From: Leadbetterella sp.
GTDB lineage: Bacteria; Bacteroidota; Bacteroidia; Cytophagales; Spirosomataceae
Assembly: GCA_021740125.1 (NCBI GenBank)
Contig: JAIPAJ010000001.1
Coordinates: 77,017-115,139, forward strand
Direction of reading: 5' to 3'
DNA: 38,123 nt
Positions 1 through 38,123 of the stretch are shown in pieces. Both the position numbers and the translations under genes were made by a program. The number at the start of each line of letters is the position of its first letter. The stretch's first letter is position 1. The notes below the pieces were generated by a model that saw only the letters and a list, made by a program, of their open reading frames with translations, did no database searches and was not told the DNA's origin.

Positions 1-2337
1 ATGCGACAAAAAAACATAGACTTTGGCTCTATTTGGATAGAAAACAAGCATCTTGATTTAGAAAACCCCAACCAATTTTCATTAATATTTGCACATCCTC
101 ATTTTTTGGTTATCGATCAAACAGAAACTCTTCCAGATGATTTTGCTGAAACTTTAATGCAACAAAAGGCCATTCAGGTATGCACTGAAGATACTAATTT
201 TCAATACTTTAAAAAAGAAAAAAACATAAAGTCGGGGAGTTATTGGTTTCTAGAAATCCCAAATTTAGGTTTTATCAAGTTCTTTTTTTATGAAAAAAAT
301 CCATCTCAAAAATCATTTAATTTAAGGGAAACCAAAAAAACAGAAAAGGTCCTAGGAAAGCTTAGTATAGCCCTTCAATCGTGCTTACTTCACAATAAAG
401 TGATCACGGAAACTGAACAAAAAAACAAATATCAAAAAGAAATCAAAAAATTGGCTTTGGTTGCTGAAAAGACCGACAATGCAATTGTAATTACTGACTC
501 AAAAGGACATATTGAGTGGGCAAATGATGGATTTATGCGTATTTCAGGGTATTCTATTGAAGAAGCCATTGGTAAGAAACCGGGTTCTATGTTGCAAGGT
601 CCAGAAACCAATCAAGAAACCGTAGCTTACATTCGAAATCAAATTAAAGAAGAAAAGAGTTTTAGAGCAGAACTCCTCAACTATTCAAAAACAGGAAAGA
701 AATATTGGATAGAATTTTCTATTCAGCCTATTTACGATGATAATGGGCTACTCATTAATTTCATAGCCGTAGAATCTGACATAACTGACCGAAAAAATAA
801 AGAAGTAGAACTAAACGAAGCTAAGGAAAAAGCAGAAGAGTCGGGAAGAATTAAACAGGAATTTCTCTCTGTTGTCAGTCATGAAATAAGAACACCTCTG
901 AATGGAATCATTGGCATGTCCAACCTTCTACAGAAAACGCAACTGTCGCCACAGCAATCTGATTATTTAAATACAATCCAAATTTCTAGTGAAAACTTGT
1001 CATTGATAATCAACTCAATTTTAGATTTTTCCAAAATCGAATCTGGACTTTTGAATATTCAAGTTATTCCTTTCAATCTTAAAAAAATTCTGCAAAATAT
1101 AATTAATAGCAATGAATTTAAAGCAGAGCAGAAGGGACTAGGATTATTTCTAAAACTTGACCCAAAGATAGACTCCCATCTCATTGGCGATGGTATCCGG
1201 CTAAGTCAAGTTTTGTTAAATTTGATTAGTAACGCCATAAAATTTACAATTTCAGGGAAAATTGAACTTGAAATTAGATTGGTTTCAAAGATGAATAATG
1301 CTCTAGTGCTCGAATTCATAGTAGAGGACACAGGTAAGGGCATTCCCGACAAAATGCAAAAAATCATCTTTGAAAGTTTCACACAAGAAGATTCAAGTTT
1401 GGGTCGTAAATATGGAGGCACAGGCCTAGGTTTAAGTATTTCTCAAAAATTGGTATCATTAATGGGAGGAGAACTGAAGCTGACCAGCCAAGAAAATGTG
1501 GGCACAAAAGTCTCGTTTATATTGGGTTTTCCTATCAATCAGGAACCAACCAGTTTACCTGAAAACTCCACAGTTTCCGATAGTGTTCTTATCGGCAAGA
1601 AAATCCTGTTGGTAGAAGATAATACCATGAATCAATTTTTTGCACAGAAACTTTTGGAAGGTTGGGGTATTAAAGTAGACATTGCCAACAATGGAAAAGA
1701 GGGAGTAGAAATGTTCGGCAGAAAACACTATGACTGCATTTTGATGGATATTCAAATGCCTGAAATGGATGGAATTCAAGCCACTAAAATCATTAGACAA
1801 GTAAACAAATACATTCCAATAATTGCACTTACAGCACTTTCTGTGGAAGAAGAAGCCGACAATTTCAAATCTGCCGGAATGAATGACTTTATCACCAAAC
1901 CATTTGAAGCCGAATATCTCAAAAAGAAACTAATTGAGTACATGCTTTTTTTCCAAAGCTACTCTATTTCCAGCCCAAAAAGCAAGCAGACTAAAACAGT
2001 ACAAACATATAATAATAGCCTGCTTACCCAAATGATGAAGGGAAATCAAGTTCAAATAAGGCAGATGGAGCAGCTATTTGTAAACCAAGCAGAAGAAGTG
2101 ATAAAACAAATGCATCAGTACTTTTTACTTGAAAACTGGAAAGAAATAGGCTTATTAGCTCATAAATTAAAAGCCTCTATTGATATGCTCCAGATCACAA
2201 ATCTTAAGCAGGAGATTAGAAAACTAGAAAGTATAGAAAAAAACAAGACAGAAAAAAGAGTCGTAGACGAACTCATTAAGAATGTAACTGAAACTTTACG
2301 AAATGTTTGTTTATTAATCAAAAATTCGCATAAATGA
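1..2337 (+). CDS. PAS-domain hybrid histidine kinase / response regulator with HPt
   Basis: Multi-step phosphorelay protein of 778 aa. Residues 1-145 are an unassigned N-terminal region. Residues about 150-265 are a PAS domain ending in DITDRK. HisKA follows with the phospho-accepting His294 in SVVSHEIRTP. The HATPase domain shows N411 in SNAIKF, the G1 box DTGKGIP near 443 and the G2 box GGTGLGLS near 472. A receiver domain begins with VEDN (E539, D540), with phospho-acceptor Asp583 and Lys633. A C-terminal HPt domain has His721 in AHKLKAS, so all relay stations are on one chain. No membrane segment is visible, so a cytoplasmic sensor is likely. The PAS domain is LOV-like but lacks the flavin-binding cysteine. 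The window starts exactly at this ATG, so a start further upstream cannot be excluded. The last codons overlap the next gene by 4 nt. The family is certain; the signal is unknown. Confidence 0.93.
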   Translation: MRQKNIDFGSIWIENKHLDLENPNQFSLIFAHPHFLVIDQTETLPDDFAETLMQQKAIQVCTEDTNFQYFKKEKNIKSGSYWFLEIPNLGFIKFFFYEKNPSQKSFNLRETKKTEKVLGKLSIALQSCLLHNKVITETEQKNKYQKEIKKLALVAEKTDNAIVITDSKGHIEWANDGFMRISGYSIEEAIGKKPGSMLQGPETNQETVAYIRNQIKEEKSFRAELLNYSKTGKKYWIEFSIQPIYDDNGLLINFIAVESDITDRKNKEVELNEAKEKAEESGRIKQEFLSVVSHEIRTPLNGIIGMSNLLQKTQLSPQQSDYLNTIQISSENLSLIINSILDFSKIESGLLNIQVIPFNLKKILQNIINSNEFKAEQKGLGLFLKLDPKIDSHLIGDGIRLSQVLLNLISNAIKFTISGKIELEIRLVSKMNNALVLEFIVEDTGKGIPDKMQKIIFESFTQEDSSLGRKYGGTGLGLSISQKLVSLMGGELKLTSQENVGTKVSFILGFPINQEPTSLPENSTVSDSVLIGKKILLVEDNTMNQFFAQKLLEGWGIKVDIANNGKEGVEMFGRKHYDCILMDIQMPEMDGIQATKIIRQVNKYIPIIALTALSVEEEADNFKSAGMNDFITKPFEAEYLKKKLIEYMLFFQSYSISSPKSKQTKTVQTYNNSLLTQMMKGNQVQIRQMEQLFVNQAEEVIKQMHQYFLLENWKEIGLLAHKLKASIDMLQITNLKQEIRKLESIEKNKTEKRVVDELIKNVTETLRNVCLLIKNSHK

Positions 2338-3206
2338 AGCCACTTGTATCAATTATCACAGTAAACTTCAATCAAACTGAAGTTACCATAAGTCTACTAA
2401 AATCTTTAAGAGAGATAACTTATAAAAACATAGAAGTATTTGTCGTTGACAATGCGTCAAAGGAAAATCCGTACTTAAAAATCAAAGAACTATTTCCAGA
2501 GGTAAAGGTCATTTTGAGTAAGGTAAATCTCGGTTTTGCTGGAGGAAATAATCTAGCTATAGAGCAAGCAAAGGGAAAATACATGATGTTTCTCAATAAT
2601 GATACAGAAGTTAAACCAGACTTCTTGGAGCCATTAGTTGAGGTGATGGAAAAAGAAAATCATGTTGGCATTTGCTCTTCTAAATTGATATTTTATACTC
2701 AGCCAGATACTATTCAATTTGCGGGATCCAGTCCACTACATCCTATAAAAATCCAGAGTTTTGCGGTTGGTTATGGACAAAAAGATTCTGAAAAATACAG
2801 CCAAACAGTAGAGACAGCATTGGCACATGGTGCTGCCATGCTTGTTAGATCAGAGGCAATATCAAAGGCGGGAAAAATGCCCGAGGAATACTTTCTTTAC
2901 TACGAGGAGATAGATTGGTGTGAACGAATCAAAAAAGAAGGTTTCAAAATCATGTTTGTTCCTGATTCAGTCGTCTTACATAAAGAATCCATTTCTATAG
3001 GAAAACAAAGCTTTATTCAAGTTTTTTACAAAACACGTAACAGAATTTTACTCGCCAGAAAATGGCGAAAAGGCTTTGAAAAAATCATTTCATTAGCCTA
3101 CCTAACTGCAACAGTATTCCGTGATATTTTAAAGTATTTTACACAAAGAAAAAACGACTTAGCCCTAGCAAGTTGGAAGGCTTGGTTGTGGAATATCCAA
3201 AACTGA
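2334..3206 (+). CDS. Family 2 glycosyltransferase
   Basis: 290-aa GT-A fold glycosyltransferase of the rhamnosyl/WcaE-like branch. It starts with VSIITVNFNQ, the nucleotide-sugar-binding strand, followed by VVDNAS near residue 40. The metal-binding region is LNNDTEV near residue 87. The acceptor-side acidic motif YYEEIDWCERI, near residue 200, is typical of GT2 enzymes adding rhamnose or related sugars to cell-surface glycans. There is no convincing membrane anchor; a hydrophobic stretch near the C terminus (LAYLTATVF) may be amphipathic. The start codon overlaps the upstream kinase stop as ATGA, implying translational coupling. Donor and acceptor sugars cannot be read from sequence. Confidence 0.9.
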   Translation: MKPLVSIITVNFNQTEVTISLLKSLREITYKNIEVFVVDNASKENPYLKIKELFPEVKVILSKVNLGFAGGNNLAIEQAKGKYMMFLNNDTEVKPDFLEPLVEVMEKENHVGICSSKLIFYTQPDTIQFAGSSPLHPIKIQSFAVGYGQKDSEKYSQTVETALAHGAAMLVRSEAISKAGKMPEEYFLYYEEIDWCERIKKEGFKIMFVPDSVVLHKESISIGKQSFIQVFYKTRNRILLARKWRKGFEKIISLAYLTATVFRDILKYFTQRKNDLALASWKAWLWNIQN

Positions 3207-3591
3207 AAATTGGAAATTATGCACTGATTATAACCATTTTTTGGAAAATTGTTTTAATAAATCCCCATTCTAAAATTAAAAAAAATCTTAGATTTTCTCT
3301 ATTAACACTGGTTTTGCTACCACTTAATAAGTATTATTTAGTTATATCCGTTTTAAAGACCAATTATAAGAATTCATAATCTAATTTGGCAGGGTTATTG
3401 TCTTTTCTAAAAAAGTTCGGCATTTTATTTTGATATTACTTTCTTGTTTTTAACTGCCATTTGAGATTTCCATTTATTTAAAGGAAAAACACAAGTCACT
3501 TAAATTCAATACTATACATTGGAAAATACCTAAAAAGAAAGTTCAACCGATAATATATTAAAGTTATTTACAACAGAAAAAAAACAAATAC
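3207..3591. other. AT-rich intergenic gap without a supported gene
   Basis: About 385 nt between the glycosyltransferase and the FIST gene. It is very AT-rich and I see no protein-like reading frame; a 68-codon frame overlapping the glycosyltransferase end looks non-coding. I see no strong hairpin-plus-T-run terminator. A TATACATTGG stretch around 3512-3522 is a poor match to a TAnnTTTG box and could belong to the promoter of the FIST gene. The leader just before 3592 is A-rich with no Shine-Dalgarno sequence, as usual in this phylum. Confidence 0.5.
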
Positions 3592-4728
3592 ATGAAAATT
3601 GAACAAAAAATAACCACTGGCACCGGCTGGCAAACAGTCTATTCTCATAAAGGATTCAACCAAGAACTCTGTCAAATTGTCTTGGTTTTGGGTGGAAAAA
3701 ACAATATCACTTTTGAAACTCTGGGTAAAATAAAAGTTGACTATCCAAATGCACAATTAATTTCTGCCTCAACTGCGGGTGAAATCGCCAATTATAATTT
3801 CTATGACGAGCAACTTTCTACCACTGCCATATATTTGGAAAAAACGCCTTTTGTAAGCAAGTTGGCCAATATAAAAGACTTTGCCAATAGCTTCGATTTA
3901 GGCCTCGACTTATTCAAAAAAATGCCAAAAGATAATCTTAAATATATTTTAGTATTATCAGATGGTGGCCTTATAAACGGCACGGAACTTCTAGAAGGAA
4001 TAAATACAGAAAATAACGATGAAATACTTATTACCGGCGGATTGGCAGGTGACGGATCGCGGTTTCAATCGACTCTTGTAGGAGTAGATGCCAATCTTGA
4101 ATCAGGGAACGTCGTGCTGATAGGTTTTTATGGAGAATACATAAAAGTTGGTCATGGCTCATTAGGTGGTTGGGACGAATTTGGTCCCGAAAGAATTGTT
4201 ACAAAATCAGAAAAAAACGTACTTTTTGAGTTAGACAATAAAAATGCTTTAGAACTCTACAAACAATACCTTGGTTCTTATGCTGATGAACTCCCAGGCT
4301 CAGCTTTGTTGTTCCCTATTTCGATTTCAAATGATGCACAAGACACCAAAAATGTCCGAACAATCCTGTCAATTGACGAGTCAAACCAATCCATGACATT
4401 TGCAGGTAATTTGCCTGAGGGTAGCAAAGTAAGACTCATGAAAGCAAATTTTGACAAAATAATTAACGCCTCTGGATCTGCAGCACAGCAAGCTGTTTCG
4501 TTTGATTTCGACAAACCAGACCTGGCTATTCTAATAAGTTGTGTGGGAAGAAAACTGATATTAAACGACCGAGTAGAAGAAGAAATAGAAATAGCAAAAG
4601 ACATTTTTGGGGTAGAAACTTGTGTCTCAGGATTTTACTCTTACGGTGAGATCTCTCCGTTAGTTAAATCCCAAAAGTGCGAATTACAAAACCAAACTAT
4701 GACCATTACCACGCTTAAAGAAATTTGA
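3592..4728 (+). CDS. FIST-domain sensor protein (NosP-like)
   Basis: 378-aa cytoplasmic protein with FIST N and FIST C domains. FIST_N, residues about 25-215, shows the family blocks SASTAGEI (58-65), GGLAGDG (149-155) and the GHGSLGGWDEFGPER stretch beginning at 187. FIST_C, about 220-365, ends with the typical GFYSYGEISP block. Some FIST proteins, named NosP, bind heme and sense nitric oxide, and regulate an adjacent hybrid kinase. Here a hybrid kinase starts only 4 nt downstream, which fits that arrangement. His188 in the GHGS motif is a conserved-looking candidate ligand, but heme binding is an inference. FIST domains have also been proposed to bind small ligands such as amino acids. No signal peptide or membrane helix is present. 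Confidence 0.88.
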   Translation: MKIEQKITTGTGWQTVYSHKGFNQELCQIVLVLGGKNNITFETLGKIKVDYPNAQLISASTAGEIANYNFYDEQLSTTAIYLEKTPFVSKLANIKDFANSFDLGLDLFKKMPKDNLKYILVLSDGGLINGTELLEGINTENNDEILITGGLAGDGSRFQSTLVGVDANLESGNVVLIGFYGEYIKVGHGSLGGWDEFGPERIVTKSEKNVLFELDNKNALELYKQYLGSYADELPGSALLFPISISNDAQDTKNVRTILSIDESNQSMTFAGNLPEGSKVRLMKANFDKIINASGSAAQQAVSFDFDKPDLAILISCVGRKLILNDRVEEEIEIAKDIFGVETCVSGFYSYGEISPLVKSQKCELQNQTMTITTLKEI

Positions 4729-4732
4729 TACT

Positions 4733-6229
4733 ATGGATTTACACCCCTTATTGGCAAAACAAATAGCCAAGCATTTAGGAGAAGATGCGATAAGTAACCC
4801 AGCGTTTACTTTGCTTATGAAAGTAGTGAGTGCATCTTATGAATCTTATGAAAGAGACAAAAAAATCACCGAACACGCTTTCGAAATCAGTGAAAAAGAG
4901 TATCAAGATGTACTTCAAGACTTAAAAAAAGAAAATACTCTTAAAAAAGATTCTATAAAAAAAGTAAAACAAACCCTAACCATTCTAGACGAAAGCAATG
5001 CCTCAAAACTAAAGGATTCCGACGATTTGGCTGAAATTATTGATTTATTGAACGATCAAATCAATATAAAAAATGAACTGGAACAAACCTTGGTTTTTGC
5101 GAAAGAAAATGCTGAAAAAGCCGCCAAAGCAAAGTCAGACTTTCTATCGGTGATGAGCCATGAGATTCGTACTCCTTTGAATGCTATAATTGGAAACATC
5201 CATATTTTAAAACAAGAGATACATTTACCACACCAAGAAGAATTTATCAGCACACTTCATATTGCTGCCATGAACCTGATAAATTTAATAAATGACATTC
5301 TAGACTTTAGCAAAATAGAAGACGGAAAAATCAAATTTGACAACAAGTCTTTTTCTTTGAAAAACTTGCTCAGTGATGTCAGATCTACGAACAGATTTAA
5401 GGCCGATGAACATCAAAACACCATAAATCTAAACATTGAAGAAAACGTCCCAGACTTGGTCTTGGGAGATTCGCTACGCTTAGGCCAGCTAATGAACAAC
5501 CTGGTTTCTAATGCTATAAAATTCACCAGCAACGGGGAAATTAATATCAATATTTCAGTGGTAGGTGAAAGCCAAGATCCAACCCTTGTAAAGTTCTCAG
5601 TAGTGGATAATGGCATTGGGATTGAAAAAGAAAATATAGAAAAAATATTTGAACGTTTTACTCAGGCAAATTCCAATATTACAAGAGAACATGGAGGGTC
5701 GGGATTAGGCCTTGCCATTATCAAAAAATTATTGGCTTTGATGGATGCTGATATCCATGTCGAAAGTGATTTTGGCAAAGGCTCAAACTTTTATTTTACA
5801 TTGCCTTTTGTCAAGGACAATAGTCTACCAATCCCCGAAATAAGCATAGACTCAAATGAGAATGTACTGCTCGAAGGAATAAAAGTATTGCTTGTCGAAG
5901 ACATAAAATTTAATGTTTTGGTCGCGAAAAAAATGATGGAAAACTGGAAAATTGACATTGATTTAGCAGAAAATGGCCTTGTGGCAGTTGAAAAAGTTAA
6001 AAACAATAATTATGATGTCATTTTGATGGATTTACAGATGCCGATAATGGACGGACTTTCTGCTACTAAAAAAATACGCGAAATGGGAATAAATACGCAT
6101 ATCATAGCCTTAACAGCTTCAGTTTCTAATGACACCCAGTCTGAGGTTTATAGCTGCGGAATGAACAATTATCTAACAAAACCATTTAATCCAAAGGATC
6201 TACATGAAGCAATAAGAAGAGCCTTATAA
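4733..6229 (+). CDS. FIST-associated hybrid histidine kinase / response regulator
   Basis: 498-aa soluble hybrid kinase. Residues 1-115 are mostly helical and charged, with a likely coiled coil around 45-115, and contain no recognisable PAS domain. The sensory input therefore probably comes from the FIST partner encoded immediately upstream. HisKA has His143 in SVMSHEIRTP. The HATPase domain has SNAIKFT, the DNGIGIE G1 box and the GGSGLGLA G2 box. A C-terminal receiver contains LLVEDIKFN, phospho-acceptor Asp433 in LMDLQMP, and a TKPFNP lysine motif. There is no HPt domain, so the phosphate must leave through a separate HPt protein. The HPt at the end of the kinase at 1-2337 is one possibility, but this is speculation. 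The 4-nt gap to the FIST gene indicates one operon. Confidence 0.92.
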   Translation: MDLHPLLAKQIAKHLGEDAISNPAFTLLMKVVSASYESYERDKKITEHAFEISEKEYQDVLQDLKKENTLKKDSIKKVKQTLTILDESNASKLKDSDDLAEIIDLLNDQINIKNELEQTLVFAKENAEKAAKAKSDFLSVMSHEIRTPLNAIIGNIHILKQEIHLPHQEEFISTLHIAAMNLINLINDILDFSKIEDGKIKFDNKSFSLKNLLSDVRSTNRFKADEHQNTINLNIEENVPDLVLGDSLRLGQLMNNLVSNAIKFTSNGEININISVVGESQDPTLVKFSVVDNGIGIEKENIEKIFERFTQANSNITREHGGSGLGLAIIKKLLALMDADIHVESDFGKGSNFYFTLPFVKDNSLPIPEISIDSNENVLLEGIKVLLVEDIKFNVLVAKKMMENWKIDIDLAENGLVAVEKVKNNNYDVILMDLQMPIMDGLSATKKIREMGINTHIIALTASVSNDTQSEVYSCGMNNYLTKPFNPKDLHEAIRRAL

Positions 6230-6246
6230 ATCAAGATTATAAGATA

Positions 6247-6582
6247 TTATATTTCTTCTAAAATGGATTCTCCTTCGGAACAATCACCTGTGGTCCAACG
6301 CCATTTTTCATGTAATCTTACTTTTCCATTTGGCAACATTTCAGGATTTGAAATACAAATACCAGTCATCAATTCACCCTCTGAATTGATGTGGTGATAA
6401 CGCATATTAATAAGTCCTTGCTCGTTGACAATTCCAATCAAATGACCCACCAATATTTTGCCTCCAGAATAATTAGAACTTAGGACATTTCCATGATGTA
6501 TATATTCAAAAATAGTCTCGGAGGAAGTATCGCCATTCTGCGTATTAGAAATTGCCCTAAATAATTTCTTGTTATAATTCAT
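6247..6582 (-). CDS. Small conserved protein of unknown function
   Basis: 111-aa soluble protein with no signal peptide or membrane helix. The sequence is rich in predicted short beta strands with recurring polar turns (YSGGKILVGHLIG, INMRYHHIN, GELMTGIC, GKVRLHEKWRW), as expected for a small beta barrel or beta sandwich. I recall close relatives in Bacteroidota labelled 'N-acetylglutamate synthase'. That label looks unsupported, because the protein is far too short and lacks a GNAT acetyl-CoA loop. It is convergent with the FIST/kinase operon and ends only 17 nt from it. The ATG at 6582 is preceded by an A/T-rich leader. Function unknown. Confidence 0.75.
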   Translation of the reverse strand: MNYNKKLFRAISNTQNGDTSSETIFEYIHHGNVLSSNYSGGKILVGHLIGIVNEQGLINMRYHHINSEGELMTGICISNPEMLPNGKVRLHEKWRWTTGDCSEGESILEEI

Positions 6583-6604
6583 TTGATAAATTTTAACCTA
6601 AAAC

Positions 6605-6630
6605 AAAAAAGCCGCTGAATATTAATTCAG
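6605..6630 (-). terminator. Weak terminator-like hairpin
   Basis: Read on the minus strand, CTGAAT and ATTCAG (6630-6625 and 6620-6615) pair around a 4-nt loop. CGGC and six T residues follow (6610-6605). It lies between the secreted glycosidase gene and the small conserved gene, both on the minus strand. The stem is only 6 bp and AT-rich, so the call is tentative. Confidence 0.3.
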
Positions 6631-6780
6631 AGTCCAAAGTTCTTTAATTTTTCTTAAAATCCAGCTTCAAAAAGAAAGCCCTTACTCTTACAGGTAAATC
6701 ACCCATTTTAGTAGCCATTTGGTTCTTAGTATTTTTATTCAATCAGCTAATTAAATAATAGCGATTTGAAAGTTAAAAAA

Positions 6781-9177
6781 TTATTTTATCAAGACCAAAG
6801 AATTCTTTAATCCCTTAAGCTCAACAACTTCTGTATCTCCAATTGCCTTTGGCTTAACAACTTTCCCGTTCAACTTCCATACGCTAAATTTGCCTTTTGG
6901 TTGAGAGAAAACCAGTTTCCAGTTGCTAAATTTTTGATTAATATCGAAACTTTGGAAATCTGTTTTTTGAATAAAACTTAATGAGATTTGATTTTCTCCT
7001 ATTTCCACATCTTGTATTTTTCCGTCAACCAACTTGCTTGGAAGCAATGGCGAAATATGAACAGTTTTAATATGTGCCAAAGGTTTTATTCCAAAAAACT
7101 GTTTGATAATGGGTTCCCCAAAAGCATACATATTCCAAGCTTGTGAAAACATACCATAGTCAGGTGAAACTTCATAAATTGAGCCAGGAAGGGCAAAACT
7201 GAAGGATTTTATCATTTTTTTGAGAAGTGAATAGGCTTCGTCTGGTCTACCATAGTTATTTTCGGCTACAGCTTGTACGCCAGTTGGTAAGGTCATTACC
7301 GCACCTGTGTAAGTAAATACTTTCCGATTGGTCACAAACGAGCCTTCTTCCGTTCCCGCCGTTTCATCACGGTCAATGCCAGTCACAAACATGCCGTATG
7401 GATTTGTAAATTTCATTGCTGTTTCGAGAGCTTTAATAGCCTTTTCTTTGTCTGCAATTCCCATTTCCATGGGTGTGTTTACAACCCAGTTGTGGTGCAT
7501 CACAAAACCTCTTTTTTCATCTTCTGAATATGTCTCAATTTGTTTTTTAGAATTCTTGAGTTCATTTACTGCCCACGGTTTTTTTAAAGTGTCCGCTCTA
7601 ATTATGGCATCATCCAAGAGGTGCAAGGCTTGTTTTTTTGTACCTATAAAATCTGCATAAGAGTTAAATTCCTCTACCCAAAAATCCTTGTTAATTTTTT
7701 CTTTGATTTTGTCTGCTTTGGATTGATATTGATTGGCCAAATTTGTTTTTCCTAAAACTAAAGCCATCTTGGCAGCATCAGCAAATGCTTTTTGAGAATA
7801 AACCGCCACATCAATCATTTCAGAATCCATGCCATGAATTTCCATCATCCCGAAACCGTCAGGAAGAAGATTTCCGTCCTTATCCTTTTCCTTCAACAGC
7901 CAGTCTAAGCCTTTTTCTATGGTTGGAAAGTACTTATTCAAGAAAGCCTTTTCACCAGTCCAACAAAAGACCTCCCAAATCAATGAAGCAAATTGTGGTG
8001 TTTCATTTACATTCCCATTATTAAAAACTGCACCGTTTGTGGATACCTCATGTACGATTTTTCCATTACCATTGGTTTTTTCTGAAATCCCATGAATCAA
8101 ATCTATTGTGCTATATACCAAATCTTTACGACCAGTTGCTATCAAGCCTTTCAGCGTATATTCATTGTCCACACCAAACCACCATGGGTAATCAGGCAAA
8201 CCCGCACACAAGCCTCTGCCTTGTCCTTCCACATCTCTGATGAGCCAATCGGTATTATACTTAATCCAGCGAAATCCTTTTTCAAAGTCTTTATCGCTGA
8301 GCGTTATCTTTGATTTTTCATTTACATTTAAAAGCCTAGTTTGCTTCTTTTGCAAAACCAAATATGCATTTTGAGCTAACTCAGCATAAGAATTCAAAGC
8401 ATCCATGTGGCTCTTTTCTGAACCCGAAATAATCAGTGGAAAATAACCGTTAGCTTTTGAAGAAACAGTCAGATTATATTGCGTTCGAGTTATGGAAGTA
8501 TTGATTTTATACGAATGATTTTCTTTTTCTGAAACAACAATTCCTTTCAATTTTGAACCATATATCACATACCAGGGATTCAATTTGTCTTTTACCAACC
8601 ATTTGTTTTCTTTAAAAAAAGCCTCGTCTTTACCATCCATCATATTGGTTCTTTCACCCATCCAAACTGGCATAAGATTGGAAATTGCTTTTAATTCTAT
8701 GGAAACATTAAAGACTTTTTTCGTCTTATTTTTTATCAAGAACTCAATGTAAACTGCCCGCTTTCCATCTGGCACAAATTGGTATCTTTCTATTATAAAA
8801 TCAGGAGATAAACTGTTGTAAATAAGCTTATTACCAAATGAATAATTTTCAAAAATATCAGCTTTGTTCAAAACATACTTTTGGTTATTTACCATCATTT
8901 CCACCTCAAAACCATCCATGAGCTTGATTGGGTGACACCAAACTCCGCCCATTTCGCCCTGTACATGCCAACCCAAGTCTGGAAACGTACCATCTTGATG
9001 ACCGACCATATAAAGCCTATCGCCTGCAGTAGCATATGGACTGGCTAAATATTCTGGTTTACCTTGTATTTTTTCAGCATTTGTGAAAAGCGGGGAAATG
9101 CTTTTATGAATGGCGTTTTGAGCAACAGAAAATTGGAGGAAAACAAGTAAAAAGAAAAGGGTTTTACGAATATTCAT
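6781..9177 (-). CDS. Secreted (alpha/alpha)6-barrel glycosidase (glycogen-debranching / GH15-GH63-like fold)
   Basis: I chose the ATG at 9177 because it begins a clean signal peptide (MNIRKTLFFLLVFLQFSVAQ). Starting further upstream would add 63 charged residues and run into the fusA terminator and stop. The mature protein is about 778 of 798 aa. An N-terminal beta-rich domain of roughly 330 residues is followed by an (alpha/alpha)6 barrel, with landmarks GLPDYPWWFGVDNEYTL, NETPQFASLIWE, a long helix-rich middle, and EVSPDYGMFSQAWN. A short C-terminal beta domain follows (HISPLLPSKL). This architecture is shared by six-hairpin glycosidases such as debranching enzymes, GH63, GH15 and the GH78 barrel. 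I cannot fix the family or the catalytic acids by eye. It is probably periplasmic or surface-exposed and may act with the glycan locus at 14442-26581. Confidence 0.78.
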   Translation of the reverse strand: MNIRKTLFFLLVFLQFSVAQNAIHKSISPLFTNAEKIQGKPEYLASPYATAGDRLYMVGHQDGTFPDLGWHVQGEMGGVWCHPIKLMDGFEVEMMVNNQKYVLNKADIFENYSFGNKLIYNSLSPDFIIERYQFVPDGKRAVYIEFLIKNKTKKVFNVSIELKAISNLMPVWMGERTNMMDGKDEAFFKENKWLVKDKLNPWYVIYGSKLKGIVVSEKENHSYKINTSITRTQYNLTVSSKANGYFPLIISGSEKSHMDALNSYAELAQNAYLVLQKKQTRLLNVNEKSKITLSDKDFEKGFRWIKYNTDWLIRDVEGQGRGLCAGLPDYPWWFGVDNEYTLKGLIATGRKDLVYSTIDLIHGISEKTNGNGKIVHEVSTNGAVFNNGNVNETPQFASLIWEVFCWTGEKAFLNKYFPTIEKGLDWLLKEKDKDGNLLPDGFGMMEIHGMDSEMIDVAVYSQKAFADAAKMALVLGKTNLANQYQSKADKIKEKINKDFWVEEFNSYADFIGTKKQALHLLDDAIIRADTLKKPWAVNELKNSKKQIETYSEDEKRGFVMHHNWVVNTPMEMGIADKEKAIKALETAMKFTNPYGMFVTGIDRDETAGTEEGSFVTNRKVFTYTGAVMTLPTGVQAVAENNYGRPDEAYSLLKKMIKSFSFALPGSIYEVSPDYGMFSQAWNMYAFGEPIIKQFFGIKPLAHIKTVHISPLLPSKLVDGKIQDVEIGENQISLSFIQKTDFQSFDINQKFSNWKLVFSQPKGKFSVWKLNGKVVKPKAIGDTEVVELKGLKNSLVLIK

Positions 9178-9218
9178 TATATCAAAGGTTAAAGTCAAAT
9201 CTACGAATTTTATCGCAT

Positions 9219-9247
9219 AAAAAAACAGCTCCCATTGCTGAGAGCTG
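9219..9247 (-). terminator. Rho-independent terminator of fusA
   Basis: On the minus strand CAGCTC (9247-9242) pairs with GAGCTG (9231-9226) around a 10-nt loop and is followed by seven T residues (9225-9219). It lies 31 nt after the fusA stop codon and separates fusA from the glycosidase gene. Confidence 0.8.
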
Positions 9248-9277
9248 CTCTTTTTATAACAATCAAAACGAAATCTC

Positions 9278-11389
9278 TTAGTTTCCTTTTTCTTTCTTAA
9301 TAACGCCTTCTGCGATGTTTGAAGGAACAAAATCGTAGTGAGAAAATGTAAGGTTAGCAGTAGCACGACCAGATGACATAGTTCTTAGGTCAGTTACATA
9401 TCCAAACATCTCTGACAAAGGCACATCAGCCTTGATCACTTGGGATCCAGCTTTGGTGTCCATACCTTTCATCATACCTCTACGACGGTTCAAGTCTCCA
9501 GTGATAGGTCCAGTGTACTCGTCAGGCGTCAAAACCTCCAGAGCCATGATTGGCTCAAGTAATTTAGCACCTGCTTGCTTACCAGCCTCACGGAAGCCCA
9601 TGCGAGCAGCCAATTCAAATGACAATGAGTCTGAATCGACGTCGTGGAATGAACCATGGAACAATCTAACTTTGAATGAGTCAACAGGGAAACCAGCCAA
9701 AGGACCAGTTTTCATAGCCTCTTTAAAGCCTTTCTCGATTGCAGGGATAAATTCACGAGGAATCACACCACCTACAATACCGTTTACAAACTGTAAACCA
9801 ATTTTCTTTTCTTTTCCTTCTTCTTCGTCGTCTCTTGGACCGAATTCGAACACGATATCAGCAAATTTACCTTTACCACCCGATTGTTTTTTGTAAACTT
9901 CACGGTGTTCAACAGTCTTGGTAAATGTCTCTTTAAATGCTACTTGTGGTGCACCTTGGTTTACTTCTACTTTAAACTCACGACGCATACGGTCGATGAT
10001 GATTTCTAAGTGAAGTTCACCCATTCCTCTCATGATAGTTTGACCAGTTTCTTCATTGGTTTCAACTGTCAAAGTTGGATCTTCTTCAATTAGTTTTGTG
10101 ATAGCTTTAGAGAAATTGTCTTGATCAGCCGATTTCTTAGGCTCAATGGCATATCCGATAACTGGATCAGGGAATACCATTGATTCAAGAACGATAGGGT
10201 GTTTTTCATCAGAAAGCGTATCTCCTGTTTTGATATCCTTAAATCCTACTACCGCTGCAATATCACCTGCCTCAAGAGCGTCGATTTGATTTTGCTTGTT
10301 AGCGTGCATTTGGAATATACGAGAAATACGCTCTTTGTTACCAGAACGGTTGTTCAATATATATGATCCTGAAGGCAATGTACCCGAGTATGATCTTACA
10401 AAACACAAACGACCTACAAATGGGTCAGTGGCTATTTTAAATGCCAAACCCGCAAATGGCTCAGAAGCACTTGGCTGACGAACAATTTCAGCACCCGTAT
10501 CAGGATTTGTACCTTTGATACCGTCTCTATCTAATGGAGATGGCAACAATGCCATTACCAAGTCAAGCATAGTTTGTACACCTTTGTTTTTGAATGACGA
10601 ACCGCACAACATAGGTACGATTTTCATGTCAATAACAGCAGCACGCAAAGCGGCCAATATTTCGTCTTCAGTGATAGAGTTTGGATCTTCGAAGAATTTC
10701 TCCATCAAAGTCTCATCGTAGTCAGCTACTGCCTCCAATAGATTCTCTCTCCACTCAGCTACTTCTTCCAACATATCTTCAGGAATCGGCACCTCTTGGA
10801 ACGTCATACCTTTATCATGCTCGTTCCAAACCATTCCTCGGTTGTTGATCAAGTCAACCACACCTTTGAAGTTTTCTTCACCGCCGATAGGCAACTGAAG
10901 CGGAACTGCATTTGAGCCCAACATTTCTTTTACTTGCTTACACACGTTTAAGAAGTCAGCACCCGAACGGTCCATTTTGTTTACGAAACCCAAACGAGCC
11001 ACGTTATAGTTGTTGGCCAAACGCCAGTTTGTCTCAGACTGTGGCTCTACACCGTCCACTGCACTAAACAAAAACACCAAACCATCTAATACTCTAAGGG
11101 AGCGGTTTACCTCTACAGTAAAATCTACGTGACCCGGAGTATCAATAATGTTGATATGGTAGTCGTTGTCCCTGTATTTCCAACCAACTGTTGTAGCTGC
11201 AGAAGTGATGGTGATACCTCTTTCTTGCTCTTGCTCCATCCAGTCCATAGTAGCACCGCCGTCGTGTACTTCACCGATCTTGTGGTTAACACCAGCGTAG
11301 TAAAGAATACGCTCTGTAGTGGTGGTTTTACCGGCGTCAATGTGGGCGGCAATACCAATGTTTCTTGTAAATTTTAAATCGCGAGCCAT
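9278..11389 (-). CDS. fusA: Translation elongation factor G
   Basis: 703-aa ribosomal translocase GTPase, the full usual length of bacterial EF-G. The G domain shows AHIDAGKTT (15-23), the RGIT switch-I threonine near 60, DTPGH (83-87) and NKMD (137-140). Domain II follows, with [14 protein letters not shown]. Domains III-V include MGELHLEI, the domain-IV tip region [10 protein letters not shown], and a C-terminal [14 protein letters not shown]. With all GTPase motifs intact it looks like canonical EF-G1, not the GTPase-poor EF-G2 paralogue known in some Bacteroidota. No rpsL, rpsG or tuf gene lies next to it, so here it is a stand-alone gene with its own promoter and terminator. Codon use looks more conserved and GC-richer than that of its neighbours, as expected for a highly expressed gene. 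Confidence 0.98.
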
Positions 11390-11460
11390 TATTTGTAATT
11401 TGTTTACGGATATTCTAATCCAGATTACTATCGAAAATTTTTTATTTCAGTTTCGGGCTG

Positions 11461-11468
11461 CAAAATTA
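11461..11468 (-). promoter_or_regulatory. Putative -7 box of the fusA promoter
   Basis: The minus strand reads TAATTTTG, a full match to the Bacteroidota TAnnTTTG element. It would start transcription near 11455, giving a leader of about 65 nt. A CAAA (TTTG on the minus strand) at 11492-11495 is 23 nt away, somewhat too far for a standard -33 element. Confidence 0.45.
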
Positions 11469-11585
11469 TGAAAAAAATGCAGAAGATAAAACAAAAGCGG
11501 AGTAATAGTTTGATAAAAGCCAAAAATGTGCTAAGAATCTCATTTTTAGGCAGAAAAACGCATCAAATGATGCAAAAAATTAACC

Positions 11586-11618
11586 TTATCTTAACCGTTG
11601 CGTAAGATTTTAAGATAA
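11586..11618. repeat. Inverted repeat upstream of the DUF3467 gene
   Basis: TTATCTTAA (11586-11594) and TTAAGATAA (11610-11618) are perfect 9-bp arms around a 15-nt loop, followed by a short T-run. It ends about 27 nt before a consensus -7 box. It could be an operator, or a weak terminator for an unseen short transcript. Confidence 0.35.
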
Positions 11619-11644
11619 TTTTTCGTTTATAAATAAACATTTCA

Positions 11645-11652
11645 TAGCTTTG
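11645..11652 (+). promoter_or_regulatory. -7 box of the DUF3467 gene promoter
   Basis: TAGCTTTG is a perfect TAnnTTTG element placed 24 nt before the start codon at 11677. The expected start site is near 11658. The upstream -33 region (TTTTTCG around 11619-11625) is only a partial match. Confidence 0.5.
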
Positions 11653-11676
11653 ATTGACCAATAACGAATAAATAAA

Positions 11677-11985
11677 ATGGAGGAAGAAGAAAATCAAATC
11701 AATATAGAACTGTCTGAAGAAATGGCTGAAGGTGTTTATGCCAACCTGGCCATGATAGCCCACTCAAACTCAGAGTTTGTGGTGGATTTTATCAGATTGA
11801 TGCCTGGTGTGCCAAAAGCTAAAGTAAAATCGAGGGTAATTTTAACACCTGAACACGCCCAAAGGTTGCTACTGGCACTACAAGACAATATCAGAAAATA
11901 CGAAGCCAATTTCGGTGAAATCAGACAATCCAATGACCCCGTTCCGTTTCCAATGAACTTTGGTGGACAGATGGGTGAGGCGTGA
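11677..11985 (+). CDS. DUF3467 family protein
   Basis: 102-aa cytoplasmic protein matching the small DUF3467 family by its core: an acidic N terminus, then GVYANLAMIAHSNSEFVVDF, then MPGVPKAKVKSRVILTPEHA, then a helix ending in a Pro/Gly-rich tail. The function of the family is not established. It has its own consensus promoter and a strong terminator, so it is a monocistronic unit. It is divergent from fusA. Confidence 0.88.
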   Translation: MEEEENQINIELSEEMAEGVYANLAMIAHSNSEFVVDFIRLMPGVPKAKVKSRVILTPEHAQRLLLALQDNIRKYEANFGEIRQSNDPVPFPMNFGGQMGEA

Positions 11986-12013
11986 GGAGGGTTTCATTTT
12001 TAGGGAATTTTTG

Positions 12014-12043
12014 AAAAGAGCTTTTTAGGAGCTCTTTTTTTTT
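12014..12043 (+). terminator. Rho-independent terminator after the DUF3467 gene
   Basis: AAAAGAGCT (12014-12022) pairs with AGCTCTTTT (12030-12038) around a 7-nt loop. The 3' arm runs into an eight-T tract (12036-12043). It lies 29 nt past the stop codon. Confidence 0.85.
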
Positions 12044-12068
12044 GCAGAATTGAATTATTTTGCTCTAC

Positions 12069-12083
12069 GATGGTTCTTCCATC
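12069..12083. repeat. Short hairpin GATGG-TTCTT-CCATC
   Basis: A 5-bp inverted repeat with a 5-nt loop in the convergent gap between the DUF3467 gene and the membrane-protein pair. There is no T-run, so it is not a standard terminator. Confidence 0.3.
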
Positions 12084-12150
12084 CTAGTGGTGAAAGGCAA
12101 GATTTACTTGCTAAGCGAAATTCATTTCAATAGAAATTACAGTGTTTTCA

Positions 12151-12176
12151 GGTCCGACCTAGCGGTCTGACCGCTA
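12151..12176. repeat. REP-like tandem palindromes in a convergent gap
   Basis: Two 9-nt palindromes with matching outer halves, GGTCCGACC (12151-12159) and GGTCTGACC (12164-12172). The second lies in a 17-nt perfect palindrome, TAGCGGTCTGACCGCTA (12160-12176). The stretch is GC-rich against an AT-rich background and sits between two converging genes, a common place for REP-type or bidirectional-terminator elements. Only one copy is visible here. Confidence 0.5.
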
Positions 12177-12195
12177 ATTAATTGTTACAATTTCA

Positions 12196-13335
12196 TTAAT
12201 ATTTCCCATCTGCCCCTGCCCCACCAGCATCGCCTCCGCCAAATTTAAAGGTGTCGTCGGATGTTTTGGCTTGGAAAGCCTGAGCCACCAAAATCGTCTC
12301 CAGTTTTTGTAACTTTCCTTGTTCCTCAGCCTCCGAGCTTAAGTTGAACTTAGGGCTTTTGAAATATTTTATACAAAATACCGAAACGCCTATCAATATT
12401 GCTCCGCCAAGGGTTAAAGCCCATTCAATTGGCATAACCGAATAGTAACTCCGATAAGTGAAAACAGAAAAACCAATTCCTAAAAGCCCCATTATGATGG
12501 CATTGCGTTGTTTTTTTCTTGCTCCTAAATAAAGATAAACGAATGGCACAAGAAAAGTAAATATCCAGAAAATAAGTGAAAAGGGTATTTCTACCGACGG
12601 AGATTGATTGTTTAATAAGGCATTGGCTTCTCTCACCACATAATAGTTGCCGCTCAAATAAAACACTGCCAAGGCCAATGTTTCTATAACAAATTGTGCA
12701 TCATCATAATAAATGAATTTCTTCTGAGCCTTTGAAATAAAATAAACAGCGGCCGAAAGAGCCATCATAATAAATGACAGCAAAGTTTTGCCCCATGAAT
12801 AGGTATTTGAAAACAGAAATATAAAGAAGAAAAAACTCATAAAAGCTCCAAAAGACACCAATGGGTCTGCGTAACGAATTATTGCCGGAATCAGAATCAC
12901 TAAAAAGAGAAGTGGATACAAATAATCGACGAAATCGAAATTAAAAAAAGACAATATGCCAGTAAACAAAAAGCCAATAGCAGAGTACAGTAAAGCATTG
13001 TCAATACCCGATCGATAGAGTTTGTTGCGTTTGATTAAATGTTCTAAAACAATTACAGCAAGCACAGAAAATATCACCAAAAACACACCCATGGTAATAT
13101 TGTCAGACCCTACTCCAAGCAATGCCAAAAATATACCTGAAGAAAAGGAAATTGCAATCCCAGTAAATAGAAAAAGACCAATTTTAATGAACCAATTGGG
13201 GTCATAAAAATCTTGCCTTACTTCTTCATTACATTTTTCTAGTTCGGCTTGGCTAATCAAACCTTTTTTTAACCATTCGTTTAAAGAGGATTTATATGCT
13301 AGGTTTTCTACCCAAGTTTCGTTGTAGGCTTTCAT
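12196..13335 (-). CDS. Multi-pass membrane protein with Gly-rich C-terminal tail (DUF2157-like partner)
   Basis: 379-aa integral membrane protein. Residues 1-50 are a soluble helical segment (NEWLKKGLISQAELEKC) resembling the N-terminal helix-turn segment of DUF2157 proteins. About ten hydrophobic segments follow (for example IGLFLFTGIAISF, VFLVIFSVLAVIVL, YPLLFLVILIPAII, LTLGGAILIGVSVF). The cytoplasmic or periplasmic C terminus ends in a glycine-rich tail, FGGGDAGGAGADGKY. Similar tails occur in TPM-type membrane proteins. The ATG overlaps the stop of the next upstream gene by 4 nt, so the two proteins are coupled and may form a complex. Function unknown. Confidence 0.8.
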   Translation of the reverse strand: MKAYNETWVENLAYKSSLNEWLKKGLISQAELEKCNEEVRQDFYDPNWFIKIGLFLFTGIAISFSSGIFLALLGVGSDNITMGVFLVIFSVLAVIVLEHLIKRNKLYRSGIDNALLYSAIGFLFTGILSFFNFDFVDYLYPLLFLVILIPAIIRYADPLVSFGAFMSFFFFIFLFSNTYSWGKTLLSFIMMALSAAVYFISKAQKKFIYYDDAQFVIETLALAVFYLSGNYYVVREANALLNNQSPSVEIPFSLIFWIFTFLVPFVYLYLGARKKQRNAIIMGLLGIGFSVFTYRSYYSVMPIEWALTLGGAILIGVSVFCIKYFKSPKFNLSSEAEEQGKLQKLETILVAQAFQAKTSDDTFKFGGGDAGGAGADGKY

Positions 13336-14306
13336 ACATTTTTTGATTTAGAAATTCCTAAAATCGATTTTACGTTGAATAAAAAATAAACCACAGCACC
13401 ACAAGAAATCATGAAATAGAAAAAGGAGAAAAATAGATATTGGTCAAAATTGAAATTAGAAAAAGTATAATAAGTGAAGCCAATGTAACCATAGATAATC
13501 CCCATCAGGAGCAATAAATAAGACTTGGTTTGGCGAGCATGTAATATCGCAACAGCACTGATAGTCAGTAATAAAAGTAGATGAATAAACTTCCAATCAA
13601 AACTAAAAAGAGCTGTAAGGATAGAAATAAAAGCCACATTGGCTCCAAAGAAATAATAGGTAAACGCAAAATGTTTTTTCTTGTCTTTCCATTCAGATAG
13701 CCAACCTATCAAAACCAATAAAACTCCAAAAGCTATGCCTGTATAAATAAAGTCATTGTTAATAATATCGAAGGTTTTGAAAAGACTTTTAGGTGCTATA
13801 CTCAAGCCTAGCCACGAACCAGCTGCTGTTATAGCCATAGATAAAATGCCTCGGTGGTCAAAAAAATAAGATACGCCAAAAAACAAAACAGCTGGAATAA
13901 ATGTAGCCAAACCGTACCTTTCACCAAAGAAATTGTATTGATACTGTAGGTAACCCTCCAAAACCAAGAAAAGCACACACGCTCCGAGCAAAGAATATTC
14001 AGATAAAAAAGAAGTATTTAGAACTTCTTCCCAAGTAAAAGGCATTCGATTTTTGTAAGAATACCAAAAACAAACTAAACAAAAAATAGCAATGAACGCA
14101 ATCAGAACTGAATGACCGATGGAATCAATGTTTTGGTAAATTAATATCCCTAAACCTCCACTCAAGCACGAAATGCCCAGATACAATAAACTCCGAAGTT
14201 CCCAGAAAATGGAAACAGGCTTTTGGTTTTCATATGCGATTATTTGAGACGCTTTCTCGCTCGAAATAATGTTCTTTTCGAGCAATAGTTTTAGAAGTGT
14301 ATGCAT
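13332..14306 (-). CDS. DUF2157-like multi-pass membrane protein
   Basis: 324-aa integral membrane protein. A short soluble N terminus (LLLEKNIISSEKASQII, then YENQKPVS) precedes about nine hydrophobic helices (for example YLGISCLSGGLGILIY, VLIAFIAIFCLVCFW, GIAFGVLLVLIGWL, LLLLTISAVAILHA, FFSFFYFMISCGAVVYFL). It is the first gene of a two-gene unit and overlaps the 12196-13335 gene by 4 nt. A TAATTTTTG box on the minus strand (14350-14342) could give a leader of about 30 nt. The molecular role of DUF2157 proteins is unknown. Confidence 0.82.
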   Translation of the reverse strand: MHTLLKLLLEKNIISSEKASQIIAYENQKPVSIFWELRSLLYLGISCLSGGLGILIYQNIDSIGHSVLIAFIAIFCLVCFWYSYKNRMPFTWEEVLNTSFLSEYSLLGACVLFLVLEGYLQYQYNFFGERYGLATFIPAVLFFGVSYFFDHRGILSMAITAAGSWLGLSIAPKSLFKTFDIINNDFIYTGIAFGVLLVLIGWLSEWKDKKKHFAFTYYFFGANVAFISILTALFSFDWKFIHLLLLLTISAVAILHARQTKSYLLLLMGIIYGYIGFTYYTFSNFNFDQYLFFSFFYFMISCGAVVYFLFNVKSILGISKSKNV

Positions 14307-14414
14307 GATTTATACTCATAATGGTTGCAACGAATTTACTACAAAAATTATAGGTTAAATCAGATTCTGTAAAATTCGTATTTATAAACGCTATATTTAT
14401 AGAGTTAGAAATGC

Positions 14415-14437
14415 AAAAAAAATGGCCTTTCGGCCAT
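14415..14437 (-). terminator. Rho-independent terminator after the DUF1080 gene
   Basis: On the minus strand ATGGCC (14437-14432) pairs with GGCCAT (14427-14422) around a GAAA tetraloop and is followed by seven T residues (14421-14415). It begins 5 nt after the stop codon of the DUF1080 gene. Confidence 0.9.
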
Positions 14438-14441
14438 CTTC

Positions 14442-15110
14442 TTATAATTCTTTAATCCTTATTTTTCTGAACGACACCATATCTCCGTGGTCTTGTAGGG
14501 ATATTTTTCCCTTGGCATGAGCTTGGGCATAAGGCCATTTTGCAAATTTGCTGCCTGCCACATCATCTGACCATTTTACACTTCCGTATTCATAAGAGGC
14601 AGTCTTAGTACCGTTTACAAAATGCTCAATTTTATTATTTTTGATAACCAATTTCCCTTTATTCCATTCGCCAGCTGGCTTTACTGCTTTCAAATCCAGC
14701 GGAGGCTGAATGTCGTAATTTGCACCAGTTTTTTGTACGTCTTTTATTTTGTCGGGATAATTTACATCATCAATAATCTGAAATTCTGGTCCTGAAGCAT
14801 AAGGAGCAAAAAGCTCTTTGTTGTTTGCGTCTTCGATGACTTTATATATAACACCGCTATTCCCTTTTGGAGCACATTTAAACTCAAACTCAAGAATATA
14901 ATCGCCATATTCTTTGTCACTAACCAAATCACCGTTGCCACCATGTGTCATTAACACACCGTTCATTACATGCCAGCCTTTAACACCAGTTTGTTTCCAA
15001 GTATGCCATCCATTGGTAGTTTTTCCGTCGAAAAGGTTGACCCATTTACTCTTTTGGGCCGAAACAGATAAACTCAACAAAATCAATCCTGCTACAAATA
15101 TTTTTTTCAT
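14442..15110 (-). CDS. Secreted DUF1080 protein (3-keto-disaccharide hydrolase domain)
   Basis: 222-aa exported protein: a signal peptide (MKKIFVAGLILLSLSVSAQ, about residues 1-18) and one LamG-like beta-sandwich of the DUF1080/PF06439 family. Typical blocks are WVNLFDGKTTNGWHTW near the start, GDLVSDKEYGDYILEFEFK, GNSGVIYKV, GPEFQIIDD, GEWNKGKLVIKNN and a final KGKISLQDHGDMVSFRKIRI. Some members of this family hydrolyse 3-keto-glycosides; others may only bind carbohydrate. It lies 75 nt downstream of the fucosidase on the same strand with no clear promoter between, so the two are probably co-transcribed. Confidence 0.9.
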   Translation of the reverse strand: MKKIFVAGLILLSLSVSAQKSKWVNLFDGKTTNGWHTWKQTGVKGWHVMNGVLMTHGGNGDLVSDKEYGDYILEFEFKCAPKGNSGVIYKVIEDANNKELFAPYASGPEFQIIDDVNYPDKIKDVQKTGANYDIQPPLDLKAVKPAGEWNKGKLVIKNNKIEHFVNGTKTASYEYGSVKWSDDVAGSKFAKWPYAQAHAKGKISLQDHGDMVSFRKIRIKEL

Positions 15111-15185
15111 CTTTAAGGTTTGTTTTTTTTATAAATATAAGTGTTTTTTTAAAAACTTACATAAAAATCAGATTTGCGATTTATT

Positions 15186-16628
15186 TTAGAATTCGTACTT
15201 CAAAGCCAAGGCGGGCTCACTTTTGTATTTTTCTATCCATTTTTTTGAAATCCAAACGGTGGTTTTATCGCCCTTGGTTTCCCATTTCAAAGATTCTTTT
15301 TCACCAACTATCGCAATAATCGTTCCTTTTTTTGGTGAATTCCCCTGCCAAGTAATCGTTTCTTTTAGATAATCTTCAGGGGTAATTTTTTGAATAGCAT
15401 ACTTAAAATTCTCCTTACTTTTTGTGAAGTAGACATTTCCAGATTGAAAATTTTCCAAACTACGCGTATTATAAATGGCTTCTCCAAATTTATTGAGCCA
15501 AATGCCTATTTCGTTCAATCTGCTAATTTGTTCAGGCAAAAACTCTCCTTCGGCAGTTGGTCCTACCCCAAGCAATAGATTTCCACCTTTCGCGACAATT
15601 TCTATTAAAGCATGAATTACCGAAGCTGATGGTTTAAAATTGTCATTTGGCACAAAGCCCCAAGCTCCTCCCAATGTAATACAACTCTCCCATGGGTTTT
15701 CGGACCTTTCTTTGGGTATAGCCTGCTCAGGGGTACGATAGTTTTCGTATTCACCATGTACAGTTCTGTCCACTATCAAAATACCATCTTGGTTTTTTCT
15801 AACCATATTGGCTATTTTTGGCATATTTATTTCTTGGTCAAAATCCGGAATGGGAGCTCCCCAAGCCCTAACCTCTTCTGTTACGGTATTTCTTGGCCTT
15901 ACCCAGCCACCATCCAACCAAAGTATATCTATTTTACCAAAATCACTTGTAAGTTCGTTGAGTTGATTATGGGTATATTCTATGAATTTGTTCCAACGCC
16001 ACGGATTTTTCCTAATGTCATAGTTCACATTTCTATTTGGTGTAGAATGTCTATCCCACCAAAAATATTGTGAGTGCCAGTCAGGTTTTGAATAATAAGC
16101 TCCTATTAAGAAATTCTGTTTTCTAAATGCATCGAAAACAAACTTTGCCACATCAGCTTTGGGGTTTTCTTTAAAAGGTCCGTTCGAAATTTTAAAATCT
16201 GAAAACTTGGTATCGAACATATTGAAGCCATCGTGGTGTTTAGTCGTAAAAACCAAGTACTTCATTCCTGCAGATTTAGCAGCCGAAGCCCAAGAATCGG
16301 GATTAAATTTTATAGGATTAAATGACTTATTTAGTCCCCAATACCATTTTTTGTATTCGGCATAATTGCTCGAAGAGTCACGGGTAATCCAGTCTTCATC
16401 ACACAAACTCCAAGATTCTATGATACCGGGAACCGCATACAAACCCCAATGTATGATAATGCCAAACTTTTTATCTCTCCAATTTTCAAGGTTTTCAGCA
16501 ACTTTCTTTTCTTTGGGATATTGATATTCTGTGGATGCTGGGTGGACGGTAGATTGTGAAAAGCCCAAATTAAAAAACACTAATCCAACGAATAAAAATG
16601 AAAATACCTTTCTACAAAAACCAACCAT
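15186..16628 (-). CDS. Secreted alpha-L-fucosidase, glycoside hydrolase family 29
   Basis: 480-aa exported enzyme. The signal peptide is about residues 1-25 (FLFVGLVFFNLGFSQ). The catalytic TIM barrel shows the GH29 landmarks IIHWGLYAVPG (His60), KHHDGFNMFDT (130-140), YYSKPDWH (178-185) and DILWLDGGW, in which Asp239 is the expected nucleophile. The general acid is not conserved in sequence and I do not assign it. A C-terminal beta-sandwich begins near residue 390. Length fits the family. GH29 enzymes release terminal alpha-linked L-fucose from glycans or glycoconjugates. The gene diverges from the transmembrane regulator at 16767 across an AT-rich gap with inverted repeats, which suggests control by that regulator. 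Confidence 0.95.
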   Translation of the reverse strand: MVGFCRKVFSFLFVGLVFFNLGFSQSTVHPASTEYQYPKEKKVAENLENWRDKKFGIIIHWGLYAVPGIIESWSLCDEDWITRDSSSNYAEYKKWYWGLNKSFNPIKFNPDSWASAAKSAGMKYLVFTTKHHDGFNMFDTKFSDFKISNGPFKENPKADVAKFVFDAFRKQNFLIGAYYSKPDWHSQYFWWDRHSTPNRNVNYDIRKNPWRWNKFIEYTHNQLNELTSDFGKIDILWLDGGWVRPRNTVTEEVRAWGAPIPDFDQEINMPKIANMVRKNQDGILIVDRTVHGEYENYRTPEQAIPKERSENPWESCITLGGAWGFVPNDNFKPSASVIHALIEIVAKGGNLLLGVGPTAEGEFLPEQISRLNEIGIWLNKFGEAIYNTRSLENFQSGNVYFTKSKENFKYAIQKITPEDYLKETITWQGNSPKKGTIIAIVGEKESLKWETKGDKTTVWISKKWIEKYKSEPALALKYEF

Positions 16629-16693
16629 CTTTGATATAATGTATTTATTTTGTTATTAAAAAATTTTAATAAAATTAATAATATATATAAATA

Positions 16694-16738
16694 AAAAGTT
16701 AATTATTACTTAATGAAATAATAAAATAGTTAACTTTT
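16694..16738. promoter_or_regulatory. Nested inverted repeat in the fucosidase/regulator divergent promoter
   Basis: AAAAGTTAA (16694-16702) and TTAACTTTT (16730-16738) are perfect 9-bp arms. Inside them TTATTA (16703-16708) and TAATAA (16719-16724) pair as well. The element is central in the 138-nt gap between two divergent genes and ends 4 nt before a consensus -7 box. It is a candidate operator, although low base complexity raises the odds of a chance match. Confidence 0.45.
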
Positions 16739-16742
16739 GAAC

Positions 16743-16750
16743 TAAATTTG
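16743..16750 (+). promoter_or_regulatory. -7 box of the regulator gene
   Basis: TAAATTTG is a perfect TAnnTTTG element ending 16 nt before the ATG at 16767. A start near 16756 would leave a leader of only about 10 nt. No good TTTG -33 element is visible at the usual distance, which would fit activator dependence or autoregulation. Confidence 0.45.
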
Positions 16751-16766
16751 GCTATAAATCTAAAAT

Positions 16767-19322
16767 ATGCTACATAAAACACTCTGGATATTACTTTTAT
16801 TTTTAAGCCACAAAACCTTGGCTCAAGAATATGGCTTGGAATTTATGGGCCATGAGGTAAATCCCGATCAACGGACATCCTTTACTATAGGAGAGCGTCA
16901 AGAAATCTGTTTTGATGACAGCTTTGAGCTTAGCTTTGAGTTGAAGTTTAAAAAAAGCGTCGTTTCATATTTTGGTTATATTTTTAGAATGGTGAACGCT
17001 GAAAACCAAAACATTGATTTCCTTTACAATTCAAGGAATACAGAAAAATTTAGAATTGTCAACAAAGATTTGAGTTTCTCCTCAAACTTAGGCCTTGATT
17101 CATCAAAACTTTACAACCGCTGGTCGAAACTTAGGTTTCTATTCAATCATAAAACCAAAGAATTGAGTATTTATGAAGGCACTAAATTCTTAGAAAAAAA
17201 GGTCATCACATTTAATGAAAAGAATTGCTTAAAAATATATTTTGGTGGAAATAAAAACACCAAATTTGCCACGAAAGACGTTTTGCCGATGTATATAAGA
17301 AACGTCACACTTTCAAAAGGAGCGAAGGTGGTTAACTTTTGGAAGCTCAATGAGGTTAATGGAAATGTTGCCAAAGAAACCGTAAAAGCTAGCAGTGGAA
17401 GTGTAACCAACGGCTCATGGATGCTTGTTAGACACTACGAATGGCGAAAACGAATAGATTCCACATTTAAAGGCCAAACTACATTTTATTTCGATAGAAG
17501 TTTAAATCATTTCTTGATACATTCTGATGAAGGAAGTTTTTATTTCAATGAAAAAAAATCTGCAACAATCTCTCGGCCTTTCAACAAAAAGCACAATAAG
17601 TTTACGTTTGGCGATCAAAGTTATTTTCTTAATGGATCACAAAACGGGGTAAATGTTCGCTTAAATCAAAAGGAGATTTATTCCTATGATTCAAAAACCA
17701 ACTCGTGGAATACTCCCGCGAATCTAAACCCCGAACTTACCGAATATTGGCACCATAATCAGTATTTTTATCCTAAAGACACGGCCATTGTGTTGATTGG
17801 AGGTTATGGTCAATACACTTATAAAAATAATTTTCAGAAATACTCTTTCTTAAAAAAACAGTGGTCAGAACTTAAAATGAATGGAGATAGGCTAGAACCT
17901 CGCTACTTGTTTGGAATTGGCCATACCAAGAAACTTGATAAATCTTACATTTTTGGTGGCTATGGTTCCAAAACGGGGGAACAAGAAATAAATCCACAAA
18001 ATTTTTATGACTTATTAGAAATTAACTGGAAGGACCTTTCTATAAAAAGAATTTACACCTTAGAATCGCCTGAATATCCTTTTGTGGCAGTAAAATCAAT
18101 GGTAATTGACGAGAAAAATCAGGTTTTTTATGCCCTAATTTATAACCAACTCAATTTTAAAAGCTCTCTACAACTCGTTAAAGGATCACTTATCAAGCCT
18201 GAGTATGAGATTATCGGCAAGCCAATACCTTATGACTTTCAGGATGTTGCCAGTTCTGCGGACTTGGCATTTGACGAAGAAAATCAAAAGTTGGTTTGTG
18301 TCACCTATCATTATGACAGATTAAAAAATATATCTTATAATAAAGTTTACACATTAGATTTCCCACCAGCAAACAAAGATGCCACCATTTCACAAACAGA
18401 AAATAATGTTGTAAAATGGCTTACTATATTGGCAATTACACTGATTGTTTTAGTGATTTTAATCTTAGGAATCTTCTTTTTCAGAAAACGAAAAAGCAAA
18501 ATCCATTTGGTTTCAAAATCTGAAGAAAACTTTGATAATTCTAAATTTCAAATTCACGCAATTCCCGTTGAAAGCTTAAAAGAAACGGAAAATGTAAGGA
18601 GTAAGCTAATTCTGTTCGGAGGTTTTCAATTTTTAACTGCTAGAGGCGAAGATTTGAGTGTACATTTTACGCCTTTGGTAAAGGAGCTGTTTTTGTATTT
18701 ATTATTAAACTCCATCAAATGGAATAAAAGCGTAAATTCACAACAACTCAATGATTTGTTTTGGTATGATAAAACGACCACCAGTGCCAGAAACAATCGT
18801 TCAGTAAATCTTACAAAACTAAAGGTAATTTTTGAGCAAGTCGGACATATACAAATATCAAAAGAGTCGGGCGATTGGCAGATAATATTTGATCCTCTCC
18901 ATGTTTTTGTGGACTATTATGACTTTTTGAAACTCACCGACGAAAAGAAAAACCTCAGTAAAGAAGAAATCAACCTCCTTACAAAAATTGTTTCTAGGGG
19001 CAACTTCCTCTTCAATCTCGAATATGAATGGCTCGAGCCTTTCAAGTCTGAAATATCCAATAGGGTAATTGACGCCTATACTTCATATTCGAAAAACCTC
19101 AGCTTTGAATCCAACGCCCAAGAAATTATCGAAATCGCCGACAGAATTTTTGTTTTTGACAAGGTAGATGAAACTGCTATGGAAATGAAATGCAAGGCAT
19201 TGGTTGTCCTTGGCAAACATTCTCTTGCACTAAAATGCTATGAACATTTTGAAAAAGAATACCAACTTCTTTACGCCGAAAAATTCAATAAGTCGTTCAA
19301 ACAAATCATTAACGGCATTTAA
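16767..19322 (+). CDS. Transmembrane one-component regulator: LamG-like/kelch-like sensor, TM helix, winged helix and BTAD output
   Basis: 851 aa. A signal peptide (1-19, LLLFLSHKTLAQ) precedes a LamG/concanavalin-like beta domain (about 20-205) and a kelch-like repeat region (about 225-530) with blocks such as VLIGGYGQY near 343 and YIFGGYGSK near 395. One hydrophobic helix (about 551-572, WLTILAITLIVLVIL) ends in RKRKSK, a stop-transfer signal placing the C terminus in the cytoplasm. Residues about 613-700 (ILFGGFQFLTARGEDL, then ARNNRSVNLTKLKVIF) resemble the OmpR/SARP winged helix. About 713-851 resemble the helical BTAD domain that follows it in SARP regulators. I infer an extracytoplasmic glycan sensor that controls genes directly, without a kinase. 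It is divergent from the fucosidase and upstream of susC/susD. Topology is well supported; the DNA-binding assignment is by pattern only. Confidence 0.75.
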   Translation: MLHKTLWILLLFLSHKTLAQEYGLEFMGHEVNPDQRTSFTIGERQEICFDDSFELSFELKFKKSVVSYFGYIFRMVNAENQNIDFLYNSRNTEKFRIVNKDLSFSSNLGLDSSKLYNRWSKLRFLFNHKTKELSIYEGTKFLEKKVITFNEKNCLKIYFGGNKNTKFATKDVLPMYIRNVTLSKGAKVVNFWKLNEVNGNVAKETVKASSGSVTNGSWMLVRHYEWRKRIDSTFKGQTTFYFDRSLNHFLIHSDEGSFYFNEKKSATISRPFNKKHNKFTFGDQSYFLNGSQNGVNVRLNQKEIYSYDSKTNSWNTPANLNPELTEYWHHNQYFYPKDTAIVLIGGYGQYTYKNNFQKYSFLKKQWSELKMNGDRLEPRYLFGIGHTKKLDKSYIFGGYGSKTGEQEINPQNFYDLLEINWKDLSIKRIYTLESPEYPFVAVKSMVIDEKNQVFYALIYNQLNFKSSLQLVKGSLIKPEYEIIGKPIPYDFQDVASSADLAFDEENQKLVCVTYHYDRLKNISYNKVYTLDFPPANKDATISQTENNVVKWLTILAITLIVLVILILGIFFFRKRKSKIHLVSKSEENFDNSKFQIHAIPVESLKETENVRSKLILFGGFQFLTARGEDLSVHFTPLVKELFLYLLLNSIKWNKSVNSQQLNDLFWYDKTTTSARNNRSVNLTKLKVIFEQVGHIQISKESGDWQIIFDPLHVFVDYYDFLKLTDEKKNLSKEEINLLTKIVSRGNFLFNLEYEWLEPFKSEISNRVIDAYTSYSKNLSFESNAQEIIEIADRIFVFDKVDETAMEMKCKALVVLGKHSLALKCYEHFEKEYQLLYAEKFNKSFKQIINGI

Positions 19323-19442
19323 ACTCAATTTGAATCAATTTAGCATAGGCTAAGGGCAATTAAAGTCCCAAAATATTTTATTATTTAATTTAATAAGAAT
19401 AGGGTTTTTACTAAAAAAATTCAAAAATTAACTCAATCTTAC

Positions 19443-19497
19443 TCCTGCATTAAGTATTTATTAATTTTAAATTAAAGGTCAAGATTAATTTGCAGGA
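19443..19497. promoter_or_regulatory. Distant inverted repeat upstream of susC
   Basis: TCCTGCA (19443-19449) and TGCAGGA (19491-19497) are perfect 7-bp arms 41 nt apart, and with one gap they extend to ACT(T)CCTGCA. They stand out in an AT-rich 212-nt gap between the regulator and susC. TAATTTG at 19486-19492, one base short of TAnnTTTG, overlaps the second arm. This is a candidate operator or leader stem. Confidence 0.35.
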
Positions 19498-19534
19498 AGT
19501 TTTTTAAACCTTGAAAATCAAATTTTACTCATTT

Positions 19535-22500
19535 ATGAAAAAAAATCTATTCAAAGTAATGATGTCGTTTCTCGTTACTTTGATGGCCGTGCAGTTACAT
19601 GCACAAGACGTAGCCATCAAAGGTAAAGTAACTGACGACACTGGAAGCCCGATCTACGGAGTAAACGTTGCCGTAAAAGGCACAACAAAAGGAACCATTA
19701 CAGACAGCAACGGAGATTACAGTATTTCTGCTGCCAAAGGAAGCACTGTTACTTTTAGTTATATTGGTTTTGCTGCCACAAACGTGGTTATAGACAATGC
19801 ATCTACAGTTAATGTTAGTTTAAAACCAGACGCAAGTATCTTAAACGAAGTGGTAGTAACTGCCCTTGGTATTTCTAAAGAAGCTAGAAAAGTAGGTTAT
19901 GCCGTAACTACTGTAAGCGGCGACCAAATGATCAAAGCCAGAGAAACTAACGTGGCCTATTCCATGGCCGGAAGAGTAGCTGGTTTGAACATATCAGGAA
20001 CAAACGGTGGTTCTGGTTCATCAGCAAGAATATTGTTGAGAGGTATGGCCAGTTTCGGTGCTAGTTCTCCTTTAATCGTACTTAACGGTGTGCCTATCGA
20101 CAACACCCAAAGAGGTAGCTCTGGTGAGTGGGGTGGATCAGACAACGGTGATGGTATCTCAAACCTAAACCCTGATGACATTGAAAATATGTCAGTATTA
20201 AAGGGAGCCTCTGCTTCGGCACTTTATGGTGCTCGTGCTGCTAACGGTGTAATTTTGATTACTACCAAATCAGGCAAAAAAGGCAAAATGGCCATTGATT
20301 ACAACCTTAATACTGTAGCTGAGCAAGCCATCAATTTTACAGACTATCAGTACGAATACGGTCAAGGACTTAACGGGAAAAGACCTGACAACGTAACAAG
20401 TGCTTTGAATAGCGGTATGTTGAGCTGGGGTGAGAAATTGGATGGAAAATCTACCATTCAGTTTGATGGCAAAAGCTATCCTTATTCCGCAGTAAAAGAC
20501 AATATGAAAAACTTCTACCGTACGGGTAGTTCTATCACAAACTCTATTTCGCTTTCTAGCGGAACGGAAACTGGTAGCTTCAGACTTTCATTGGCCAATT
20601 TGAACAACAACTCTATTCTTAGAAATAGCGGGTTGACAAGAAGAACAGCCAACTTCACTGGAAATCAGAAATTTGGTAAAAAACTTACCATTGATTTGAT
20701 GGCCAATTTTGTAGATGACTTTAACAACAACAAACCACAGTTGAGCGATGGCCCTATGAACGCCAACAACATCAATTTCTTGGCTACAAACGTAAGTGAG
20801 ATGGCCTTACAACCTGGTTACAATGCAGCTCTTCCTACTGGAAACGAAATTCAATATAACGACGATATCTATGTAACCAACCCGTGGTTTGTGGTTAATC
20901 GTTATGAAAACGACGTGAAAAGAAAAAGGATGATATCAGCAATACAAGGTAAGTATGACCTTACAAAAAATATTTACGGATTGGTTAGATTAGGTTATGA
21001 CTACATCAATGACGGATTGTTCAAAATCACGCCAACTGGAACAGCCTACTCTGGTGGAAATGCCGGTGGATTGGACGATTTGGCGAAATCAACAACTATA
21101 GAAATGAATGCTGATGCGATATTGGGCGGAACATTCAAAATCAATGATGATTTCGGTATTGACGCTCTTGCTGGAGGAACTATCCGAAAAAATGAATACG
21201 ATAGAGTGAAAATAGGCGGTGGTCCTTTTGTGATTCCTTTCTTCTATAGCCCTTTCAACGTATTGAATTTCAATAGAGACTATTCTTACTCTAAGAAACA
21301 AGCGAACTCAGGCTATTACTCGTTAGATTTCAACTACAAAAATATGTTGATTCTTTCAACTACTGGTCGTTATGACGCCTTCTCTACCTTGCCTACAAGC
21401 AACCAAGGTATCTTTACGCCATCATTCTCTTTGAGTTATGACTTCACAGAAGCTTTAAAAATGGACAAATTGACTTATGGAAAATTAAGAGCGTCTTACG
21501 CAGTGGTAAGTGGTGAGCCTTTGAGTCCATACTCAACTTCACAATACTATAGTGTTGGTTCTGCAATTCAGGGAATCACTACTGGTTCATTTGGAGGTAG
21601 TCTTCCAAACTTATTCTTGAAGCCATTCACCCTTACTGAGTTTGAAGTAGGTACTGAACTTAAGTTTTACAAAAACAGATTGGGTATTGACCTAGCGTAT
21701 TTCAACAGAAAAACCAACAATGAAATCATAAATGGTTCATTGTCAGAAGCTACAGGTTATTCTTCTCAATTGATTGGTACTGGTTCAACTCAAAACTCAG
21801 GTCTTGAGGTATTGTTGACTGGTGTTTTGGTAGAAAACAAAGATTTGAAATGGACGAGTTCATTGAATTTTACAAACATCAAGAATAAAATCCTTGAAAT
21901 CAATGGATCAGGTTCAGAGAATCAGCAATTAGGAATGGGTACTTACCGTCCTTTGAATGCAAACATTGCAATTATCAAAGGAATGCCTGGCCCACAAGTA
22001 ATGGCCAATGACTATACTTACCTTAATGGTAAAATAGTAGTAGATGCATCTGGAATTCCGGTACAAAACGGAACAAGAACTGCAATGGGATCTGTATTGC
22101 CTAAAGTATATGGTGGTTTGAACAACGAAGTGAGTTACAAAAACTTCAACTTGTCGTTCTTGATTGACTATAGATTTGGAAACAAAATCTTGTCAGCCAC
22201 AAATTATTACACCACTTTCAGAGGTTTGAACCAAATCACTTTGGAAGGACGTGAAACAGGTGTAAAAGTGGACGGTGTAACGGCTGACGGTCAAGCCAAT
22301 ACTAAAAGTGTTCCAGCTCAAACTTACTACCAAAATTTGGCAAGAAGAATTTCAGCATTGAACGTATTAGATGGAGACTTTATCAAGTTAAGACAAGTAA
22401 CGTTAGGGTATTCTATCAAACCTAGCGTATTCGGTCGTCTTCCAATCAAATCAGCCGAAATATCTATTGTTGGTCGTAACTTATTGACTTTGTTCAAAAA

Positions 22501-22618
22501 GTCGGACAACATAGATCCTGAAGCCGGATTCTCGTCTCTAATAAACTATGCTGGTATAGAAGGCAACAGTTTGCCATCTACTAGAACTTATGGTTTAAAC
22601 CTAAATGTTAAATTCTAA
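19535..22618 (+). CDS. SusC/RagA-family TonB-dependent outer-membrane transporter
   Basis: 1027 aa from the ATG at 19535. The eight codons before it begin with TTG and precede a perfectly normal signal peptide (MKKNLFKVMMSFLVTLMAVQLHAQ), so I exclude them. A carboxypeptidase-regulatory-like beta domain (about 25-105, IKGKVTDDTGSPIYGVNV) is followed by the SusC link LNEVVVTALGI. A plug domain (about 115-230) contains ILLRGMASFGASSPLIVLNG and SVLKGASASALYGARAANGVI. The rest is a 22-strand barrel ending in an aromatic residue (LNVKF). SusC proteins import oligosaccharides across the outer membrane using TonB energy, with a SusD lid. The partner begins 14 nt downstream. The substrate is unknown; the nearby fucosidase suggests fucosylated glycans. 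Confidence 0.97.
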   Translation: MKKNLFKVMMSFLVTLMAVQLHAQDVAIKGKVTDDTGSPIYGVNVAVKGTTKGTITDSNGDYSISAAKGSTVTFSYIGFAATNVVIDNASTVNVSLKPDASILNEVVVTALGISKEARKVGYAVTTVSGDQMIKARETNVAYSMAGRVAGLNISGTNGGSGSSARILLRGMASFGASSPLIVLNGVPIDNTQRGSSGEWGGSDNGDGISNLNPDDIENMSVLKGASASALYGARAANGVILITTKSGKKGKMAIDYNLNTVAEQAINFTDYQYEYGQGLNGKRPDNVTSALNSGMLSWGEKLDGKSTIQFDGKSYPYSAVKDNMKNFYRTGSSITNSISLSSGTETGSFRLSLANLNNNSILRNSGLTRRTANFTGNQKFGKKLTIDLMANFVDDFNNNKPQLSDGPMNANNINFLATNVSEMALQPGYNAALPTGNEIQYNDDIYVTNPWFVVNRYENDVKRKRMISAIQGKYDLTKNIYGLVRLGYDYINDGLFKITPTGTAYSGGNAGGLDDLAKSTTIEMNADAILGGTFKINDDFGIDALAGGTIRKNEYDRVKIGGGPFVIPFFYSPFNVLNFNRDYSYSKKQANSGYYSLDFNYKNMLILSTTGRYDAFSTLPTSNQGIFTPSFSLSYDFTEALKMDKLTYGKLRASYAVVSGEPLSPYSTSQYYSVGSAIQGITTGSFGGSLPNLFLKPFTLTEFEVGTELKFYKNRLGIDLAYFNRKTNNEIINGSLSEATGYSSQLIGTGSTQNSGLEVLLTGVLVENKDLKWTSSLNFTNIKNKILEINGSGSENQQLGMGTYRPLNANIAIIKGMPGPQVMANDYTYLNGKIVVDASGIPVQNGTRTAMGSVLPKVYGGLNNEVSYKNFNLSFLIDYRFGNKILSATNYYTTFRGLNQITLEGRETGVKVDGVTADGQANTKSVPAQTYYQNLARRISALNVLDGDFIKLRQVTLGYSIKPSVFGRLPIKSAEISIVGRNLLTLFKKSDNIDPEAGFSSLINYAGIEGNSLPSTRTYGLNLNVKF

Positions 22619-22632
22619 ATCGTAAAAGAAAG

Positions 22633-24237
22633 ATGAAAAAATTCAAATATATATTCTTAATGATTTCTGTTTTTACACTTTCGTGTACTGACAACTTTGA
22701 GGAAATCAACACAGACCCGAACAACACGAGTGCGGCTGTTTTTAACCCAAATTATCTTTTGGCACAGTCGCAGTATGACTACAGCAATACAGGTTATTCA
22801 CAATTACTTTTCCAAAGTATGTGGTCACAAGTATTGGCTTCAACTTTCTCTTATTATGGAAATGGCGACAAATATGTAGCTTCTGGAAGCTTTGATGCTT
22901 ACAAAGGCCGTGTTTTTGAAGAGACCTATCGTGCTGCTACTAAGGTTTATGAAATGCAAAATCTTACAAAAGACAATGCAGAACTTTCAAACCTTTACAA
23001 TATCGGTACCATCATGAAAGTGTTGTGTATCGCCAGAATCACAGATACTTATGGTGATGTGCCTTACACAGAAGCTCTTAAAGCAAAAGAAGGGATAACA
23101 CTTCCAAAATATGACGACCAATCGAGCATATATCCAGGATTACTAGCTGAACTTGAAAAAGCTATTGCGGCGTTGAGTACATCTAAAGCTGGTCCTACAA
23201 ACGACCTCATGTTTAAGGGAGATGTAAACAAGTGGAAAAAATTTGGTAACTCACTTATGCTTAGACTTGCTATGAGATTAGTAAAAGTGGATGCTGCTGC
23301 TGCCAAAGCTTGGGCTGAAAAAGCCGTCGCTGGGGGCGTTTTTACAAGTGTTGATGATAATGCTAAAGTTCTTACAGATGCTAGCTCACAAAGCAATAAT
23401 ACAACCGGTGCATTGAGAGTAGGTGATGATTACAGAGAAGTAAGATGGAGCAAAACTTTCATGGATTACTTGAAAAACACAAAAGACCCAAGAATTAGTG
23501 CGATTGCTGAAGTTTCACAACCAGGTCTTGCAAACAATTCAAATCAAGACCTAGCCGGTGATAACGCAGAAGCTATTCAAATTGGTCTTCCAAACGGTTA
23601 TGATTTAAATGGCGGGGCTACAGACATTGCTAAGCATCCTCAATATCCAGGTGCCTCTGGTACTGGTACTGATGTAGCTAAAGTGGGTAAATATTCAAGA
23701 CCAAGAACATCAGTTTTCTTGAGTAGAAGTGGTGTCAACTTTGTTTTGACATACGCTGAAACCGAATTGTTGCTTGCTGAAGCGAAAGTTAGAGGTTTTT
23801 CAGTTGGAGCTGCTACAGCTGCTGACCACTACAAAAATGGTGTGAAGGCTGCCATAGCTTCTTTGGCTCAATTTAACTCAGCTGCTGGCTCTGATGCTGC
23901 AATAGCGGATGCATTGAGCAAGTCTGATGCATTCTTGGCTGCTAATCCGCTTTCTACAACATCTGTAGAGGCTTCGTTGAAACAAATCAACGAGCAAATT
24001 TGGGTAGCAACTGGTACTACTTTCAACTTCATTGAAAACTGGAACAACTGGAGAAGATCTGGTTATCCAGCTTTGACACCTGTAGTTTATCCAAATGGAT
24101 TCTCAAATGGTCAGATTCCAAGAAGAGTACCTTACATACTAAATGAAGCTTCTTACAATGAAGCAAACTATCGTGCAGCTATTGCTAAACTTGCGGGCGG
24201 CGATACCTTCACTGGAAGAGTTTGGTGGGATAAATAA
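22633..24237 (+). CDS. SusD/RagB-family surface glycan-binding lipoprotein
   Basis: 534-aa lipoprotein. The lipobox TLSC puts the lipidated Cys at residue 18. The mature protein begins TDNFEEINTDPNNTS, the usual SusD-like_2 opening, and is rich in TPR-like helices (for example NIGTIMKVLCIARITDTYGDVPY, KKFGNSLMLRLAMRLVKV, LTYAETELLLAEAKVRG). The C-terminal region contains FNFIENWNNWRRSGYPALTP, typical of this subfamily. It forms the hinged lid over SusC and captures glycans at the cell surface. It is in one operon with susC, and a strong terminator follows. Confidence 0.95.
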   Translation: MKKFKYIFLMISVFTLSCTDNFEEINTDPNNTSAAVFNPNYLLAQSQYDYSNTGYSQLLFQSMWSQVLASTFSYYGNGDKYVASGSFDAYKGRVFEETYRAATKVYEMQNLTKDNAELSNLYNIGTIMKVLCIARITDTYGDVPYTEALKAKEGITLPKYDDQSSIYPGLLAELEKAIAALSTSKAGPTNDLMFKGDVNKWKKFGNSLMLRLAMRLVKVDAAAAKAWAEKAVAGGVFTSVDDNAKVLTDASSQSNNTTGALRVGDDYREVRWSKTFMDYLKNTKDPRISAIAEVSQPGLANNSNQDLAGDNAEAIQIGLPNGYDLNGGATDIAKHPQYPGASGTGTDVAKVGKYSRPRTSVFLSRSGVNFVLTYAETELLLAEAKVRGFSVGAATAADHYKNGVKAAIASLAQFNSAAGSDAAIADALSKSDAFLAANPLSTTSVEASLKQINEQIWVATGTTFNFIENWNNWRRSGYPALTPVVYPNGFSNGQIPRRVPYILNEASYNEANYRAAIAKLAGGDTFTGRVWWDK

Positions 24238-24264
24238 TCTTCATAGAATATACACTTTTTAGAG

Positions 24265-24297
24265 ACGGAGCTATTTTAGCTCCGTTTCTTTTTTTTT
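24265..24297 (+). terminator. Rho-independent terminator after susD
   Basis: ACGGAGCTA (24265-24273) pairs perfectly with TAGCTCCGT (24277-24285) around a TTT loop, followed by a T-rich tract with nine consecutive T (24289-24297). It closes the susC-susD operon and separates it from the next glycosidase gene. Confidence 0.9.
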
Positions 24298-24436
24298 GAG
24301 AGCCAATCTTAATTTTATACCTCCAAATCAAGAAAAAAATGTATATTTATTCTTGAAAAAGAAAACCCAACTACAATTTAACCAATCGAAAAAAACGTTC
24401 AAGTTGGCATATTCAACCTATTAAATAAGACAAAGA

Positions 24437-26581
24437 ATGAAAACGGTTTCAATAGTTGTTTTTACTATAATTTTACTTTTCTACAACAAATTTGCCAATG
24501 CACAAGACTGGCTAATTAATCCTATCAGCCAAAAAGCTCTAATAAAAGTAGAGCAAAATAAAATTGAACTCAATAATGGTCTCTTAAAAAGACAATTTGT
24601 AATTGGCCAGAACCTGGCCTGTTTTGATTATGTCAATTTAACGAACAACCAACAGCTTCTTAGGGCCATAAAACCTGAGGCAAGAATAAAAATAGATGGA
24701 AAGGAATACAATATTGGAGGCTTGCTTGGTCAGACAGAACAGGCGTATTTGCAAACCGATTGGATACAAAAACTAAAGAAAGGAAAAACAGACTTTGTAT
24801 TCAAAAACCATGAAATTACAGAGATAAAACCTCAAATAAAATGGATAGCCAAAACTTGGCCAAGCAATATCCAAAATCCAACAGGTAAAACGCTGATATT
24901 GAACTTCAATCCACAAGAACCAAACCTTGAAGGTTTAGAAATTGCCATTCTATACGAAATTTACGATGGCATACCTTTGATAGTAAAATCTTTGCAAATC
25001 AAAAATACTGGTACAAAAACATTTAGAATTGATAGAGTAGTAAACGAAATCTTGGGTTTGGTAGAAGAAGAAAGTGCAGTGGTAGGCAAACCCGAAGAAA
25101 TGAAAAAACAACATGGCATTTATATAGAAACCAATTATGCATTCAACAATGCCATGCGGTATGACATCAGCGACCAAACCACCCACTGGAAAGTCGACTC
25201 CATTTACACTTCACAAGTAAACTATAATTACCAAACACCTTGTCTGTTAGAAATTTACCCCGAAAAAGCCCCTGGAATCGATTTGAAACCTAGTGAAACC
25301 TTCAATTCGGTAAGAACACATGAGCTACTCATGGACAGCTACGATCGGCAACGACGAGGACTGATGATTAAGAAAATGTATAAGACTGTCGCACCTTGGA
25401 CATTGCAAAATCCGATATTTATGCACTTGGTAAGCAAAAATGACGCTGAGGTAAAAACGGCCATAGACCAATGCAAATCAACAGGTTATGAGGCCGTGAT
25501 ACTCAGCTTTGGCAGCCACCTTGAAATGGAAAATACCTCCCCAGAAAATTTCAATCGTTGGAAAATACTTGCAGATTATGCTCACTCAAATGGCATACTC
25601 TTAGGTGGCTATTCTTTGTTTAGCTCAAGAAGAATCACAGATGAGCACGACGTCATTTCACCCATTACGGGTAAGCCAGGAGGGGCGTTTTTTGGAAACG
25701 CTCCATGTTTTGGAAGTCAATGGGGACTGGATTACAGTCAAAAAATAAAGAATTTCTTTGAAAAAACAGGTTTCGACATTTGGGAAAACGACGGCCCATA
25801 CCCAGGTGATCTTTGTGCGTCTAGCGTACATCCCGGTCACAGAGATTTGGAAGACAGCCAATGGAAACAAATGGAGATTCAGAAAGATTTGTATCGTTGG
25901 CTTAACGAACATGGGGTTTATATCAATGCTCCCGACTGGTATTTTTTGGATGGCACACACAAAATAGCCTTGGGTTACCGTGAGGTGAACTTCTCCCTTA
26001 GCCGCGAGCAACAACGCATCTTAAACCGCCAAAATATTCATGACGGTACTATCGAAAAAACCGCTGCCATGAGTTGGGGATTTGTTCCACTTACTCGTTA
26101 TCAAGGTGGAGGTCCAGAAGCGGTTTTGGAGCCTCTAGAAGAACATCTGGAAGACTATAAACAACTTATGATGCAATATTATGGAGCAGGCGTGCAGGCG
26201 TGTTACAGAGGTCCAAGACTTTTCGATACTGAGAAAACAAGAAAAACCGTAGCCGAAACCATCAATTGGTATAAAAAATATAGAGAAATCTTGAACTCGG
26301 ACCTCATTCACCTCCGCCGTGCCGATGGAAGAGATTGGGACGGTTTCCTACATGTTAATCCTTCCTCAAAACAAAAGGGCTTCTTGATGGTGTTCAATCC
26401 TACAACTCAGCCCATTACCAGAAAGGTAAAAATACCCCTCTATTACACGGGCATTGAATCTAAAGCCAATATGAAAGAAAAAGATGGTATTTCTAAGGCT
26501 TATTCTTTAAACAGAAATTATGAAATAGAAATAACAGTATCGATTCCTGCAAATGGTAATAATTGGTATGTTATTGAATAG
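24437..26581 (+). CDS. Secreted predicted TIM-barrel glycoside hydrolase (clan GH-D-like, family unassigned)
   Basis: 714-aa exported protein. The signal peptide is about residues 1-23 (VVFTIILLFYNKFANAQ). Residues about 25-310 are a beta-rich domain like the N-terminal super-sandwich of GH36-type enzymes. A barrel of about 320-610 contains GYEAVILSFGSH, HSNGILLGGYSLF, GFDIWENDGPYPGD (Asp447, Asp452) and HGVYINAPDWYFLDGTHKIALGYRE. A C-terminal beta domain holds GFLMVFNPTTQPITRKVKIPLYY. An Asp at the end of a barrel strand in DIWENDG is the obvious nucleophile candidate, as in clan GH-D. I do not recognise a named family and give no substrate. It is separated from susD by a terminator, so it probably has its own promoter, but context places it in the glycan locus. 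Confidence 0.65.
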   Translation: MKTVSIVVFTIILLFYNKFANAQDWLINPISQKALIKVEQNKIELNNGLLKRQFVIGQNLACFDYVNLTNNQQLLRAIKPEARIKIDGKEYNIGGLLGQTEQAYLQTDWIQKLKKGKTDFVFKNHEITEIKPQIKWIAKTWPSNIQNPTGKTLILNFNPQEPNLEGLEIAILYEIYDGIPLIVKSLQIKNTGTKTFRIDRVVNEILGLVEEESAVVGKPEEMKKQHGIYIETNYAFNNAMRYDISDQTTHWKVDSIYTSQVNYNYQTPCLLEIYPEKAPGIDLKPSETFNSVRTHELLMDSYDRQRRGLMIKKMYKTVAPWTLQNPIFMHLVSKNDAEVKTAIDQCKSTGYEAVILSFGSHLEMENTSPENFNRWKILADYAHSNGILLGGYSLFSSRRITDEHDVISPITGKPGGAFFGNAPCFGSQWGLDYSQKIKNFFEKTGFDIWENDGPYPGDLCASSVHPGHRDLEDSQWKQMEIQKDLYRWLNEHGVYINAPDWYFLDGTHKIALGYREVNFSLSREQQRILNRQNIHDGTIEKTAAMSWGFVPLTRYQGGGPEAVLEPLEEHLEDYKQLMMQYYGAGVQACYRGPRLFDTEKTRKTVAETINWYKKYREILNSDLIHLRRADGRDWDGFLHVNPSSKQKGFLMVFNPTTQPITRKVKIPLYYTGIESKANMKEKDGISKAYSLNRNYEIEITVSIPANGNNWYVIE

Positions 26582-26651
26582 CTTGTTATTAAATAAAGAA
26601 ACTGATAAGATCCAATTAAGCCAATAACCATTTAGAAAAATAAGTATTTTA

Positions 26652-27911
26652 TCAAACCTTAAACACCAATTTCTTCCTATCCAGAAAATACAAAATCACC
26701 GACCAAAAAGCCACATAGCTCATGGCATAGGCCAAAGATGCGTTCATTGGATTGGCAAAAAGTGGTACCAGAAGTTGGTTATTGAAATATTGTAAAAGTG
26801 GCGAACTTTCATTTCCATTCTGAATTTTGAATGTATTCAATGCACGAGGCAAAATACCCGATCCATAGAATACAATCATTGGATTTACACCCCAAATTAT
26901 CAGGAATTTAGTAACAGCTTTCGGTCTACCGGATTTGAAAAGTATATCAACAACTGCCAAAACAACCATGGCCCATCCTCCAGCATAAAACACATAAGAA
27001 CTCGTCCATAAGGCCTTATTTATTGGGAAAACCAAATCCCAAATTAAACCTACCACAATCAAGGCTATTCCTACACCAAGCAACCATTTGAAAGCCTTGG
27101 AACCTTTATTTTGAAGTAATTTCCCAGTCCAGATACCCAAAAGAGCAGTTACAATGGCTGGGAAAGTACTCAGTATGCCCTCTGGATCCCAAGTTTTAGA
27201 AGTTACCCAAAGATGCCCAGGCAGTAAAGTGTTATCCAGCCAAGCTGCCAAATTGGTACCAATTCCATAATTACCAATTGATTGTCCAGGAATTGGAATC
27301 AAAGCCATAGCCGCCCAATAACCAAAAAGTAAACCCGCACCTGCTATAAGTTGTTGCCGAAAATTAAACCCAAGAAATATCAACGCAGCAAAGAAATACA
27401 CGACTCCAATTCTTTGCAATACACCTGGAATCCTAACCGATGCGTAAGTCTCGATTCCAGTAAAACACAAGCCAATCATAAGTACGAATAAACCAATGGC
27501 TGTGTACAACTTTATTTTTGGCCTAAAATTTCCCAAAAGGGTATAAGCCACTAATATACTTATAACTAGCTTTATAATTACCAAAGGTGTGCCTTCTACC
27601 TCTCCAATTCTAATTTTAGAAAAGAAATTGAGGAATAAGCCTAAATTAAAAATCCTAAGTGAACGGGTCAAAATCTTGAGAAAATTTGCTTTGTCAATTC
27701 CAGAATTTTCATTCGTAGAAAATGGCATAGCAGTACCCATGATAAAAACAAAAAATGGAAAGACCATGTCTGTTGGTGTAGCACCGTGCCATTCGGCGTG
27801 CAGCAGTGGAGCGTATACATGACCCCAATCGCCAGGATTATTAACTATGGTCATAAGCATCATGGTGATGCCCCTAAAAATATCTATCGAAGTGACTCTT
27901 TGTTTTTCCAA
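26652..27911 (-). CDS. NagX-like membrane acyltransferase (heparan-alpha-glucosaminide N-acetyltransferase family, DUF5009)
   Basis: 419-aa inner-membrane protein with about ten hydrophobic helices. The N terminus RVTSIDIFRGITMMLMTIVNNPGDW, then HAEWHGATPTDMVFPFFVFIMGTAMPF, is the hallmark of the NagX/HGSNAT/YeiB superfamily. The His residues of the HAEWHG block lie where the family transfers an acyl group across the membrane. Bacterial members are usually found in amino-sugar or glycan-utilisation loci. It is convergent with the glycosidase at 24437 and divergent from dacB. Exact acceptor unknown; acetylation of an amino sugar during import is plausible. Confidence 0.85.
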   Translation of the reverse strand: MEKQRVTSIDIFRGITMMLMTIVNNPGDWGHVYAPLLHAEWHGATPTDMVFPFFVFIMGTAMPFSTNENSGIDKANFLKILTRSLRIFNLGLFLNFFSKIRIGEVEGTPLVIIKLVISILVAYTLLGNFRPKIKLYTAIGLFVLMIGLCFTGIETYASVRIPGVLQRIGVVYFFAALIFLGFNFRQQLIAGAGLLFGYWAAMALIPIPGQSIGNYGIGTNLAAWLDNTLLPGHLWVTSKTWDPEGILSTFPAIVTALLGIWTGKLLQNKGSKAFKWLLGVGIALIVVGLIWDLVFPINKALWTSSYVFYAGGWAMVVLAVVDILFKSGRPKAVTKFLIIWGVNPMIVFYGSGILPRALNTFKIQNGNESSPLLQYFNNQLLVPLFANPMNASLAYAMSYVAFWSVILYFLDRKKLVFKV

Positions 27912-27942
27912 AATTCTATGGCTAAATTGTTAACTGATAAAC

Positions 27943-27950
27943 CAAAGTTA
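27943..27950 (-). promoter_or_regulatory. -7 box of the NagX-like gene
   Basis: The minus strand reads TAACTTTG, a perfect TAnnTTTG element. It predicts a start near 27937 and a leader of about 26 nt. It lies in the 59-nt divergent gap shared with dacB. Confidence 0.45.
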
Positions 27951-27970
27951 AAAAAAATATTTATGCATCC

Positions 27971-29266
27971 ATGAAAATCGTCATTTCATTCTCGCTTCTT
28001 TCGCTTCTCTTAATATCTTGTGCAACTCAAAAACCCAAAACCTCATTGGTTCAAAAATGGATAGATTCTACTCAAATCGAAAGCAATAGTTTCGTGGGAA
28101 TCAAGATTTTTGACCCAAAAACAAAAGAAGTAATTTTTGCCAAAAACGAAAAACGATATTTTGTGCCTGCTTCTAACACCAAATTATTGAGTCTTTATGC
28201 ATCGCTTAAAAACCTTGGCGATAGTATTCCTGCTTTAAAATATGTTTTAAAAAACGATAGCTTATTTGTATCTGGAACCGCGGATCCAACTTTTCTTCAT
28301 CCCGATTTGCCGAAAAGCAAAACCTACGATTTTATCAAAAACTCAACTGCCAAAACTATCATATTCTCTAATGCAAACTTCAAAAACGAAGTTTATGGCT
28401 CTGGCTGGGCTTGGGATGATTACAACGATTACTACCAAGTGGAACTGAGTTCTTTTCCTATTTATGGCAATATTGTGAGGTTCAAAAAAACAAATAATGA
28501 ACTTTCTGTCAATCCTCCCATATTTTCTGATTCATTAATTTATAATCAAAACTCCTTTTCTGAAATTAAGAGAAAAATAAACGAAAACGTATTTTACACC
28601 AATACTAAAATCAACCAAAAACCAGATTTTGAACAAGACATTCCTTTTAAGACTTCGGCTTTTCTTTTCCAAAAATTACTTTCTGATACCCTAAAGAAAG
28701 AAATAACATTGGGTTCTTTTATGCCAAATAAAGAATTCAAAACGCTTTACTCACTACCCGTGGATACAGTATTCAGAAGAATGATGCAAGTCTCTGACAA
28801 TATGCTAGCTGAGCAACTTTTGCTTTTGGCAGGTGGAAAATACGCTGATACCATTTCTACGTATCAAGCTATAAAAAACATACAGGCCGATTTACTTGAG
28901 GATGTTCCGCAAAAATTTAATTGGGTGGATGGCTCTGGTTTGTCACGATACAATCTACTAACACCGGAAGGACTAGTTTTTCTACTTGACCGTATGTTGA
29001 AAGAATTCCCAAAAGAGAGATTATTTTCATTAATGTCTGTCGGTGGGCAAGTCGGAACACTTAAAAATGCATACAAATCTGGCGTACCTTTTGTTTTTGC
29101 AAAAACAGGAAGTTTAAGCGGAGTTTATAACCAAAGTGGCTACTTAATAACAAAATCGGGACGTCTATTAATCTTTAGCATTATGAACAATAATTTTGTT
29201 GGACCCACTTCAAAAATCCGAAAAAAAACCTCCGAAATTATTACCCTTCTACATGAAAACTATTGA
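27971..29266 (+). CDS. dacB: D-alanyl-D-alanine carboxypeptidase / endopeptidase, PBP4 type (peptidase S13)
   Basis: 431-aa periplasmic penicillin-binding protein that trims or cleaves peptidoglycan cross-links. The three active-site motifs of S13 enzymes are present: SNTK (Ser68, Lys71) in VPASNTKLLS, SDN in MQVSDNMLAEQ, and KTG in FAKTGSLSGV. A lipobox-like LLISC gives a lipidated Cys at residue 17. The region between SxxK and SxN holds the inserted domains typical of PBP4, somewhat shorter than in E. coli DacB. The start follows an AT-rich leader; an in-frame alternative is not needed. It is a stand-alone gene. Confidence 0.92.
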   Translation: MKIVISFSLLSLLLISCATQKPKTSLVQKWIDSTQIESNSFVGIKIFDPKTKEVIFAKNEKRYFVPASNTKLLSLYASLKNLGDSIPALKYVLKNDSLFVSGTADPTFLHPDLPKSKTYDFIKNSTAKTIIFSNANFKNEVYGSGWAWDDYNDYYQVELSSFPIYGNIVRFKKTNNELSVNPPIFSDSLIYNQNSFSEIKRKINENVFYTNTKINQKPDFEQDIPFKTSAFLFQKLLSDTLKKEITLGSFMPNKEFKTLYSLPVDTVFRRMMQVSDNMLAEQLLLLAGGKYADTISTYQAIKNIQADLLEDVPQKFNWVDGSGLSRYNLLTPEGLVFLLDRMLKEFPKERLFSLMSVGGQVGTLKNAYKSGVPFVFAKTGSLSGVYNQSGYLITKSGRLLIFSIMNNNFVGPTSKIRKKTSEIITLLHENY

Positions 29267-29274
29267 ACAAATAA

Positions 29275-29312
29275 AAAGCTAGTTGTATCACGGTTAAATT
29301 AAACTTAGCTTT
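29275..29312 (+). terminator. Possible weak terminator after dacB
   Basis: AAAGCTA (29275-29281) can pair with TAGCTTT (29306-29312) around a long 24-nt loop, with only an AT-rich tail. It lies 9 nt after the dacB stop codon. The loop length makes it doubtful. Confidence 0.25.
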
Positions 29313-29424
29313 ATTAATTATTAACAATTTAGAAGCTGAGAACTAAACTTTAGCCTTAAAATTTTCTCTAAAGATGTAAATTTTCTAACCGTTGTTAGTT
29401 TTCATAAACAAAAGATAATCATGG

Positions 29425-29456
29425 TTTGCATTTGTTGAAAAACTTACTAAAATTTG
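29425..29456 (+). promoter_or_regulatory. Promoter of the candidate RNA at 29461
   Basis: TTTG (29425-29428) lies exactly 19 nt before TAAAATTTG (29448-29456), a TA-n3-TTTG box one base longer than the consensus. The spacing matches Bacteroidota housekeeping promoters. The predicted start, about 29461, falls on the first base of a 13-bp inverted-repeat arm. Confidence 0.6.
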
Positions 29457-29460
29457 TAGA

Positions 29461-29590
29461 TAATTGTGGCCAAAATTAAAAGATTTATAAGACCTGGAGC
29501 ATTGAGCAATGCTGGAAGTTGGCCACAATTAATTCGCCAATTATCCAGACAAAACAGGACTCGAGAAAGTTTTTCTCGGGTCTTTTTTTT
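29461..29590 (+). ncRNA. Candidate structured RNA or 5' leader (riboswitch-like) of the Crp/Fnr-like gene
   Basis: A self-contained transcription unit of about 130 nt. TAATTGTGGCCAA (29461-29473) pairs perfectly over 13 bp with TTGGCCACAATTA (29519-29531). Inside that stem AGCATT and AATGCT form a second hairpin around GAGC. CTGG in the inner region could pair with CCAG near 29545-29548 as a pseudoknot. An intrinsic terminator closes the unit. The next start codon is only 36 nt further, with no other promoter box seen in between, so this could be an attenuated leader or a free small RNA. It matches no riboswitch class or SRP, 6S or tmRNA signature I can recall. Confidence 0.55.
29558..29590 (+). 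terminator. Strong intrinsic terminator inside the 29461 unit
   Basis: GACTCGAGAAA (29558-29568) pairs over 11 bp, with one T-G wobble, with TTTCTCGGGTC (29572-29582) around a GTT loop. Eight T residues follow (29583-29590). It lies upstream of the Crp/Fnr-like gene and is far too distant to serve dacB. Confidence 0.88.
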
Positions 29591-29625
29591 GAATCAAACT
29601 CCTATTTCCCATATAATTAAAGAGA

Positions 29626-30207
29626 ATGACCTTTTCACAAAATTTATTAAAAGACTTAGTAAATACAATAGCTCCAATTACAAAAAATGAGTTTAAGCAT
29701 TTGGTTTCAATTTTCAGTGAAAAACCTCTCCCAAAAGGCTCAAAACCAATAATATTTGGAGAATCTTCTAATCTAGTTCTATTTGTAACAAAAGGCCTGC
29801 TAAGAGAATACACCATCAACAACAATGAAGAACACACCCTTTGGATTACAGGCGTTGGAGAAGCTATTCTTGACCCTGGCAGCTTTATGGTTGGAGAGCC
29901 ATCAAAAATAGAAGTCGAAGCCCTGGTAAACTCCCACATATTGTATACCACACGTCAGCAACTAGAGACCATTTTGGTAGAAATTCCCAGCATAAACGCA
30001 GTTACCCATGTGCTTTATCAAAAAAACCTTCAAGATTTTAGAGAACATATGCTTTTATTGAAAATATGGCCAACTCAGAAACGAGAGGAAATTCTGTTTG
30101 AAAAAAAACCGCATTTATTCAGAAAAGAAGTTAAGCTAAAACACATTGCGTCTTTGCTCAACGTACATCCGAATTCACTCAGTCGAATCAGAAACCAGCG
30201 AATATAG
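29626..30207 (+). CDS. Crp/Fnr-like transcriptional regulator with degenerate cNMP-binding fold
   Basis: 193-aa cytoplasmic regulator. The N-terminal cupin-like cNMP-binding domain, residues about 20-115, shows KPLPKGSKPIIFGESSNLVLFVTKGLLREY, the usual opening of Bacteroidota Crp-like proteins. The phosphate-binding cassette residues of true CRP are not evident, so cAMP binding is doubtful. A long dimer helix follows. The C terminus carries a helix-turn-helix (VKLKHIASLLNVHPNSLSRIR, about 168-190). The ATG at 29626 follows an AAAGAGA purine stretch. It sits directly behind a candidate RNA leader with a terminator, so it may be controlled by attenuation. Confidence 0.82.
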   Translation: MTFSQNLLKDLVNTIAPITKNEFKHLVSIFSEKPLPKGSKPIIFGESSNLVLFVTKGLLREYTINNNEEHTLWITGVGEAILDPGSFMVGEPSKIEVEALVNSHILYTTRQQLETILVEIPSINAVTHVLYQKNLQDFREHMLLLKIWPTQKREEILFEKKPHLFRKEVKLKHIASLLNVHPNSLSRIRNQRI

Positions 30208-30267
30208 TAATCATGGCTTTTGTGAACCGTTTACCCCAAATTTAAGTTAAATCTAAGACTAATTACT

Positions 30268-30296
30268 GGTTTCTAAACCTATGGTTTGGGACCCAA
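30268..30296. repeat. Cluster of short overlapping palindromes
   Basis: GGTTT (30268-30272), AAACC (30275-30279) and GGTTT (30283-30287) can form two mutually exclusive hairpins. TTGGGACCCAA (30286-30296) is a further palindrome. The cluster lies between the Crp/Fnr-like gene and prfA and has no T-run. Confidence 0.3.
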
Positions 30297-30333
30297 GAAT
30301 TCAATAAGTCAGGTAAAATTCGACAATTTTGCC

Positions 30334-30341
30334 TATTTTTG
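30334..30341 (+). promoter_or_regulatory. -7 box of the prfA promoter
   Basis: TATTTTTG is a perfect TAnnTTTG element, 25 nt before the prfA start codon. The expected transcription start is near 30347. No convincing -33 box is visible. Confidence 0.5.
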
Positions 30342-30366
30342 TGGCGATTTATAAAAATCTTAGAGC

Positions 30367-31440
30367 ATGTTAATCGAACAGTTAGAGTCAATAAAAGAGC
30401 GTTTTGAAGAAGTTTCGCAGCAGATAACCATGCCCGAAGTGGTGTCAAATATGGACAAATTCAAGAAAATTAGCAAGGAATACCGTGACTTAGAAAAAGT
30501 TGTAGAAGAATATAAAAACTATAAACTCATATTGGCCAACCTTGATGAAGCTCGTCAAATTCTGAACACAGAAAAAGACGAAGAAATGCGTGAAATGGCC
30601 AAAATGGAGTTAGACGAACTTCAACCAAAAAAAGAGGCAATAGAGGAGTCATTAAAAGAAATGCTGATTCCTAAAGACCCCATGGACAGCAAAGATTGTA
30701 TTCTTGAAATAAGAGGCGGAACAGGTGGCGATGAGGCAGCAATTTTTGCTGGAGACTTGTTCAGAATGTACCAACGCTACGCCGTTACGCAAGGATGGCA
30801 GTTTCAGGTGATGGACTTTACCGATGCCTCCTCGGGTGGTTATAAAGAAATTGTGGTAAGCGTAAAAGGAGAAGACGTTTATGGAAAACTGAAGTTTGAG
30901 TCAGGTGTGCATCGCGTACAGCGTGTACCCGCCACCGAATCACAAGGCCGTATTCATACCTCCGCTGCCACTGTAGCTGTTTTGCCCGAAGCCGACGAAG
31001 TGGACGTGCAAATAAACATGTCAGACATAAGAAAAGATACCTATTGTTCGTCAGGTGCTGGTGGCCAATCAGTTAATACTACCTACTCTGCCGTGCGTGT
31101 CACACACATACCTACAGGTGTAGTCGTGCAGTGCCAAGACGAGCGTTCGCAAATCAAAAACTTCGATAAAGCCATGACAGTTCTGAGGTCTAGAATATAC
31201 GAAATGGAACTCGCCAAGCACAACGAAGCCATAGCCGGCGACCGTAAATCAATGGTAGGATCAGGTGATAGGTCAGATAAAATCAGAACCTACAATTATC
31301 CACAAGGCCGAGTAACCGACCACCGTATAGGTTTTACGGTATACAATCTTCCAACCGTGATGGAAGGCCAAGTAGGTGAATTCATTGAAAAGCTAAGAAT
31401 TGCCGAAAATGCCGATAAAATGAAAGAAGGCGTGGCATAA
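30367..31440 (+). CDS. prfA: Peptide chain release factor 1
   Basis: 357-aa class I release factor that terminates translation at UAA and UAG. The anticodon-like tripeptide PAT is at 188-190 in QRVPATESQGRIHTS, which identifies RF1 rather than RF2 (SPF). The catalytic GGQ is at 232-234 in SSGAGGQSVNTT; the Gln is the residue methylated by PrmC. The N-terminal coiled-coil domain and the C-terminal DHRIGFTVYNL block are complete. It is followed 47 nt later by rdgB and may be co-transcribed with it. Confidence 0.98.
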   Translation: MLIEQLESIKERFEEVSQQITMPEVVSNMDKFKKISKEYRDLEKVVEEYKNYKLILANLDEARQILNTEKDEEMREMAKMELDELQPKKEAIEESLKEMLIPKDPMDSKDCILEIRGGTGGDEAAIFAGDLFRMYQRYAVTQGWQFQVMDFTDASSGGYKEIVVSVKGEDVYGKLKFESGVHRVQRVPATESQGRIHTSAATVAVLPEADEVDVQINMSDIRKDTYCSSGAGGQSVNTTYSAVRVTHIPTGVVVQCQDERSQIKNFDKAMTVLRSRIYEMELAKHNEAIAGDRKSMVGSGDRSDKIRTYNYPQGRVTDHRIGFTVYNLPTVMEGQVGEFIEKLRIAENADKMKEGVA

Positions 31441-31487
31441 ATTTCAATTTAATATCTTATATCTTCCCAATTCATTTAACTTAATTC

Positions 31488-32075
31488 ATGGAAAAAATCG
31501 AAATCTGTCTAGCATCCAACAATACCCATAAGATTGTTGAACTTCAGCAAATGCTGGGAGACACTTTCTTGATTAAAACTATGAAAGACATTGGTTGTGA
31601 AGATGATATAGAAGAATACGGCACCACCTTTGAACAAAACTCTAGAATAAAAGCCGACTACATACATAACTTATATGGCCTAAATGTAATAGCCGACGAC
31701 TCTGGTTTGGAAGTAGAAGCCTTGGGCAACCGACCAGGTGTTTATTCAGCACGTTATGCGGGTGAACCCACCAATCACCAAGCAAATATAGAGAAACTGC
31801 TCTTAGAACTCGACGGAATTGAAAACCGAAAAGCAAGATTCAGAACTGTTATAACCTTAATATTAGACAATAAGAATTATGCTTTTGAAGGAGAAGTTTC
31901 AGGTAAAATAACAATGGAGCTTCGTGGGGATGAAGGATTCGGATATGACCCAGTTTTTGTACCTGATGGTTTTGAAAAAACATTTGCAGAAATGCCAGCA
32001 GCACTTAAAAATCAAATTAGCCATAGAGCAAACGCCATAACACGACTTCTAGAATATTTAAAAACAAAAAAGTAA
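31488..32075 (+). CDS. rdgB: XTP/dITP diphosphatase (RdgB/HAM1 family)
   Basis: 195-aa house-cleaning nucleotide pyrophosphatase that hydrolyses dITP and XTP to monophosphates, keeping deaminated purines out of DNA and RNA. Family motifs are complete: SNNTHK (10-15) for phosphate binding, ADDSGLEV near 69-76 with the metal-binding acidic residues, RPGVYSARYAG, GFGYDPVF near 153-160, and SHRANA near 180 for base recognition. The length is standard. Confidence 0.97.
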   Translation: MEKIEICLASNNTHKIVELQQMLGDTFLIKTMKDIGCEDDIEEYGTTFEQNSRIKADYIHNLYGLNVIADDSGLEVEALGNRPGVYSARYAGEPTNHQANIEKLLLELDGIENRKARFRTVITLILDNKNYAFEGEVSGKITMELRGDEGFGYDPVFVPDGFEKTFAEMPAALKNQISHRANAITRLLEYLKTKK

Positions 32076-32098
32076 CGAAAATCTACTTCTCGTTACTT
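32070..32098 (+). terminator. Hairpin at the end of rdgB
   Basis: AAGTAACGA (32070-32078) pairs perfectly over 9 bp with TCGTTACTT (32090-32098). The 5' arm contains the rdgB stop codon. The following sequence is only moderately T-rich (TCTACTCATTTT), so termination here may be weak. Confidence 0.45.
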
Positions 32099-32131
32099 CT
32101 ACTCATTTTAGGTCTTTCAAGTAATATCGTC

Positions 32132-32153
32132 TTAGAAAGTTTCGGCTTTCTAA
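32132..32153. repeat. 8-bp hairpin in the rdgB/AraC gap
   Basis: TTAGAAAG (32132-32139) and CTTTCTAA (32146-32153) pair around TTTCGG. A further set of short repeats built on GCAAT and ATTGC follows (about 32156-32173). There is no T-run, so their role is unclear. Confidence 0.35.
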
Positions 32154-32269
32154 TAATTGCAATGCAAAATTGCACCAAAAAAAATCATAAAACTATTACA
32201 GAATTTTCCAATACTTGTTCTATATTAACATCATATTAGAGAATAGGTAAACACAGGTGTTAATCAAGC

Positions 32270-33130
32270 ATGAAAGTTGAGTTTGAAATTATTGCCCCAG
32301 ATAGCGGAAGTTCCTTTAAATTGATAAACTGGCGGTCAGAAAACGACAAGTTTTTTTGGCATCAACACCCCGAATATGAAATCATTTATGTAAAAAAAGG
32401 ATCTGGGAAACTTCACATTGGCAATCACCTTGGTGAATATCAAGAAGGCGAAGTGATGTTTTTGGGACCAAACCTACCACATACTGGCTTAGGATATGGT
32501 GTAATTGGCGAACACGAAGAAATCATCGTCCAGCTCAAAGACATATTCTTAGGCAATGATTTTATGTCGATCCCCGAAATGGAAGGTATCAGGAAACTCT
32601 TCGAGCGAGCCATTTTCGGTATTTCTTTTACTGGAAAAACTCGCCAGGAGGTTGCTCAAAAAATGGAAAACCTTACTCAATTGACCGGTCTTGACAAATT
32701 GATTTCCCTTTTAGAAATATTAAAAATATTATCACAATCTTCAGAATTCAAAATTCTCAACAGCCGAGATTCACGATATGATTTCCGGCACCAAGACGAA
32801 GAACGAATCAACCGCATTTATAACTATGTAGAAGAAAACTACACCAAAGACATCAAAATAGAAGATATTGCTGAGGTAGCCAATCTTACGGTACCGTCGT
32901 TTTGCAGGTATTTCAAAAAAATGACACACATGACTTTTACTGACTTCGTAAATGAATTCAGGATAAATAATGCCTGTAAATTGCTACATACCAACATGGG
33001 TATTTCAGATATTTGTTTTGAAAGTGGCTTCAACAATATTTCTCATTTCAACAAAACTTTCAAGTACTTCAAAAACAAAAGTCCTCGTGACTACCGAAAA
33101 GAAGTTTTATTTGTGGGTACATTAAATTAG
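32270..33130 (+). CDS. AraC-family transcriptional regulator with cupin sensor domain
   Basis: 286-aa cytoplasmic regulator. Residues about 20-95 form an AraC-type cupin (FFWHQHPEYEIIYVKKGSGKLHIGN, then GEVMFLGPNLPH), with histidines that may bind a metal or small ligand. Residues about 185-280 hold the two helix-turn-helix units of the AraC domain, with IEDIAEVANLTVPSFCRYFKKMT and ISDICFESGFNNISHFNKTFKYFKNKSPRDYRK. Relatives in Bacteroidota often control sugar-use genes. No such gene is adjacent here; the next gene is menB, which has its own promoter-like box. Confidence 0.92.
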   Translation: MKVEFEIIAPDSGSSFKLINWRSENDKFFWHQHPEYEIIYVKKGSGKLHIGNHLGEYQEGEVMFLGPNLPHTGLGYGVIGEHEEIIVQLKDIFLGNDFMSIPEMEGIRKLFERAIFGISFTGKTRQEVAQKMENLTQLTGLDKLISLLEILKILSQSSEFKILNSRDSRYDFRHQDEERINRIYNYVEENYTKDIKIEDIAEVANLTVPSFCRYFKKMTHMTFTDFVNEFRINNACKLLHTNMGISDICFESGFNNISHFNKTFKYFKNKSPRDYRKEVLFVGTLN

Positions 33131-33135
33131 ATTTG
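33128..33135 (+). promoter_or_regulatory. -7 box of the menB promoter overlapping the AraC stop codon
   Basis: TAGATTTG is a perfect TAnnTTTG element whose first three bases are the AraC gene's TAG stop. TTTT (33105-33108) lies 19 nt upstream in place of TTTG. A start near 33141 gives an 18-nt leader for menB. Confidence 0.45.
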
Positions 33136-33158
33136 TAATAAAAAATAGAATACCGAAA

Positions 33159-34001
33159 ATGTCGACAATAAACTGGGTAACCGTAAAAGAATACGAAGAT
33201 ATCACCTACAAAAAATGTGATGGGGTAGCCCGAATAGCATTTAACAGACCAGACATCAGAAATGCTTTTAGGCCAAAAACCACTTTTGAGCTTTACGATG
33301 CCTTTGAAGATGCCACCCACGACCCCAAAGTGGGCGTAGTTTTGCTGTCAGGAGAGGGTCCATCTTCAAAAGACGGCGGTTGGGCATTCTGCTCAGGAGG
33401 AGACCAAAACGCACGTCAAAAAGGCGGATATCGTGCTGAAGATGGCCGCGATAGACTAAACATTTTAGAGGTTCAACGTCAAATTAGATTCATGACCAAA
33501 CCCGTAATTGCCGTCGTAACGGGCTGGGCTGTAGGTGGTGGTCATAGCCTTCATGTAGTTTGTGATTTATCCTTGGCAAGTAAAGAACATGCTATTTTCA
33601 AGCAAACCGATGCCAACGTGGCCAGCTATGATGCTGGATATGGTTCGGCATATTTAGCACGACAAATAGGACAAAAAAAAGCACGTGAAATTTTCTTTTT
33701 AGGCAGAAATTATAATGCCCAAGAAGCATTGGAAATGGGCATGGTAAACGCCGTAGTACCTCATGCCGAGCTAGAAGACACCGCCTACCAATGGGCTCAG
33801 GAAATATTACAAAAAAGCCCTATGGCGATTAGAATGCTCAAATTTGCATTTAATCTTATAGACGACGGACTTGTGGGTCAACAGATATTTGCTGGAGAAG
33901 CCACCCGACTTGGCTATATGACCGAAGAAGCACAAGAAGGCAGAAATGCATTTCTAGAAAAACGCCCACCAAATTGGGATAAGTTTGAGAGGTACTCGTA
34001 A
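33159..34001 (+). CDS. menB: 1,4-dihydroxy-2-naphthoyl-CoA synthase
   Basis: 280-aa crotonase-fold enzyme of menaquinone synthesis. It closes the second ring of the naphthoquinone from o-succinylbenzoyl-CoA. Family marks are FNRPDIRNAFRP, FCSGGDQNAR, the oxyanion region GWAVGGGHSLHVVCDL, YDAGYGSAYLARQIGQKKAREIFFLGR, and the C-terminal FAGEATRLGYMTEEAQEGRNAFLEKRPPNW. Asp151 in FKQTDANVAS replaces the Gly found in the bicarbonate-dependent E. coli enzyme, so this should be a type II MenB that uses its own carboxylate, like that of Mycobacterium. No other men gene is in the window. Confidence 0.96.
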   Translation: MSTINWVTVKEYEDITYKKCDGVARIAFNRPDIRNAFRPKTTFELYDAFEDATHDPKVGVVLLSGEGPSSKDGGWAFCSGGDQNARQKGGYRAEDGRDRLNILEVQRQIRFMTKPVIAVVTGWAVGGGHSLHVVCDLSLASKEHAIFKQTDANVASYDAGYGSAYLARQIGQKKAREIFFLGRNYNAQEALEMGMVNAVVPHAELEDTAYQWAQEILQKSPMAIRMLKFAFNLIDDGLVGQQIFAGEATRLGYMTEEAQEGRNAFLEKRPPNWDKFERYS

Positions 34002-34202
34002 TTGTCTTGGCTAAGATTAATAGGATTGGTTTGTATTTAGGATTCGTTTTCAAATGATATTTCCTATTGATCAAATGTCTGGGTGAGTATAGCCATTACA
34101 CAATCAATACCTTAAAAGTAGGAACGGGTTTGTGGGACTAAAACAATTTGGAATTGATCATGCAATTTTCAATGAATTAACAAACCATCCCCAATTTTTC
34201 AA

Positions 34203-34210
34203 TAAATTTG
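34203..34210 (+). promoter_or_regulatory. -7 box of the lipoprotein gene
   Basis: TAAATTTG, a perfect TAnnTTTG element, lies 31 nt before the ATG at 34242. The predicted start is near 34217. No clear -33 box. Confidence 0.4.
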
Positions 34211-34241
34211 TCGTTGATAATTTTTATACAAACCTCATTCG

Positions 34242-35021
34242 ATGAAAAAGCTTATAATTACTTTAGCAACTAGCCTTGCCTTACTTTCCTGTGGATCTTC
34301 CGAAACCGAAAAAGATGCTGCCACCACTTCCACTGTATCTGAAAAGAAGAACAATCACACATTGGTTTTTTTCGACAAAACCCAAAGTGTAAACGTAGAC
34401 GATGCCTTTGTTCGTACCAAATACCAGTCGGCTCTGAAAGCACTTATCGACCAAAACATTCAGACAGAAGGGGACGTCTTTGAGATATATTACATACACG
34501 AAAATACCGCCAAAGCCAAGGTTTTATCGCTTTCAGCTCGTACTACCAAGGAAAGTTCGGAAGGATTAAACGCCACGGATTTGGAAGCTGCACAAACCAA
34601 TTATGACATGAGCATAGGCAAAGAACGCCGAATGATTCTTGACCTTGCCGTGCAGAAAATGCTTGAAAAAAACGCAGGAGCATCTAACCTTGAAACCAAC
34701 ATTTCTGCTTCAATACCCTTACTTTCAGAGGCATTAAATAGCAAAAAAGACGTAAAAGCCTATTATTTCTCAGATATGGTAGAAAGTATTAAAAACGGCA
34801 GAGACTTTCATAAAATAGCTCCCATCAGCCACGACCAAGCTATGGAATGGGCAAAAGCCGATGCCGAAAACTACAAATTGTACAACCTCACCAACGCCCA
34901 GATTTCTATCATTTTGCCTTTCTCACCCAACAGCTCCTCCAAAGAAAACAACCCCAACGTTAGCGATTATTGGAAAGTGTATTTCGAGGCTTTGGGTGTT
35001 AGTGGGGTGAAGGAGATTTGA
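34242..35021 (+). CDS. Lipoprotein with possible vWA-like core, function unknown
   Basis: 259-aa exported lipoprotein. The lipobox LLSC places the lipidated Cys at residue 17, followed by a Ser/Thr/Lys/Glu-rich linker to about residue 38. The core begins HTLVFFDKTQSVNVDD, a hydrophobic strand followed by DxTxS. This resembles the DxSxS metal site of von Willebrand A domains, with Thr for the first Ser. A later strand, VKAYYFSDMVES, with an Asp after the strand, would fit another vWA metal-site loop. I do not recognise a named family. It stands alone, with its own -7 box, and converges with the ABC operon. Confidence 0.72.
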   Translation: MKKLIITLATSLALLSCGSSETEKDAATTSTVSEKKNNHTLVFFDKTQSVNVDDAFVRTKYQSALKALIDQNIQTEGDVFEIYYIHENTAKAKVLSLSARTTKESSEGLNATDLEAAQTNYDMSIGKERRMILDLAVQKMLEKNAGASNLETNISASIPLLSEALNSKKDVKAYYFSDMVESIKNGRDFHKIAPISHDQAMEWAKADAENYKLYNLTNAQISIILPFSPNSSSKENNPNVSDYWKVYFEALGVSGVKEI

Positions 35022-35178
35022 AGAATTTAGTTTGTCCTTTTGCAGAGATGATTCCAGCATAATGCAATTTTTTAACCCTATGACCTTCATTATATTATCT
35101 AATAAGGTAAAAACCTAATAGATTTGTTAATAAATAAGTCAAAATATAAGAGGTATTGAGGTAAACTTTTTTGCGTTT

Positions 35179-35733
35179 TTACGGAGACTCATGTGCTATA
35201 ATTAAATCTTCTTCTGTTCCAAATTTAGAAATAATGGCACTAAAAATTAAAGAAAAAACTAAGTTAATTAAAATTGTTCTAATTGGGTTTGTTAAAAAAA
35301 ATGTCCTTGTATAGTTTTTCAACACATCTTGTCGAAATTTTTCCTCATCAAAAGTATAAGAAATCTTTTTTGAATCCCCATATTTCTCTAATTCATTTAA
35401 TTCGCGTTCAAGTTTATAATCCGCTATCCTTTCTTTGTAGTTCGGATCTATAATTTCATGCAATAAAAGATTAATTGGTACACCAACCAAACTTGTAAAA
35501 GTAAGAGCTAAAAAAATAATTTTCAGGACACTATACACATTTTTAAATGCTCCACTGGTTGCATATTTGAAGGTAAAATAAATTAAAATTAAATTAAAAA
35601 CGAATGAAATAATACCCACAATGTTCGAAAACATGAAATCCATTTTAGGAAACAAACCTAAGAATTTAAAAAACAAAGAGTACACCGATAAAATTGCACA
35701 AATAACTAAAGATGCTTCAATTTTCTTGTTCAT
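35179..35733 (-). CDS. Small multi-pass membrane protein at the end of the ABC operon
   Basis: 184-aa protein with four predicted membrane helices: about 8-28 (LVICAILSVYSLFFKFL), 35-56 (NIVGIISFVFNLILIYF), 66-90 (VYSVLKIIFLALTFTSLVG) and a last one near 150-170 (ILINLVFSLIFSAII). Between the third and fourth lies a charged loop of about 55 residues (YKERIADYKLERELNELEKYG). The layout resembles DUF4199-type membrane proteins of Bacteroidota, but I cannot confirm this by eye. The start codon overlaps the upstream permease by 17 nt, so it belongs to the operon. Role unknown; it could be an accessory or immunity subunit. Confidence 0.7.
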   Translation of the reverse strand: MNKKIEASLVICAILSVYSLFFKFLGLFPKMDFMFSNIVGIISFVFNLILIYFTFKYATSGAFKNVYSVLKIIFLALTFTSLVGVPINLLLHEIIDPNYKERIADYKLERELNELEKYGDSKKISYTFDEEKFRQDVLKNYTRTFFLTNPIRTILINLVFSLIFSAIISKFGTEEDLIIAHESP

Positions 35734-36496
35734 TTGAATGGATATTTAGATAGTAAGATGTAGTAAAAAGAATAAAACTAAAAATGAATGAGATTAACAA
35801 CAAGACAGTATAATTCGGTTCAAAAACTTGAAAATTTGGGAATTTTAATTTGCTACCTGCTATTAATAAATTTAAATCCAAATAATTGAGGGGGTTGTAT
35901 ATATTACGAATGTTTAACAAAGACAAAAGATGTATTATTAAAATTAATGTGACGAAAACCCCAATATTTTTTGTCCTTTTCACAAAAACCAAGCATGTTG
36001 AAATCTGTATAAAATAATAAGACAGGAAAATTGAAGTATATTTTAAATAGGAAAGTAAATAAATCTCGGATGTAACTGAAATTCCAAATCTAAAATGCAC
36101 AATAGCGTACAAAATAAGAAACCCAAGAAATAAGTTTAATATAGTGAGTATTACAAAAATTGAAATAAACAATGTTACTTTTCCAATAAAAATTGACCCA
36201 ATAGGGGCTAATAAACAGGAATCTTTGATCCCATTAAGTGACTCAAACGTAAATAAAAAATATATTAAAATTAGATAGATAGGTAGAATAAAGAAGAAAT
36301 ATCCCTTGACAAACAAATTTATAATCATTTGTTCAAAAGCATCATTAAATGGTGAATCAATATCTATAAAATAAGCCAAAAAAGAAGAAAAAAGAATAAC
36401 TAGGATAAACAACAACGCAACTACCCTAATAAATGAAACATTTCTACGAAGTTTAAACAATTCAGCTCTTAGTATATTAATATAATTCTTAACCAT
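35717..36496 (-). CDS. ABC-2 type transporter permease subunit
   Basis: 259-aa membrane protein with six predicted helices. The start NILRAELFKLRRNVSFIRVVALLFIL is the classic ABC-2 permease opening, an amphipathic 'AE-FKLRR' helix followed by the first membrane helix, as seen in LanE/LanG-type self-immunity permeases. Other helices include FFILPIYLILIYFLF, LFISIFVILTILNLFLGFLILY and VLLLISFIFSFILFTTSYYL. It overlaps the upstream permease by 8 nt and the downstream small membrane gene by 17 nt. It probably pairs with the 36489-37205 permease and the ATPase at 37192. Confidence 0.82.
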   Translation of the reverse strand: MVKNYINILRAELFKLRRNVSFIRVVALLFILVILFSSFLAYFIDIDSPFNDAFEQMIINLFVKGYFFFILPIYLILIYFLFTFESLNGIKDSCLLAPIGSIFIGKVTLFISIFVILTILNLFLGFLILYAIVHFRFGISVTSEIYLLSYLKYTSIFLSYYFIQISTCLVFVKRTKNIGVFVTLILIIHLLSLLNIRNIYNPLNYLDLNLLIAGSKLKFPNFQVFEPNYTVLLLISFIFSFILFTTSYYLNIHSNEQEN

Positions 36497-37205
36497 AAAT
36501 ATTTTTTCTGTTTACTATAAATGAAATCAAAAGTATAATAGCTATAATTATTAGCTCCTTTATAGGTATATGCTGATGCTCTGTAATAATATATTTCATC
36601 ATCTGAATTGGATTAAGTTTAGTTGGAAAATATAAGAAAATCACAGTAAAAAGTAGAAATAGATACACTCGACTCTTTAAAATGAGATAAACATTACTGG
36701 TAAACATAATAAGTGTAAATGTTGAAAAATAAAAAAGTGGCTTGGTAAAATAGCTTGGATATTCTTTTACCTCATAGTAGTAATTACTGATATATAAATT
36801 GGGAAAATATAATAATGCTAACAGTACATTTAATATTATAAAAATTACAATCTGTTTTCCGAGATAGAAATTCAATTTACCAATCGAAAAAATACTTAAA
36901 TTTTGAAAAAAATTGGCCTTTTTGTCATTCTCAAATAAAATTAAAATGAGACAAACCAATAATATATATAATTGAACAAACATAGATTGAATATCATAAT
37001 CTGTGGCAAATTCAATAAAGGTTACATCCCTCTCGGCATAATTTGATAAATAATATATTTGATTAAGTTTTGAAAGTTTTATGAACTTGTAAATAAGCGT
37101 TGGAATTAAGGAAGCTAAAATTGTAGTCAATAAATATCTACCTTTCCAAACCTTAAAGAGTTCTCCTTTTAGGGTAAATAAAAACTCTTTGTTAAATAGT
37201 TTCAT
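36489..37205 (-). CDS. ABC-2 type transporter permease subunit, divergent
   Basis: 238-aa membrane protein with six predicted helices. The opening TLKGELFKVWKGRYLLTTILASLIPTLIY has the same amphipathic 'GELFK' start as ABC-2 permeases, and this gene and the 35717 gene look like diverged copies of one ancestor. Helices include MFVQLYILLVCLILILF, IVIFIILNVLLALLYFPNLYI, FYFSTFTLIMFTSNVYLIL, YLFLLFTVIFLYF and LIIIAIILLISFIV. The gene is strongly AT-rich. It overlaps the ATPase gene by 14 nt and the second permease by 8 nt. Confidence 0.8.
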   Translation of the reverse strand: MKLFNKEFLFTLKGELFKVWKGRYLLTTILASLIPTLIYKFIKLSKLNQIYYLSNYAERDVTFIEFATDYDIQSMFVQLYILLVCLILILFENDKKANFFQNLSIFSIGKLNFYLGKQIVIFIILNVLLALLYFPNLYISNYYYEVKEYPSYFTKPLFYFSTFTLIMFTSNVYLILKSRVYLFLLFTVIFLYFPTKLNPIQMMKYIITEHQHIPIKELIIIAIILLISFIVNRKNIYG

Positions 37206-38049
37206 AGGATATAAACTCAGAAATACTAATCTTTTTATGACTTAGTGATTGTTTTAATATTAAATCAAATTGCTGATAATTAGATGAAAGGAATAGTTTA
37301 TACGTAGAATCAGAAATTTTCTTTTCTCCCCAAAAGCCCAAAATATTTTTGTTTAATGTAGAAGCACTAGAATCTGACATTTCAAAACAAAATAAATCAT
37401 TCATTGATTTTCTATCCAATTTTATAGCACTATTTGACGATTTTAATAGAACTACATTGTCAAAAAAATCCCCCAACTTGTTATCAATATGGCTGCTGAT
37501 AAGCACCGTTATCTTAAAAGTATCTCTAAGGTTCTTTATGGTTTTTAATAGTTTTTCAATAGAAACACTATCCAAAAAATTAAACGGTTCGTCTAACAAA
37601 AGGAGCTTACAGTTATTTAAGAACGCGATAGATAAAGCTAATTTTTGCCGCTGACCACTTGATAAAGACACAGGATATAAATTCAAAATTGATTCTAACT
37701 CGAAGAGACCGATAACATCATCAATAGTTTTCCTGTTTTTAGACATATAAAACGTGCTAAGTGTTAGGTTATCAAATACCGTTAAATTATCAAAGAAATT
37801 TTGTCCAAAATAACTCGATATTTCATTTTTCTTTTCCAAACGCTTGTATTCCTTGATCTCGATATTTTGAAACTTTAAAATTCCAGAATACTTCTTATTG
37901 ACTCCCGCAATTGCTCTCAATAAGGTGGATTTCCCCACTCCATTTCTTCCTGAAATAAGCGTTATGGTGGCCGTCTCCAAAGACACATTTAAATTGGAGA
38001 TTATTTCTTTATTAGCTAAAGAAATAGTCAAGTTTTCAATTTCAATCAT
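37192..38049 (-). CDS. ABC transporter ATP-binding protein
   Basis: 285-aa ATPase subunit. The nucleotide-binding domain is complete: Walker A GRNGVGKST (34-42, Lys40), Q-loop Gln83 in YFGQN, signature LSSGQ (129-133), Walker B LLLLDEP (Asp153, Glu154) and the H-loop His187 in ISSHID. Residues about 200-285 are a C-terminal extension (with LNKNILGFWGEKK), as in CcmA/LanF-like ATPases. It powers the two permeases encoded downstream in overlapping frames. A perfect 11-bp hairpin sits 14 nt before the ATG. Direction (export) is inferred from the ABC-2 permeases; the substrate is unknown, with a peptide such as a bacteriocin one possibility. Confidence 0.93.
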   Translation of the reverse strand: MIEIENLTISLANKEIISNLNVSLETATITLISGRNGVGKSTLLRAIAGVNKKYSGILKFQNIEIKEYKRLEKKNEISSYFGQNFFDNLTVFDNLTLSTFYMSKNRKTIDDVIGLFELESILNLYPVSLSSGQRQKLALSIAFLNNCKLLLLDEPFNFLDSVSIEKLLKTIKNLRDTFKITVLISSHIDNKLGDFFDNVVLLKSSNSAIKLDRKSMNDLFCFEMSDSSASTLNKNILGFWGEKKISDSTYKLFLSSNYQQFDLILKQSLSHKKISISEFISYETI

Positions 38050-38063
38050 TTTAAATTTGAGAA

Positions 38064-38090
38064 AGGCTATAGAAAATAATTCTATAGCCT
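38064..38090 (-). terminator. 11-bp hairpin directly upstream of the ABC operon
   Basis: On the minus strand AGGCTATAGAA (38090-38080) pairs perfectly with TTCTATAGCCT (38074-38064) around TTATT, followed by TTTCTCAAATTT. It could terminate a minus-strand gene lying beyond the window edge, or act as an attenuator of the ABC operon, whose ATG is 14 nt further. Confidence 0.55.
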
Positions 38091-38123
38091 AAATGCTTAA
38101 TAAAACCAAAACATGTTGCTTTC

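Follow-up and report, generated by a model that had tools for sequence, protein, structure and literature searches.

A probable membrane-spanning regulator with a SARP-like output module and a predicted 11-bp repeat operator in glycan loci of Bacteroidota

Introduction

The locus considered here raises the question of what kind of protein might control a susC-susD pair. The window, i.e. the whole stretch of 38,123 nucleotides of Leadbetterella sp. that was analysed, shows the gene order: a divergent GH29 alpha-L-fucosidase (15186..16628, minus strand, a possible target), the gene of interest (16767..19322, plus strand, with an ATG start), a susC-like TonB-dependent transporter (19535..22618, plus strand, likely ATG at 19535, the predicted target), a susD-like lipoprotein of the SusD-like_2 type (22633..24237, plus strand) and a secreted enzyme with a weak, below cut-off match to the GH36 N-terminal domain (24437..26581, plus strand). 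An earlier note, made from the letters of this DNA, read the 851-residue product of the gene of interest as a one-component glycan sensor that binds DNA from the membrane and controls susCD and the fucosidase. Here, computation establishes the architecture and predicted fold of this protein, its conservation and its link to glycan loci, as well as the geometry of an operator-like array and its co-occurrence with the regulator. These lead to the proposal that it is a membrane-spanning regulator with a SARP-like output.

Results

Architecture and distribution of the protein

The open reading frame, its homologues and structure models together define a protein with the following order of elements, all encoded on the plus strand: a signal peptide (residues 1-19, MLHKTLWILLLFLSHKTLA, starting at 16767 and ending at 16823), read from the letters and with a putative cleavage site; an N-terminal all-beta domain, delineated by the structure model (residues 20-221; 16824..17429); a kelch beta-propeller (residues ~222-536; 17430..18374); a membrane helix seen in hydropathy (residues 554-572; 18426..18482), followed by RKRKSK; a predicted winged-helix DNA-binding domain (residues 606-710; 18582..18896); and a BTAD-type helical domain (residues 711-851; 18897..19319).

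A search of 200 family genomes at E 1e-5 gave a homologue in 51, the window's own genome counted. For 49 of these 51 the match covers almost all of the protein, with identities of 33-95% once the own genome is set aside. Thus, the open reading frame is neither a chance one nor a fusion artefact. By identity, the nearest named relatives are Lacihabitans sp. CS3-21 (95%) and L. soyangensis (79%), and within its own genome bin (3.74 Mb, 77% complete) the regulator is the sole such match at E 0.01. Across the phylum, 18 of 392 genomes match at E 1e-5, some of them through one domain only. A scan of named genomes recovered 225 encoding stretches, from which 79 loci were kept: these come from Lacihabitans, Emticicia, Arcicella, Jiulongibacter, Larkinella, Spirosoma, Dyadobacter, Mucilaginibacter, Pedobacter, Sphingobacterium, Hufsiella, Parapedobacter and Pinibacter, and from metagenome bins. 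Removal of one locus cut by a contig end (L060) left 78 homologues for comparison, and filtering at 85% identity reduced these to 58.

The helix at 554-572 is the single strong membrane helix of the protein and its C-terminal flank is positively charged. One mid-protein helix is likewise present in 76 of the 78 homologues (three of the 76 having an extra hydrophobic stretch), and in 75 of these 76 the C-terminal flank is the more positive one, in line with the single-span protein that had been read from the letters. An N-terminal hydrophobic stretch rises above a simple hydropathy threshold in 60 of the 78 homologues; that of the window protein lies below the same threshold.

The kelch ectodomain

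Kelch_1 and Kelch_3 exceed their Pfam cut-offs in the window protein, and PF24681 (E 2.8e-11) and PF24981 (E 1.4e-9) are matched below Pfam's own cut-offs; all 59 scanned ectodomains match PF24681 at E 0.01. The modelled ectodomain is all-beta (mean pLDDT 87), and the best structural matches of its propeller are eukaryotic kelch domains, with KLHDC3 at the top (Z 21.0) and LZTR1 close behind (Z 20.8-20.9, rmsd 3.3-3.5 A over 267-272 residues). Profile and structural searches concur on kelch repeats arranged in a beta-propeller, the kelch-type blocks having been noted earlier. The same cannot be said of the first ~200 residues, which the earlier note had called LamG-like: LamG is absent from the Pfam matches of the 59 members in the region of residues 20-221, and an hhalign profile comparison of this domain with two LamG regions returned nothing.

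Judged from the neighbouring genes, the ligand of the propeller is probably a glycan, and in relatives perhaps a mannose- or fucose-rich one, as suggested by their GH92, GH99-like, GH29 and GH95 neighbours. Sensing of a protein of the locus instead of a sugar, be it SusC, SusD or a processing enzyme, has a precedent in the peptide or protein ligands of many kelch propellers of solved structure, and in the anti-sigma factors of this phylum, which are described as reading SusC-like porins (PMC3878776). We consider this the less likely option, given that 12 of the 59 ectodomains additionally match NANM, the sialic-acid epimerase kelch family, and that sugar-binding sensors are the usual ones in such loci according to the same account (PMC3878776).

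The SARP-like output module

Conservation along the protein is highest in the C-terminal 246 residues. Their AlphaFold model, built from an input of 59 sequences, has a pLDDT of 93.2 and shows beta strands, three helices and a hairpin, followed by a helical repeat region. When searched with Foldseek, it yielded six chains of EmbR and AfsR as the only matches at E <=0.001. Realignment gave Z-scores of 15.8-15.9 for AfsR (8k60 and 8hvr; 232-235 residues, rmsd 4.0-4.1 A) and 14.8-15.0 for EmbR (2fez and 2ff4), the next structural row reaching only Z 8.3, with TMq values of 0.64-0.72 for the two proteins against the module model. The model thus displays the arrangement that characterizes SARPs, a winged helix directly before a BTAD in a module of about 250 residues. 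Sequence signal for the latter is faint: BTAD scores 15.7 bits with the whole protein and 18.6 bits with the C-terminal part, below the Pfam cut-off of 22.1, and is matched by two of the 59 members at E 0.01. A profile of the module had no significant match among the PDB sequences, such that the fold search alone revealed the likeness.

The winged helix that the earlier note had expected here, and whose presence in the predicted fold it had proposed as a check, is therefore present in the model, as is the BTAD-like part. Within it, the putative recognition helix (~671-692) carries the motif ARNNRSVN, of which A674, N676, N677, V680 and N681, as well as K684 further along, are invariant across all 78 homologues. 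Accordingly, the C-terminal part looks like a SARP-like winged helix with a helical BTAD, and its role in binding DNA is predicted from the model. That the protein might instead be an ordinary enzyme or adhesin whose C-terminus resembles SARPs by chance draws on the sub-threshold BTAD match. We regard this as largely refuted: AfsR and EmbR match over the whole module and far above the next rows, the recognition helix is invariant, and operator-like arrays accompany the gene, as set out below.

Between the membrane helix and the module lies a linker (residues 576-605), which is the least conserved stretch of the protein, with a median identity of 7% as against 43-45% for the module. This would suit a release of the module by intramembrane or juxtamembrane proteolysis, in which case the active form would be a soluble SARP-like fragment, with protein and operator unchanged. 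A free 259-residue SARP-like protein does adjoin the membrane form in one distant genome (L047). None of the present results points to cleavage, however, and regulators of the SusR and ToxR types are usually described as working from within the membrane. We favour the intact receptor and regard release by proteolysis as a fair but less likely alternative. The same output module also appears elsewhere in the phylum with other ectodomains, namely LamG (L048) and a PLC-like domain plus LamG (L040), and in two loci with no recognisable kelch part (L051, L052).

Association with Sus and glycan loci

The proposed link to Sus-type loci is supported for the near family. Loci were obtained for 30 of the 51 positive genomes, and 27 of them were used as the focal set after exclusion of the own genome and of two loci on short contigs; for comparison, 48 random regions of the same contigs were drawn, of which 44 were fetched, the other four each overlapping a fetched one. 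Both SusC and SusD occur no more than 10 kb away in 25 of the 27 focal regions versus 8 of the 44 random ones (p 3e-10), counts that tilt toward the focal regions, whose neighbourhoods had served to train the SusC and SusD profiles. A Pfam check independent of these custom profiles gave 662 matches of PF07980 in 17 genomes of about 110 Mb in all, i.e. ~0.12 per 20 kb.

Glycan-locus clusters are present in 76 of the 79 named loci, among them GH99-like (48), SusC (44), GH92 (42), GH3 (21) and DUF5703/GH95-like (18) clusters. SusC or SusD was seen in only 45 of the 79, a set in which some loci are cut short. The GH99-like label rests on weak matches in four of four sampled members, one of them above the Pfam cut-off; a fifth member had no match at E 0.001. 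Farther afield the association does not extend: a Sus neighbourhood is seen in only one of nine distant homologues (nine of the 16 distant positive genomes having been fetched), and hence the proposed role in glycan use applies to the near family and not to the architecture as a whole.

A predicted operator with 11-bp periodicity

TTAAT words 11 bp apart were first spotted by reading the intergenic regions of twelve loci. In a scan of all 5-mers at distances of 6-30 in the loci outside this first reading, TTAAT at 11 bp ranks first, being found in 84 of 205 regions compared with a median over distances of 4 and with 3 of 404 control regions; 22 bp is also high. For triples with at least 14 of 15 positions matching, spacings of 9, 10, 11, 12 and 13 bp occur in 2, 3, 64, 3 and 0 of the 79 loci, and in 0, 0, 4, 0 and 0 of the 44 control regions, the latter all coming from the window's family and the named loci holding other families too. 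Of the four control arrays, one precedes a susC and another a GH29 gene. At the looser level of at least 13 of 15, the 11-bp triple is present in 73 of the 79 loci, with 12, 12, 23 and 7 at spacings 9, 10, 12 and 13. The arrays stand upstream of linked susC and glycosidase genes. The patterns were designed on focal loci, and, as the loci and sequences are related to each other, all locus and operator counts overstate their independence.

In the window, the predicted susCD operator lies between the regulator and susC (19449..19476, plus strand). It reads TTAAG-N6-TTAAT-N6-TTAAA, matching at 13 of 15 positions with an 11-bp period (shuffle p 0.0005), and on the minus strand it is an exact TTAAT triple, which occurs just this once in the 3.74 Mb (77% complete) of the own genome. 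Downstream of it is a -7-like box, TTAATTTG (19485..19492, plus strand, offset 35), 6 bp from the array and thus one bp closer than in most relatives. A second predicted array, with 14 of 15 positions, lies between the fucosidase and the regulator (16688..16714); it is weak when taken alone, with a shuffle p of 0.023 in sequence of 89% A+T and triples of 13/15 also at spacings 9 and 12. Hence, the control of susCD and of the fucosidase suggested earlier is likely: operator-like arrays are present in both intergenic regions that the earlier note had singled out, 19323-19534 and, in the weaker form, 16629-16766.

Promoters of Bacteroidota follow a -7/-33 consensus. A TWnnTTTG-like box (five or more of six) follows the arrays at an offset of 36-39 in 80 of 106 sites, as opposed to 2-12 of 106 for each of ten other windows of offset, which in most sites leaves 7-8 bp between the third heptamer and the box; the strict TAnnTTTG stands at this position in one of the 106 sites only. 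As a prediction, this comes close to the promoter geometry of SARPs, whose repeats are described as lying at a distance of 11 or 22 bp, with 8 bp between the 3' repeat and the -10 element (PMC10936776). A comparable array is that of PimR, described as three heptamers with 4-bp spacers (PMC5930380).

Co-occurrence of the predicted operator and the regulator

A refined pattern of the Dyadobacter type gives 27 matches in 22 of the 200 family genomes, and its reversed control one. All 22 belong to the Dyadobacter group, in which 24 genomes carry the regulator and nine do not, and all are regulator-positive. That the nine negative Dyadobacter genomes have no match is not independent evidence, as a search for the target SusC at E 1e-250 also came up empty in them. 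By profile search, the ORF behind the 27 matches is susC in 22 cases and GH92 in five. Within 12 kb of the regulator lie 21 of the 27, and the remaining six, all before a susC, are elsewhere, with distance measured to the best regulator copy only, such that two of the six are 78-89 kb from a second copy. Arrays far from the regulator in six of 27 matches would be reached more easily by a soluble factor, which adds to the case for proteolytic release considered above. In four genomes of the Emticicia group, too, a susC distant from the regulator bears an array.

No match of the refined pattern was obtained in the 27 other regulator-positive genomes of the family, the window's own included. A second pattern, searched in twelve Sphingobacteriales genomes, has 13 exact matches, all in the fetched regulator loci and confined to six Mucilaginibacter genomes, the other six genomes having none. 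From these empty genomes it appears that the array varies between genera.

Exact TTAAT triples, searched in 42 genomes, number 36 at 11 bp (reversed control nine) and 11 at 12 bp. Those at 11 bp divide into 25 in regulator-positive genomes, eight of them 0.1-8 kb from the gene, and 11 in regulator-negative genomes; of those at 12 bp, five are in regulator-positive genomes and none is near the regulator. A relaxed pattern with two mismatches was rejected as useless: in these A+T-rich genomes it gave at least 182 matches against at least 130 for the reversed controls in 42 genomes, and in the own genome at least five against at least seven reversed.

The arrays could in principle belong to another regulator or be a promoter feature such as an UP element or phased A+T tracts, with the membrane protein merely co-travelling. 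The sites are indeed A+T-rich, 11 bp is close to the helical repeat, and genomes of the genus tested have either both the target SusC and the regulator or neither. We nonetheless judge this improbable on several grounds. Only one of 11 control susC genes from the same genomes has a triple of at least 14 of 15, and that gene is itself a predicted target; spacings of 9, 10, 12 and 13 bp are almost empty; six unlinked susC genes bear the array, all in regulator-positive genomes; and the 11-bp geometry is what the SARP fold predicts. Further, the neighbour clusters present in more than seven of the 79 loci include no recognisable regulator, as judged by Pfam and in one case by eye, and a LacI cluster occurs in seven. 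The reading of the array as the site of the membrane protein is thus the one developed here.

Discussion

Relationship to known regulators

ToxR and CadC are single-span membrane regulators with an OmpR-type winged helix, which lies in the N-terminal cytoplasmic part before the span. The window protein shares with them the single span and the OmpR-type winged helix, but its N-terminal side is the kelch ectodomain, and its DNA-binding domain is C-terminal and followed by a BTAD. The earlier note regarded this order as unusual among glycan regulators of Bacteroidota, a view we had to reject: SusR and the hybrid two-component systems (HTCS) are described as having periplasmic sensors and C-terminal DNA-binding domains as well (PMC3878776). 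What sets the window protein apart is that a membrane receptor carries an output of the SARP type.

SusR of Bacteroides is similar in plan, being a single protein with a periplasmic sensor and a C-terminal DNA-binding part that controls sus operons, and by this description both the SusR-type layout (periplasmic sensor, span, C-terminal DNA-binding domain) and the locus fit the window protein. The two are set apart, again by description, in that the DNA-binding part of SusR is characterized as having no significant similarity to known families, and its predicted sites are placed 67 or 77 bp apart, unlike the 11-bp array seen here (PMC3878776). Like the window protein, HTCS combine a periplasmic sensor with a cytoplasmic C-terminal DNA-binding domain in PUL control; their histidine kinase, receiver and AraC domains are all absent from its Pfam and NCBIfam matches at E 1.

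The SARP module is familiar from soil actinobacteria, where it belongs to antibiotic regulators. With SARPs of the AfsR, EmbR and ActII-ORF4 type, the protein has in common the winged helix plus BTAD and the predicted 11-bp direct repeats about 8 bp before a -10-like box. It differs from them in being a membrane receptor, in its occurrence in Bacteroidota and in glycan loci, in its sub-cut-off BTAD, and in its usually three A+T-rich repeats. Small and large SARPs, as described, carry the module at the N-terminus (PMC10936776), and here it occupies residues 606-851 behind a membrane helix; we therefore call the protein SARP-like and not a formal member of the SARPs. Searches of open papers, not all of them aimed at this question, returned no description of a membrane SARP in Bacteroidota. 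As far as the open literature shows, a Bacteroidota membrane receptor with a SARP-type output and a predicted operator following the SARP rule is new.

A proposed mechanism

We consider it very probable that the protein is a one-component, single-span receptor of the inner membrane, dedicated to the glycan locus, which senses through its kelch part, binds the TTAAT array through its SARP-like module and activates susCD and glycosidase genes. In the proposed scheme, the periplasmic propeller and the beta domain preceding it would sense a glycan fragment or a protein of the locus, and a ligand on the propeller would alter the arrangement of the receptor chains, thereby passing the signal across the membrane. 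The SARP-like modules, held on a flexible linker, might then bind side by side to three TTAAT repeats spaced by 11 bp, which end 6-8 bp upstream of the Bacteroidota -7-like box. Bound over the -33 region, they would hold RNA polymerase at the -7-type promoter, in a manner akin to AfsR at afsS as that complex is described (PMC10936776). The predicted outcome is activation of susC-susD and of neighbouring glycosidase genes and, in some genomes, of a susC elsewhere on the chromosome. The earlier interpretation as a whole is thus partly supported, and its core idea stands.

Implications

The alternative ectodomains point beyond this single protein. It is likely, though with less assurance than for the receptor in the window, that there is a widespread set of receptor-type SARPs in Bacteroidota: membrane activators with exchangeable sensors (kelch, LamG, PLC-like) that retain the promoter geometry of SARPs. 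Such a class would provide a further route of PUL control beside HTCS, SusR and the ECF/anti-sigma pairs. As the predicted operator would make the regulon readable from sequence, a regulator and a site that can both be put to the test become available for susCD loci of Dyadobacter, Mucilaginibacter, Pedobacter and relatives. Two fields would be broadened by a membrane receptor of this kind with its SARP output, namely how Bacteroidota commit to using a glycan and how SARPs can be regulated.

Architectural variants of the regulator and its output module

A C-terminal module of the same SARP-like type is also found in membrane proteins with ectodomains other than kelch: Pfam matches indicate a weak PI-PLC-like region together with LamG in one (locus L040, 1489-3882, reverse strand) and LamG alone in a second (L048, 151-2232, forward strand), and a third has a short ectodomain with no Pfam match (L052, 1495-3432, reverse strand). 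At locus L037 the kelch membrane regulator is immediately followed by a free-standing SARP-like protein of 259 residues (L047:1426-2202, forward strand). Two copies of the regulator itself were matched in two pieces: the second copy in genome G192 (contig C3, 5500-8082) is a single open frame with a diverged middle part, and a copy in G059 is divided between contigs C140 and C124.

Other genes in the window

The listed GTG start of a glycosidase-like gene (6781-9366, reverse strand) falls inside a gene that looks elongation-factor-G-like from its translation (9278-11389); the true start of the former probably lies further inside than listed. A two-gene unit (3592-6229, forward strand), the second gene of which looks like a hybrid kinase from its translation, is unrelated to the regulator finding.

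TTAAT repeats and possible further targets

Two of the random control regions, L196 (from genome G150) and L164 (from G049), contain a good array, one preceding susC and the other a GH29 gene; both source genomes possess the regulator. In four genomes of the Emticicia group, a susC distant from the regulator gene lies behind an exact TTAAT triple (L222, L223, L239 and L240, each near position 1500), and this susC is likely a second target of the regulator. Further, an exact TTAAT pair at 11 bp precedes members of a DUF5703/GH95-like cluster, drawn mostly from Mucilaginibacter loci (e.g. L080:4638-6797), in 12 of 15 upstream regions. This shared upstream motif points to the DUF5703/GH95-like family as a candidate enzyme family of the predicted regulon.
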